Shown: positions 1 to 64,000 of the stretch, in pieces | Layout of the letters: each line of letters starts with the position of its first letter | How positions within the stretch are numbered: position 1 is the first letter of the stretch | Notes under the pieces: generated by a model | The model's input: the letters and a program-made list of their open reading frames with translations, nothing else | Told to the model about the DNA's origin: nothing | Database searches by the model: none | Translations under genes and position numbers: made by a program | Source: Agmasoma carcini (nom. nud.) | Lineage: Eukaryota; Microsporidia; Thelohaniidae | Assembly (NCBI GenBank): GCA_029232285.1 | Contig: JAOXFI010000048.1 | Coordinates: 21,489 to 85,488, forward strand | Length of the DNA stretch: 64,000 nt | Direction: 5' to 3'

Positions 1-284
1 CAAATGGCTCGAAGATCATTATAACACTTAAAAATGTAAAAATATATCAATTTTTTTAAATATCATTTTTAAAACATGATTGATTATCTTAGTGGATGTT
101 GTTCCCTCAATAAATTTAAGAAAAAAACAATCTTTAATAACAAGGTTAGTTATCCAATATGTTTACTCAGGCTAAAGTATGAAAAATAACAAAATTAATA
201 TCAATTTTGAATCTTTACGCTCATATTCACGTTTTCTACAAAAATCTTAATTATTAATCAAATTATAAATAAAGCTTAACTGTT

Positions 285-420
285 AAAGGGGATATGGATA
301 TCCTTGTTCACTCTGGGAAGATGGTTTGCGGTCATATATAAGTTAGGATGTACTTGATGCCACTAAACCAGCTACAATATAAAATGGTGTCCTTAAAGTC
401 TTACTGTCACTATACATTTA
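285..420 (-). repeat. Dispersed repeat family, inverted partial copy
   Basis: A partial minus-strand copy of a diverged repeat found at about ten places in the window. Positions 373-413 are nearly the exact reverse complement of 677-717, so this copy and the next one face each other. It carries the family landmarks for the Cys-Gly-Gly 'GGTTTGCGGTC' block and the 'CCTTGTTCACTCT' block, with an internal deletion between them. A small upstream piece resembling the family 5' part (CAATATG-TTACTCAGG) lies near 150-175 on the plus strand. No coding potential. Confidence 0.6.
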
Positions 421-623
421 CCAAAGCAACAATATTGTATGGTCATTGATATCTGTTTTCGTCTCTTTTATATTCCTTTTTTACTTACTGGTACGCGAAA
501 AAAAGTTTCCAATCGATACTACTTTAAGTCTTTTTTCATACTTTCGCTTTACTAAGCATATTCTAAAAATAAACATTTTATTTTTATAAATATAAAAGAA
601 TGTATAAATGAAGAAAACGGAGG

Positions 624-890
624 CCAATAATCATATTTTATTTGTACTTTGGTAAAATCAGTAGAAAAACTTAATTGTATAGTGACAGTAAGACTTTAAA
701 GACACCATTTTATATTGTATTTGTGTCTTCAAGAGTGATCTTTCCCTACCAATTAAAAAAGAGGGCCTACCCATCAACCGCAAACCAATTTCCCAGAATA
801 AACAAAGTTATAAATATTCTCATGGCTCTGACCTGTTATAGCAATATTAGAAAATGTTTACACGTCGAGGCTTGGACTCTTTAAAAAGTT
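624..890 (+). repeat. Dispersed repeat family, plus copy
   Basis: A plus-strand copy of the same family, recognisable from the shared blocks GACTTTAAAGACACCA, ATCAACCGCAAACCA, TTTCCCAGAATAAACAA and CTCTGACCTGTTATAG. It forms a head-to-head pair with the inverted copy at 285-420, separated by about 200 bases. A 69-codon open frame runs through it but is a chance product of the repeat. Confidence 0.6.
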
Positions 891-1731
891 TGTTTGAGAG
901 TGACCTAAATATAGAAGAACACCATTTAATAAATTTTATAAGAATTTGTAGTGATAAATCACACATTATTATGTTATTGTTACCCTTTGCGAGTTTTAGA
1001 CCGTCTCGCACTTAAAACTGTTATTTTATCAAAAAGTAAATGAAATTATAAATATTTTTCTATAAGTCATCTTTGTCTATGTATTTTTTGATAAATAATC
1101 TTTTATTATATTTGTAAAAAAATAAAATTTATATCACCAAATATTAAAACCTTTAAAATTGAACTATTATGATTAACATCATTCCTTATAGGTCATGATC
1201 ATTGTACAAATAATTTTATACTCTAAATATACCATAAAATCATTAATATTTCAAATATAAATAATTTATAGACTTTCTTGGCACCTTTTACAATCAAAAC
1301 TTGATAGGATGTAAATTAATCAATCAAAAAAGATCATAAATGTATATTATTACGTTATAACATTCAATCCAAGTACTTATGACTTATATATAATTATTAT
1401 ACACCTATTTATATCTAAATATCATTTATTTATATAATATTTCAACTATCTAATTATCAATCAAAAATATTTGTTTATATTACTTTCAATTTCAAAACAA
1501 TTTCATTTGTTAGAAATTAAACAACAAAAACTTAAATAAATTGGTCAATTTTATTTGTTATTTTTGTATTTATTAAAATATTTGTTTGTTTATTTAATAA
1601 TTGAATAAAAACACACATTTCAACTGTTAAAATACTTTAAATACCCATCCTTAACTTATTTATTTTTTTGTTTATTTTTAATCATTTTCTATTAATTTTG
1701 AAGCTATAAATATTCAGAAAAAAGAGATCCC
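891..1731. other. Gene-free AT-rich stretch
   Basis: Runs of A/T with short homopolymers. The only GC-richer patch is around 985-1015 (CTTTGCGAG-TTTTAG-ACCGTCTCGCAC), which could form a weak stem. It ends in the presumed promoter and leader of the gene at 1732. No RNA gene or coding frame seen. Confidence 0.5.
1729..1731 (+). promoter_or_regulatory. CCC motif abutting the start codon
   Basis: CCC sits immediately before the ATG at 1732 in otherwise A/T-rich leader DNA. A C-rich motif at this place is the known start-proximal signal of microsporidian genes. An in-frame stop at 1699-1701 with no ATG between makes 1732 the only possible start. Confidence 0.6.
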
Positions 1732-3114
1732 ATGTTATTTTATCCAGCATTAGCTTTAGGTCAAATAGTAAATACCAAGGCTGAAAACGGTAAATATTCA
1801 AATACTCAATTTGAAATCTTAGCTGGTCAAGCAAATAATGTAGCAGATGAAGATGCTTTGTACAACAGTTTTGCTCAAAACAACAATGTTCAATTCTTTA
1901 TTGATAATGATGCTTGTAATAAGGATTCAATTGTAAAGAATGCTGTCTATATGAAAGTACCAGCCGCTGCAAATGATAAAAAAATAGCAGTTAAGATTAC
2001 AACAAAGGTCAATGACTATGATGAGTCAACAACAACTGATCAAGATCTTTTACCTAAGAATTTTATTTTTAAAAATCAAACAAAGGCTCTTAATAATGAA
2101 GATGTAGTCCCATCTGTCATTTCTAAGCCAGATGGCAGTATCTCTAATCTTTTAATCACTTATCCTATTGAAGATAACACAGAAGATAAAGTCTTCTTTT
2201 TAGGATTCATCAATAGATCAGAAAAGGTTGTTGAAGATACATCTGTTCCAGATACATACAAAATAACTTCTGATATTTATACTAATACTCCTGCACCAGT
2301 AGAAGTTATATTAGATGATGTTGATTATAGTGTTAAAAGATTAACTGAAGACCAAGAATTATTAGCACGTGATCAATACTACAAAAATTATCTTGAGAAT
2401 TGCTTAAAGCTAAATGTTAACGCCATTGATAAAGATAGTTACTTAAAAATCATATTCAATGAATCTTTGAACAAATCTTCCATTGCAAATGTATATTGCA
2501 ACTCTAAATGCACCGTAAACATCACCACATGCCATGATGCTGTTGTTCCTTGCATTTTCTCAAAATTTTATAGTATTAAAACAGAGGAAACTACAAAAAT
2601 TTATGAAGCTATTAAAAATATTGTAAAACCAGAAAATTACGCACAAGAATTGATTTGTATGAAATTCACAATCTGCTACATGCTTAAATTACATGTAAAC
2701 TTAAATCAAGTTGCCGAAAATTGCTTAAAAACTTATCATTACGATAATTCAGTAATTAGTAATCTTTCTAATGTTTATAGTATTGAAATTGAATCTTTGA
2801 TGATATCTCAAAAACAATACACTGCTATTCTATCATTCGTAGATGGTTATATAACCGAGGAAGATTTGGCTAAATTGGCCAATGATGATGCTTCATTACC
2901 ATTAATTGTTGTTGATGCTGAAAATACAAATGTAAATGCTAAAAATACACCTAAACCAAAAAAGCCTGTTGCAACAAGGAGTAAGAAGACCAGTAAGACA
3001 GCCAAATCAGAAGGAGGTGTTGTTTCATGGATTTCTGAACATTACCTTGTTACCGGTGGCTGTGTAATCGGTATCACATCTATTGCAGTAGTTGTATACA
3101 ACTTTGTACTTTGA
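1732..3114 (+). CDS. Secreted or membrane-anchored Cys-containing protein, unknown family
   Basis: A 460-residue protein that I do not recognise. The N-terminus (MLFYPALALGQ) is a short hydrophobic stretch that may serve as a signal peptide. The last 24 residues (about 437-460) form a strong hydrophobic segment ending exactly at the C-terminus, preceded by a basic Lys/Pro/Thr linker (about 400-425). That is the layout of a tail anchor or a GPI-attachment signal. Several cysteines cluster at about residues 255-285 and 315-345, with Asn-linked-glycosylation-like NxS/T sites between. The start is fixed by the CCC motif and an upstream stop. Together these suggest a surface or spore-envelope protein, but that is inference. 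The neighbour downstream on the opposite strand is a secretory protease, and the 3' ends converge. Homologues in other microsporidia would be the useful test. Confidence 0.75.
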   Translation: MLFYPALALGQIVNTKAENGKYSNTQFEILAGQANNVADEDALYNSFAQNNNVQFFIDNDACNKDSIVKNAVYMKVPAAANDKKIAVKITTKVNDYDESTTTDQDLLPKNFIFKNQTKALNNEDVVPSVISKPDGSISNLLITYPIEDNTEDKVFFLGFINRSEKVVEDTSVPDTYKITSDIYTNTPAPVEVILDDVDYSVKRLTEDQELLARDQYYKNYLENCLKLNVNAIDKDSYLKIIFNESLNKSSIANVYCNSKCTVNITTCHDAVVPCIFSKFYSIKTEETTKIYEAIKNIVKPENYAQELICMKFTICYMLKLHVNLNQVAENCLKTYHYDNSVISNLSNVYSIEIESLMISQKQYTAILSFVDGYITEEDLAKLANDDASLPLIVVDAENTNVNAKNTPKPKKPVATRSKKTSKTAKSEGGVVSWISEHYLVTGGCVIGITSIAVVVYNFVL

Positions 3115-3282
3115 ATAAATACATTTTAGTGATATTTTATTGTTATAAATAGATCAATTTATATAAAATTTAAGGGGTTTTAATACTCATAAATGATTAA
3201 ATTGTAACTTATCCTATTATAACTGATTACAATTATTTTGGAAAAGTTTAAGGCTGATAAACTAGCAGTATAAATAAACACT

Positions 3283-3448
3283 TAGAGGAGAGTAGCCAGC
3301 TTAAGGATGGAAACATCCTGAGAGGTTCAATGGATGCTCTCTTATATCTCCTCTATTAATTAATCAAAACGCTATGAATGTATGGTCGGTGTGAAGTACC
3401 AAGATACACAGCCCCTGAGATTGTAGGTTTTGTATTTGGTTCTTTTTT
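3283..3448 (+). ncRNA. Candidate structured RNA, possibly Pol III transcript
   Basis: A compact patch of folding potential between two converging genes. AGAGGAG (3283) pairs perfectly with CTCCTCT about 65 bases later, enclosing two hairpins: GGATG-GAAA-CATCC with a GNRA-type loop, and GAGAG...CTCTC. The sequence continues through a second GC-richer part (GGTCGGTGTGAAGTACC, then ACAGCCCCTGAG) to a run of six T at 3443-3448, which would suit Pol III termination. A TATAAATA lies at 3269 and GGTTCAATGG resembles a box B. It does not fold as a tRNA, lacks the U6 ACAGAGA box, and resembles the SRP helix 8 hairpin only in the GGAAAC loop. Class unresolved; ends are approximate. Confidence 0.4.
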
Positions 3449-3558
3449 AAGCTAGTGTTTTCAAATAAAACAATAAATTATCAATTTTTTATAATTATTT
3501 TGTATATAATAAAACCCCATATAACTCTAATATATCACAAATAAATATCAAATATAAT

Positions 3559-4755
3559 TTAATTATAATTCATAAGCCTATAATATAACTTTCTAAGTGA
3601 AACACTAGTTATTTCATTATTCTCAGCATCCTCTAAAATCTTATGATGTAACTCATCATTATCAAAGTTAGTTAGTCCTAAATAAATAGCCATAACACCA
3701 GTAACATGAGGTGTTGCCATGCTTGTACCACTCAACTCTTTATATCCTTCTATCCAACTAGACCTAATACCTTCACCAGGTGCAAAAATATCAACACAAT
3801 CACCAATATTGCTGAAATCAGCCACATCATTGTTAGATTTGATAGCACCAACCGTTATTGCGGACTTAGATGAAGCAGGACTGTAATAACACGCATCAGA
3901 ATGTTCATTACCGGCTGCAACACTAAAATGAACATTCATATTTCTATTTAAGTAATTAATAGCAAAATTAATTGCTTTACTTGACATACCACCTACACTC
4001 ATATTAACTATAGCCTTTGGTGCTGCTATATTAGAAATGGATTTATTTTTTAACATACCAAAAATATAATTTAATGGTTTTTTGCTTAAATTATTTTCTA
4101 AAATATCATTATAGTCTTTCATAACGAATTCAAGACCTTCAAGTATTTGACTTATCTGCCCCATTCCTGATTTACCAAGTATTTTAACAGCCCTGATTTG
4201 AGCCTTTCGTGCTATACCAATGCTTCTACCTGCTATAATACCACTTACATGAGTGCCATGTCCATTTTCATCATAATCTATATTATCTACTACGTTTTTA
4301 GCTAGTACAGCCCTATTTTCGAACTCAGGATGACTTATGTTGATACCTGTGTCTAAAACATAAACAATAACATTTTCACCGCCATTTTGTAGATATTTGT
4401 ATTTAGAACCAGTTAAATATTTTAAATTCCAAGGTGCATCAATTTGATCAACAAAATTTAATTCTGTATTATTTGAAAAGGTTTGATTTGACTTAATTTT
4501 ATAATTAATTTGAGATTCTGTTTTATGACTTTTAAACATGATTTTGAATGGTAAATTTGGTTCAATTGATTCTATTTTTGGATGATTTTCCAATTTTTTT
4601 AAAGTTTTATCAGTTAGATTTGCATGCATACCAATAAAATTTCTTTTTATGATTTGATCTTCATCATCCAACAATGGTTTTATGTCTTCAGTTGATATTT
4701 GATCCTTAAACACAACTATGTAATCTTTTGCACTTATGATATTGAATATTAGCAT
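3559..4755 (-). CDS. Subtilisin-like serine protease (S8 family, proteinase K type)
   Basis: A 398-residue secretory endopeptidase. A short hydrophobic N-terminus (MLIFNIISA) is followed by an inhibitor-I9-like propeptide (about residues 11-75) and the catalytic domain. All catalytic residues are present: Asp135 in VLDTGI, His166 in NGHGTHVSG, the oxyanion Asn283 in AAGN, and Ser345 in GTSMATPH. The length suits a complete secreted subtilase. Microsporidian subtilases are associated with spores and the polar-tube end, but the role of this one is not shown by sequence. An Asn/Lys-rich insert lies at about residues 211-247 between the His and Asn blocks. No upstream in-frame ATG exists before a stop, so the signal peptide is short. 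There is no CCC motif at the start. RtcB lies 168 bases upstream on the same strand. Confidence 0.93.
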   Translation of the reverse strand: MLIFNIISAKDYIVVFKDQISTEDIKPLLDDEDQIIKRNFIGMHANLTDKTLKKLENHPKIESIEPNLPFKIMFKSHKTESQINYKIKSNQTFSNNTELNFVDQIDAPWNLKYLTGSKYKYLQNGGENVIVYVLDTGINISHPEFENRAVLAKNVVDNIDYDENGHGTHVSGIIAGRSIGIARKAQIRAVKILGKSGMGQISQILEGLEFVMKDYNDILENNLSKKPLNYIFGMLKNKSISNIAAPKAIVNMSVGGMSSKAINFAINYLNRNMNVHFSVAAGNEHSDACYYSPASSKSAITVGAIKSNNDVADFSNIGDCVDIFAPGEGIRSSWIEGYKELSGTSMATPHVTGVMAIYLGLTNFDNDELHHKILEDAENNEITSVSLRKLYYRLMNYN

Positions 4756-4923
4756 AAGAAAATAAAATATTTTTTCTTAAATAGTTTGAAACAGGTTTTA
4801 TGCATATAAATATTTATATTTAAAAAATATTGATATCAAGTTCGATTCTTACAAACAAGATAAATATTATTAAAAATGTAAAATATTACATTTTTAATCA
4901 ATTAAGAACCAAAAATAAAATTT

Positions 4924-6507
4924 TTAATCTTTAATAACAATTAAAGGCTTAAGTTTAACGACCTTCTTTGATATTTCACATTTTTCACAATGATCAACAA
5001 CCCTATCAATATCCTTGTAACAATCTGGACTCTCCTCTACTAAACTTCTCTCATATCTAAATACTATTCCTAAGTCTTTTAGCTTATTTTCCACCTCCTC
5101 AATTGTGAATTTAGATTTAGCCTCACTTCTGCTTATTGATCTACCTGCACCATGAACTGTAGACCAGTTAGTTTTCTCCGAATTCCAGCCACTTAATAAA
5201 TATGAAGATGTTCCCATTGAACCACCTACTGGTACTATGCTAAAGTTACCAATGTTTGTATTTTGAATATTTAAATTATTTTCAGTTAAAAATTTTGATA
5301 AATTTTCTTGAATATAATTTTTATATAATTTTGAAGGAATACAAAATGAAGTTCCTTTTCTATAAACCAGTGGTTTTTCACTATTCATAGTCCCTGATTC
5401 ATCATCAATATTAGTCATGGCCATTGATCCATCATCAATATTATTAATATTACCATCAATACCATCAATATTAGTCATGGCCATTGATCCATCATCAATA
5501 TCATTAATATTACCATCAATACCATCAATATTAGTCATGGCCATTGATCCATCATCAATATCATCAATATTACCATTTTTAACATCATTATTATTAATAT
5601 TACCATTTTTACCATCATTTTCATCCTCTTTAACTATATTATGACATACATCAGCCAATAATTCAGCATCAAAATATTTTCTAATCTCAATAGTTATATG
5701 ACTTCTATTACAAAAAGCAAAATTAGATATTGCCTTTATATCTTCTAAATAAGTCTTTCTTTTGTTATTTAAATATTCAGTACATAATGAATGGCCCACC
5801 CCTCTGCTTCCTGTATGAATCATAATTAATATTTGATTTTCCAATAAATTTAAACTATCAGCTATTTCCTTATTAATTACATTGCTAACATACTGAACTT
5901 CAATAAAATGATTGCCAGCACCTAAACTACCCAATTCCTTCATAGCTTTACCCTTAATTTTTTGTGATAAAGTATTTTTAGTGATCATAGAACCAAAGCT
6001 TTCAGTTTTTATTAAATCATTGAAGGGAATTAAATTATTTTTGTACATGCCCAGCATTCCTTCATTTAATAATTGATTTATATATTTAATTGAGTAGTTG
6101 TTAGTGTTTTTACTGTTGAGACCTGTTTTTATCTTTATAAAATTGGCAAATTCCGATTTTGAATAAGAATTATAGCCATCACAGGTATTAATTTTATTTT
6201 TTATATAAATTTTATCATTTTTATAAAAACCATTTAATTTCAAGACTCTAACACCACAATTTATATCAAAACCGATTGCTTGTGGTATAATTTTGGATGT
6301 TTTAACGACTGAACCTATTGGAAAGTCATAGCCTTTGTGAAAATCTGGTAATGCAATTATTTGATTGAAATCTCTGTTAAAGAAATCAGAATGAATGTGA
6401 AAGTCTTTAATAAAGTCTGATTGAGCATCTTCATCCAAAAATAATTCAGAATTATCAAACTTTAGACTGAAAGGAGAAGTTTTAAAATTTTTGTTAAAAT
6501 TTGACAT
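4924..6507 (-). CDS. RtcB: RNA-splicing ligase RtcB
   Basis: RtcB joins 2',3'-cyclic phosphate and 5'-OH RNA ends, as in tRNA exon ligation, through a guanylylated histidine and Mn2+. This 527-residue protein keeps the family core: ALPDFHKGYDFPIG (53-65), Asp81 and Cys84 in GFDINCGVR, His200 in GAGNHFIEVQ, His231 in HTGSRGVGH, His289 in ADVCHN, the GMP-accepting His452 in VHGAGRSISR, and the C-terminal PLIVIKD (Lys526). The last residue is Asp where the family usually ends in Gly. The odd feature is an insertion at about 293-376, just after the His289 metal ligand, with three copies of a 20-residue Asn/Asp/Ile repeat. The reading frame is intact. Most fungi use Trl1 instead of RtcB. There is no C-rich motif before the ATG. 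A plus-strand frame across the repeat is a shadow. Confidence 0.95.
   Translation of the reverse strand: MSNFNKNFKTSPFSLKFDNSELFLDEDAQSDFIKDFHIHSDFFNRDFNQIIALPDFHKGYDFPIGSVVKTSKIIPQAIGFDINCGVRVLKLNGFYKNDKIYIKNKINTCDGYNSYSKSEFANFIKIKTGLNSKNTNNYSIKYINQLLNEGMLGMYKNNLIPFNDLIKTESFGSMITKNTLSQKIKGKAMKELGSLGAGNHFIEVQYVSNVINKEIADSLNLLENQILIMIHTGSRGVGHSLCTEYLNNKRKTYLEDIKAISNFAFCNRSHITIEIRKYFDAELLADVCHNIVKEDENDGKNGNINNNDVKNGNIDDIDDGSMAMTNIDGIDGNINDIDDGSMAMTNIDGIDGNINNIDDGSMAMTNIDDESGTMNSEKPLVYRKGTSFCIPSKLYKNYIQENLSKFLTENNLNIQNTNIGNFSIVPVGGSMGTSSYLLSGWNSEKTNWSTVHGAGRSISRSEAKSKFTIEEVENKLKDLGIVFRYERSLVEESPDCYKDIDRVVDHCEKCEISKKVVKLKPLIVIKD
5392..5571 (-). repeat. Tandem repeat, 60-bp unit, three copies, inside RtcB
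   Basis: Three nearly identical 60-base units encode residues 313-332, 333-352 and 353-372 of RtcB (core IDDGSMAMTNIDGIDG). The near identity of the units at DNA level indicates recent expansion. Imperfect related units (DGKNGNINNN-type) extend the low-complexity region on the N-terminal side. Confidence 0.9.
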
Positions 6508-6823
6508 AATTTTTTTTGAAAATTTTTTAAAATACTAAATTTTAAATAATAGTATATTATATATTGATAGATTGTGGTAGGATTAGTCAGATTATAGGGG
6601 GTCTCCATCTAATTCAATATATGTGTAAAATTTTCAAATAGTACAAACATGTTTTTTTATTAAATAATTTATTTATTGCTATGAATATATACAAATAATA
6701 GAAAAAAATATTAAATTAAAATTTTATTTGCAGATTGGTATGAAAAGTTTGTAATTAGATGTATAATTTATATATTTATAAAAATTATTTTATTTTTCTT
6801 ATATAATATCCACATATACTCAA
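6508..6823. other. Intergenic, contains a transposon-end-like sequence
   Basis: Mostly AT-rich. At about 6590-6612 there is TATAGGGGGTCTCCATCTA, closely matching the outer end of the foldback element at 11327-12157. It is preceded by GGATTAGTCAG, a motif that recurs inverted near 7674 and in the tandem repeat at 8.8 kb. Likely a remnant end of a related element. Confidence 0.4.
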
Positions 6824-7201
6824 TTATTCATGATTCAAAGTATAAATAAAACCTTTATCAAAGTGTTTCTTTATTATTCTAAGTCTTAATAATTTACTTA
6901 ACACTTCAATAACTTTATATTTGTTAATCTTTTGTTTCTTAACTATTTCATCTAAACTAATTTTACCATTTTCTTTTATGTAATCATAAATTTGTTTACC
7001 AATCAAATTTAGTTTCTCATTTCCTAAATCAAAGCTTTTAACACTTTTAGTTACATTTATTACCTTTTTAGTGGTGTTACTATATAAAGAATAGGTATCT
7101 AAGGCTAAGAGGAATGCCTGTAGCTTTAAATTAAAGTTTTTAATGGTTTTTTGTTGTTTTTTTATTATTTTTACTTTATCTTCTATGTCATCCAAAATCA
7201 T
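6824..7201 (-). CDS. Small winged-helix-like protein, unknown
   Basis: A 125-residue basic protein. Residues about 1-30 are charged and helical (coiled-coil-like). Residues about 68-123 look like a winged helix: a helix, a turn with KISLDEIVKKQKINKYKVIEVLSKL as two helices, then IIKKHFDKGFIYTL as the wing. This pattern fits a DNA-binding or complex-assembly module, but no specific family is recognised. TTTACCCA lies directly before the ATG, supporting the start and expression as a real gene. The minisatellite begins 66 bases upstream. No close relation to the neighbouring RtcB is evident beyond shared strand. Confidence 0.6.
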   Translation of the reverse strand: MILDDIEDKVKIIKKQQKTIKNFNLKLQAFLLALDTYSLYSNTTKKVINVTKSVKSFDLGNEKLNLIGKQIYDYIKENGKISLDEIVKKQKINKYKVIEVLSKLLRLRIIKKHFDKGFIYTLNHE

Positions 7202-7267
7202 TGGGTAAATTTTTTAGATATTGAATTTGTAATAATATTTGTTACTAACCTTGACATGGCTAATCAA

Positions 7268-7679
7268 TCTGACCATGTCTGAATATGTATGACTATGTCT
7301 GACCATATCTGACTATATCTGACCATGTCTGAATATTTCTGATTATGTCTGATCTTGACCATCTGACCATGTCTGAATATTTCTGATTATGTCTGACTAT
7401 ATCTGACTATATCTGACTATGTCTGGCCATGTCTGAATATGTATGACCATGTCTGAATATGTATGACCATGTCTGAATATGTATGACCATGTCTGACTAT
7501 GTCTGAATATGTCTGAATATGTCTGATTATGTCTGATCTTGACCATCTGACCATTTGACCATGTCTGACCATGTCTGATCTTGACCATCTTGACCATTTG
7601 ACCATTTGACCATGTCTGATCTTGACCATCTTGACCATCTGACCATGTCTGAATATGTCTGAACATGGCTATCTGACTA
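7268..7679. repeat. Minisatellite, about 10-bp unit
   Basis: About 410 bases made of variants of TCTGACCATG (TCTGAATATG, TCTGACTATG, TATGACCATG), interspersed with the longer variant TGATCTTGACCATC. Both strands read open over long stretches because the unit lacks stops, giving Ser/Asp/Gln/Trp-type open frames that are artefacts. It fills the space between two divergent genes (7201 minus, 7772 plus), so it is in their shared promoter region. Confidence 0.9.
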
Positions 7680-7771
7680 ATCCTACTATAATCTCACTAT
7701 AACACTTTAATACATTTCTATATTTTTCCCTCCATTTCCTGTTAAACAAAATCTTTATAAAAAAAATAAGC

Positions 7772-8773
7772 ATGGTAGAAGAAAAAGATTTAGATAACAT
7801 ATTTAAAGATAAGTTATATGTTAAAAAGAAGATACTTACACCTAAAAACTATTGTAAGGTCAGTAAAGCAGAGCCTGAAGAGTTAGATTTTGATATTTCA
7901 CATTTTAAGGAATTTTTAAATAAAGAAATTGAGTTGGAGAATTCCTATAAAGTTGAAGATGAAGGAATGTACAACTTTAAAGATAAAGTATATAACATTC
8001 CAACTGTTAAAATAGATAATTATAACTTAAATGATGAGTATTTAAATGGTGGATCAACTGATCTAAGAGGTAGTAGATCAAAAGTAGTAACTTTCAACAT
8101 ACCAAGTGAAAATTTACCTAACATATCTGTTAGTGCACCAGCAATGGTACCATCAACGGTTATTCGTTCAGCTGTTGCTGTAACACCATCAGATACACCT
8201 GCAACAGAAAATATTGCACCTGAAACAGGTATTATTGCACCTAGTTCAGATAATTCACCACCTATATCAGCTTCTATACCACCTACATTATTACCATCTA
8301 TATCACCCACATCAGGTACATTACCACCTACATCATTACCATCTATACCACCTATATCAGCTTCTACTGCACCTACATCAACTATTTCACCACCTAATAA
8401 TTATAATGATGAATATTTTAAAGATTTATTTAGAGGTAAAAATACTTTTGAAGAAAAATACAAAATAATTGAAAATGAATTTATAAATTTAGTATCAACA
8501 CATAAAAAAACATTAGAAATTAGATCAAAACTTTATAAATTTATTAATAATGAAATTTTAAGTATAAAAAAAGAATATTTTAATAAAATTGAAGATATAA
8601 AAGAAAAAAATAAAAATTTAGAAAAAAAATTAAATGAAGCAGAAAATCAAATAAGAGAATATGAAAATAACATTAATAGCTTTAAAAATGATGTTTATAG
8701 TAAGTCAAAGGATTGGATTGAAGATGTACAAAATAAAGTAAGTGAATATTTGAAGAATAAAATAAATAGATAA
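7772..8773 (+). CDS. Pro/Ser/Thr-rich protein with C-terminal coiled coil, unknown
   Basis: A 333-residue protein without a signal peptide. The first 110 residues are charged. Residues about 115-208 are low-complexity Pro/Ser/Ile/Thr with imperfect repeats of the ISASIPPT and LPSISPTS type. Residues about 215-325 are Lys/Glu/Asn-rich with heptad-like spacing, predicted as coiled coil. No recognised domain. Such a layout suits a scaffold or cytoskeleton/nuclear pore-like protein, but nothing decides this. The ATG is not preceded by a C-rich motif. It is transcribed away from the minisatellite, which lies about 90 bases upstream. Short open frames on both strands across the Pro/Ser region are shadows of the repeat. 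Confidence 0.7.
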   Translation: MVEEKDLDNIFKDKLYVKKKILTPKNYCKVSKAEPEELDFDISHFKEFLNKEIELENSYKVEDEGMYNFKDKVYNIPTVKIDNYNLNDEYLNGGSTDLRGSRSKVVTFNIPSENLPNISVSAPAMVPSTVIRSAVAVTPSDTPATENIAPETGIIAPSSDNSPPISASIPPTLLPSISPTSGTLPPTSLPSIPPISASTAPTSTISPPNNYNDEYFKDLFRGKNTFEEKYKIIENEFINLVSTHKKTLEIRSKLYKFINNEILSIKKEYFNKIEDIKEKNKNLEKKLNEAENQIREYENNINSFKNDVYSKSKDWIEDVQNKVSEYLKNKINR

Positions 8774-8893
8774 TTAGTTAGTTTAGTTATTAAGATTAGT
8801 TAGTTAATCAGATTAGTTAGTTAGTCAGATTAGTTAGTTAGTCAGATTAGTTAGTTAGTTATTAAGATTAGTTAGTCAGGTTAGTTAGTTATA
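8773..8893 (+). repeat. Tandem repeat, GTTAGTTAGTCAGATTA type
   Basis: Directly after the stop codon of the gene ending at 8773, about 120 bases repeat a unit of about 16 bases (AGATTAGTTAGTTAGTC with variants). The same GATTAGTCAG core occurs at 6577 and inverted at 7672 and 52700. It is probably the 3' untranslated region plus spacer. Confidence 0.8.
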
Positions 8894-9179
8894 ATATATT
8901 TTCATATCATGAGAGTTTAGCAAACTTACAGAAGGAAATATTCAAATTATAAGAGTCTTAGTATATTTATCTATAAAAAATACTAACCAAAGGTCATTGT
9001 ACAGCATCAATATTTATTTATTTATTTTTACATTCTATAAAAATAAGATTAGAAATTTTGATAATAATAAAAAGTTTATTTATTTAATATATTGTTCTGA
9101 TAAGGTAAGAAATGATCATAAAACGACACAAAGGTATTAATTGTAAATCTATTCACTCATATTTAATTTTCTATAAAGG
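8894..9179. other. AT-rich spacer
   Basis: No gene, RNA or repeat is recognised apart from the A/T-rich background. Confidence 0.4.
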
Positions 9180-9480
9180 AAATACCGAACTAACAAGTAA
9201 AAACTACCAAATCAAGCAAAAATAATCAAAATGGTTGTAAAAGAGATGAAAATCGAGGATACTGATCATAAATTCATCAAACTTTGCTTATGTAAACATG
9301 ATTGTCATACCATCTTAGATTATAACAGTAGAACTTTAAAGATAAAATATTATAAATAAGTTATTTTATATCTTCAAGAGTTATCTATATATCGACCGCA
9401 AATTAGTTTCTTAGAATACACAAGGTTATTTGTGTCACTTCGGCCCTATTTTAACCCAATTAGCCACTGTTTCTAGATTT
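9180..9480 (+). repeat. Dispersed repeat family, plus copy
   Basis: Shares with the copies at 24.2 and 61.5 kb the ordered blocks GAACTAACAAGTAAAAAC, ACTTTAAAGAT, ATCTTCAAGAGTTATC, TCGACCGCAAATTAG and TTCTTAGAATACACAAGG, then AACCCAATTAGCCACTG. Boundaries are approximate. The following stretch to about 10220 is gene-free, with one small signal-peptide-like frame at 10026. Confidence 0.6.
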
Positions 9481-10224
9481 TTAGTTAACGTAAGTATGAT
9501 AAATAAAAATTATTGAAAATATTACAATAATTTTTAAAAAAATAAAGTTTTGAATATATATGAAGTTTTATCATGTTGTATATTGGCCTTTTGAAGAGCA
9601 AATAATAGTTTGTTTTAAAAATTGAATAGGTTAGAGTTCAAAAAGAAACTATTAAAAGTGACAAAACCTTTTCTCATCCAAGCTTACCATAAATAAAATA
9701 TTGAATCATTCTATATAAAGAATATGTCAAATATAAGTGCAATTTTATAGAAACTGCTACATGTGGAGAATAATCATTAAATATCCAAATTCGTTAGATG
9801 ATGAGGTAAAATGATGCTATATGCATTTTTAGTACTATTGATAATACTTCAAGTAAATTTTTTATATAAAAGGGTTGTAAATCGACAACCTGGTACACCT
9901 ATACTGATAGGCACAAATTGTAGCTGATATATAAGTTATATCCACAAATATGCCAATCACTTAAAAATTAAAGCACCGGATGGTACCATACTAATATTGA
10001 AAGGTTGGATAATATAAAGTTGACTATGAGAGCTGAAATATTGATTCTTGTCTATATTATTATACATTTTATTGAAGGTATGTTATCAATAGTTCACTAG
10101 GTGAATTTAAAAATTTATTTATTAAGAAAATATTAAATTATTTTAGCTAAATCTGATATATTAAGTATTGTTAATCCTTGATATGATTAAAATTGTAATA
10201 TTTGATTATTTTATATTAATAAAT

Positions 10225-10410
10225 CATAATACCAAGAAATGACAATACCTTATATAATACCTTATACTAATATTTTATATTAATACTTTATAATACTAAT
10301 AATCACAATACCAAGAAATTACAATACCATATACAATACTAATAAATTACAATACCATATATAATACTAATACAAATACTAATAAATTATAATACCATAT
10401 ATAATCTATT
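10225..10410 (+). repeat. Imperfect tandem repeat upstream of SANT-like gene
   Basis: Repeated AATAAATTACAATACCATATATAATACTA-like units of about 29 bases, in variable copies. It ends just before the leader of the gene at 10456. Confidence 0.65.
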
Positions 10411-10455
10411 CTTTTCAATTTGTTTGCTTAATCTTTAAATTTTTTTACCCTTCAA

Positions 10456-11277
10456 ATGCCTTTTAACATAAATGAAGAACTTATTGAGAAACTAACAGCA
10501 ATAGTTAAATTTGGTAACAAATATGCCAATAGAATAGTTGATAACAAATTTAACAACGAAGAAATAGATTCTAGACTTAAGAAATTCTTATCTAAGCATC
10601 GCATACCCGAATTTAAATCTTTTATTACCAAAGAAGAAAAAAATTCAAAAATTCAAGCTATCAAAAATGAAGCACACGATTATTCAAAAAAAGTAAGTTT
10701 AAAACTAAATAAAACAAATATAAAAAGCTTGGATGATGTTTCATTTGATAAATATGAATTTACATATTCAATTTTATTATATAGTGATGATCTAGCAAGG
10801 ATAGCTAAACATTTAAATATGAACCTACATAAAGTCATTCTAATCTACCACAAATATAATTTTTTTTATGATGATAATTTTTTGGATTATATTTCTAACA
10901 AAATCGGCAATACTAAAAGTGAGATTTTTCAAAATTTTAAAAATTACGGAAAAAACTTTTATAAAGAAAAAATGCCTAATGAAAAACTAAAATTATTTTA
11001 CAAGATCTACATTAAGGAGAGTTGGTCAGATGAAGATTTATTTAATTTACTTAAGCAGTACAAAGAGTTTGGGGCTAATTCTTTAAAAATTAAAATAAAA
11101 AATAAAACCACCAAACAAATTAATAAATATTACGATGTGATATTCAGAAAGGAATTAGATAAGGAAAGAGTCACAAGATTTACTAAAATATTGTTAGGTG
11201 GTAAAAAACTACCAAGCTATCTTTCATATTATGATTATTATCATGTAAATTATAAAATTGATGGTGAAAATAATTAA
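10456..11277 (+). CDS. SANT/Myb-like DNA-binding protein
   Basis: A 273-residue basic, Lys/Asn-rich protein. Residues about 188-232 (ESWSDEDLFNLLKQYKEFG ... KTTKQINKYYD) fit a SANT or Myb-like helical repeat: an initial Trp, an acidic first helix, then a threonine-containing recognition helix with Gln-Ile and an aromatic pair. Residues about 105-150 contain another helix-turn-helix-like stretch (DDLARIAKHLNMNLHKVILIYHKY). It is therefore probably a nuclear DNA- or histone-interacting protein; the specific family is not recognised. The leader holds TTTTTTTACCCTTCAA just before the ATG, matching the C-rich start signal. It differs clearly from the two R2R3-Myb genes in the window. Confidence 0.7.
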   Translation: MPFNINEELIEKLTAIVKFGNKYANRIVDNKFNNEEIDSRLKKFLSKHRIPEFKSFITKEEKNSKIQAIKNEAHDYSKKVSLKLNKTNIKSLDDVSFDKYEFTYSILLYSDDLARIAKHLNMNLHKVILIYHKYNFFYDDNFLDYISNKIGNTKSEIFQNFKNYGKNFYKEKMPNEKLKLFYKIYIKESWSDEDLFNLLKQYKEFGANSLKIKIKNKTTKQINKYYDVIFRKELDKERVTRFTKILLGGKKLPSYLSYYDYYHVNYKIDGENN

Positions 11278-11326
11278 ATATATAAATAAAGTTAATGAAT
11301 ATAAGTTTTATATAGTATATATTAGT

Positions 11327-12157
11327 TATAGGGGTTCTTCATCTATTTTTTAAGATTACATACCTATGTTTTAACATTTCACATCAAACTTTAAATAAAT
11401 TTTTTTAAATATTACATACCTAAATTTAAACATTACATATCAACTTATAAATTTTTAAATAAGTAAAATTTATTTATTTATTTTTTCTATCCAATTTTTT
11501 AACTTTACATATCAACTTATAAATTTTAAATTCTTCGATATTTTTTTAAATATTACATACCTATTTTTAAATATTACATATCAGCTTTCAATCACACATA
11601 TTTTTAAATATTTGATTTATTTTTTAAATCTTTCATATCTAACTTTAAATATTACATATCAACTTTCAATCATAATTTTTTGTTAAAATTTTCATACCGA
11701 CTTTTAAATCGTTCATATCAAATTTTATATTTTTAATCAACATTTAAATATTACTTACCTATTTTTAAAATATTAATAATTATAGTAATTCTCTATCTAT
11801 TTTTAAAGATTACATATCTACCTGTATATTTTTAATTTATAATATGGTATAAAAGTAAGTAAATAAATACGAAATAATTAAAAAAAACATATTAAATCAA
11901 AATAATATTTTTATTTTGATTTGAAAAGTTGAAATTAGTTAGAGAATTAAAATGATTAGTATATATTTAAAAATTAGCTATGTAATATTTAAAACTCAAA
12001 TCAAATATTTAAAAATAGGTATGTAATATTTAAAAAAATATCGAAGAATTTAAAATTTATAGTTATATGTAAAGTTTTAAAAAAATATTTAAAGTTTGAT
12101 GTGAAATGTTAAAACATAGGTATGTAATCTTAAAAAATAGATGGAGAAACCTTATAT
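11327..12157. mobile_element. Foldback/MITE-like element with long inverted arms
   Basis: Outer ends TATAGGGGTTCTTCATCT (left) and the reverse complement of GGAGAAACCTTATA (right) open a long inverted repeat. The left arm (from 11327, about 270 bases) and the right arm (to 12157) match nearly base for base through blocks such as AAGATTACATACCTATG, TTTAACATTTCACATCAAAC and AATTCTTCGATATTTTT. The arms themselves contain a ladder of TTAAATATTACATACC units. No transposase frame inside, so it would be non-autonomous. A related lone end occurs at 6590. The 69-codon frame at 12106 is spurious. Confidence 0.8.
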
Positions 12158-12659
12158 CTACGTTTCTTTATAATTTGATATTATACACGAGATACAACAT
12201 ATTGGGTGTAAATAGTTCCTCTTTAACACACCAAAATCTTGTATTAATCTTATTTATTCACCTTTACTATTTAAAAATATATTTTTTATTTGTTTTTACT
12301 TCTTACCTCATATAATTAAGCTAATTTCCTTTCAATTAATCTTAAAATAATAACTCTCCAATGGTTGTGTTGTCATGAGTTACGCGTACGGGTTGATTAA
12401 TTAAGCTTTTACGTAGAAATATTTGTCACAATGTGTATTTTTTTGTTAGTTTTAATATATCATAGTTTTGAATTCCTGTCGTTTGTGTTTTGCCGAAAAT
12501 ATCTGTTCATGAGGTTTTATGTTGAATTTATAAAAATCATTAAAAGTGGTAAATTATTCAATTTTTTTCTTAATAGTATATTTATAATATATAAAACCTG
12601 ATCACATTGAGTTAGAAGTATGAAAATTAAAAATTGGTTTAGTTTATTACTTTAATAAA
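12158..12659. other. Gene-free stretch
   Basis: AT-rich, with a slightly GC-richer patch near 12350-12410 (GTTGTGTTGTCATGAGTTACGC). No gene or RNA recognised. Confidence 0.4.
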
Positions 12660-13110
12660 AATAAAGTACCGAATTTATGTTATAATCAATAATAACAGAT
12701 TTATTTATCCAATATGCTTGCTCATACAAAATAAGCATTTTTAATAATTTTGATTCAAGGAAAAGAAAGATACCAAAATTCCAATTTAATACTTCCTGAA
12801 ATCAAATATCAGTAAATACAATTAAATTTAGAAAAGATGGATAGGATTATGTATTTTCATAGATAGTCTTAAAAGTAACATATTATATTATGTTAATTAG
12901 TTATATTATGTTAATTAGTTAGACTTAGTGCTATTACGTACATCCTATCTTATATTTTTAAGAAGTGGTATTTCCTTGACATTTATTTAAGAAAGCATGT
13001 CTATCAAAATTAAAAAGTTTCCCAGAGTGGACAAGGATATTCATATAATATTTAATGTGTTATAGCTCAAATGATAGTTTTACCACTTAAAGTTCTGAAT
13101 TCCTTACAGA
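12660..13110 (+). repeat. Dispersed repeat family, plus copy
   Basis: Includes the 5' landmark TATCCAATATGCTTGCTCA, then GACTTAGTGCTATTACGTAC, AAGAAGTGGTATTTCC, GTTTCCCAGAGTGGACAAGG and TGTTATAGCTCAA, ending near TTACAGAGTGGGGGTG. A short local duplication of TTATATTATGTTAATTAG lies at about 12880-12915. Confidence 0.65.
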
Positions 13111-13320
13111 GTGGGGGTGTAATAATAATCAGATGATTATTTTATATAAATTTTAGGAAATATTTTGTTTGTATTTCTAAATGTCATTTATAAAACTAAA
13201 ATATTACTATAACTAGAATAAATCAATTATATTTGATTTCAAAAATGACATTATTAAAATATTTTAAGGAAATGAAATATTATTTATAATAAAAATATTT
13301 TTGATATATTTAAGTATTTT

Positions 13321-13470
13321 TATATGTGATTAATTTTAGTTTGACAGTTATAGCTTTTATTTGCTTTATTTATACAAAATTTAAAAACATTTTTGATATA
13401 ATTTATATGTGATTAATTTTAGTTTGACAGTTTTCCTTTCTTTTTATTTTTATACAAAATTTTAATTTTA
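13321..13470 (+). repeat. Imperfect direct duplication at the 5' end of the ATG-less gene
   Basis: The sequence TATATGTGATTAATTTTAG-TTTGACAG and its downstream TATACAAAATTT occur twice, at about 13321-13393 and 13403-13470. The second copy lies at the beginning of the open frame of the next gene, where the start codon should be. Confidence 0.75.
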
Positions 13471-14826
13471 AGTATTTTATTTTCATTATTATTTGAAATA
13501 AGAGCGACCGAACATTTACTAAACGGTAATGATGCTGTTAAAATTGATATTTCTTCAGGTAAGGGTACGAATGATGATCTTATTGAAGAAATCGGCATAA
13601 TAAATGGAATAGAAAATACAGAACCTTCAAAAGACCTTTACCAAGAGTTTAATCAGGACATTTTATTATCTGGAAGTAAGCGAAAACGTTTGAACTCATC
13701 AAGTACAGATGAAGATGATGATAAATTATATATACATGAAGGTTTTGACGAATCAGAAAGCCAAAACGAATCATTAAATCTTTGTATTGGAGATCAGAGT
13801 ACAAATAGTGATGAAAGTAAATTATATATACATGAAGGTTTTGACGAATCAGAAAGCCAAAACGAACCATTAAATCTTTGTATTAGAGATCAGAGAGAAT
13901 CAGAATTACTTAATAATGATATTAGAGGTAATCCAAATATATCAAAAGTTACATCTAACAATGAGATTTTAAATTCATCATTATCACTTCCTATATATAA
14001 TGATAGGGATATGTTGTCAACTCAGGACGGAATTCAACTCATTGATTGTAAATATAAAGTTAAATCATTTTGCTTGCAACATAGAGATAATTGTCAACCT
14101 AAAATATCTTTGAAAAGTGATCAAAACCCCAGTAATAGTTCTACACAAGCTAACAATCAACCATCAACTATAAATATGTGTGCTAATCCCACATTAAATA
14201 ATACAAGTCTTAGGTATCCCTATTTATATCCAAATCAAAGTGTATCTATCATATCACATAGTCAAGAAAGTAATGTTAAACTATCTGAAAACACGCAATA
14301 CCAATCTATCAATCCACAAGGCGCATCTATCATATCACATAGTCAAGAAAAACCCACACAATGCCAATCTATCAATACACAAGGTGCATCTACTACTAAA
14401 TTAAAACCATTTAGTTTTAGAAAATCTAATCCAATTATTACCATAACTAAGCTTGTTAAAGCAAGTGTTACTAAGTCAAGAATACCTATGTACAAATTTC
14501 AAACAATAAATAATCGTACAATAAAATGTAAAATTAATATAAATTACAACAAATCACAAACTGATATTTATTTGTATAAATATACAACTAAAACTAGAAA
14601 ATATGATTTCATACAAAAAATTAAAGATTATGAAATATGTATTGAAGATTCAAAAAAATATTTTATTTATCAATTTAAAGGAGATGAAAATATTTATGAT
14701 ATTTTATTGTTTTTTGTAGAAAATCATAAAAATGGGAATCTTAATCTTAGGTATTCATTTGGTAAAAAACATAATACCGTCTTTAAGGCATTTGGATCTA
14801 TTTTTAGAGGGGAAAATGTTCCATAA
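13423..14826 (+). pseudogene. Secretory-type gene lacking an ATG (start-loss pseudogene or non-AUG start)
   Basis: The frame is open from 13423 to the stop at 14826 but has no ATG until 14011, far inside it. The part before 14011 is clearly protein-like: a hydrophobic signal-like stretch (ILILSILFSLLF, 13459-13494), a basic KRKR (about 13681), an acidic tract, and a 32-residue duplication (DNA copies 13723-13799 and 13819-13895). Later come two copies of an IISHSQE...QSIN-QGAS repeat (about 14245-14395) and a Lys/Tyr-rich C-terminal domain of about 125 residues. I do not recognise the family. The duplication at 13321-13470 may have destroyed the start. A non-AUG start, an unseen short intron or a sequence error are alternatives. 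If only ATG counts, the product is 272 residues from 14011. Confidence 0.55.
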
Positions 14827-15059
14827 TTAAAATTTTTATTTTTAAATGATCAATTTTTTAAATTTTAACAATTATTAAGTATCATTATAAAATACTTGAA
14901 AAGAAGATGAAATAAAATCTACAATATTTTATATATACATATCAATACATTTATATATAATTTATTGCAGTAAATAGGTTTTTCATGATATATAATAGGA
15001 AATTATGATAATTATAACAGATAGTAGAGACAGTAAATAATGTTAGAAAATATCAAATA
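14827..15059. other. AT-rich spacer
   Basis: Only AT-rich sequence between the ATG-less gene and the repeat copies; nothing recognised. Confidence 0.4.
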
Positions 15060-15280
15060 ATTAGACTATAACGAACCAAAAGAGAGTCTATGGGATATAG
15101 ATAACCTTGTTTACACCGAGAAACCAGTTATCAGTTGATAAACATACACCTCTTCTCTATTGGCAGAGAAAGGAAATTTTTGAGATTCAAGAATATAAGC
15201 TGGTTGATGTGTTTAATAGAATTAAACTAAGCTACAGTATAGTATGTTACCCTTAAGTCTTACTATGAAGGTATGATATT
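15060..15280 (-). repeat. Dispersed repeat family, minus copy
   Basis: Reverse-complement landmarks in order: GACTATAACGAACC, GATAACCTTGTTTACACC, GAAACCAGTTATCAG, GCAGAGAAAGGAAAT, AAGCTACAGTATAG and CTTAAGTCTTACTATG. Diverged from the other copies by many substitutions. Confidence 0.6.
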
Positions 15281-15689
15281 AAATTTTTTACCAAATGTAT
15301 GTTCACTATCTTTTGTAGTTTTTTTCTACAGCAATCTTTTTTAATTTATTATAGGTGCTTTTACTTGAATGATCAACTGTTCCTCTTTTGTAGGTTGACT
15401 GTGATAAAATTCTTTTGTTTAAAGTTTTTTTGGTGAGTACATCTGATTCAAATCATAAGATTATAACCATATTACCCTCGTGTCTCTTTTAATTCTTCTC
15501 ACATCGAATGCAAATCCTTATCATTTAAATTATCTAAAATATATACAATTGAACTATTAATTAATTTTTAAGTATAAAAGAAAAACATAAAAAAATTAAT
15601 AATATAAATGATTACATATTAATATAATCTAAATTTTATATAATAGGTTATAAGTAAGAACGAAAGCAATGGTAAACCATTAATTCATA

Positions 15690-15960
15690 GGTGGTTAACT
15701 TTGGTGGATTAGATCTGCAATGGTTCTGACCTTTATGTGGTGTAAAGTGTTATTGCTGAAAACAGCAATTAATTAGACTATAACATAATAGAGTTAAAGC
15801 AGGGCCGTTAAGTACGGATAACTTTGTTCATTTTAAAATTGATTTGCAGTCGTTAAAAACATTTTTATTAAATCAATGTTCCGGCATGGGTGAGGGTCTC
15901 ACTATTACTCTTGAGATAATAAAGATATATTATATAGATTTTGATACAATATTGTTTGAT
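15690..15960 (-). repeat. Dispersed repeat family, minus copy of a variant type
   Basis: Carries AATTAGACTATAAC, GTTAAAGCAGGGCC, GTACGGATAACTTTGTTCA and GATTTGCAGTCG on the minus strand. Its far part (AACATTTTTATTAAATCAATGTTCCG...CTTGAGATA) is shared specifically with the copy at 28190-28340, suggesting a subfamily. Confidence 0.55.
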
Positions 15961-16693
15961 TTGATAGTTTTTACTTTCTGTCTCGGTTTAGATTGACTAA
16001 TACTTAAGATTAAATGTAAGAATATCTGCTGAGAGACTCTTAATCAATATTACACGTTTCATACCTTTGCTTTAACAAGAATATTAGATAAGTAAACTTA
16101 TATGTTATATCTTTTATAAATTATTTAACAATATTGTTTTTTTTAAATTGAAGTACTTAATATGAAATATAGACTTAATCATAAATATTATTAATTTTAA
16201 TAACAATTCAAATTATATTATAAATAAGTATGTGATGAATCAATATCTCTACATTGAAACAACTCCTAGTAGGTCCAAAGCAGGTTGATTAGATAAATAG
16301 ACAATTTTCGAAATTTATAATCAAATATAAACTGGGCGGTGTGCATAGATCACCAAATCAAGTTACAACCTCTTCCTATGTTAAACATCTATAAAGTTTT
16401 GCTATCACCTTATATAGAATTATTCTTTTGCTGCCATCTTTATCAAAGCTCAATAGATGTATAATTGTTATCCTTTTCTTCTTTTCAATAATATAATTTT
16501 ACATATTTTTAGTAGAAAACATAAAAAAAGCTAAAATCTTTCCAATCACTACTAATATTAACTATTAACATTAACTATTGATATTATTAACAATCATTAT
16601 TAATATTAACTATTATTAATCATATTAGTCAATAAACTAACCAGTCAAATTTTATTTCTTTTTTTATTTAAAAAAAATTAAAATTTTTTTTTC
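15961..16693. other. Gene-free stretch upstream of Nop2
   Basis: AT-rich. A short TTTCCAATCACTACT at about 16535 matches the 5' block of the 24.2-kb repeat copy. 16550-16640 is low-complexity TAATATTAACTATT. The leader before 16694 is a T-run without a C-rich motif. Confidence 0.4.
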
Positions 16694-17617
16694 ATGATTG
16701 AAGAAACATACAATGAATATTTGCTATCTAAGTTTAAAGAACTATTTCCTAAGAAGGAACTTGAATCCTTCTTGATAGAGAATGAAAAACCAAGACCAGT
16801 CGTCATTCGTATCAATACTCTACTAAAAAGAAGAAAAGAAATAATAAAAATGCTACACTCTAGAAAAGTCGAATCAAAAGAACTAGAATGGTCTGATACA
16901 GCTCTCGTATGCTTTAACTCAAAAATACCACTTGGCGCTACTCCAGAATTCTTAGCTGGCTATTACATGATACAAGGGGCTAACTCTATGCTACCAGTCC
17001 TAAACATGGAAATAAAAGAAAATTTAAAAGTCGCAGATCTCTGTGCTTCACCAGGTGGTAAATCTAGTCACTTAGGATCACTAATGAACAATACTGGTGT
17101 ACTATACGCTAACGACATATGCAAGGATAGACTATTTTCCTTACGATCAAATCTATCTAGAATGAACATAACGAACGCCATCATTACTAATTATGATGCT
17201 CTTAAATTCAACTTCGGACTATTTGACAGGGTTTTGCTTGATGCACCATGTTCAGGAACAGGTGTTATTAGTAAGGACTTCTCTATAAAGAATAGCAAAA
17301 GTTTAGAAGAAATCACAGAAATAACAAAAATTCAAAAGAAATTAATAACAAAAGGATTTGATATGTTAAAACCAAATGGTATTCTCATGTACAGCACCTG
17401 TTCTGTCTTAGTTGATGAAAATGAAAGGGTTGTTCAACATTTATTGTCTAAGAATAAAAATGCAAAGATTGTTGATTGTGATGTAAACATCGGAAGGGAA
17501 GGATTTATTAGATTTAGAAGAGAAGATTTTGATAGGAACATGAACAAGGCAAGACGAATTTATCCACATGTGCACAACATGGATGGATTTTTTTATTGCA
17601 AAATAAAGAAAATATAA
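16694..17617 (+). CDS. NOP2: rRNA (cytosine-C5)-methyltransferase, Nop2/NSUN1 type
   Basis: A 307-residue SAM-dependent m5C methyltransferase; Nop2 modifies the large-subunit rRNA and acts in nucleolar 60S assembly. Seen: the N-terminal substrate-binding module with RINTL (39-43), PEFLAGYYMIQGANSMLP (84-101), SAM motif I DLCASPGGKSSHL (115-127), Asp141 in YANDICKDR, Asp168 in NYDA, motif IV LLDAPCSGTGVISKD (181-195) with Cys186, motif VI STCSV with the catalytic Cys236, and the typical end RRIYPHVHNMDGFFYCK. The GTGVISKD and NMDGFF sequences favour Nop2 over Trm4. It is much shorter than yeast Nop2 because the long charged N-terminal extension is missing, as expected in a compacted microsporidian protein. 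No C-rich motif at the start. Confidence 0.92.
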   Translation: MIEETYNEYLLSKFKELFPKKELESFLIENEKPRPVVIRINTLLKRRKEIIKMLHSRKVESKELEWSDTALVCFNSKIPLGATPEFLAGYYMIQGANSMLPVLNMEIKENLKVADLCASPGGKSSHLGSLMNNTGVLYANDICKDRLFSLRSNLSRMNITNAIITNYDALKFNFGLFDRVLLDAPCSGTGVISKDFSIKNSKSLEEITEITKIQKKLITKGFDMLKPNGILMYSTCSVLVDENERVVQHLLSKNKNAKIVDCDVNIGREGFIRFRREDFDRNMNKARRIYPHVHNMDGFFYCKIKKI

Positions 17618-18226
17618 AATAAAATTAAGAAATTTTATTGTTTTTTAATAAGAATTGATTAATATAGAAAAATATGCGTAAATAAAGAAAATATTAAAAT
17701 TTTGGATATTATAAAAGTACAAAAAATATCTTAAGAGTGATTTTACTATTCCTGAACAATTGATCTAATCCAAAACATTTATTATTAATGATTCTATTGT
17801 CAATTTAAAATAATTTATTGAAATTTGATAATTCTAATCTTTAAAAGTACAATTTTACTGATAATATTTACTATTTAATTCAAAACATTGATCAATGTTG
17901 TTACAGCCGTGTTTATTATTATTTATATACGTTTTTATTTAAATAATTTACATTTTTATATAAATTTGATTAATGATCCATAACAAAAAAAATCTATTTA
18001 TGAAATAATAAACTAACTAACTAATATAAACAACAAATTTATTAAATTTCAAATATTGAATTTATAAATAAATATTGTATATAAAATATTGTTTCAAAAT
18101 ATATTTACATATCTGTCAATATTTAGTATTAATTTGACATTCACTTATCTTTTCAAAATATCAATTACACACACTAAAATATTTATTTCAACTGCAATTC
18201 ACTGATATTTATAAAACATGTTTTAA
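17618..18226. other. Intergenic, leader of the repeat-rich gene
   Basis: AT-rich spacer without recognised elements. A two-codon upstream frame (ATG TTT TAA, 18218-18226) directly abuts the start codon at 18227. Confidence 0.5.
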
Positions 18227-20815
18227 ATGTTTCATATTTTTTTAAAAACAATATTCTCAAAAACTACAATGATAATTCTCTTGCAATTAATAAGTGCATC
18301 AATACACATCTCTAAAAATTGCCTTAGAAAATTAAAAAACAAAGATGCTCTCCAATCACTCTTCAGTTCATTAAAAGGACAGACAGGGTGTGCTCCACTC
18401 TACAAATCTCAGAAGCACACTCAAAGAAACACATCTTACGAAAAAGAAGACCCTTTCAAAGGTTTAGATAAGTTATTAAATTTGGGAGGTGGATCATCAG
18501 GTACAGGCTTAACCGGCGGTACATCTTTAGTTCAAAGCCTATTAAACAACCAAATGAATCCCATAATGCAATCTATGTTACCACAAATGCAATATCCACA
18601 GGGTATGAATCAAAGTCCCCCTCTAGGATTCTCAAACGGTGATGCATGTGCTCAATGTATGAGCTCAAAACAATCAATTGGTGGTTCAATGTTACCTACT
18701 GGTATGCCATTTCAACCATATCCACAAACTGGTGGACCAAGCCCCTCAATTTTTCAAGGAACAGGTGGTGGACAATCTTATCCTCAAGGAGTAGTAGGTG
18801 GTGGACAATCTTATCCTCAAGGAATAGTAGGTGGCGGACAGGCTTACCCACAAGGAGTAGTAGGCGGTGGACAGGCTTACCCACAAGGAGTAGTAGGCGG
18901 TGGACAATCTTATCCTCAAGGAGTAGTAGGCGGTGGACAAACTTACCCGCAAGGAGTAGTAGGTGGTGGACAATCTTATCCTCAAGGAGTAGTAGGTGGT
19001 GGACAAACTTACCCACAAGGAGTAGTAGGTGGTGGACAGGCTTATCCTCAAGGCATGCCAAGTGGCCAAACCTACCAAGGATCCACACAACCACCCACTG
19101 GTTTTGTAGTTCAACCTCAAATTAGTCAACCTATTGTTCAACAACAAGCTATACCAACACCTCAAGTACAGCCTACTGCACCTGCAATGCAAACAGTTCA
19201 AGTTGCTCCAGCACCAGAACCAACTCAAGTTGTAAGCACTCAGCCTGAACCAGTTCCAGTACCACAAACATCTCAGGCAATGGTATCATCTCACCCTGTG
19301 CAAGAAACACCTTGCTCAGTATCACAACCAGCACAAGTTGATACACCTGTTCCAATGCCAGTTTCAATGGAATCTTCTGTACCTGCATCAGTTCCAATGT
19401 CACAACCAATTCAACTTATACTTACAACTGAACAACCACTTAGCCTTCAACCTTCTGTTTCACAGATGGGAGGTGGTAATGCTTTTGGCTCTTTACAACA
19501 AACATCGCCTTCAATGGGTCTTCCAATGGGACAACCCATGGGACAGCCTATGGGACAATCAACAGGTGGATTTTCTTCACAGATGTCAATGCCTCAAATG
19601 AGAGATTCAAATAATAGTGGCTATCAAGACCGTGGACAATATTCTTATTCCTCTCAAATGGATTCAATGGGATTTCAACATTGCGGAAGCGGTTCCGGAG
19701 CATCACCTTCAGGTGGATACTTTAATCAACCATTTGGTGGTTCTAATGGTTCAAATGGAGGTAGAGGCGGTCATCAATGTAGTAGATCTAATGGTGATGG
19801 CCATAATGGTTTTAATGGGCCAAATGGTAATATTAACATGGGATCATGTGGAAGGCATGATAGTGACTGGCTAAATAATTGTTCAAGATATAATAACCAT
19901 CAAAATTATCCATTATCACAGCGTTCGTTCAATGGACCTGGTTATAATAATAACTTTAACGGTAATCATCAAGGAGGTGGATACGGTGGCGGCTACTCAG
20001 GAAATGGAGGCAACTGTGGCTCTAGTGGAAATTATCAAAGCGGAGGTAACGGTGGTGGTTATTCAGGAAATGGAGGCAAATGTGGCTCTAGTGGTAATTA
20101 TCAAAGCGGAGGTAACGGTGGTGGTTATTCTGGAAATGGAGGTAACTACTCTGGAAATGATGGCTACTGCAACAACTCATATGGAAATTATCAAGGCGGA
20201 AGCAACGGTGGCGGCTATTCAGGAAATGGAGGCAACTGTGGTTCTAGTGGTAATTATCAAAATGGAGGAAACGGTGGTAATAATTCAGGTAATGAAGGCT
20301 ATTGTGACAATAATAACCAAGGAGGAAACGGTGGTAACAACCAGAATAATGGTGGTAATTGTAACTCTGATGGGAATAACCAAGGAGGAAACGGTGGTAA
20401 CAATCAAAACAATGATGGAAACTGTGGCTCTAATGGAAATAACCAAGGAGGAAATGATAACTACCAAAATGGTGGAAACCAATGTAATATCTCAAATGTA
20501 TACTATGATGATAATAATTATTGTGGAGATTGTAATAGTTGCAATCAAACCAATAATTTTGTTCCTTGTGAGAATAATTGCTGTAATTTTACCAATAATT
20601 ACAATAATAATCCGGGAAGCTGCTCTTCAAATGAAAACATAAACTGCAATCGAAACAATAGTAATAATAATAATACAAGATCAACGCAAGCCTCTTATGT
20701 CAGATATAATGATGATGGTGATGCCCGTATTGATGATGTCAAGGTAAGCTGCAAATGTTCGAAGAATGATCAAAAACTAAAGAATTGTGTTTGTAAAAGA
20801 CATGACGACCTTTGA
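18227..20815 (+). CDS. Secreted Gly/Gln/Pro/Asn-rich repeat protein, polar tube or spore wall candidate
   Basis: An 862-residue protein. A signal anchor or signal peptide (MIILLQLISASI) starts at Met15, so translation may begin at 18227 or 18269. The order after it: a Lys/Cys-containing N-terminal part; a Gly/Met-rich linker; nine copies of an 11-residue GGGQSYPQGVV unit (residues 180-278); a Pro/Gln/Val/Ser-rich region (about 280-450); a Met/Gly/Gln part with GQPMGQPMGQ; a Gly/Asn/Tyr repeat block (about 582-745) with spaced cysteines; and a Cys-rich end with CKCSKNDQKLKNCVCK. Signal peptide, tandem repeats, Pro/Gly/Gln bias and terminal cysteines resemble PTP1-type polar tube proteins and some spore-wall proteins. 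No PTP2-like neighbour is visible, so assignment stays tentative. Overlapping frames on both strands are shadows. Confidence 0.85.
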   Translation: MFHIFLKTIFSKTTMIILLQLISASIHISKNCLRKLKNKDALQSLFSSLKGQTGCAPLYKSQKHTQRNTSYEKEDPFKGLDKLLNLGGGSSGTGLTGGTSLVQSLLNNQMNPIMQSMLPQMQYPQGMNQSPPLGFSNGDACAQCMSSKQSIGGSMLPTGMPFQPYPQTGGPSPSIFQGTGGGQSYPQGVVGGGQSYPQGIVGGGQAYPQGVVGGGQAYPQGVVGGGQSYPQGVVGGGQTYPQGVVGGGQSYPQGVVGGGQTYPQGVVGGGQAYPQGMPSGQTYQGSTQPPTGFVVQPQISQPIVQQQAIPTPQVQPTAPAMQTVQVAPAPEPTQVVSTQPEPVPVPQTSQAMVSSHPVQETPCSVSQPAQVDTPVPMPVSMESSVPASVPMSQPIQLILTTEQPLSLQPSVSQMGGGNAFGSLQQTSPSMGLPMGQPMGQPMGQSTGGFSSQMSMPQMRDSNNSGYQDRGQYSYSSQMDSMGFQHCGSGSGASPSGGYFNQPFGGSNGSNGGRGGHQCSRSNGDGHNGFNGPNGNINMGSCGRHDSDWLNNCSRYNNHQNYPLSQRSFNGPGYNNNFNGNHQGGGYGGGYSGNGGNCGSSGNYQSGGNGGGYSGNGGKCGSSGNYQSGGNGGGYSGNGGNYSGNDGYCNNSYGNYQGGSNGGGYSGNGGNCGSSGNYQNGGNGGNNSGNEGYCDNNNQGGNGGNNQNNGGNCNSDGNNQGGNGGNNQNNDGNCGSNGNNQGGNDNYQNGGNQCNISNVYYDDNNYCGDCNSCNQTNNFVPCENNCCNFTNNYNNNPGSCSSNENINCNRNNSNNNNTRSTQASYVRYNDDGDARIDDVKVSCKCSKNDQKLKNCVCKRHDDL
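18764..19060 (+). repeat. Tandem repeat, 33-bp unit, nine copies
   Basis: Nine in-frame 33-base units encode GGG-Q-S/A/T-Y-P-Q-G-V-V. The Ser/Ala/Thr position varies and copies differ at few bases, so the array has been homogenised or expanded recently. Copy number is likely to vary between strains. Confidence 0.92.
19970..20460 (+). repeat. Gly/Asn-rich coding repeat block
   Basis: Imperfect coding repeats of about 22-24 residues with core GYSGNGGNCGSSGNYQ, degrading downstream into GGNGGNNQNNGGNC units. Each unit carries about one cysteine, giving regularly spaced cysteines suited to disulfide cross-linking. Confidence 0.85.
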
Positions 20816-21280
20816 TTTTATAATTAAATTAATATGTTTAAAATTTGATATTTAAAAATATAAAAGATTGAATTAATTGAGAATATTTTAGTAAGCCTTT
20901 TTTAGGGAATTAAAAGTTATAAATGAATAATTATGTAATAAAATTAGATAAAAGATTTTATATTATTAATAATTCAGCATAAATCATAAAATACCACGTT
21001 TACTTATATTATTAATTAAATAAAGCTTAATTACACTTAGTACATAAATTAAAATAATATTTTAGGCTTTGATCAAAATTTTCATAAAATGTATAACTAA
21101 TTCTTGAAAATTTAGTTATTCATTTTTATATTTTTCACTGCTTTAATTTATCTTAGCTTAAATATAATAAAAACAATAAAAATTGATTAAGAATCATATT
21201 TATTCAAAAAAAGCTTATATAAGAATTGCTAAATGATACATTAAAATTATAATATAAATATATTTAAGAATTATTTATTT
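20816..21280. other. Intergenic spacer between convergent genes
   Basis: AT-rich; nothing recognised. Confidence 0.5.
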
Positions 21281-22687
21281 TTATCGTTGTTTGTATTTAC
21301 GAAGTATGGCTAAATCTTCAATTGCATTTATTTCATTTGTGGAGAGATTGTGGCTTTTGTAATATTTTCTATTTTCGTAAGAATTTTTATTAAAATCCCA
21401 TTTGTAGCTTTGTATAATATATGGGAAGTAATATTTTTCTAGATCAATTATTGCTTCCAAAGTTTTTATATCGATATTCGAGCTTAGGAGGCATTTTCTA
21501 GTATTTTCAACATGTTTTTTATGTTTCATCTCGTTGTATGACTTTCTAATGTAAGAATCTAATTTTTTACAAGGTTTTCGATTCGGATCTACCTTAACAT
21601 AATCTGGACTTATTCTAAAAGGATCGATCCTTTGATAGACAATACTAGAATTTGGACATCCAAAAATTGTTTCTTCAAACGTAAAATCTTTTTCATTATT
21701 TTTGATCAAATCCTCTTCATTGTATTTATAGTAGTCATGTACTTCTCTTGGGATGTTTGCCTCATTAGACACATCCTTTACATGCTGTTCGTCTGCTTCT
21801 TTATAAGAAATCTTATGTTCTATTTGCTTACCTTCATTAATCACTCTTTCTACTACTATATTATGTATAGGCATCTCATCATGACCTTTATTTTTAGATT
21901 TTTTGATTTCTGAATTATCTATTGGTCCTTCTGATGTATTATAGTCTTCTATTTCTTCATTCTTAGTAATTTTCTTTTTTGATTTACCTCTAGCTTTAGT
22001 AGCAGTAGTAATTCTAGAAACTTTAAAATTACCAAATGTTCTTCTAGAATTTATAATTTTCTTCTTATTGATCTTTACCTTCTTTACTGATCTAATTTCA
22101 TCAAGTTTTATATGTTTACTAGCCACCGTTTCTTCATTTACATTTATTTTGTTTGCTTTCATATCTTTACACTCTTCTTTCGTTCTAATATTTTTACTAT
22201 CTTTTATTTCCCCCATTTCTTTATTTTTCTTACCATTTTCTTTATTTTTACAATTATTTTTCATTCCTTTACTATTTATTTCTATAGAATTAGTTTCAAT
22301 ACTTAAGTTTTGAACATTTGTTTCATCTTCACACACATTTTTTACATTTTTACGATTTTTACGAATAAAAAGTCTTCTCTTTTTAGCCACTGAAGAATGC
22401 CAATAGTTTTTTATAGAATTACCACTTCTATTAAGTTTTTCACCAATTAACGTCCATTTGTTGCCATAAATTTCTTGTAATTGATATATAAGTTCTATTT
22501 CTTCAGGGCTGAATGGATTTTTTAGTATATTTGGATTAAGGTGGTTGTTCCATCGTTCTCTACACTGACCACTTGTACGTGTTTTTATCTCAGAGCTAAT
22601 CTTATTCCAATGGTCAAATGTTCCATACTTCTTTACAAGTCTTATTAGAATTGAATCCTCTGCCTGAGTCCAAAAGCACTTTACCAT
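21281..22687 (-). CDS. R2R3-Myb-like protein (Cdc5/Myb type DNA-binding domain)
   Basis: A 468-residue protein with two N-terminal Myb repeats. Repeat 1 has Trp6, Trp27 and Trp46; repeat 2 has Phe59 in place of the first Trp, then Trp78 and Trp96. The spacing GQCRERWNNHLNP and SGNSIKNYWHS matches Myb recognition helices. A Lys-rich low-complexity region follows (about 105-280), with NLS-like clusters (KKRRLF, KKSKNKG). The C-terminal 130 residues (about 340-468) look folded, with conserved-looking RIDPFRISPDYVKVDP. Nuclear DNA binding is expected; whether it is a transcription factor or a Cdc5-like splicing factor is open. CCCTCCC directly precedes the ATG. A shorter paralogue with the same repeat spacing is at 39184-39894. 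Confidence 0.88.
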   Translation of the reverse strand: MVKCFWTQAEDSILIRLVKKYGTFDHWNKISSEIKTRTSGQCRERWNNHLNPNILKNPFSPEEIELIYQLQEIYGNKWTLIGEKLNRSGNSIKNYWHSSVAKKRRLFIRKNRKNVKNVCEDETNVQNLSIETNSIEINSKGMKNNCKNKENGKKNKEMGEIKDSKNIRTKEECKDMKANKINVNEETVASKHIKLDEIRSVKKVKINKKKIINSRRTFGNFKVSRITTATKARGKSKKKITKNEEIEDYNTSEGPIDNSEIKKSKNKGHDEMPIHNIVVERVINEGKQIEHKISYKEADEQHVKDVSNEANIPREVHDYYKYNEEDLIKNNEKDFTFEETIFGCPNSSIVYQRIDPFRISPDYVKVDPNRKPCKKLDSYIRKSYNEMKHKKHVENTRKCLLSSNIDIKTLEAIIDLEKYYFPYIIQSYKWDFNKNSYENRKYYKSHNLSTNEINAIEDLAILRKYKQR

Positions 22688-22694
22688 GGGAGGG
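22688..22694 (-). promoter_or_regulatory. CCCTCCC motif abutting the Myb start codon
   Basis: On the minus strand CCCTCCC lies immediately before the ATG, the clearest example in the window of the microsporidian C-rich start signal. Confidence 0.6.
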
Positions 22695-23479
22695 AATAAT
22701 TAAAAATATAAATAAAAAAGAAAAAACAAAATAATTATGATTATAAAAAGACCAACAAATTTTTAAAAAATAAATTTAACCTTAAAAGATGTAAAAAAAA
22801 CGATATTAAAGTTAATAAAACCGATTTATACTAAATTAAATATTTAGAAATATTTAGAAATGATCATTCTAATTTTATTATGAATTTATAAAAAAAATAT
22901 TTTTAAATAGGACATACTTTGTATATAAAAACATACAAATTTTAATATTTTGTATTCTTTAATATATAAAATATTAATTAAATTTAAATTTTATAGCTTA
23001 AGTATATATTTTATGATTAGAATATCTTTATACACTGAAAAAGTGATTACCAATAAACTATAATATCAGTAATTGTTCTATTTCATGTTTTTTATTAAAA
23101 GTAAATAAGCAATTATGATAAAATATCATAATATTATAAGGAAATATAACTTAAATTTTTGATCTACTTTAATTTCTTTTATAATTGTCTTGAAATATGG
23201 TAAAAACCAAATAAAATAATTAATAAATATAATTAATCTTAGATTATGATGTGTACATATCACTATCAACTAATATAAGCAACATATTAACATTTCACTA
23301 TGAAAAATGCTAAATATGTCAAAGTGGTACATAGTTTCACCATATAATTATAATAATTTGATGTTTTATTACACCTCAAAAGATGTAAATAGTTTTTTGA
23401 AATAATCAAAAAATGATTAATATACAATTTTATACTTTGTTAAGACTGTAGACTTGGCATAGAGTGGAATGTTGGAAAT
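22695..23479. other. Gene-free AT-rich stretch
   Basis: Divergently placed spacer; no gene, RNA or repeat recognised. Confidence 0.45.
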
Positions 23480-23690
23480 ATTGGTTGATTAGGGTTAAAG
23501 CAATGGTGAGAAGATAGGAATAGCCTTGTTCACTATGAGAAACTAATTTATTGTCGATAAATAAACATCTTTTCTTATTGACAAAAAAGGCTAATTCGTG
23601 ATTTTAAAAGTTGTAATATTTCAGGTGAGTATAGCTCTTAATACAGTTGTAATTTTATCATATATTAAGGTTATTCAAAGTTTTGCAGGT
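23480..23690 (-). repeat. Dispersed repeat family, minus copy
   Basis: Reverse-complement landmarks GGTTGATTAGGGTTAAAGC, AATAGCCTTGTTCACT, GAGAAACTAATTTATTGTCG and ATAAACATCTTTTC. It faces the plus copy at 24190-24740, with a minisatellite between. Confidence 0.6.
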
Positions 23691-23746
23691 ATCTTCTAAG
23701 ATAGTTTAACAGGAAATAACAAACACCTTCGCAGCCATTTTATAAA

Positions 23747-23930
23747 AATGATAAATGTATGATAAGCATTTGATACAATGTATGATAAGAGTATGATAAG
23801 AGTATGATAAGTGAATGATAAGTGTATGATAAGAGTATGATAAGCATATGATAAATTTATAATAAATATATTATAAGTGAATGATAAGTGAATGATAAGA
23901 GTATGATAAATGTATGATTAGTATCACAAC
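23747..23930 (+). repeat. Minisatellite, 11-bp unit
   Basis: A dozen or more copies of GAGTATGATAA with variants GTGAATGATAA, GCATATGATAA and ATTTATAATAA. Confidence 0.85.
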
Positions 23931-24189
23931 ATCCGTTTCTTTTTTGAATTTCGTGCTAATATTGTCAGAGCAAGAGATAGCAACATTTCAAGTTTTCTTA
24001 GAATTTAAATATATTTGATTGATATTATTTATCGAACACTCTCTGGGCAGATGTTCTATTTTCTCCTGAATTGAATAATTTAATAAGTACAATTATTTTA
24101 GAAACCTGTCATGAATATTATTTTTGAAGTTTCTACATTCTGTGTATGTTTTTTATTTTATTTTTAAGTAAATATTAATTGTGTTCGTA

Positions 24190-24740
24190 AGAAACGTAAA
24201 AAGACTGAAGACCCTTCCAATCACTATTACTCTACGTTTTGGATGTTTTTATTTATACAATATGCTTGTCTAGGTAAAAATAAGACACAATTTAGTATCG
24301 ATTGGATGACTAACCGTTAATTTTCAAGTTTTTTTTACAAAGAATCATCAACTTATAAAATGAGAAAAATCGAATCAACAAGTAAAACCTTTAAAATCAA
24401 AGAATAAATAAAATATAAAAGGGTGTAACACGGTAATTATGATCATACACTTATCGTGATTTTGTAAAAGCAGTAGAAGAATAATTGTCATGCCTTTATA
24501 TATAGTGGCAATAACACTTTAAAGATACCAATCTATATTGTAGCTAGATTAGTGCTATTACAGACACCAACCAACTTATATCTTAAAGAATAGGTGTTTG
24601 TCTATCGACCGAAAACTAGTATTCAAGGTTATCCGTACCCCCATTTCTTTGCTTTATGCCCTAACCTGTTATAGTTCAATTGCCATTTTTTACACTTGGT
24701 TTTCGTGAAGATCCGGACCCATTACAGAGGGGTTAGAAAT
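24190..24740 (+). repeat. Dispersed repeat family, long plus copy
   Basis: One of the two longest copies. Ordered blocks: CCTTCCAATCACTATTAC, ATACAATATGCTTGTCTAGG, AATCAACAAGTAAAACC, AAAAGCAGTAGAAGAATAAT, ACACTTTAAAGATACC, TAGTGCTATTACAGACACC, TATCGACCGAAAACTAG, AACCTGTTATAGTTCAATTG, GAAGATCCGGACCCATTACAGAG. No long frame, no obvious transposase, and ends are not resolved, so LTR, MITE and SINE-like origins remain possible. Confidence 0.65.
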
Positions 24741-25321
24741 ATAAATTTTATATTGAAAAATACAAAATTCTAAAAATTAACTTATTTATTTCATTTTGTC
24801 TCAAATATTTGAATTGTGAAATAATAAAATGGTAAAATAAAATAAATTTAATTCTTATTATGTTACTATTCTATCTAATGAGTCATTCATTAATTTTGTA
24901 TATTTAAATCCTCTAGATACATATTCTGTTTAAATACATACAAAATAATTTGATTATTTCTAAATCGAAAGATAAAATATTATTAGTATAATGTAATCAA
25001 ATATACATTAAGTCTAATTATATTGTGTTGAACTTGCGGTAGATGTACCAATTATATTTAATAAATATAATTAAAGTGATGTCTTTGATTGGGAGTTCTT
25101 GTGTAAATGTTTTTGCGTGTAGGTTCTTCTACATTAGGAGCAATTTAGAGTAAAAATAAAGATCATCGATTTCAAATCCACTAAGAAGGTGAAAGTCTCG
25201 TTTTGGAACTCTGTCACAATAAAATATATAAAACTTATTAATAACAATATTAATTTTTAATTATTAATAATCAAATACTTTTATTTTTAGCTCTAGCACG
25301 TGAGAAATATCTTTATTTGCT
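24741..25321. other. Gene-free stretch with a GC-richer patch
   Basis: AT-rich except about 25070-25220, where less biased sequence (GGGAGTTCTTGTGTAAATG ... GGTTCTTCTACATTAGGAGC ... AAGAAGGTGAAAGTCTCG) stands out just beyond the telomerase stop codon. It may be a small RNA gene or an old repeat. No known RNA signature could be confirmed. Confidence 0.35.
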
Positions 25322-27700
25322 TTACTTAATGAATTTCCTCTTCTCAAAGTCTAACAACTTGCTATCATGTAAACCTTTTATAATAATATAATATAATTTC
25401 TCTTTTCCTATTTCTATATTTTCTCTCTTAACAAACAAATAAATAATCTCTAAAATATTATTTTCTATACTTTCAAGAAATTTAACATTAATAAATGGCA
25501 TTTTACAAAATAACAGTAACAGCTTCTTACCTAAACAATATGCCATATTATACAAATAACCAAAAACGTATCCATTCTTATTCGAAAAATGTGGTTTTCT
25601 ACACATCTTTTTGGTTTGATCTAAAATATATTTTTTAGCGTTACATCCTTGATTACGACATGAAACTATAACAAATACTTTACCATAATGACAATCAAAC
25701 ATTCCACTTCCAATTATTTTTGTTCCACACCATGTTATAACCTTATTTGCACGCTCTTCAATAAAATTTCTTTCTTCTTCATTACATCTTACACAATCAC
25801 ATTTATCACTTGCTAAATTAAATTTAAAGAAATTATATTCAATCTTATTCTTGTTAAACGCCATGATATTATAAAAGTTTTGAATATTTTTCCATAATCT
25901 AATCAATTCCTTCTTACAATTTGTTAAAATAAGAATATCATCACAATAATATAAAACTTTACCACTAACAAGTATACTATTAAGAAAAGGCATCAAATAC
26001 TCTTGTATGTATATCGTTACTAAATGTTGACTAACATTAAGCCCTTGAGGAACACCCGTGATTCTTTTATAAAATTTACCATCATAATATGTATTAAAAT
26101 AATTAATGGCAAATTTAATTCTGGTCTTTAGCTTATCTGAAGAAAACGTAATACAATTGCCTTCTATATTAAAATGATTCTTCTTCAATGGCAAATCATT
26201 GTGTAAGTCAAATTCATCATCCATGTTTTGAGATGTTAACACACTTTTAATATAGCTTGGATTATCTACAGGTATTGATTTGAACTCTCTTGTCCAATAT
26301 TGCTGATCTTTAAACAATTTATCAATTAAAGGATTAAGCCTTTTTATATTTATTCTATCAAAACACTTCAAAAGATCAAACTTCATTATATATTTATATT
26401 GTTCATTATGTATTAAGTCTTCTAAGGTATTTCTCAAAGACCTTGATCCTCTTTCTTCACAAACCTGCTTTATATGCGGTACAAAATATTTCAATGAACT
26501 ATTATATGACGGATTGTCAAAGGTTTTGTTAAAAGAATATGCTTTAGGTTTAATTTCAGACTTATCAAGATAATTTGATTCACAATCTTCAATAGATTTG
26601 CCCCTATGAGAAGAATTACAAATAATTCTATAATCATTTCCTTTAGGTATAGCACGAAGCGTTGAATATTTTCTTTTAGCATATAACAGGGCCTTTCCAC
26701 TACAAGATTGAACGTAATTGTTACGTAAATGATCGTTAATAGCCTTTACCGAGTCAATATCATACTTCATCTTAATATAATAATCATATTCAGTTCTTGA
26801 ATTTGATTTAGGAAGATAATAAAAATATTTAGAACAAATATCAAGCAATGTTCTTGCTAATATCAGTAATAAATTTTCTTGAAACTTTCTAAGTTTTGGA
26901 ACAAGTGATTTAGGAATGTTATCACCAATTTTTATATTTAAATACAACCCTAATTCATGCTTAGTTATCTTTTCATAACAATTTCTCATAATCATAAGAG
27001 CTATTTTACCTTTCCAAATTGAAAATTGATTATATGTAAAAATTGTATTAAAACATTTTTTTGATAACATAAACAGAAAATCGATAATATTTTTTGCACT
27101 GATTAAACCATTAGAAGTTGTTTCTTTGAAGTGCTTTCTAATAATTGCACCCATCTTTAGCTTATTAAATTTTATACAAGCTTGTTCAATTCGATGTTCG
27201 ATATTTTTTAGAAAACAATCTCTTATTTTGACAATTGATAGGCATTCGTTCATAATACTATCCTTACTTAAAATTATATCACCTGAAATAACACTAGTTC
27301 TTTTTTTATTAAGTACATTCATTTCTTGATTATGATTGCATTGCAGCAACCCCCTTTCAAATGCAGTCTTAAGGGTAAAGTTCAATATTAAATATCTTTC
27401 TCTTGTATTTTCTACAATCACACAATCATATAAAAGATGTAGAGTCATTTCAACACCTAAAGATTTGAATATATTTAAATATTTCTCATCAGATATGTAT
27501 TTTCTAGCTATAGATGGGAAATTGTAGTCTCTTAATAATGTTTCAATCATTTCCATTGGTGCTTTTTCACGTTTTATATCAATTATAGCATTCTTAAAGT
27601 TTTTTATAAGAATGCTTTCATCCACATGCACATCTAAATTCAAATATTTCAGGTAATCCTTAAGAGTTACGAAATCCTTTAAATCAAAATGTGATTTCAT
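25322..27700 (-). CDS. TERT: Telomerase reverse transcriptase
   Basis: A 792-residue reverse transcriptase that copies the telomerase RNA template onto chromosome ends. TERT-specific order is visible: RNA-binding-domain CP/QFP-like block (about 200-265, including ITKHELGLYLNIKIGD), T-motif-like KYFYYLPKSNSRTEYDYYIK (291-310), motifs 1/2 LRAIPKGNDYRII (348-360), motif A KFDLLKCFDRI (Asp442), B' GVPQGLNVSQHL (549-560), motif C YYCDDILIL with the Asp587-Asp588 pair, motif D about 605-625, and the telomerase-type motif E ITWCGTKI (655-662). The T motif and WCG distinguish it from retroelement RTs. The frame is uninterrupted. A Cys-rich insert (CDCVRC, 634-639) precedes motif E. About 190 N-terminal residues could be a reduced TEN region. 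TTACC precedes the ATG. Downstream DNA is a transposon graveyard. Confidence 0.88.
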   Translation of the reverse strand: MKSHFDLKDFVTLKDYLKYLNLDVHVDESILIKNFKNAIIDIKREKAPMEMIETLLRDYNFPSIARKYISDEKYLNIFKSLGVEMTLHLLYDCVIVENTRERYLILNFTLKTAFERGLLQCNHNQEMNVLNKKRTSVISGDIILSKDSIMNECLSIVKIRDCFLKNIEHRIEQACIKFNKLKMGAIIRKHFKETTSNGLISAKNIIDFLFMLSKKCFNTIFTYNQFSIWKGKIALMIMRNCYEKITKHELGLYLNIKIGDNIPKSLVPKLRKFQENLLLILARTLLDICSKYFYYLPKSNSRTEYDYYIKMKYDIDSVKAINDHLRNNYVQSCSGKALLYAKRKYSTLRAIPKGNDYRIICNSSHRGKSIEDCESNYLDKSEIKPKAYSFNKTFDNPSYNSSLKYFVPHIKQVCEERGSRSLRNTLEDLIHNEQYKYIMKFDLLKCFDRINIKRLNPLIDKLFKDQQYWTREFKSIPVDNPSYIKSVLTSQNMDDEFDLHNDLPLKKNHFNIEGNCITFSSDKLKTRIKFAINYFNTYYDGKFYKRITGVPQGLNVSQHLVTIYIQEYLMPFLNSILVSGKVLYYCDDILILTNCKKELIRLWKNIQNFYNIMAFNKNKIEYNFFKFNLASDKCDCVRCNEEERNFIEERANKVITWCGTKIIGSGMFDCHYGKVFVIVSCRNQGCNAKKYILDQTKKMCRKPHFSNKNGYVFGYLYNMAYCLGKKLLLLFCKMPFINVKFLESIENNILEIIYLFVKRENIEIGKEKLYYIIIKGLHDSKLLDFEKRKFIK

Positions 27701-28929
27701 GGTAACTAAAAAATTTTATAATTTTTTTTATAAAAATTTGTACAGATCAAAATAATATTAAGATAAAAGCTTTAAGCTTTAAATATATCTTAATGTTGTA
27801 ATTGATGTTCCTATGTTGCATCATAATAATATTTCAAGAATATTCAATAAAAATGCTTTCAAGAATATATAACTGATTAATGTATCAAGACTATATATTA
27901 TATTGACTATGAAAAATTTAACTCTTGACAGGATGGACGCAAGTTTAATAAACAAATTTTATTTAGTTACAAAAGCAATTAGTTTCTATTCTAACATATA
28001 TAACAATTGTTGTAACTATTTGTAGCAACATGTTCATTTGATTTGCCTACCTGCTCATTTCAGGTAAAACATCTTCAAATATTTGAAATTTAATTAATTA
28101 TATAAATTTTCATGACATCTAGAATATTAGGCAATTTTTGATATCTCATTATTACTTATTAATTTGCAGACCAGAACAATAATATTTTATTATGTCTTAT
28201 TAACTACTCATGGCTGTAAACATCTTTATTTAATTAATGTTCCGACTTGTGTATAATTTTCCCAAATCTCTTAAATACTTGAGATATTAATTAAGTCAAT
28301 ATCTTTAGATCTTGACATATTATTTACGTACAACACTCACTTGTATATTAAATGTGTTAAATATTGGATCAAGATCAGAATTTACCCAAAAAATATAATA
28401 GTTATGGGCAACATCCTTGTAACTCAAGTTAAGAGAATGTTTGTTGTTTGAATGTATCGAAGACTTATATTTAATCTACAAATTTTTTATGTTTAATGAA
28501 TATTAATAAATTTTTCAGGCAGAAAAACATGTCATGAAAAAGTTGCTAAACTCAATAAAAATATTTAAGAATGCGTATATATGTTAAAGATGTAAACATT
28601 TTCTTTTAGAACTTAAGAATCGTGAAATAAAGACAATTGATTAGCTATCGAATTACATATTGTAGTAGATACCACATTAAATGGTGATATCAACGCGATC
28701 TGCTTAATAACCCTTGTGTATAAAAGTATTACAAAAAAGATTAAGGAATCAATACCAGAGGAGAGATCTATATACGTTTTATCACAGCTTGTAAGAAGGA
28801 TATCTCTTATATCTTGACAATATTAATATTTATTTAAATACTCTAATATATAATAAATAATAAAATATCAGAAAATAAATCTTTTTTGGGTTGCTTTTGA
28901 GTGAAATTTTTGTTGAACAAAAATATATA
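27701..28929. other. Gene-free stretch with one repeat trace
   Basis: AT-rich. 28190-28340 is a minus-strand fragment of the dispersed repeat variant shared with 15840-15960. Nothing else recognised. Confidence 0.45.
28190..28340 (-). repeat. Dispersed repeat family, variant fragment
   Basis: AACATCTTTATTTAATTAATGTTCCG followed by CTTGAGATATTAA corresponds to the variant copy at 15840-15960; the preceding GGCTGTAAACATC matches the TTTGCAGTCGTTAAAAAC block. The shared word list is given in pieces because the match is patchy. Confidence 0.45.
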
Positions 28930-30250
28930 TAGGGTTGCAAAAAAAAAACAACCAGATAAGCTATTATTACATATCAGAGACAAACTCCTATTCAAATGAG
29001 TATAATTGTATTCTATAACACATTTTTGTATTTTATAACAATGTATATAAATTAAAAAATATCAAAAAATGTAGCAAAAATTATAAAATTTATTCCTTCT
29101 GTATTTATGTATAATTTTTATAAAAAACACTTTATATAGGTAAACATACATTTGATTTTATTAAAAGTGAGGTTCTAACATTAAAAGATTTAGATTTCAA
29201 ACATAAATAAATCACCGAAAAGGTAATTATATCTATTAGTACAGTACATAATGTATGTAAAATATAGTATTCATGGTACAATAGAAAGAAAAAAACATTG
29301 ATCAAAATTGTTAAAAAACTTCCGCTAACAACATCAAATAAATGATTGGGTATTAAATTATAAATGTTAATTTACATACTCTTAGACATTAGTTAAATTG
29401 TGAAGGTTTGAGAGGGTGTTTATATATACGTAAGTCTCTTCTTCAGAAAATATTATGGATAGGTTTAAATTGAAATAAAAATAGATTTATTACAATAATA
29501 ATAGCATATGAGATAAATTTTATGGAGTAAAAATCTTCTTTTATTCATTTATGAACAAAAAATAGTATTGTTGGTAAAGAAAATGTTTGAGTTATGATCA
29601 CAAACATATTGTGCCAACAATAAAAAAGAGAAAAGGTAAATTATGGTCTGGGAGTGTTTTTCATCCACAAAATCTAGTAATTTAGTTTTAATAAAAGTAA
29701 AACAGATAAAAACAAACATTTTGATATTTCAATTAGTGACTTGAATATTCTTTGGATAATTTAAATTTCGAAAATCATGTTTTTTTATAAGAACTGATCC
29801 TAAACATACATCAAAGCATACTAAAAGATTTATTTGAGTCAAAAAGACCAAGAAAACTTGAATATTTGGCACAATCTTCAAATGCAAATATAATTGACCA
29901 TCTTTGACTTATTGTGGATCAAAAATAGAAAATAATAAGGGTAAAAATAATTTTAATTTTTAAGTAAATTAAAGCTTATTTCGTATAGCATATCATATAT
30001 TTTCTTAAATACCTTGTTAGGAGCATGACGAAAAGATGTAAAGCAATATTTTAGCGAAAGGTTGTCATATTTTTTAAAAATTTTATGTTCACTATTTGAT
30101 GTTTTTAAAATTTTTAATTTACATACATCGTTATAAAATACAAAAATAATGAATTGTGTTATATAATACCATTACACTTATTTAAAAAGAGTTTTTTCTG
30201 ATATACACTGGCAGAGTCATAATAACTTTTCTGGTTTTTTGCCAACCCTG
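28930..30250 (+). mobile_element. Tc1/mariner-type transposon, dead
   Basis: Ends are TAGGGTTG...(A-run)...ACCAGATAAGCTATTATTAC on the left and the reverse complement of GTTATTATGACTC-type sequence with CAGGGTTGGCAAAAAACCAG on the right: inverted repeats of about 35-45 bases, flanked by TA on both sides (28928-28929, 30251-30252). Inside, plus-strand fragments in several frames read VPTIKKRKGKLWSGSVFHP, then a DPKHT-like block and KLEYLAQSSNANIIDHLWLI (with a stop at the Trp), the classic order of a mariner-type transposase C-terminal half. Many stops and frameshifts make it inactive. Confidence 0.8.
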
Positions 30251-30939
30251 TATAATTTAAATTTCTTTTATGATCAATTTAAAAACCGTCTGTTTCGAAT
30301 AATAAAAACGCAAATTTTTATTAAAGATAATCTGCAATAAAATTAGAATAAATTTTATTTTTTAAAAAAATAACAGGTATAGACGATTATATCATTTAGA
30401 CTGATAATTGGAACTGTATAAATGCATTAAGAATTAATATATAAAAGTGAAACTGTACTTAATTTTTGAAAGTAAGAATCACTGCAAATCGAGAATTATA
30501 AGTATTGAGAAAATGAAAAACGTTAAATTAAATTCTTATAATATTTTACATGTTAATAAAGAGCCTAATATTATTTCTGACTCTTTTCTACTTATCACTC
30601 ATTGTCAAATAATGAAATACAAAATATTTTTATTGGGCATGTAAATACAAGAGAAAATTTATCGATTCTTCTAATCCCTTTCTTCATACGCTGATTATTA
30701 AATGTAATTATGCTATATAAACCTCCCAAAAGAAAATGTAAACAACGAAAACTTAAAACATGTATTTTATTTTAGATATAAATTGAAATCCAAAATATCG
30801 GTTCTGTTTTATTTACACTGCCATGGTAAATTAACGGGACATAAAAACAATAAATTATAATAAAATGATTTATCAATAAAAATTTAATTTTATTGTATAT
30901 AAATTAAATATTCTTATAATCATGTAATTTTTTTTATAA
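30251..30939. other. Gene-free spacer
   Basis: AT-rich; the 65-codon frame at 30447 has no supporting features and is considered spurious. Confidence 0.4.
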
Positions 30940-31720
30940 ATTATGTCGAACCGAAACTTAATGACATTGATGAGATTATCTCTTTTACAAAACGTAAGAT
31001 TGGTTAAACAAAGCTATATATTTACAATTTGCAGCATTTCTTATAGAATTATGAAACATACAAGAAACGTAGAAAAAGATTATTCAGATACCTAAATAGA
31101 AACAGTATGAGTTTTAAAATATTATTTTATTTGCAAAGGAAGGCTTTTTATGATTTTAATATTTCTAATATATTAAAATTAAACAGGTATTTCTAAAAGA
31201 CAATAGTAGGAATATGTTCTAAGCATAATCTTATGTATGTTGATTATTTTGATATGAATCCAATACATTTAGGTGGCCATATGTCAGATTGATGAAAACC
31301 AGTTTAAGCATAAGAGAAAATATAACAAAGGAATAAATATAAATATTGAATTTTAAAACATTTGATATTGCAGATACATCTTCAAAACATTTTAAAGTGT
31401 ATATAGAAAAATTTATGATAGAATGGCTCTATTTAGTTCCTTTAATACAACGAGTATGTCAATAAGGTACCATCATTCATTCAGATAAGATATTTAATAC
31501 AAGAATTAATTCTTCTCTTGGTTTAACACATTATACTGTAAATCATAGTGTCAATTTTGTCGATCCTACAACTTAGGCCCATAATCAAAATATTGAGTCA
31601 TGTTATTCTAAAGCTAAGCCTCAAATTAAAGAGCAAAAGAGTTCCAATCTACCAAGGTAGATGTGTTCTTAGCAGAGATGATCTAAAAGAAAAAATCTAA
31701 AGAGTGATTTTAAAACAAAT
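30940..31720 (+). mobile_element. ISXO2/Merlin-like DDE transposase relic 1
   Basis: Plus-strand fragments in shifting frames: an N-terminal RLVKQ...CSISYRIMKHTRN zinc-ribbon-like piece (about 30990-31070), LGG followed by a decayed Q-x-DE block (about 31268-31295), and at 31535-31625 the C-terminal TVNHSVNFVDPTT...HNQNIES block typical of ISXO2-like (IS1595/Merlin) transposases. Multiple stops. Confidence 0.7.
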
Positions 31721-32829
31721 ATTTTATTTATTTTGTGAAGATTGAAATTTTTCAGTTGATCACTTTAAATTTATAATATTGAAGATTATGAATACAAAAT
31801 TATAAAACCATGATATTTTTGAATTGTGAATATGACAATTAATGGCCAAAAATTGAACATGTTAAACGTTTGTAATTTTTGGGGTGTAAAAGTATGTAAT
31901 AATTGATAATTTTAATCCGATATTGTATTTCCTGAAATCTTTAAAAAATTCAAACGTAAGACATTTTCAATTTTTGGCTAATAAAAGTCAATATTCACAA
32001 TTTTAAAATTTTACATTTTTAGTCATATTCTTAAAAAAAATTTGTTATTTTTTGTGTCCTCGTTAAACAAACAAGCCAAAATATCATTCAAAGTATTCGA
32101 CTACTTTAAAACAAATTTAAGACAATTATTATTTTAAAATTTTCAATACAGTAGTCCTTAATAAAGCATCCCACTTTTGTAAAATAAGAATATAAAAATT
32201 TAATGGGAGCGTAAATTTTAGAGATCTAGTTGTTCTTAGGGGTTGCCGAGTTCTTTATAAATTTAATCAGCAATATTATTTAGTTGTTGTGATAATTTTT
32301 TTCATTGTGAATCGCTAAATCACAAACAAGTCTTTGTAGCTTGTTTTTAAAGATTTTTTATTGCTATAAAACTTTATTTTTAACAAGATCTTCAAAATGA
32401 ATGAATTTTTCTTTAATTTTTTGAAATTTTGCTTAAATCATAAAAAAGACAGTGAACATCAAGGAAGACGATAGACTCTTGATAAACCGGCACAAAATAA
32501 ACCTTTTCTAACAATTTTATTATATTAGATGATAATAAATGCAGATTTCTCTATGAACTTATAAACGAATTTAGATATATTTTTTATTGTTGATTTTAAA
32601 TGGCTCAGTATCATTAAGTGCTGAATAAAGATTAAATTATTGAGATATTTTTTATATTTTGATTTAAATAATTAAATTTTTACTATATCAAGTGGTTGTA
32701 TACAAGATGTTGTGTTTGCCGATAATAAATCAAATTAATATTAAAAAATCACCAATTTTAATGCGTTTTTTATTATTTTTTCAATAATTTTATATATTAA
32801 GTAAATATGTCTCGTGTTAGCCAATATGA
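31721..32829. other. Gene-free AT-rich stretch
   Basis: No coding frame or RNA recognised. An inverted pair of TTGAATTGTGAATATGACAATTA-like sequence and its complement lies near 31825 and 31990, probably a small hairpin-forming relic. Confidence 0.35.
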
Positions 32830-33190
32830 TTTTGTGTTTCATAAGCTATATCAAACGCCGCTAAATTTAAACACTTTGTATATATTGATATGTTAATTAT
32901 AAGGGGCGTAAGGTATTCAACTGTCATAGTATAAGTCAGTATAATTACTGCGAATTTCATCATATAAATATAATTCATCATTCTTCTTATCAAACAGATG
33001 GTCTTTATTCATTTGTTTTTACAGATAATCCTGTCTCGTCTATATTAAAAATATCTTCAGACTCATAATTTTTAATGTTTTCATTTATATCTTAAAGTGT
33101 CAGGTCAATTATCGTTTAATTAACACCCGTGACCTCATAATTCAGTGCAGACAAAGTTAAAACAACCCCTTTATAAAATTTCTAATTAAA
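32830..33190 (-). mobile_element. pogo/Tigger-like DDE transposase trace
   Basis: On the minus strand a fragment reads YESEDIFNIDETGLSVKTNE (about 33010-33075), the first catalytic block of DDE_1 (pogo/Tigger/CENP-B related) transposases. It is preceded by short helical-looking pieces and followed by a stop and decayed sequence. Only this block is convincing. Confidence 0.5.
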
Positions 33191-33779
33191 TAATTTATTT
33201 TATAAATATTTGTATTATATAATTTATTAGATAATTATTTCATGTTTTAATAAAAATCAATTTGACTTTTTTAACCTTAATTGCTAATAAAAATAGTTAG
33301 TGTTCACACAATTTTTTTTATATCTAAACCATAAATATTCTTCAAGAAATATAAATTTCTGTGTAGTTTTATCATATTTTCTTTTTTTTATAAATTTAAC
33401 CTCGTTAAAATTGATTCGATCTTTGAGAGTTGATATCATTGTCAGAATTTATATAATGATATTTGTGACACACAAGGTTGAGAAAAAATGGAAAAGTTTT
33501 TATAGTCCAACCGTGTATGTTAGATCTGTATTTCTTTTTAAATAAACATAATAACATTATATAACACAGTTTATTATTTATAAAAATACAAATTAATTAA
33601 AAAATTCTAAAATTTCTAATAATGAGGCTAAAAATTTAAATAAAATTCTTCAGCATTCATGTTATGACTTTTATAAAAATCATTTTTCAAAATTTTTGAT
33701 CAATATAATGTTTATAAATTTTATATTAAAATTATTTATAAGAATAAAATTTCAATAATTTTAATTAATATGAGCAATT

Positions 33780-34570
33780 ATTTTAACAATAATATTAAAC
33801 TGTTATTAGATGATATAGATCATCTACTACAGGTATTACGTGAGCTTGGCGTTTTAAAAAGACATCACAGATGTTCTGAGCGTTTTTCAATATGTTAAAT
33901 TGTTAAATAAACAAGAAACATCAACAAGAGGCTGTTTAGATGCATGAATAGTGATGCCATCTTACAAAAATATTTTTCAATTCGAAAAGACAATTATTCT
34001 ATAATCTCAACTTTACTTTGAGTAACGCTTTAAAAATCATGAATTCTTCAAAGGCATGTTTTTGAAAAATATATTTTAAATAAAATAATTTCGCTTTTAA
34101 TTACAATGAATTTAACACATTAGAATTAGGTGGTCAAAATATTATATCAGGTTGATGAAACAAATTCAACCACAAACAAAAGGCGAATAAAGGAAGTATC
34201 AAAACACCGATATTTAGATTTTTAGTATTGTTAATATTTTATCAAGATCTTAAAAGCTATATTTGGAGTATGTGCATGACAGAAGCGCATCTACTCTTTT
34301 ACCAATTATATACAGAGTTTGTCGCAGATGCTCAATAATCTATTCTGATGGATAAAAGTCTTATTCAAGGATATATACTAACCTTGCTTTAGTCCACGGA
34401 ACAGTCAATCATAGTTTTAATTATGTTATCTTTGACACTTTAGTTTATACTCAAAATATTGAGTCTTATTGGGCCAAAGTCAAGGGGATAATAAAAGAGA
34501 GGTAATGGTTGCAATTACTAAAGTAGATGCCTTCTTAGCAGAAATGATGTTGAAAGATAATATTCTATGA
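33780..34570 (+). mobile_element. ISXO2/Merlin-like transposase relic 2
   Basis: Fragments in order: HLLQVLRELGVLKRHHRC (about 33825-33875), a SIRKDN-type block (about 33975), ELGGQNI...DE (34125-34165), and GTVNHSFNYVIFDT...QNIESYWAKVKG (about 34400-34490). These are the N-terminal zinc ribbon, first Asp and C-terminal blocks of an ISXO2-like transposase. Several stops and shifts. Confidence 0.75.
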
Positions 34571-36149
34571 GGTGATTTTAAACAAACATTTATATATTTA
34601 AAATTGATTAAATTAAAATTAAAATTAAAAATATTTATTTTTTTCTCTCGGGAAAATTTTGGTCTTGATTCCTTTTTTGATTCAATTGATAAAACTATTC
34701 ACTCGCAAAATTGAGAATTGTTAAGACTTTTTTAAAAATTCAAGCGAATAAAACAAAATATATTAAAGAATTTTTATTTAAATTTGAAAGAAAAGATTAA
34801 AGCGATTTGAGTTATTTAAAACACTTTAATATATATTATCAAAATTTAACATTTTTTATTGGTTTAAAATTTTATAAAAAATCATGTGAAAGATGACCTT
34901 TCCTCAAACCGTTTTCATTACACTTTTTATGTGATTTGGTTTTTTATAGAGTATTAACATTAAAAATATTCGAATCGATCCTTGTATACAAAATACTTAA
35001 ATTGCATCTTAAAACATTTTTCAATTGTCTGCATGTTATTTATGGATAAATTTTCACCAGTTTTTTAATTTTTTTTGATATTTTCAGGTTTTAATTTTTA
35101 GACTATTACATTTAGACTTTCTTTCAATGATTTTTTCTATTAAGAATTTTGAAAAAAATATATAAAATTGTTTATATAATTCTGTGTCATATACCATCTT
35201 TCTTAATGATTTTTTAGTTTAAAATAATTTATATACACGATCTTTATAAAAATTAGACGATAAATTCCCATAAAATATTTAGTTACATTTTATGAAAATT
35301 ATATTATAGCTCTTGTTTTTGGTTAAATTAAAAACTGTTCTTTATTATGGGATGATAATTCTGCTTAAATTATTAAAATTGTGCTTATTAAATCATTTTT
35401 AATTTTATATATTTTTTTGACCTATAAAATCAATAAATGACATGAAAAAACAATATTTTTAAAAATCAAAATATTTAAATATATATTTTTATGAGCAATT
35501 AATTATTTAAATAACATTCTTGAAATGAGAAAAAACAATAATATAAGACTTTTTAAATGTATTAAAAATAATTATATATTATTATGTATATAAAAGCATC
35601 TGAAACTTTAAATTTTCGGTTTTTTATTCTTACGACATCGAATTTTTAGTTTGGTATTTTATTCTAAAAATTGTAATCTTTTCCTTTTTGTTATTAAAGC
35701 GATTTAAACAAAACTACTTTTATACGTATATTTATGTGATAAAATATATTATAATACGAATTTTTATATTTTAAAATAACGCTAATTCTTACCAAATTGC
35801 TCGTATTTTTTTGAGGAATTTCGTATAATATATAAATTTTTAAAATAAGAAATATAATAGGAGGATAAATGTAAAATTCCTGAATCCTGTATTTTAATAC
35901 ATAATTATTTTATAAAATATTAAAAAGTTTTTTAGTATTTAATTTTTATTATAGAACTTATATTAATTAAAATTATTTAATTAAATCAAAAAAATATTTA
36001 AAGTTGCATTTTAAAATATTAAATTAAAAATACTCGAAAAAATAAAATTCTAATATCTCATGATAAAGACCCAATAAAAAATTTCTTTTTTGAGTTTACT
36101 CTATAAAATTGAACATTTAAGTATGAACTCTATAAATTGATTCAACAAA
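34571..36149. other. Gene-free, very AT-rich stretch
   Basis: Long runs of A and T. No coding frame, repeat or RNA recognised. Confidence 0.45.
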
Positions 36150-36560
36150 ATTATAATAATGATATACTGTTCAACAAGGAAACTTAAATTTGTTATATTC
36201 ATACAACTTTACCTTTTATCACTACATATTATAGTCATTCTTAAAATACTTTTGTAAATTAGGTAATAGAGTTGCTACATCATATCCTCACCAGCTTAAA
36301 AAATAATTTAAAAATGAAGTAGATGTATCCGCAATACCAAAAACCTACCTGGTTTCATCAACAACTTTTCCTATTAGTTTTTTGCTTATACTTGAACATA
36401 GATTCATCAATTTGACAAATTACACTTAAACCACCTAGCATCATTAGAAATTATCAAAATAAAATTTGTTCTTGTATCTTTTAGTATAGCTTATTTGCTT
36501 AACTTTTAGACAAATTTAATTTTCGAAGTGTAGCAGATTGTAGTATATTCTCGAACCACA
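36150..36560 (-). mobile_element. ISXO2/Merlin-like transposase relic 3
   Basis: On the minus strand LGGLSVICQIDESMFKYK (about 36390-36445) is followed by a basic stretch, stops and a NQVGFWYCG piece. QIDES is the first catalytic Asp block. The rest toward lower coordinates is barely recognisable. Confidence 0.65.
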
Positions 36561-36939
36561 CAAGACATAATAATTTTTTTCTTAGGGGTATCTTATTATC
36601 ACTAAAAACTGTTTGCTCGTATGTTTTTTTAATAATAACAACCTCATTTATAACAAATAAATGATATTTTTTTCATTTGAACACAAATACTTCACTTCCC
36701 TAAGATAAGTGGGTACTGATTCAATTTGAAATCTTTTTGTATCGATTTATTATCTCATTTGTAAGTATGTTTACAATGAATATAAATAATTAAAATAAAA
36801 AACAATTATAAATAAACAAGTTTTTAAAATATATTTATGATTTTTTGTATATACTAGCAAAAGTTTTATAGAATTATCAATAATGAAAAAATACGGATGA
36901 CTTTTTGTACTAAAAAGATTTTTACAAACTATTGATAAA

Positions 36940-37680
36940 TAAATCGCATGTCAACGTTGTGGTGGCGAAATACGTGAGACAAAAAAAGAACAGAAAAGGA
37001 TGGAAAATATTTTTATACTGAGATGCAAAAACAGAGCATGCCTAACTTTATTCATAAACACAATTATTATTTTTTGAATTCTATACAACTGAATAAAAGG
37101 TTTTATACTAAGCTTACAATATATTGAATTTTAGAAACATTATTTTATTTTGATTAGAAGTCTCGCAAGAACTGTACAAATCTTACGGAAATAGCCTATA
37201 AACAATCTAAAAGAGGTTTGGAAATTTTCAAGGTTTTGCTCTAGGTTAAGATCTGCTATTAATTGAAGAAAATGGTTGGAACGGCAGAAGAATCCATTCA
37301 AATAGATGAATCAAAATTATCGGGCGCAAGGAAATATAACAGAAGACACCCATCAGAAGTTGATGCTTTACCTAAAGATTAGATTTTTAATTTAAAGTTT
37401 TAACCATAGAAATATGGTAATAAGGTTAATGGCTATTAGTTTTAAGATTTATTAAAATCAGGGTTGCAGATATTACTATGTAGAGAAAAGAGATAGACGA
37501 ACATAAATTCTTCTAATACAGAGAGGGGTTAGAGTATGTTCCGTGATAAACTCGATGATTAGCGTGTATATTTAAATTAAAATTTTTCATATCATACAGT
37601 AAATCGTCAAATAAATGACAAAAACTCGATAAAGGGCTCATACACAATTAATAAAAATATACTGGCTTGATTTAAAAAGA
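36940..37680 (+). mobile_element. ISXO2/Merlin-like transposase relic 4, separate subfamily
   Basis: Begins with a zinc-ribbon-like CQRCGGEIRE...LRCKNRACLT (36955-37050). At 37270-37370 GTAEESIQIDESKLSGARKY and NRRH follow in one frame, a well-kept first-Asp block. Traces near 37590-37680 suggest the C-terminal part (TVNRQ...). The IDESKLSGARKYNR type differs from the IDES/VDETMxxYK type of the other relics, so a second lineage is likely. Confidence 0.7.
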
Positions 37681-38289
37681 AAAAATCTTTAAAATGAGAG
37701 TTGTAACACACCGTATTTTTCAAACACATTTGGATTTTATATTTTAGCTTACTTCTCAAAGAGATTCTAAATGATATATTTTTATAGATTAAAAGATCTT
37801 AAATCAATAAAAAATCATAAAAACATAACTTTAGAGTTTTTTATAAATAATAAAAAAATCAATAAAATCACAATTTTTTGAAATCGAATATCGAAACAGC
37901 GCCGATAAGTGTTACAACCACATCAATAAACAAAAAAAAACCATGTTATTCCTAGTACATTTATAATAACAGCCGTTATTTTCGCGTCTATACGAAATCT
38001 TATTTTATTAAAAACAGTAAAATATTGGTACTTCTTAGTTAAGGTAATTTTACATAAGATTAGGTAGAGAAACTCCAAATTTTAAATTTTCAAAAAGAAA
38101 TATTACTTTGTTTTCTAGCTGTTTTGGCAACAAGCCTAAAACACTTTCATAATTTTCATAAAAAATCTTAAAGAACCAGCCAATCTAGAAAAAGCCAAAA
38201 TGCATGTAAAAACCTCAAAATAAGGCAAAAGTTAGAGGGTTTTGTATAAAATTTTAGCCATAAACTTATTGTTTTGGTGAAAAAAAACT
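37681..38289. other. Gene-free stretch
   Basis: AT-rich with no recognised content. Confidence 0.4.
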
Positions 38290-38630
38290 CGATTTCATAC
38301 CGTCTTAAACTCTTAGATTGTGATGCTAAAATTTTAAAGATACATTATTATAGAATGCAACTGTAGCTAGCTTAGTGCTATTACGTACAACAATAAGCTC
38401 ATATATTCAATAAGAGGCACTTGTCTGTCAATAAACTAGAGGCATCTGTTTATTGATTGCAAAACATTTACCATAATGAATAAGTTATTTCTATCCACCT
38501 AGGCTCTGCTCTGGCCTAATCTTTCATAATACAATTAGCCGTTCTTTTCAAACGTTTCTACTATACATATAGTTATAGACTATTTGCAGAGCTGTTATTA
38601 ATTTTTAGTTATATTTATTAGCGTTGACTA
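38290..38630 (+). repeat. Dispersed repeat family, plus copy
   Basis: Blocks AGCTTAGTGCTATTACGTAC, AAGAGGCACTTGTCTGTC, GATTGCAAAACATTTACC, TGCTCTGGCCTAATC, ACAATTAGCCGTTC and TTTGCAGAGCTGTT. It has an extra TCTGTTTATTGATTGC segment, apparently a short internal duplication. Confidence 0.65.
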
Positions 38631-39183
38631 ACGTATAGATCTGGAATCATACTTTGTTCACATCTGAAAAAAAAAACATATGAGCTTAATTTTTAATTGC
38701 TTTTACAATCAATACACAATTATAATATTTTTTGGATCTTATCCGTTAACAATATTTTCTATAATAATTTATCTCATAATGATGTATTGATAATATGTGT
38801 GATATGTTATTATGTTAAACTAATTAATATTGAGTTAATATTTTTAATATATTAATATAATACCTTAACTGTTTTTCCTAAAAAATATTTTACAAATATA
38901 TTAAAGTACAATCTAGAAATAAACTTTTATTTCTCACAATCAACAATATTTTAATATATTGTTATTTTAAAATATTTATTAATATCTTAATAACCGAATA
39001 AATTCTTTTGTTTGTATTTGTTTTTAAATTCATCACAAATATCAAATTACATTTTTTGTATGTTATGAAAAACTAATTCTTACAATATCCTCAAATGATA
39101 TATTAATACAATAAATATAACATAATTGAGGGTAATTCATTTTACAATATAATAATACAAAATATACATTTCAAATTTTAATT
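38631..39183. other. AT-rich spacer after the Myb gene
   Basis: No recognised content. Confidence 0.4.
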
Positions 39184-39894
39184 TTAAAACATTTTAGACC
39201 CACAATCATTATGAGAATTATCTTTACCATTTTTATCTATTTTATTTCTTTTCAAAATGATTTTAGGTTTTCTAAATTTTCTATTTTTTAAAATTATATT
39301 TAAGCTTTTAAATTCATCAGATTTTATGTATTTTCTGTCTAATAAATCACTTTTTAGTTCCAATGAATTATTGTTTATTCTTTTAACATTATCTATATTT
39401 CGTGGAGCCCAATGATTACGATCATTATCTTCAGCTTCTTTTATTTCTTCTAAAAATTTTTTTTTAATCCCAAGAGGTTCGACTGGTTCCCAAATAGCTT
39501 GAATACAAGAACCAGATTCTATATTACAAAATTTTCTATTGCTTAATTCATTTTTCAATTTTAACAAGAAGGTGCAGTCTTTGTTTACAGTGATATTTCT
39601 TGAACGCCAATAATTTTTGATCATATTAGGGCTTCTGCTCATTTTTAACGAGATTTCAGTCCATTTATTGCCATGAATCCTTTGTAGCTCAATCAGTTCA
39701 TTTATTTCAGACTCAGTTAGCGGATCTTTCTTCAATGCTGGATTTAAACAATTCAACCACCTCTCCTTACACTGACTTGCATCTTTACTTCTCATATTCT
39801 TACCGATAATTCTCCAGGAACCAACAGTACCGTGTAATTTAACAAGTTTCAATAATTTTTCGTCTTGCTGTTTCGTCCAAAAATTTTTAACCAT
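39184..39894 (-). CDS. R2R3-Myb-like protein, short paralogue
   Basis: A 236-residue protein with two Myb repeats in the same spacing as the 21281-22687 protein: Trp6, Trp27 and Trp46, then Leu59 in the first-Trp place, Trp78 and Trp96. Shared words include QCKERWLNCLNP, GNKWTEIS and MIKNYWRSRN. The C-terminal half is Lys/Asn-rich with a basic run (KNRKFRKPKIILKRNK), likely nuclear-localising. It lacks the long linker and C-terminal domain of the other protein, apart from a possible WEPVEP piece. CCC immediately precedes the ATG (39895-39897). It is the only intact gene in 23 kb of transposon debris, which argues it is under selection. Confidence 0.85.
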   Translation of the reverse strand: MVKNFWTKQQDEKLLKLVKLHGTVGSWRIIGKNMRSKDASQCKERWLNCLNPALKKDPLTESEINELIELQRIHGNKWTEISLKMSRSPNMIKNYWRSRNITVNKDCTFLLKLKNELSNRKFCNIESGSCIQAIWEPVEPLGIKKKFLEEIKEAEDNDRNHWAPRNIDNVKRINNNSLELKSDLLDRKYIKSDEFKSLNIILKNRKFRKPKIILKRNKIDKNGKDNSHNDCGSKMF

Positions 39895-42800
39895 GGGATA
39901 ATAATTTAAGTATATGTTTAAATAAACAAATCTATTGGTGGGAAATAGATGAAAGGAACTTGTATTAACAACTAATAATTTAATTCTATTATACTATATA
40001 ATCATTAATTAAACATTATATCAAATTTATCACTTAATTTATATACGGTTGTATGTTATATTATATTATCTTAGAACCGATATATGATTAAATATTAATT
40101 AACTTTGATCACTTTATTTTAAAAATAAACATTGTAACAGCTTTTATGTTAGCATCATTTTAAAAATTATTAAAAAAAACAAATATTGATTATAACCTTT
40201 GAAATTTTTAAACAAATTGAAAAATAGTGTAGACCAATATGTTTTACTTTATTCAATACTTGAACATGAATTAATATTAATAACATCTAATATATGATTT
40301 TGGATACACTATATCCACTGTATGTGTTTACTTTAAGATTTAAAGTGTCTGTGAATTTGTATTTCTTAAATTTTTAGATTTTAATAAGATATAAAAGCTA
40401 TTAACTTTCTTACTACTTGTTAATAGAAGCAAATAATGTAATACCATTTACAGTCTATATTTGTTCCTTATACTGTTGCTACAGATGACATATAATAAAT
40501 TGTTGTTTTAAATGATGATAAAATATAAATATTCTTCTATACAATATAAATTTCAAGTTTCTGCAAAAAGAAATATGCTTAGTCTCAAAAGAAAGGATTG
40601 ATTAAGAAAGAGGGTATGATTCAGAGCCAGTCTAATTATTATAAACTTAATCTTGAAAAAAAATACGAATACTAAAAAATGTCAAAATAATTATGAAATA
40701 TTGCTTTTAAAACTGTACAAAGATTTAGGTTTAACATATTATCATATTTATCAATTTAATATGTTTGAAACACATTAAAAAAATTATCTTATTAATTTTT
40801 TGTTTGTAGTTTAGGTTAAATATGACAACCTGATGAAACAATAGTTGTTATTTACTTTTATTGATATATAAAAGCTAATATTATAAACTTAACAAGAATA
40901 TAGATAAGTTCATTTTAAGGTTATTAATACTAATATAGACTAATTAAAAGTATAATTTATTGAAATATAAACCGATCTAAAACATACATATTTTAAAGCT
41001 GAAATTATACTTTCAAGACACACATATACAATAAATTATTTTATCTAGAACTGAATTATTAAAGTTTTTTTAAAATGAAAAATGGTTTAGTATAAAGTAA
41101 TTATTGAAAACAAAGGTTCAACTTTAAATATAATTTAATTGTTCAAAATAATCTATTCAAACAATTAATTAATTATTTATTTGAAAAAAGAAGAAAAAAT
41201 TTATGTTTATTTATTGAGATGACAAAAACTAACGAGATTCTTGAATTTATATAAAGCACATACAAGGATATGATGAATTAGCAAACCAACAGAAATCCAA
41301 TACCTTCCCACATCTTTAAACCGTTTTGATGCAATAGAGTAATAGTCCATCTTAAGATATGCTGTCAAACATCAATATTATATATTTAAACAATTAAAAT
41401 TAACAATATTAATACAGAGAGCTAGAAGCTGAAATATATAAAAACCTATGCTGAAGGTAAAATATTAGTAATTATCCTAAATTACCAAATTTGTTATAGT
41501 AGCTTTTTAGATAAGATAAATTTAACTAATTCATTGCATGTAAAAAATTATATACAATTTTTTGAAAAGTTACCGGATCCTTAAAAGTTAATAAATACAC
41601 AATTTCCTTATATCGATATGAACCTAAAGTTGAAATGTATGAATAATTTATATTTAGAAAATTTACAAAAGAAAGTTCTTAGATGCTTTTGCCGCAACCA
41701 TGTCTCAAAATTCAGATAGCTTACTCGTCCTATGAGAATATAAATTTGTTTTTGTTTCTCCTAGACATGTAATGTAAATGAAGATTTTATATATGAAAAT
41801 AATAACATATTTATAAATTAAATATTCTCTAAACATCTCTCAAAATCTTCCACTATCCGTTGCTTCTTTTTATCGGATGTGGAAATTTCAGACAATTTTG
41901 CCCTAATATTTTATACTGATACATATAAATAACATAATCTTATAACCATATTCTGCATTGTTTATTTTCTTATTGTTTATGACTTCGCAAAACTTTTCAA
42001 CAATAAAGATTTATACGGTTCAGTATCATAATGATCTTAAAAACATTTGTTTATTAATTTTAGTTTCAATTTAAAATTAATATACACAAAAAGATTATAC
42101 CTACTTGATAACATAATTACTTGTTAGTTGTGTGCCCATCCTTTTATTATGTTATATTTTCTACATATATATGATGTATGTTCATATAATATGATTTCTT
42201 CTTATGGACAAAACTTGAAACATCATAAATAAAAATTTCTATTTAATATTTAACAACTTTTTTGAATAAAAAATTTTCCTAAATGAAAAACAAATATTTG
42301 GTAAATTAAAGAAATTAAAACATTTTTACTTTTAATGTATTTTGCATTTATTTTCAAATGTATTATTTGTGTTTTAATATTTTTTTAATATATTAAAAAA
42401 TTGCAAAATTAATATAAATTATTCATAATTTTATTCATATAAAACTATAACAAATTATTGTTATGAAATTATCATCTATAATTATTAAATTGCTATAACT
42501 TTAATTTTTTTTAATAAATATGCAAAATATAATTTTTAACAAAATAAACAAATCGTTTGCATTTTATAAAAAAACTTAAAAAGATAGAAAACATGCTAAA
42601 TACGTTTTAGAATTTTCTAAAAGAATTGTTTTTCTTATACATTTTATTAATAAAGTTGTAATTTTATTTAACACACCCCTTTCTTTATGAAAACTAATAT
42701 TCTATACCACTATGAATTTTTGTATAATTATTCAAATACACCATGTTATAACAATTAAATAAAAAACAACGTTTTAAATACAATTATAACATAAGTTAAT

Positions 42801-43685
42801 ATTGAAACTAGTTTTGTATTTATTATATAAAATCTTCGTCAAAAATTCTTTTATTATATGATCTACAATATATATAATCTTGGTTTGTTGGCCAGATAAT
42901 ATATTTGCAAATAATATTACAACGGGTATAATAAATGATAAGCATGATCATATTTAACAATTTATATACTTGTAAATATTTCCTGTTTTAATATTTCGAT
43001 CGAATTATTACAATTTTAAAAGTTTTTGTAACTAGTATCATTACTTCTATATTTTCATAAAATTTTTTAATATAATTGTGGTGTCACAATAATTAATATA
43101 ATTATGTTGGAGTAAGATGTATTAAACTTTAAGATGTTTTAAGATAATTAATGATATCTAAGTTGAAGAAATCTTTAACACAACCATAGCAAGTAACAGA
43201 GCTAGAGACATAAATAAAGATAAATCCAAAAACATCGAGATACAGGCAAATTTGTTAATAGTGGCTCATCTGTTTGCATCAGAAGATCAGGGTGGTGATG
43301 CAAGTATGTATAAAGAAGATTTTTAAGAGTATACAGAAGCTTAAAGCTTTAATAAAAATAAAAAAGCTTTAAGCTAGCCTTGAGAGGTGAAATATGTGTA
43401 TGATTTGATATACATCATAATAAGGTGTTTAATGATTATTATTTTTCTCTTTGAGAAGATTTATTTATAAGAATAGAATATTAAGAGCTATGAAAAAACT
43501 AAAGTTTAGAATATGCTGAAGAAGAGTCTATGTTGTTATTTTAAATAAGGAATCAAGCTTTACGGCAAATAGCAACATGATCAAAGGGTTGTTATTTCAT
43601 AATTGTAAAGTTTGCTTTTATCAACAATATCTGACAAGATATTACTAGCTACATTAAAGAATTAAATTATTATATGATTTTTATC
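39895..43685. other. Gene-free AT-rich stretch
   Basis: One weak trace at about 40806-40850 (TTTAGGTTAAATATGACAACC then TGATGAAACA) resembles the LGG...Q-x-DET block of the Merlin-like relics. A small inverted AAGCTTAAAGCTTT / AAAGCTTTAAGCTAG lies at 43335-43380. Nothing else recognised. Confidence 0.4.
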
Positions 43686-43687
43686 TA

Positions 43688-45095
43688 CACTGCTTTGCAA
43701 AAAAAAAGCAGCACTCAAAAAAAGAAAATCTTGTGCTAGATTAAACTAGAAAGAAAAAATTATATGATAAAATAAACTCTGCAAATACATATATATTCGT
43801 GTGTTTTTAATGTTTTAATATGAATTCTTAATATAATATTTAGTGTGAACATGTTTGCAAAAAAAAAGTAGCACCCTAAAATTTCTCTCTGTTTTTATAA
43901 TAAAATTTTATTTAACGAATAACCCATGTCAAAACATCTTTCAGAAGAGCAAAAAATCAATGTCATTAGTGATTTTATAAATGGTTTTAGTCAAAATTCT
44001 ATCTCTTTAAAACACAGTATTTCGCGCAGAACAGTGCAAAACATCAACAATAAATAAAAAAACAAAATCAATAAACCGAACAACGAGATTTAGACGATAT
44101 ATAAAACTTAATTCTATATCAGTAAAATATTTGATAAAGTGTATTGATAAAAACCCATTTATCACTTTATCAGAAATAAAAATCACCTGTTAAAGCAATA
44201 AGATATCAATGTATCTATATCAACTATATCAAGGGCTATAAATAAATATTAAGCCATTATTAAGTTAGAAGAACATTATTATACGGAAAAATTATGTAAT
44301 GAATTTTTATAATTTTCACAAGATGAGCTTGAATCAATTATTTTTCTGATGAATGCGGATTTAGCCTTTATTAGCTAGACATTTCTTGTTTTGTGCGTCG
44401 AAAAAAAGAGGAAAGACTAAATCCAAAATATATTTTACCATTAGTAAAGCATGGTGGAGGATCAAAAATGGTATGAGGTTGTATATCATCAAAAGGGGTA
44501 GGTAAACTTGTGTTTATTAAATAAACTATGGACGCTGAAGCGTATAAAAAACTTTTTGCTCAAAATCTTGAAGAATCTGCATTCATGATGGGTATTTCCG
44601 ATTTTATTTTCCAGAAAGAAAATGCACCTTGTCACACAGCAAAGTTAGTTCAAACAATGATAAAATTTAAAATCTAATAAAATAGCCACCACAATCACTT
44701 GATCTAAACCCTATCGAGCATATTTAGGCATATATAAATCAAAAATTTAGAGGTTTTGGGTTTTTAAAGAAAGATGAATTAAAGAATAAAATCTTTCATA
44801 TGGAACAATGTGGATCATGAAATGGTGAGGCATTATGCTTTAAGTTTCCAAAAAAGAGCTTTGGCTATTTTTAGAGTTAAGGGGAGACATGTTAAGTATT
44901 AAATTTCAAGGTGCTACTTTTTTTTGCAAACATGTTCACACTAAATATTATATTAAGAATTCATATTAAAATATTAAAAAACACACGAATATATATGTAT
45001 TTGCAGAGTTTATTTTATCATTTAATTTTTTTTCTAGTTTAATCTAGTACAAGATTTTCTTTTTTTGAGTGCTGTTTTTTTTTTGCAAAGCAGTG
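43688..45095 (+). mobile_element. Tc1-type transposon with long IR/DR termini, dead transposase
   Basis: Complete element of 1408 bases flanked by TA (43686-43687 and 45096-45097). The termini are inverted repeats of about 187 bases (43688-43875 and 44910-45095), almost identical. Each terminal repeat carries the binding-site-like word TTTGCAAAAAAAAAG-AGCAC twice, at its outer and inner end. That is the IR/DR layout of Tc1 elements such as Sleeping Beauty. Plus-strand transposase remnants: MSKHLSEEQKINVISDF (helix-turn-helix), FSDECGF (first Asp), FQKENAPCHTAK (second block, Glu in place of Asp) and a PPQSLDLNPIEHI-like third block. Stops and shifts are numerous. Confidence 0.92.
43926..44905 (+). 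pseudogene. Tc1-type transposase pseudogene
   Basis: Starts with ATG at 43926, directly after CCC, giving a 43-codon frame with the N-terminal helix-turn-helix and ending in TAA at 44055. Homology continues in shifted frames: a basic linker, a second helix-turn-helix-like ISVSISTISRAINKY, first Asp in FSDECGF (about 44345), VKHGGGSKMV-stop-GC, where the usual Trp is a TGA, AEAYKKLFAQNLEES, FQKENAPCHTAK, and NPIEHI with a stop at the Trp. It cannot make an active protein. Confidence 0.85.
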
Positions 45096-45097
45096 TA

Positions 45098-45599
45098 TAT
45101 GTAAGAATTACAACAACGAAATATTTAAAATGAGAAAAAGAATTACAACCTTGAGCGGAAAGGTAATAATCTAACTACAGTTGAAAACAACAGTATGTAA
45201 GACCCAGCTTAATGAATTTTATTGCAAAAGACTATGTTATTTGATAAGAAAATGTCTTCATATAAAGAACAATCTTTTAAATTTGAATTCTAAAAATCTT
45301 ATTTTGGTTAAAATGAAAAAGTGTGCAAAAGCAAAAAATATTACAAATAAATTTATAAATTGTGTTTTACCATATTTTTTGTGTCAAATGAACTAAACTT
45401 ACAATCTATTGAACATTTATTTAAAATGTCAAATATTGTGCACTACTAGGTAAGAATGCAAAAACAAGAGTTATCATAAAAAAATATATATAAAATAGGC
45501 ATACAAATCATAAACATTTTTTTATGGCGCTTGTAAAAAAAGGAACATATTAAAAAACAAAAATTAATTTAGTGATTTAAAATGAAGGTATAATACAAT
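45098..45599. other. Spacer between Tc1 element and gypsy relic
   Basis: AT-rich. A 71-codon frame at 45181 has no supporting feature. It may be decayed 5' sequence of the gypsy element. Confidence 0.35.
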
Positions 45600-47350
45600 G
45601 ATTTGTAGTTGTGAAGAAAAATAGAAAGCAGATAATAATAAAAAAAATTATTTTAATTATCAGCACATTGATGCAATTAAAATATCAGAGAAAGTTAATA
45701 AATTATTAAGAAAAATTACCTATAAATTTAAGCCAGTGTACCGAATTTATATAGAAAAGTATCGGCCTATAACTTTTATATATAGAAGAACAAATGTAGA
45801 GGATAAAGACAATCTTAAGAATTAAATTGTAGACTTGTTAGAAAATGGTATTTTAAGAGAATCTAATTCACTACGGATTTAATACCTTTCTAGTTGAAAA
45901 GAAAAACGCAAAAAGAACAAAAATACATAGAATTCTAAACGCTATAACGATAATAGATAAATACTCAATTCCTAATTTTGAGTACATTCTTAAATTTCTG
46001 AATGGTGTCAATATTTTCTCTAAATTAGACTTCAAGAAAAGATATTATTAAATTTATATACACCTTGAATATGTTAGCAGAAGTTTCTTTATATGTAAAT
46101 TTTAATCTTTCGAATTTTAAAAATGTATTTTGATTTGACAAACGCCTCGGCTAAATTTCAAAGATACTTTAATGATGTTTTTAAGAAGATTTATTTAGTT
46201 TTGTGGTTGTCTATATTGATGAAATTTTTATGTTTAGTCGATCATGAGAAGTGTATAGAAGGCACCATAATTTGTATTAGAGAGAATCAAAAAGTATAAT
46301 GTTTTCAAGAATAAAAATAAATGTAAACACTATAAGGAATAAGAGTTTTTTGTAAAGAAAAATTAAGCCGGATCAAAAAGACTACAAGTTATTTATAACT
46401 TTAAAACACAAAAAACAACTTCGAATTACAATTTTTTTTAGGAATGATAAAATATTGTAGACGATTTTAAAAAATATCTTTATTGAGTCAATTTTTTAGA
46501 GAAAGAACAAAATAATAATTATACAAAAAGAGGTTGAGAAGTTAAATAAGCTGCTTGAGAAAGATGCCTTATTGTTCATACCAGTCTATTCAATAACATT
46601 CTGAATAAAGTTTTATTTTAAGTTTGGTGTTTGAGCCACATTGGCACAAATTGTAAAAAAATAAAAGATAGAATCATTTTATACTGTAGTTGTTTTTTAA
46701 CCGATGATAAAAGGAACTTCTCAGAAATCAAATAGGTAACTGTCAGTACGGTGTAAGCGGTTGATCATTTTAAAGAATATCTATATATAAGATTAATATT
46801 GTGAGCTGATTAGCAAAGCGTTAAGTTCTTACCTTCTAAGAGAAATTAAAACCTAGACATCAGTTTGTTTTAATTCTGCAATAATATAAAATTAAAATTA
46901 AATATGTTAAAGGCGTCAAAAACTAAAATGTAAACTTGAATAAAGAGGTCGTAGTTTGCAAAATATACAAAAATAAATTAATAGAAAAGATAAATCAACT
47001 TACTGGACACAGGCAAATAGAAACTTTAAAAATAACTTATCAAAAATTTACTGTAAGAAATTAAATAGTGACATAAATAGTTTTGTTGACACAAGCAAAA
47101 TATGCCAAATAAATAAATTTATGAGAAAGCGAAACTAATAACCGTAATAAGGCATATAATGTGAATGACAAATGAGAAATCGACTTAGTAAATATGAGAA
47201 TATTAATGATGAATATAGATATATTATAACATCATTAAAGCATTTTTACAAAAAAGAATTTTTTTTTCAATGTAGAAACAGCAAATTTAAAAATATGTTT
47301 GAAATTTATATAAATACAAAAGACGCATGTCATACCAAACAAATCTGGTA
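45600..47350 (+). mobile_element. Ty3/gypsy retrotransposon pol relic
   Basis: Decayed pol in the order reverse transcriptase, RNase H, integrase. RT: DLLENGILRESNS (about 45830), VEKKNAKRTKIHRILNA (45890-45945), DKYSIPNFEYI and FSKLDF (45955-46030), VVYIDEIFMFSRS (46207-46245, YIDE in place of YIDD) and a MIKYCRRF block (46440). RNase H: GATLAQIVKK (about 46637), then TVSTVQAVDHFKEYLYIR with a stop (46740-46790). Integrase start: LTGHRQIETLKITYQKF (47000-47055). Long terminal repeats are not seen. Confidence 0.82.
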
Positions 47351-48739
47351 AGCGTAAATTATAGGTGCGGTTAAAAAAATTTTACACTAAATATATATAA
47401 TAAAAACAAATAAAAACTTTGATAATAATATTATAATTAAACTTTAAAATAATATATTAGAACTGTAAAACAATTTTAATTAAATGTATATAATATATAA
47501 AATACGAGCAAATTGTATTAAACTTTTGTAAAAAAAATTCATTTTTATTATATATAGTTATTAATAAGAAAACTTTGATAAAAACATTTTTAAATATAAC
47601 TTATTACAATAAGACTAATTTTGTTTACTCACGATGCTTATTAATTTTTATTTTTTTACAAAATCACTTAAATTATTATACGACACCCTTCTTCTTAATT
47701 CCAGATACAATTTTAAGACCAGATTATACACTTTCAATTGTATTCGTATTTTCTTGCATATCGTTTCTAAACCCTTTACTGTTTTTGATTTATTCCATGT
47801 CGACATCAAAAGTTTCCAACAGCTGCAAGATAAGTATAAATTATACAATTTTGAGCAAGTCGTCATTATTATAATTTTTTTTAAAAGCCTAAATGACTTG
47901 TCTGGTAAAATTTTAGTTTTTTTTTGTAAATAAACAAATAGAACCAATAATATATTTTGTACAACGTATTTAAGTCTTTTTAATTGTGGTGTTAAAAAAT
48001 TTTTTTAAGGAAAAAAAACCGTTCCATTGATTTGCACTGACATCCCAATATCTTTAATTTTATCTTTCTGTTTAGCAATATCACCAATTCCTTTAATAAA
48101 AACTCTTTTATGTTAAATATATTTTTTTAGATAGTTTAAATTGCGCAACAGCTGACTAATTTGATGTTATATATATAAATAAAGAAAAATTTTGATTTGT
48201 TGATAAGAATTCTTTAGAAATTGATGTTGAAATATTTATTGATCTTATATTCTATAAATAACTTTGCATTTATTTTTTTTTGATTTTAACGTCTTACATT
48301 TTCTTAGACAATATACTTCTATATAAACATGTTGACCTTTACTAATAATTTTATAAAATAAAAGAATATTTTTCTAAATTAATAATATTAAAGTTCCATC
48401 TTCTAACTTCGTGGAAAACAATGTGCTATTTTATATAGAATGCCGGTAAAATAATTAAAATAAATTAAATTTTATATCATTTATTATTGTTAAAAAATCG
48501 ATTTTTATATTTTTGCACCAAATTTTTAGGTGCTTTAAAAATTTGAAATTATGAAGTTTTTGACTACGGCTAGATATACAAAAGTTATAATTTTTATAAT
48601 GCTTTAATACATATATTTTATTTGATATAGATGAATATTTGATATATGGTGTTGTTTTTATTTTTAAAGTAATATCTTGTCTTTTAATTATGGTAGTAAT
48701 TGATTTTATTACACTTTTTTAAAAACTTAAATAGTTATT
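47351..48739. other. Gene-free AT-rich stretch
   Basis: Three overlapping 99-codon frames at 47575-47947 (two plus, one minus) overlap each other and have no recognisable domain. The minus one is Leu/Lys/Cys-rich and could be a transposon fragment. No firm content. Confidence 0.35.
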
Positions 48740-49580
48740 AAAGAATGTCTATTCTTAAAAAATAGATCACAAAATATCCATCTTGAAACTTTATTTTAAG
48801 ATGCTTAAAAACAACAGGTTCTTTGAGATTTCAATTGATAAACCTTCTTTAATGGATAAAAACAATACAGTAGAATGTTTAAAGGAAAGATAGTTCAGAA
48901 ACTATGCAATGGCACAAACGACAAAGAGTGATTTTTGGGTTAACGTGCACAATAAACATAATATCAAAATTAAAAAAAAGAAAGACACAGTATTCTTTTA
49001 TTTCAAGCTTTAAACCAAAGACATTTTAAAGATAGTCGTTGTTTTTTGTGAGGATCTAGAGGTTTTAAGAACTGTTAAGGATTTAAAGAAATCGAAACCT
49101 TCTGTAATAATTTAGAAATGTATTTTAGAAACTTTTTTAAACACAAAATGATGCAAAATTTTATAAGCTAGTGTAACGGTTTACCTTTTTTGAAACTTTA
49201 CGTTGGAAGTCGAAGTATGGTAAAAGAAAGAATACTCCTCAATGTATATTTGGAGTAATTGACAGACAAACACATAATATTTTTATTAAATCTGTTCATA
49301 GTCGATCAAAAAACTTATATCAAAAAATCTATAGTAATAACGAATAATAACATACTTAGATTTTTTGGGAAGAATGAACCTTATTGCTACAAAAATTTCA
49401 TGGTTTAGCACAAAGAAAATGTTGTGGATCTCAACACTGGAGCACAGATCCAAACCCTTTAGAATCTTTAAACGCTTCTTAAGAAACAATTAAAGAAATA
49501 TTCTTAGTGGTCAAGAAAATGGTTGATCTCTATCTTGATGATTTTATGTTAGGAGTAATATAAAATAAATTTTTTATGAA
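48740..49580 (+). mobile_element. ISXO2/Merlin-like transposase relic 5
   Basis: Best part at 49205-49305: KYGKRKNTPQCIFGVIDRQ followed by THNIFIKSVHSRSKNLYQ, matching the segment after the first Asp in ISXO2-like transposases (fold strand, CIFGVIDR). Upstream pieces from 48740 fit the N-terminal region. Downstream traces with STDPNPLESLN fit the C-terminal IES block. A 67-codon minus frame at 49286 is a shadow. Confidence 0.65.
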
Positions 49581-50696
49581 TTGTTGAGATTTATGAAGGT
49601 GTCTGGATAAATACTAATAGTTTTGTTAAATTTTTCAAACAATTCTATTGACATTAAAAGTTATATATTTAATAATTATATATTTATTAATTTTTTTATT
49701 AAAAAAATTATCCGGGCCTATAGTTTGCTCATACCAATTATTCTTTATTCAAGGGAAAGCTTTACATCTGATACATGCAAGAAGAAAATTTTACAACTGA
49801 TATTTTTTTGTATTCTTAAATTTATAAAAACCAAAATAAGATTTTTATAATTTAATATAATGATAAGAATTTATTATTTAAATATTCATTGTAAAAATAA
49901 CATATGATATATCTTTATATATTTTTGAATTTATAATAATGAAATTTAACATAAATGCACAACTGAGCAATAAAATAAATTTATGAGAGCGAAGGGTTGT
50001 ATGTTCAAGATTTTAATTTGCTAGAGTTATTTTACTAAACTGGCTTATTTAGATTATTGTATTTTATTCAGAATTTTTGAAAAATTTACCAGGGGACTAA
50101 TGATTTTCAAGAAAGCTTATAATTCACATTAACCGATTTATCTTTTAAAACCAACCTTATACCATTTAATGTGTTTTGATATATAAATATATATGTTTAA
50201 TCTTAAGTAATCAATTTATAGAACTAACAAATTGAATTATTTTTGATTTCTTTAATATTTCAACTCAAATTGTCGTAATTATACAATTCTTAAAAGCTAT
50301 ATAATTTTATATTTATGAATCTTTTTAAAAAATATATCTTTTCTGTTTTAAATAAAAATTTATTGTGTTATAACTCTTCATATTCTACTCCTTTTTTAAA
50401 CATTTTTTTATACTTGAATATTGTTGTATGTTAAATAAAATTTTAACAAATTTTATTTATCTTCGTATATAACAAGAATCACAAGTTCTAAGCCTTAACA
50501 TGTAATCTATAAAACCCATAAAACGTGATATAACTACATATTAAAACAAAGAAATATAAAGGAGAAATTGATTATTGATCTGATATATTAAAAATCACAA
50601 AAAGACGAATCAATATTTAAATTACATCATATATTTATAGTAGTAAATAAGTTTTAATTAAAAAATTTTAATAAAAAAATTAAATAAAAAATATCC
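49581..50696. other. Gene-free leader region of the paralogous family
   Basis: AT-rich; nothing recognised. The sequence just before 50697 is A/T-rich and ends in TATCC. Confidence 0.4.
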
Positions 50697-52046
50697 ATGT
50701 ATTTTATTTTTCTTTTGTATATTACATGCAAGTTTAATGCTGGATCTGTAAGAGAGTCAATAGTTGTAAGATTTAAAACTGATGGAACTAAATGTAAAAA
50801 AAGAAATGGTGATTGTTATAGAGCTACAACGTGTTTATCAACAACTATGAAAAATAATATTACCAATTTTAAATTACTAAATGATAATAAATTATGTGAA
50901 GTGATCTATCAAGGAAATAAAAGTAAAACAAAATCAATTATAAAAGAATTTAATCTCTGTGATTATCATTATTTAACAATTTTAAGTAGAATAAATGATC
51001 TATGTATGCCTAAAAGAGAATCTTATGGTATTATGCCATCATTAATTGATTCTCTTCATATCGCTATAAAGATATATATAGGACATTTCAGTAAAAGTAT
51101 AAATAATGAAATTAACAGATCTTTTTCATTAGAAGGGGAATGCAAATTATATTCTGTTGAAAAGAGTGATATGGAAGAAAAAAGCAAATTGTTCAATTAT
51201 AGAAATTCAAAAAAAATTTCTTTCAACCCATTTAAAAATTATACTTCATATATTTTATTTGGAAATTTGTATATTTATCTTATGGATAATAGCTTTGAAA
51301 AACAAAATAATCAAGTATCAGATGATGAAAGTACTGAATTTACCCCTTGTCATAAAAAACAAAAAGTGAGCCATTTAAATAATGACTATATTGATATTAA
51401 TCAATATCTATTTGATTGTTTTGATGATTTTGATGATTTTGATGATTTTAGTAAATATTCAATTGATGAAAATATTGAAAATGATATCAACGATATTATA
51501 CCAATTTTTAGTTCAAGAATATTTGTTTTGGGGTTTAGTGAAACACTTAATCAGTACTTGTTATTGGAACTACCCAAAGAAATATCTAACGATAATTTAT
51601 TTTCGTTACATTATAAATTAAAATACGATATTAAACATAATACTAGATTCATTTTCTTCATTTTTAAGGATGTTGAAAATGGTCAATTGTTGAAAAATGA
51701 AAATTTCTTAGGTTTTAATTTTGTTTCAGCTAAAGAAGATACAAAGCCATGGCAAAGCTATGATAAGCTTAAAAAGACAAATATGGTTTTTCAAACGTTA
51801 TTCATTGATGATCATTTACTTATAATTGAAAGTCATAATATAAAATATTTGATAATTGAATATGCTCCATTTGAAAATTTAAGAATTAAAAATACTTGTT
51901 TGTTTTTGGTACCTTTAATTTTGAAAAGCAATAATAAATACCAGGTAGATTACAAAGGTGTGTTTATTCAATATTCTACAGATTCAATATTTAAGAATTT
52001 AAAGATTCATATTATGTCAAAAAATGATTTAGAAAATAATTATTAA
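50697..52046 (+). CDS. Secreted protein of unknown paralogous family, member A
   Basis: A 449-residue protein with a good signal peptide (MYFIFLLYITCKFNA). Domains by comparison with the two paralogues: an N-terminal Cys-containing domain with C33...C40, LCDYHY (87-92) and GIMPSLIDSLHIA (111-123); a linker and a FGNLYIYL piece (188-195); an acidic/polar region ending in CHKKQK (218-223); a Phe/Asp repeat (DDFDDFDDF, 243-251); and a C-terminal domain opening with SRIFVLGF (273-280), then FFIFKDVEN (320-328), NENFLGF (334-340) and LVPLILKSNNKYQVD. No known family recognised. ATCC precedes the ATG. The signal peptide together with an NLS-like cluster suggests an exported protein with a nuclear destination, which is inference only. 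Confidence 0.85.
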   Translation: MYFIFLLYITCKFNAGSVRESIVVRFKTDGTKCKKRNGDCYRATTCLSTTMKNNITNFKLLNDNKLCEVIYQGNKSKTKSIIKEFNLCDYHYLTILSRINDLCMPKRESYGIMPSLIDSLHIAIKIYIGHFSKSINNEINRSFSLEGECKLYSVEKSDMEEKSKLFNYRNSKKISFNPFKNYTSYILFGNLYIYLMDNSFEKQNNQVSDDESTEFTPCHKKQKVSHLNNDYIDINQYLFDCFDDFDDFDDFSKYSIDENIENDINDIIPIFSSRIFVLGFSETLNQYLLLELPKEISNDNLFSLHYKLKYDIKHNTRFIFFIFKDVENGQLLKNENFLGFNFVSAKEDTKPWQSYDKLKKTNMVFQTLFIDDHLLIIESHNIKYLIIEYAPFENLRIKNTCLFLVPLILKSNNKYQVDYKGVFIQYSTDSIFKNLKIHIMSKNDLENNY

Positions 52047-52808
52047 TATGATAGATCAATTTATTACTAATTACAATAAAATAAAATATTTTAAGATTTT
52101 TTTAATTATTTGTGATCAATGATTCAAATATTAATTATGAATTGATGGTAATCAAAAATAGTTCATTTAAAAACATTAATTTTATTAATTTATACAAATA
52201 TTTTGTATTGTTATATGTAAGATAAATGTTTTTAATTGATTTTTAAAATAATTTTTGCATTTTTGTAAGATTTTTTTACAAATATAGTAAAAAAATCTAT
52301 TCAATAACAATTATTTACATATTGATTGCAAAAATGATCAGGGTATTCAAAAAACCTATATCATTGAATATCAGTAAATTAGAATTATAAATATTGTGCT
52401 TAACTATGTTTATGTATAATTTTATAAGGGAACTATAAATATCAAAGAATTTATATCAGTAATGCTAGCCCAAGGAGAGAAAGTCAGATAGATAAAATAA
52501 ATCCATTTATATAAGGTTTATATATTTACGTAGACATTATACGCAATACCACTAAGGTATAATAGTTACAGTTATAACTGTCTTAAGATTTGTAACCTCA
52601 ATATATCAATAAAATATATTAATATATAATGAATTCAAAAAATTAATGTCATAACATTTTGATTTTGGAATTTTTTATTTATTTTATTGTAAAATATGAA
52701 AAATCAACTAATCTGACTAACTTACCCTTTTTAGATTTCATCTACCCCTTTATCAATAACTTATGATCAACTCCTTTAAAATTATTATTCTTTTTTATAT
52801 TTTTACCC
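52047..52808. other. Spacer between family members A and B
   Basis: AT-rich. A patch at about 52500-52600 (TACGCAATACCACTAAGG ... ACTGTCTTAAGAT) looks like a worn minus-strand copy of the dispersed repeat. AATCTGACTAACTTACCC near 52700 repeats the GATTAGTCAG motif in inverse. Confidence 0.4.
52806..52808 (+). promoter_or_regulatory. CCC motif abutting the member B start codon
   Basis: TTTTTACCC runs directly into the ATG at 52809, fixing the start although the N-terminus there is a weaker signal peptide than in members A and C. Confidence 0.55.
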
Positions 52809-54206
52809 ATGCTACTTAAGTTTTTAAATCATATGTATTTTCTCCGTTCAAGCACAGAATACTCCGAAAATCGTACAATAATTTCAATTAATACTCTTGA
52901 AATTTGCAAAAAAGACTTTCGTAAATGTCTTAATCATATAAATAATAATATAATTAGTAAAATAAAAAATTATAAATTGGAAAATGAAAATAATAGCATT
53001 ATTGTAGTACATTGTAATAAAATTAATAGCAGGTCCAAAATAGATATAAAAAAATATGATGTATGTATTTTCCATTACATAAAATATTTATTATTAATTG
53101 ATTACAATAATCATTCACAAGGATCACATCAAGGTGTTAAACCATCATTAATTACATCATTTTATATTGCTTCAAAAATGTATTTTGAAGATCATCTTAA
53201 AAGTAAAAAAAACTTAAATATTAGAATAAATGATGATTTTAGCTCTGCAATAATAAATACAATTAATAATATGTTTTCCATTAGAGAACGCATTTATAAT
53301 CAAAAAAAAATTAATCAACTGAAAGAAATTTACAATTTAACAAATATACTTGATTTAGGTGATTTAATTTTTATTTTTAGTGAAAAATACAATAATGATA
53401 TTGAAATCCTAAATAAAAGGCCACTTGATGATGATAATACACCATCCGAAAACAATGCTTGTAAAAAACAAAGAAAAGATGAAATTCTTCTTGATTCTTT
53501 AGATAATTATGAAATATCTGATGGATTTCTGGATTATGTTTTAGATTCTAATCTTTTCAACATTGAAAACATTGAAAATGACACCTTAACTCCATCAGAT
53601 TACTCTCATGACACAGAAAATGATAATTTTGAAGATAAAAAAGAGAAAAATTCTGGATCAAGAACGTTCGTACTAGGATCTTTAAATGATATCGATAAAA
53701 TAATACTTTTTGAATTACATTCTGGAATAACCAATGAAAATTTAATTCATTTAAAAAAATATTTAAATATTTCAAAATATTCTGCAAGGATGATTATTTT
53801 TGTCTTTAAAAACGTTGAAGACATTGAATTAATAAAGAATAAAAACTTTTTGGGGTTTTACTGTTGTACCCTTGAAGAATCACTTAAAGTATTAAATAAT
53901 GAAATTGATAATTTTAAATGTGAAAATAGGTTTGAAACGGTATATAAAGGGATTAATAGGAAGTTTCTAACCATTAAATGTAATGATAAAATTTATTTAT
54001 TACTTGGTTCTGAAAATATATTCACCAAATTTGCAGCACAAAGTTGTCATCATATATATTTTGTTCCTTTAGTATTTAATGAAAATGGAAAATATCATAT
54101 AGATGTTAAAGAGAAGATATTTTCTCTATCTAATCATCACGCAGAAGACATAACAGTAGAAAGTATTCATCTTATAAATGAAGATATGATAGAAGATATC
54201 AATTAA
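52809..54206 (+). CDS. Protein of unknown paralogous family, member B
   Basis: A 465-residue protein. N-terminus MLLKFLNHMYFLRSS is moderately hydrophobic. Family signature: C33...C40, VCIFHY (85-90), GVKPSLITSFYIA (109-121), LGDLIFIF (183-190), KRPLDDDNTPSENNACKKQRK (203-223; shown here as KR, a 14-residue acidic spacer, then KKQRK), which has the form of a bipartite nuclear localisation signal, and the C-terminal SRTFVLG (284-290), FVFKNVED (331-338), NKNFLGF (344-350), then VPLVFNENGKYHID. Same strand as member A with 762 bases between, consistent with tandem duplication followed by deep divergence. Function unknown. Confidence 0.85.
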   Translation: MLLKFLNHMYFLRSSTEYSENRTIISINTLEICKKDFRKCLNHINNNIISKIKNYKLENENNSIIVVHCNKINSRSKIDIKKYDVCIFHYIKYLLLIDYNNHSQGSHQGVKPSLITSFYIASKMYFEDHLKSKKNLNIRINDDFSSAIINTINNMFSIRERIYNQKKINQLKEIYNLTNILDLGDLIFIFSEKYNNDIEILNKRPLDDDNTPSENNACKKQRKDEILLDSLDNYEISDGFLDYVLDSNLFNIENIENDTLTPSDYSHDTENDNFEDKKEKNSGSRTFVLGSLNDIDKIILFELHSGITNENLIHLKKYLNISKYSARMIIFVFKNVEDIELIKNKNFLGFYCCTLEESLKVLNNEIDNFKCENRFETVYKGINRKFLTIKCNDKIYLLLGSENIFTKFAAQSCHHIYFVPLVFNENGKYHIDVKEKIFSLSNHHAEDITVESIHLINEDMIEDIN

Positions 54207-56349
54207 ACTACTTTTCCTTAATATTTATTCATTTTGATAAAGATAACTTAGTATGTTGGAAATTAGATATAAATATCGTGTAAAATGTAAGCATTTTAAT
54301 TAATAACTAAATAAATTATGACAGGCATTATATCCTGCAAAATTATAAATATAATTGTTTGGTGTATTAAGCGATTATTATTTTTACAAATTAATTGTGA
54401 TTCAAAGATATTCAAAAAATATAAAAATAAGTATTTTTGATTTGAAATTGTTAATGTTTTCGAATGTGGTTTAATAAATTAATAAATATTCAACAATAAC
54501 ATCTTATGACAAAATTCTAAATTTGTTACTGATATTTTTATAAAGCACAAGATGAAAATATACGGATAACGTAGTTGAATTTAATGCTTTATTGAATAAT
54601 ATAGTTAATAATTTCTATTCCGCTTACCATCAGGTATTTTTCAGATAATAAATCATATATATACATCACAAAAAACACACAATTAAAATATATAAAAAAA
54701 ACAAAATTTATGTTTTTTTTATTTTACGTGCAAAATTTTTAATAGTTTTACTTAATCAATAGGGAACACGTCCAACCTTGTTCCTTACACAACATAAGGC
54801 ATATTTCTTCATTTATAAAAATAATTTGGCAATATTTAAGGTCAATAGAATTTCACACAGTATAAACCTTCAGATTAAGACCTAAAATTTTCCCTAAAAA
54901 TAAGTGATTTAAATATTATGATTTTTATTTCAGATTCTGAATTAGTAGTGGGTTTACAAGTATATAGGTTTATTATTATTGAACTCAAAACATTTATTCG
55001 GTATTTTGTGTAAAATTAATTGAGAAATACAGTCATAAGTATAATGATAAAGGATCAAACACGGTAAAAATTCTTTGAATTCAATATGTTGGTAATAATA
55101 GGCTCTGAGGTATAAGCAAATAGATCAGACAATGATGAATTGCAATTTTAAGTTATATTATGAAAATCTATTTTAATAGTCAAGCATAATGTATAACCGA
55201 AGTTAAAGATAGCTTAATACAGCTTTTTTGCAAAATAATTTGTAATAAACACGAATACACTATTCTATCAACAAGTTTTTGCAAAAAAATCAATACATAC
55301 CGTAGAAGCACTAATACATAAAAGGTTTAACAAATTAGGTTTTAGAAATGTTACAATTATGTTATAAATACTGCTTTGAAGATTAAATAATAGAATTTAT
55401 AATTAAAATGCTTAAATTTTAAAAAATTTTTAAAGGAACAAATTAAACAAGGAAAAGAGCGGGTTGTAGAGTACAAGTTTTTAAGCAGCAAAAAATATTC
55501 AAACATGTAAATGATCATCAACCATAAATATTTGTTTTAAAAACATTGAAACACTAAAAAAAAATTTTTAAAGATCTCAAAACACATATTTATGATGAAC
55601 CGAATATAAGCATTAAAACTCCACAAAAATTCTACAAAATTGCTATAAAAATTTGAATATAAAAGAGATAAATTATTTTAGCTTTATCTTTCAATATAAT
55701 TTTTGCAGCAATATGAAAACCCACGACCTTGCATTATTTTTATAAAAGAACAAAGAAGAAGATTAAATTATAAAACTTGAATTTTAGTTTATTTTTGCTT
55801 TAAAAAAATTAAAACAATTTGATCGCATATCGGTGTTGATAAAAACAAACTTTTTATATCTGAAAATAAACGTTAATTTTTAAAAAATAGGGGTTTAGAA
55901 GATTACATCGTAAAAGTATATAAATTCAATTTTTATAACGTAAAAAGAATAAAGTCTTATTTAATTTTTGGAGTGGTTATAGAACACATAAATTTCTGAT
56001 TTATTATATTGAAAAAAGCTATAGGAAAATAATATATATCAGTTAAAAGTCTTTAAATAATTTCTAATGGATTTTGGATTTATCTTGCATTATCAAATAA
56101 TGAATTGAAAACCCATAAAAATATAAATATTTTAAACCCATTAATTCACACGTAAAGATTTAAATGTCACTTGACTTAGTAAAAAGATTAAAGAGGGTTA
56201 TGTCTTATACATAAAAAGTAAATTATGCCTTTTTTAGATGAACTCCAGTTTAGAAACTAAATGAAGTATAAAAAGTCATTTGAATTATATCAAATTTTCT
56301 TAAATTAACTTTTATCTTTTTAAATTTTTTAAGTAAAATCTCAACATAT
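54207..56349. other. Gene-free AT-rich stretch
   Basis: No gene, RNA or clear repeat recognised. Some slightly less biased patches near 55200-55700 may be worn transposon DNA but no block was identifiable. Confidence 0.4.
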
Positions 56350-57200
56350 CTTTCACGCCTAAAAACCAGTATTCCACAGGGTGTTGTTCTGTTTTACGAT
56401 ATGAAAAAAATTTAAAGAATTTATATCACGTAATAAATTTTGAATAATTCTCTTGCGTTTTCCTTTATTTTTTCAACATAATTCTAAATATTTTGATAGG
56501 CACATGATAACACCCTATCATTTCTTGATATTTTAACATTTGCTTCTAACCATGATTTCTCAATATTTTGGGTATGTGCTCCGGTTAAGAGGTTTATAAA
56601 ACCCCGTTAATAATTTTCTGTAAAATGAACAAAATTCAGATCTGATAGATTTTAATATGCTGGCCATTCATCCAAAAATATAATTTAACTATCTTCAACC
56701 TCTATTTGAATAATTTGGGTTAAGGTTGATCTGTTCGTTTTTCAACGTAAAAATATCACCACCTTTTATCAAACTAAAGCCCTACAAGCCATCTACTCTA
56801 TTACCATGATTCCTATTATTTACAACATTGGTTTTATTATCAACCATCAAAATTCTTTTATTTTCTCTTAACATTAACTTCCTTATATTAGATTTATTAC
56901 GCTCAAGAAACTTAGACTCATCTATTTAAACATGTTTTTATTGTCACTTTCATTTAAAACTGATGTGATGCCGAAATGATTTCTGAGCATAAGTTTTTAA
57001 ACTATTTGAAAATAGTATTAATACATCGCTCAGTTAAATAATGTACTATTGTAAAATCATATGTAAGCTCGGTATATTGCAAATGTTAAGTTTTGTTTTA
57101 AAACTTATATTTAGATCTAAAGATTAAAAATTTTAAAAGTAATATTTGGAAACAATACTGTTAGCAATATTATATCAGCGTCTAGACGTATTTTTATAAA
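56350..57200 (-). mobile_element. ISXO2/Merlin-like transposase relic 6
   Basis: Minus-strand blocks, reading from about 56940 downward: IDESKFLERNKSN; RNHGNRVDGL-stop-GFSLIKGGDIFTL; a DEWPAY-like piece (about 56665); GAHTQNIEKSWLEANVK (about 56525-56580, with shifts). Order and spacing match ISXO2-like transposases, from first Asp through the hTxxIE block. Multiple stops. Confidence 0.75.
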
Positions 57201-58249
57201 ACCTTTCCATTTTTTATTCTTGCTTCTTTTAAATCTGTTCCGCTTTGGATACAGTTTTGTATATTATTGATATCATTTAATAAACCATGTTCTTTAAGAA
57301 ATACTATAATTAGTATTTCTTTACTACTAATTATAGTAAAAAAACACTATAGCTAACATAATAAATGCTTTTAGTGCTGATATATATGATAATGGTATTT
57401 TAAAAATAATTCAAATAAACATTTTAAGGCATATAAAAAAGATAAAAAATTATTTTCAAATTTCCAACGTTTTTATTATTTGATTAATAATTTTATTCAA
57501 ATATAATATTGAATATAATAGCGTTTATATTTTACTTAATATCTAATTTTTTTAATACGTAAAAACATTTAACAATTTATCAGATCGCAAAGTAAATTAG
57601 ATATTTACTCCAATTCAAAACATTTCAATTTTTTTCAGATCGAAAAACAGAACAGAACCTTCCACAGCCTTATTTTTTAGAAAATTTTCTATTTAATTAT
57701 ATATTATTTATTCATTGATGAAAAGGCTAAAACATTTATTGTTTTCACAGCAGATACATTAATAAATACATTCATCTAACTCATGACATTACTTAAGAAC
57801 TTTTAAGAAACAGAAAATCTATTTCAATAACTATAAATACTCATCTTCAAACAATTCTTCATGATTTTATCGTACTGACGTATGCTTTCTTGATTAATTA
57901 TCACAATTGTCTCGCAAGGAACTTTTGTAAAAAATTAAGACTTGTGAAATTGTCTTAGATATATCAATAAATATTATTGAAATCTTTTTATTTTGATCAC
58001 ATAATTTTGTTGGAAACTTACTAGAATGTAAGTGAACAACCTTTTACTTCATTATTTATTGATCTTTTATATGTAAAGATAGTTATGAGGCAATATTTTA
58101 ATCTTTTTGTTTTGATAACACAGACCGAAGATCTTATATTTTGATCAATAAGAATGAATGTATATTAGCTAGAGTAAAACATAAGAGACAAAAACAATAA
58201 AGAATTGGTTTATTGCTAAATAAATTTATACTTAAAAAAGATATGTTAA
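57201..58249. other. Gene-free stretch
   Basis: AT-rich. A short perfect-looking inverted repeat TAATTAGTATTTCTTTAC / ACTAATTATAG at 57310-57340 is the only local structure seen. Confidence 0.35.
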
Positions 58250-58950
58250 GGTTGTTATAATCGGATGCTTTGAAACCATACAAAGAAACATAGACAGATA
58301 TGTATTAATCATAAATCAAATTTAACCCAATTTATAAATAGATAAAGGAAGGCATATTATTTTAACCCTTATATAATGATGCCAGGGTAATACTAACCAT
58401 GATAATAATGTATTTAATTGGTCAATCAAATTGTTCACTAATTAAAAATTTTTGACATTATACCATCAACAAACTCTCCATTAAACAAATTAGGTGGTCC
58501 GAGATTAGTTGTACAAGTTGATGAAACCATGTTGAATTATAAGGTTAAAAGTCATAGAAGAAGAAATCTAACTGATAAAATTGATTCAATATCCATATTT
58601 GAGTGTAATAAAAAAGTTTCTAGATCATTTGCAAATACAATTCCAAACAAAAAAAGAATGCGGTAATTACAAAAATTTGTAGTCAAATATACATTGAAAA
58701 CATGACTTGGACTGATGATCATAGAAGCTATCGGGGTTTTAATCAACATCATTATTTTTATTAGGTGTATGTTACAAAAATAGATATTTGAATCTTACCG
58801 ATTGGGTTGATATATATCATTGAGTCTTTTAATAATTAAATAGAATTCGCAATAAAAAGAGAACAGGTACCAGCAACAAAGTAGAGAAAGGTTTTTGAAA
58901 AATAATAATTTATATACATTTTAGTTTAATAAAAAATAATAAAGAAAATA
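58250..58950 (+). mobile_element. ISXO2/Merlin-like transposase relic 7
   Basis: Plus-strand frame KLGGPRLVVQVDETMLNYKV then KSHRRRNLTDKIDSISIFEC (58492-58610), the least decayed first-Asp block of the relics. TWTDDHRSYRGF (58705-58740) is the second-Asp block. A third piece with IESFNNLIK...REQGTSNK follows at about 58820-58890. A stop separates the parts. A 66-codon minus frame here is a shadow. Confidence 0.78.
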
Positions 58951-59265
58951 TAAGAGGAGGTAAATAAATGATTAAAATTCAAAACTTGATCTTATATTTC
59001 CTTTTGATTATATTTAGAATGGTTTCAAATACTTTTAAAATGTTCATAACTACACAACATACTCGATTTTGATACAATACTTTATCAATATCAAAAATAA
59101 AATATTCTTTAATAATATTGGGCTGATGATGTATTTTTAACAAATAAATCAATAATATAATCCGATCATTTCAACTAAAAAACCAGGTTTATTTTGTGAC
59201 CCAATTTAATAACAACAAAAAAATAAATTTAAGTCGAAACCCATAAAAATACAAAATTATTTTAT

Positions 59266-60642
59266 TTATTTTTCTAGAATTTCTTTTTGTAAAACATGAA
59301 ATGATATATTTTCTCCTATGTCTCTATCAAACCTAATAACATCAGAATTGATATCTAATTGATATTTATTGTTGTCATTCAGAAATAAAGGTATTAAAAA
59401 AGACCAAGTCCTTAATTTTTTAAATAATTTTGGAAAACCAATCAATAAATAAAGTTTGTTATGATATTCAATAACGAATAGTTTGTTATCGATAGAGAAG
59501 GTATGATAATACAACTTTGTTTCTTTAAAGTTATCAATACAATTTTGTATATTGGATAGATCTTGAGTGAGAGGAAATTTAAAACCTATAAAATTTTCTT
59601 CTTTTAGTAAATCGTCATTATCAACATTTTTAAAGATGAAAAATAAGATTTTTTCACTATTTCTTGAATAGTTTAGCTTAAAATGCAAAAATTTTAAATC
59701 TTTGTGATCCAAAGATAACTTAGGTATTTCAAAAAGTACATATCTGTTGATTACCTGGAAAAATCCATAAACGAACACTCTTGAATCAGAATATTGACTT
59801 TCTTTATGACCAAAGTGTTCAAAATTAAAATTATTAATAAAATCATCTACTTCTTGATCATTAAAATTGTTATTTTGACTTCCTTGATTCAAAATATCTT
59901 CATAATCAACATTTAAACTAGAAGTATTAATATTATTCATATCACTAAAACCAGAAGGATTACAATCTTGATTCTGTTGTTCTATATTCTGTCTTTTAAT
60001 AGAAATATTCTTATCTTCAGATTCTGTCATGACTCTATCTATGGTTCTTTTGTTTCTTTTATCGTTATCACTTCTATTCCAAATAATTATTAGATCTCCC
60101 ATTGATATGACCTTTGTTTTCTCATTTATAAGTTCAGGAAAAGGTTTTGCCCTTTTTCTAGAATAAAACTCTGTTCTTATTTTCTTAATTATATCATGCT
60201 GTGATTGATTATCTAAATATTTTTTTTCTGGTAAAAAGTGATGACTAGGTTGTTCATCAGATTTTTCCTGATAATAATTTGTAAATATATTTTGAGCGAT
60301 ATATAAAGAATTGATTAAAGATGGTTTAATACCTGAAGAAATACCGTTGGGCAGCGATAAACTATCAATTGTCAATAAAAATCTTGTGTAATGAAATCCA
60401 CATAAATTGTGTTGTCTTTTCTTATTATTTTTACCATTATATTTTACTTGAAGTGTTTTATAGTCAATTATATTATAAGATATAAGCTTTTGTTGAATAG
60501 TTGATTCTAATGTTTTGAAGGCATTTAAACATTGATTTTCTTTACAATCCGAATATTCAAATACATACTTTACAGATAGTAACTTAAATTTTGGTTTTGA
60601 ACTAAATATTTTTGATATGTATGCGATCAAAATTAGAAACAT
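59266..60642 (-). CDS. Secreted protein of unknown paralogous family, member C
   Basis: A 458-residue protein with signal peptide MFLILIAYISKIFSS. Family signature: C33 and C38, LCGFHY (80-85), GIKPSLINSLYIA (104-116), MGDLIIIW (181-188), a basic pair KR at 198-199 and KRQ (216-218) separated by an acidic Ser/Thr/Glu spacer, and the C-terminal SRVFVYGF (287-294), ILFFIFKNVDN, EENFIGF and FLIPLFLNDNNKYQLD. Opposite strand to members A and B and about 5 kb away, with two transposon relics between. TTACC precedes the ATG. Function unknown. It shares more with A than B in the C-terminal domain. Confidence 0.85.
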   Translation of the reverse strand: MFLILIAYISKIFSSKPKFKLLSVKYVFEYSDCKENQCLNAFKTLESTIQQKLISYNIIDYKTLQVKYNGKNNKKRQHNLCGFHYTRFLLTIDSLSLPNGISSGIKPSLINSLYIAQNIFTNYYQEKSDEQPSHHFLPEKKYLDNQSQHDIIKKIRTEFYSRKRAKPFPELINEKTKVISMGDLIIIWNRSDNDKRNKRTIDRVMTESEDKNISIKRQNIEQQNQDCNPSGFSDMNNINTSSLNVDYEDILNQGSQNNNFNDQEVDDFINNFNFEHFGHKESQYSDSRVFVYGFFQVINRYVLFEIPKLSLDHKDLKFLHFKLNYSRNSEKILFFIFKNVDNDDLLKEENFIGFKFPLTQDLSNIQNCIDNFKETKLYYHTFSIDNKLFVIEYHNKLYLLIGFPKLFKKLRTWSFLIPLFLNDNNKYQLDINSDVIRFDRDIGENISFHVLQKEILEK

Positions 60643-61489
60643 GGTAATTTCTTTAAAAAACTTTTTTAAAAATTGGATAATTAATTAAATAAATGTTTTA
60701 TATTAAAAGTTAGATAATTAATTAAATATTTTTAATTATTTTCATAAAAAACCACAATCAAGGATTTATATTTAATTAATAAAAATGAATATTAAAAATA
60801 TCAGTGATTACATTTTTGTTTCAAAGAGGATTTATTAATATATTATTTTGATAGAGAGTATATTTGTAATTAATACATCACAATCTCAAGATAAGGAATT
60901 TGAGATTTTTGAGAGATAGCCATTATTTAATAAAATTGTTTTTTCAAAATATTTTACAACATCTAAATAATTATGAATTGGAATTATTTTATGTATTATT
61001 TTATTAATCTTAATAATTTAGATGTTGTAAAATATAAGATTTTAATAATAGTTATATGATTTAGCAGGCTTTAGAACCTGTTAAAGTTTTGAATATATTT
61101 CCTTGAATCTAAGTTATAATACAAAATATATTTGAATGTACAGTATTAAAATAAGAAATACACTACAAAAATATATTTGAGGCTTGGAGACATAAAATAA
61201 AAAATAAATATTCTTATGATTATATCAGAGGTAATTTTATTGTCATTTTTTTATATTAACTCTTTTGGTATGCTTGATAGAAAAAACCAAATGCCTTAAA
61301 AAATTCATTTGTTTTTCTCTCCAATCAAACTAAAAAAAAACAGAAACAAATAATATAAACGATAAAACATGATAATAATTTCAATAAAAATCATTTTTGC
61401 TAAATTATTAGGGCTTTTTCAAATTGTGAAATTAGTGTGTAATAATAAAAAATAACAATGGATTCATTTAACGATTGTAAAAATCACTT
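60643..61489. other. Gene-free stretch with a hairpin
   Basis: AT-rich. Contains the stem-loop listed at 60951-61033. At 61420 AAATTAGTGTGTAA resembles the 3' end of the dispersed repeat at 62053, so a copy boundary may lie here. Confidence 0.4.
60951..61033. repeat. Long hairpin, about 21-bp arms
   Basis: ATTTTACAACATCTAAATAAT (60951-60971) is nearly the exact reverse complement of the sequence ending at 61033, with about 40 bases between. It lies some 300 bases upstream of member C on the opposite side. Possibly a tiny MITE or an RNA hairpin. Confidence 0.7.
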
Positions 61490-62060
61490 TTATCAAGCTA
61501 CTATAAAAACACACACTAAACAAAAGCGGCAAAACTCTTGGCCGCTTATTTCCCGTTTTTCCAAAAACAGTCTATAATATCAGTTATTACTTACAAAACA
61601 ATGAAAAGCCGAACCAGCAAGTAAAAACACCTAAACTCAGTAATATCAAATAAAGAAGCTTAAAGAAGAGAAAAATAGCAGGTGGATAACACAACCATAC
61701 GCAAAAGCGCTTTGATAGCAAGTGGGTTGGTTTGTTAAGTTATTTTGAAAAGGTTTCAGCAAAACTTTAGAGACACCAAACTATAGGATGCGGTTGCAGA
61801 TGAGCTTGGTGCTATTACGCACCCTAACCATCATATATCTTCGAAATCCTGAAGTGGCATTTCCCTACTGATAGAAGAAATGTCTGTCACTGACCACAAA
61901 CTGGTTTTCTAGAGTGAACAAGATATTCAATATCCACTTGGACTTGCTTATACCTCTGGCAGGACCCAACCTGTTAAAGTCTAATTAGCCGCTGCTTTTA
62001 TACAACGTTACCTCTCTGCACCACGTAGAGATCTGGACTCTTCGCAGAGCTGCGAAATTA
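61490..62060 (+). repeat. Dispersed repeat family, best-preserved copy
   Basis: The most GC-rich and probably youngest copy. Blocks: AGCGGCAAAACTCTTGGCCGCT (a hairpin, listed as its two arms GCGGC/GCCGC), GAACCAGCAAGTAAAAACACC, GGATAACACAACC, ACTTTAGAGACACCAAAC, AGCTTGGTGCTATTACGC, AGTGGCATTTCCCTACTGAT, ACCACAAACTGGTTTTCTAG, CCAACCTGTTAAAGTCTAAT, TAGCCGCTGC, CACGTAGAGATCTGGACTC and TCGCAGAGCTGCGA. A useful seed for building the family consensus. Confidence 0.7.
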
Positions 62061-64000
62061 GTGTATAAACTAAATTAAACAGATCTTCAATACAAGACTA
62101 CATACAAAAGAAAAATTAATAATATAAAGGAAAATGTAGTAGTTAGAGAATTAAATAAATCAACATCAGTAATAAGAATTTAATTAAAAAATGATGAATT
62201 ATACGTAATTGTTTACCTTAAACTGCGTATTTTCTTAAATAAAAATTATTAAGTCTGCAAATACGCAATAGACTATAATTTTAAAACAACAACCATTTAT
62301 AGACAAATACCATTTAAGTGATTTTTTCTGATTAAAATTTATTTAACATTTATAAAAACCCTAAAAGACAATTATATAAACTAAAGTATAAATTGATGTT
62401 TATTAATGAAATTGTATAATATAAATTGAATTTTTATTTGCATTTTATGATCAAAAAATCAAAATTTTTAAATTTCATTTTAAAAAACATAAGTATTCTT
62501 AAATTAGAGTGTTAGGATCTAGGTAAGCTACCTTGGATAAAAAAATTATTTATAACATGTTTATAGGAGTGAACAATATTTTTTAAGAAGTTAAGTTTTT
62601 AATAAAAAAATCAAAAAATGTTAACTTTTACAACTAATTTAATTGTTTTCAAAATATATGTATTACTTACAAAGTAAAAGCCAAATTATTTGATTTATAT
62701 TTCACTTATCATTTTTTCTTATTTATATCTACTATTTCAGCAAACAAATATTCTAGTATTTTAATATACACTAACTAACTGAAAAAGACCACCATTAAAT
62801 TATGATTCTTTTGTCAATTTATATAAATTTATATTATCAATGTTAATATTTTTTATATGCTATTATATAACATAAAATATTTTAATCATATATGAAATAA
62901 GTAATAATTGACATCAATTCTTTTTTAGAGCTTTTCGATAAACCATCGGTTTTTCCTTCACATTCATTTATATGTTGCTTAGAAATTATTTTTAAACATA
63001 TTATGATCAATTATCCGATTTGTGATACTTTCAGGCCATAACATTTATTAAAAATAATTGTTATTTTATTATTTAAAAGTTATTAATCAAAATACTTATG
63101 TATAAGTTACTTACTATAAAACAAAATTTTATTGTCAAATGATTTATTGGGTTTTAACCAAAATTATATATTTTTAAAATATGGTAATTTACATTATAAT
63201 TACAAAATAACTTTTAAGTAGAGACATAAGGTTAAAAGCAAATTTTAAATTTTGGTATTTTACATCAAAATATTTACAGAATCGATTTAAAAATGAAAAA
63301 AAACTATGTAAGATCTCAGTATATGATTGTGTGTATAATAAAGCTAATTTTTTATTTTAACTTAATATATTTCAAAGTTATTTAAGGAAAATAAAACATA
63401 AACTTCGGGAAAACCGGGTTACTTTATCTTGTTAATAGTATTGTAAGAGAATATTTTTTTAATTTATGCTGCGTGTGCATGATTGGTTTCATCTTAAGAG
63501 CAGTCTTAAGAATTTTCTTTTATAATGCCAGATATATTTTTTTTTATCATTTATTAAATTATTGTTCTTCATAGCGAGTTTGTAATTTTTTTGAATTTTC
63601 TAGTGTAGTTATTATGGCATCTCTTATTTCCTTGTTCATTAATTGAATTCTTAAAAGTTTCATTTTCAACAATAATCTTATCAGAAATATCATAAAATTA
63701 TTTTTATATTTAAAAACTAGCACTACCAAATAAAAATTAGAATATTGCGAATAAAAAAGCTATCTGTATTTATATGGTTTAAGACAAGCTGATTTTGGTA
63801 TTAAAACATTGTCGTTTGAACATAACACAACACCTTTTAAAATTTTGTACAATTTAATAAAAAGTTGTAATATTATTAATAAATAAGATTTTTTTGATAT
63901 TCAATTAATATTTTGTTATTCAAGTAAATTTTGAATCATAAATAATTTTCTTTTGTAAAGCATGATGGTTTCAATATGAAATAAGCCGCAATTACATTAA
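62061..64000. other. Gene-free AT-rich end of window
   Basis: No gene, RNA, transposase block or clear repeat recognised on either strand. Confidence 0.45.

What the first reader, a model, noticed from the sequence alone, without database searches (positions are those of the whole stretch)
50697..60642. Three-member unknown protein family with signal peptides and NLS-like clusters
Seen: three proteins of 449, 465 and 458 residues align over their full length by motifs (LC-x-FHY, G-x-x-PSLI-x-S, GDLI, a basic cluster after an acidic spacer, SR-x-FV-x-G, F-x-FK-x-V-E/D, NF-L/I-GF, VPL...N-x-KY-x-D) but are otherwise highly diverged. Two have clear signal peptides. In member B the basic cluster is a textbook bipartite nuclear localisation form. 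Inference: secreted proteins that reach a host nucleus, evolving fast by local duplication. No known family was recognised.
Basis: partly seen in the sequence, partly recalled or inferred. Interest (0 to 1): 0.82.

Follow-up and report, generated by a model that had tools for sequence, protein, structure and literature searches.

The report
Orphan secreted-protein family in a microsporidian
A microsporidian parasite carries a small family of diverged, apparently secreted proteins with no recognised relatives; they may act on the host cell, but the evidence that they enter the host nucleus is weak.

Summary
ORFs A (449 aa), B (465) and C (458) are homologous over their length at 28-30% identity. 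Seven loci were found in the genome, a lower bound: A, B, C, complete D and E on contig C64, and two halves (Fn, Gc) at the ends of C6 and C64. C is closer to the C64/C6 genes (45-53%) than to its neighbours, so the window trio is not a fresh local duplication. No relative or known fold was found, within stated limits. Strong signal-peptide-like starts: 4 of 6. New here: C-x4/6-C-x42-47-C-x2-H-[FY], with Pro at H+23, in 6 of 6 N-terminal halves and 0 of 65 other ORFs. The best of five AlphaFold models makes this part beta-alpha-beta-beta-beta-alpha (pLDDT 78-89; the others were much poorer). The nuclear reading is weak: the bipartite rule is met at the motif only in B, and 19 of 65 unrelated ORFs also meet it. 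Codon-model omega is below 1 in nine of nine pairs tested, two not distinguishable from 1. Best reading: a small lineage-restricted secreted, probably host-exposed family.

The parts
50697..52046 (+). member A, 449 aa; strong N-terminal hydrophobic run; KKQK in the linker
52809..54206 (+). member B, 465 aa; weak signal peptide; bipartite NLS form in the linker
59266..60642 (-). member C, 458 aa; strong N-terminal hydrophobic run; closest to the C64/C6 members
50793..50969 (+). A residues 33-91: C-x6-C-x47-C-x2-H
52905..53075 (+). B residues 33-89: C-x6-C-x45-C-x2-H
60391..60546 (-). C residues 33-84: C-x4-C-x42-C-x2-H; in the better-modelled part of the N-domain
51354..51365 (+). A residues 220-223 KKQK, basic patch in the linker
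53415..53477 (+). B residues 203-223, two basic clusters around an acidic spacer (bipartite NLS form)
59989..60060 (-). C residues 195-218, KRNKR then an acidic spacer and KRQ (only two basic residues in the second cluster)
59788..60072 (-). C residues 191-285, linker; residues 191-280 modelled at pLDDT 23-37, taken as disordered
51498..52043 (+). A C-terminal domain
53646..54203 (+). B C-terminal domain
59269..59796 (-). C C-terminal domain

Best explanation
A small, lineage-restricted family of secreted two-domain proteins of a microsporidian, most likely released toward the host cell. Shown: homology; at least seven loci; the invariant Cys/Cys/Cys/His set; a linker of varying length; A and B as long-branched lineages and C with the C64/C6 genes. 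Inferred: the N-terminal hydrophobic run sends the protein through the parasite's secretory pathway; the linker is disordered; the N-domain is held by a metal site or disulfides at the Cys/His positions; the C-domain or the linker motif binds a host or parasite partner. Nuclear entry is an option for A, B and C, not the default for the family.
For: Signal-peptide-like starts in 4 of 6 N-termini against 6 of 65 other ORFs. No strong hydrophobic stretch beyond residue 30 in 6 of 7 rows (19-residue means up to 1.27). Lineage restriction: member C gave no hit at E<=0.1 (6474 candidates) and the five-member profile none at E<=1 (the 7994 best word-sharing candidates) among about 5.8 billion clustered proteins, while a housekeeping protein of the same window finds Pancytospora, Glugoides, Nucleospora, Hepatospora, Enterospora, Vairimorpha and Nematocida. 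D, E and Gc lie on the same strand within 11 kb of C64. Seven of nine pairs reject omega = 1 in the direction of constraint (pairs share sequences), so these are real genes. Published pattern: host-exposed Nematocida proteins are enriched in signal peptides or TM segments, large families and clade-specific proteins (PMC5423893, passages).
Against: No proof of secretion: no SignalP, no proteomics, and B and E have poor signal peptides. Member E has a stretch with mean hydropathy 1.69 beyond residue 30, just over the customary 1.6 for a membrane segment (recalled). Seven loci are fewer than the 10 used in print for large families. The homologue search misses relatives near 30% identity: A, B and C share only 2-3 exact 5-residue words pairwise.
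Confidence: 0.55

Rival explanations
1. Host-nuclear effectors: after secretion the linker's basic clusters bind host importin and the protein acts in the host nucleus.
For: K-[KR]-Q is kept in 6 of 6 N-bearing members and the upstream KR in 5 of 6 inside an otherwise divergent linker. B fits a bipartite signal; A (KKQK) and C (KRNK) have monopartite matches there, and both have strong N-terminal hydrophobic runs. Precedent: NbRBL28 of Nosema bombycis has a signal peptide and NLS and was found in the host nucleus (PMC9224602, passages).
Against: D, E and Fn have no classical match in the motif. Bipartite matches anywhere in 19 of 65 and monopartite in 26 of 65 other ORFs, against bipartite in 2 of 7 family rows (B, and C at residue 140). 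In D-Fn and D-E the motif is also conserved at silent sites (0 of 24 and 1 of 36 same-residue codons differ), so gene conversion or recent copying explains part of it. The member with the best NLS has a weak signal peptide.
Confidence: 0.22
2. Proteins of the parasite's own secretory route, surface or spore, not exported to the host cytoplasm.
For: A signal peptide alone does not tell host export from surface or wall; E has a borderline membrane-like stretch.
Against: No match to a known wall, polar-tube or enzyme family in Pfam or NCBIfam, a prokaryote-oriented library. Divergence and clade restriction fit host-exposed proteins better, which is inference.
Confidence: 0.2
3. The conserved KR pairs are dibasic cleavage sites that separate the two domains in the secretory pathway.
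For: KR in 5 of 6 and K[KR]Q in 6 of 6 at the start of the linker between two domains.
Against: The genome search found one subtilase (window 3559-4755) and no kexin P-domain, though the P-domain query had one positive control genome of 14.
Confidence: 0.05

Closest known systems
Microsporidian host-exposed large gene families (NemLGF, PanLGF, EbrLGF; PMC5423893 and PMC10393165, passages read)
   Same: Signal peptides, clade restriction, local duplication, mostly no known domain or fold
   Different: Seven loci found here against the 10 or more used to define those families; no sequence of those families was fetched or compared
Nosema bombycis ricin-B-lectin-like NbRBL28 (PMC9224602, passages read)
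   Same: Signal peptide plus basic NLS-like stretch in a divergent, duplicated family
   Different: No ricin-B domain hit here; NLS form absent in D, E and Fn; localisation untested
THAP C2CH zinc finger (PMC6004289, PMC6944463, passages; spacing, fold and residue numbers recalled)
   Same: Order of ligands, C-x4-C-x42-C-x2-H-[FY] spacing in C, D and E, and a Pro some 20 residues later
   Different: No family-wide Trp (none in B or Fn); C-x6-C in A and B; modelled as beta-alpha-beta-beta-beta-alpha; no Pfam THAP hit

Membership tests
[quoted passage not shown]
   7 loci (5 complete, 2 halves) by four protein queries; the tool calls its counts lower bounds
Microsporidian large gene family (published definition) | Signal peptide or TM in at least half of the members | tested here: met
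   4 of 6 N-termini by a crude hydrophobicity rule, no SignalP
Microsporidian host-exposed proteins | Clade-specific | tested here: inconclusive
   No hit (proteins; viral and prokaryote contigs); relatives near 30% identity would be missed
Microsporidian host-exposed proteins | Physically present in the host cell | not testable with these tools
   No proteomics or imaging
Classical bipartite NLS | Two basic residues, spacer 10-16, then 3 basic of 5 | tested here: not met
   Met at the linker motif in 1 of 6 (B only); C has a match elsewhere (residue 140); 19 of 65 background ORFs match
THAP domain | C2CH ligand set | tested here: inconclusive
   C-x4/6-C-x42-47-C-x2-H in 6 of 6; x6 in A and B exceeds the recalled limit of 4; metal binding untested
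THAP domain | Conserved P, W and F residues | tested here: not met
   B and Fn contain no Trp
THAP domain | AVPTIF box | tested here: inconclusive
   [GS][IV][KM]P[ST][LI]I with Pro at H+23 in 6 of 6; only loosely similar
THAP domain | Profile match | tested here: inconclusive
   No Pfam THAP hit; HMMER filters drop weak matches, and the genome search had no positive control
DUF1609/InterB and ricin-B lectin families | Pfam match | tested here: not met
   Pfam scans of A, B, C and D, E, Fn, Gc at E<=10 listed neither

The most novel reading that the evidence does not exclude
A microsporidian family that exports a C2CH, THAP-spaced metal-binding domain of its own fold into the host cell, with an acidic-basic linker that sends some members into the host nucleus to act on host chromatin or transcription.
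Probability: 0.07. Interest if true: 0.8.

Novelty: new member of a known kind. Interest (0 to 1): 0.37.

Why it matters
If the Cys/His set binds metal, this is an unrecognised domain signature that can be searched for in other microsporidian proteomes, and it gives a small, tractable set of genes for testing how such proteins reach the host. If it does not, it is one more orphan secreted family of the sort found across the group.

Tried and rejected
Protein homology, PDB sequence, Pfam and NCBIfam, viral and prokaryote contigs (74, 75): no credible relative. Weak hits dropped as chance: CHB_HEX_C E 0.0096 for whole A and 0.0014 for one of six C-domains; DUF1402 E 0.016 for one C-domain; DUF6941 E 0.075 for B; Mrpl_C E 0.069 for Fn; Interleukin-15 E 0.022.

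PEST degron: score 5.1 in B, 4.6 in A, 3.1 in E, -0.2 in D, -5.1 in Fn, no valid region at C's motif; 6 of 65 background ORFs reach 5: rejected as a family trait. Kexin cleavage: no P-domain found. Nei-Gojobori omega of 0.55-0.87 over nine pairs was superseded by a codon model allowing for AT-rich codon use. Flank against coding: E-Gc 13 of 146 flank and 52 of 477 coding sites differ, so that pair evolves near its flank rate; D-Fn 33 of 151 five-prime flank (138 gap columns, poorly alignable) and 98 of 648 coding. THAP in the own genome: nothing, but its controls were silent too. SSU rRNA family: no match.

Full report
Setting. The window is the last 64 kb of contig C26 of a 4.26 Mb, 69-contig genome, 21-32% G+C in 4-kb steps. 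A Nop2-type methyltransferase at 16694-17617 matches microsporidia best: among the named top rows Pancytospora epiphaga (66%), Glugoides intestinalis (66%) and a record labelled as the caddisfly Arctopsyche grandis (67%) (120 of 4035 rows shown). I infer an unnamed relative of that group; no row shown is above 68%.

Family. A, B and C are homologous over their whole length. Own-genome searches with A, C and E found the same seven loci; the B query missed Fn. Outside the window these are D (C64, 473 aa), E (C64, 521 aa), an N-half at the end of C6 (Fn) and a C-half at the end of C64 (Gc). tblastn over the window plus 200 kb found only these loci at E<=0.05. The two halves lie at contig ends on matching strands and break at either end of the linker, so they may be one gene; against that, Fn groups with D and Gc with E.

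Relationships. The tree puts C with D, E, Fn and Gc (100/99), and A and B on long branches whose place the program calls unsure. Identities: C-D 47-51%, D-Fn 69%, E-Gc 78%. E and Gc share 146 aligned bases of three-prime flank with 13 differences, after which the flanks part.

Selection. Codon-model omega: D-Fn 0.40, E-Gc 0.58, D-E 0.39, C-D 0.28, C-E 0.20, C-Fn 0.22, D-Gc 0.63, A-C 0.13, B-C 0.007 (the last two saturated; B-C ran to the limit) (9 of 21 pairs). Seven reject omega = 1; E-Gc and D-Gc do not. These are gene-wide averages; single sites were not tested, so local positive selection is not excluded.

Anatomy. N-terminal hydrophobic run, then a domain with C-x4/6-C-x42-47-C-x2-H-[FY] and a Pro exactly 23 residues after the His in 6 of 6. 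The tight pattern, written from the family itself, occurs in 0 of 65 other ORFs and 2 of 6000 shuffled members; the loose form in 0 of 65 and 26 of 6000. In the best of five models, from six sequences, the first 80 residues reach pLDDT 78-89: strand, helix, three strands, helix; the other four models have much lower means. Three Cys and one His, an odd Cys number, fits a metal site better than disulfides alone; this is inference. The linker is unmodelled (pLDDT 23-37 over C residues 191-280) and carries the basic motif; the C-domain holds FFIFKNVDNDDLLK-like blocks.

Nuclear signal. K-[KR]-Q is in 6 of 6 and the upstream KR in 5 of 6. Only B meets the bipartite rule there; A and C have monopartite matches; D, E and Fn have none. 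Background rates are high (19 and 26 of 65). The motif is conserved at silent sites in D-Fn and D-E (0 of 24; 1 of 36), whereas C against D and E shows ordinary silent change (4 of 22; 4 of 25) with 22 and 25 of 34 residues identical, so some constraint at protein level is likely.

Context in print. Host-exposed microsporidian proteins typically bear targeting signals, are clade-specific and lie in expanded families, and three of four nucleus-specific N. parisii proteins had predicted signal peptides (PMC5423893, passages). NbRBL28 and NbSPN14 of Nosema bombycis reach the host nucleus, the latter without a predicted NLS (PMC9224602 and PMC11741654, passages). So the general idea is established and this family is a candidate of that kind. 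A search for papers holding both 'microsporidia' and 'THAP' returned seven; by title none describes a microsporidian THAP protein (listing only).

Limits. The homologue search relies on shared 5-residue words: overlapping pairs at about 46-78% identity share 9-75, pairs with A or B only 0-4. It argues against close relatives among the proteins held, not distant ones. The signal-peptide measure is crude. The background is 65 non-overlapping ORFs of at least 150 aa from 254 kb (69 before family members were removed), some of which may not be genes.

Noticed in passing
window 61425-62068: A dispersed repeat of about 626 bp between 18-nt near-identical direct repeats; 55 matching pieces across the genome, itself included, most covering a 300-bp core; no Rfam match.
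   Followed up: partly
window 62052-62371: Short relics (71-72% identity) of a Tc1/mariner-like element whose 1.25 kb copy with a Tc3-type transposase ORF lies just downstream of E on C64; about 40 long matches genome-wide, 40 of 90 candidates scored.
   Followed up: partly
window 56572-57506: Unidentified broken sequence between B and C, 70% identical, in opposite orientation, to C64:142021-142970 near gene E; no Pfam match for the two pieces tried. Both family clusters have it.
   Followed up: partly
window 25322-27700: 792-aa reverse transcriptase (RVT_1 E 1.2e-13); could be telomerase, but only a weak group II-type match was found.
   Followed up: partly
window 3559-4755: The only subtilase the search found in the genome, with a weak I9-type propeptide match.
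   Followed up: partly
G000 contig C53 start: The TTAGG x4 pattern matches only here; TTAG x6 has 204 matches on several contigs, which fits the TTAG telomeres reported for this clade (PMC13174016, passages). C53 may be host DNA.
   Followed up: partly
window 28000-50000: 22 kb with few ORFs apart from a Myb protein (39184-39894).
   Followed up: no
window 18227-20815: 862-aa Gly/Asn/Gln-rich repeat protein without a Pfam match.
   Followed up: no
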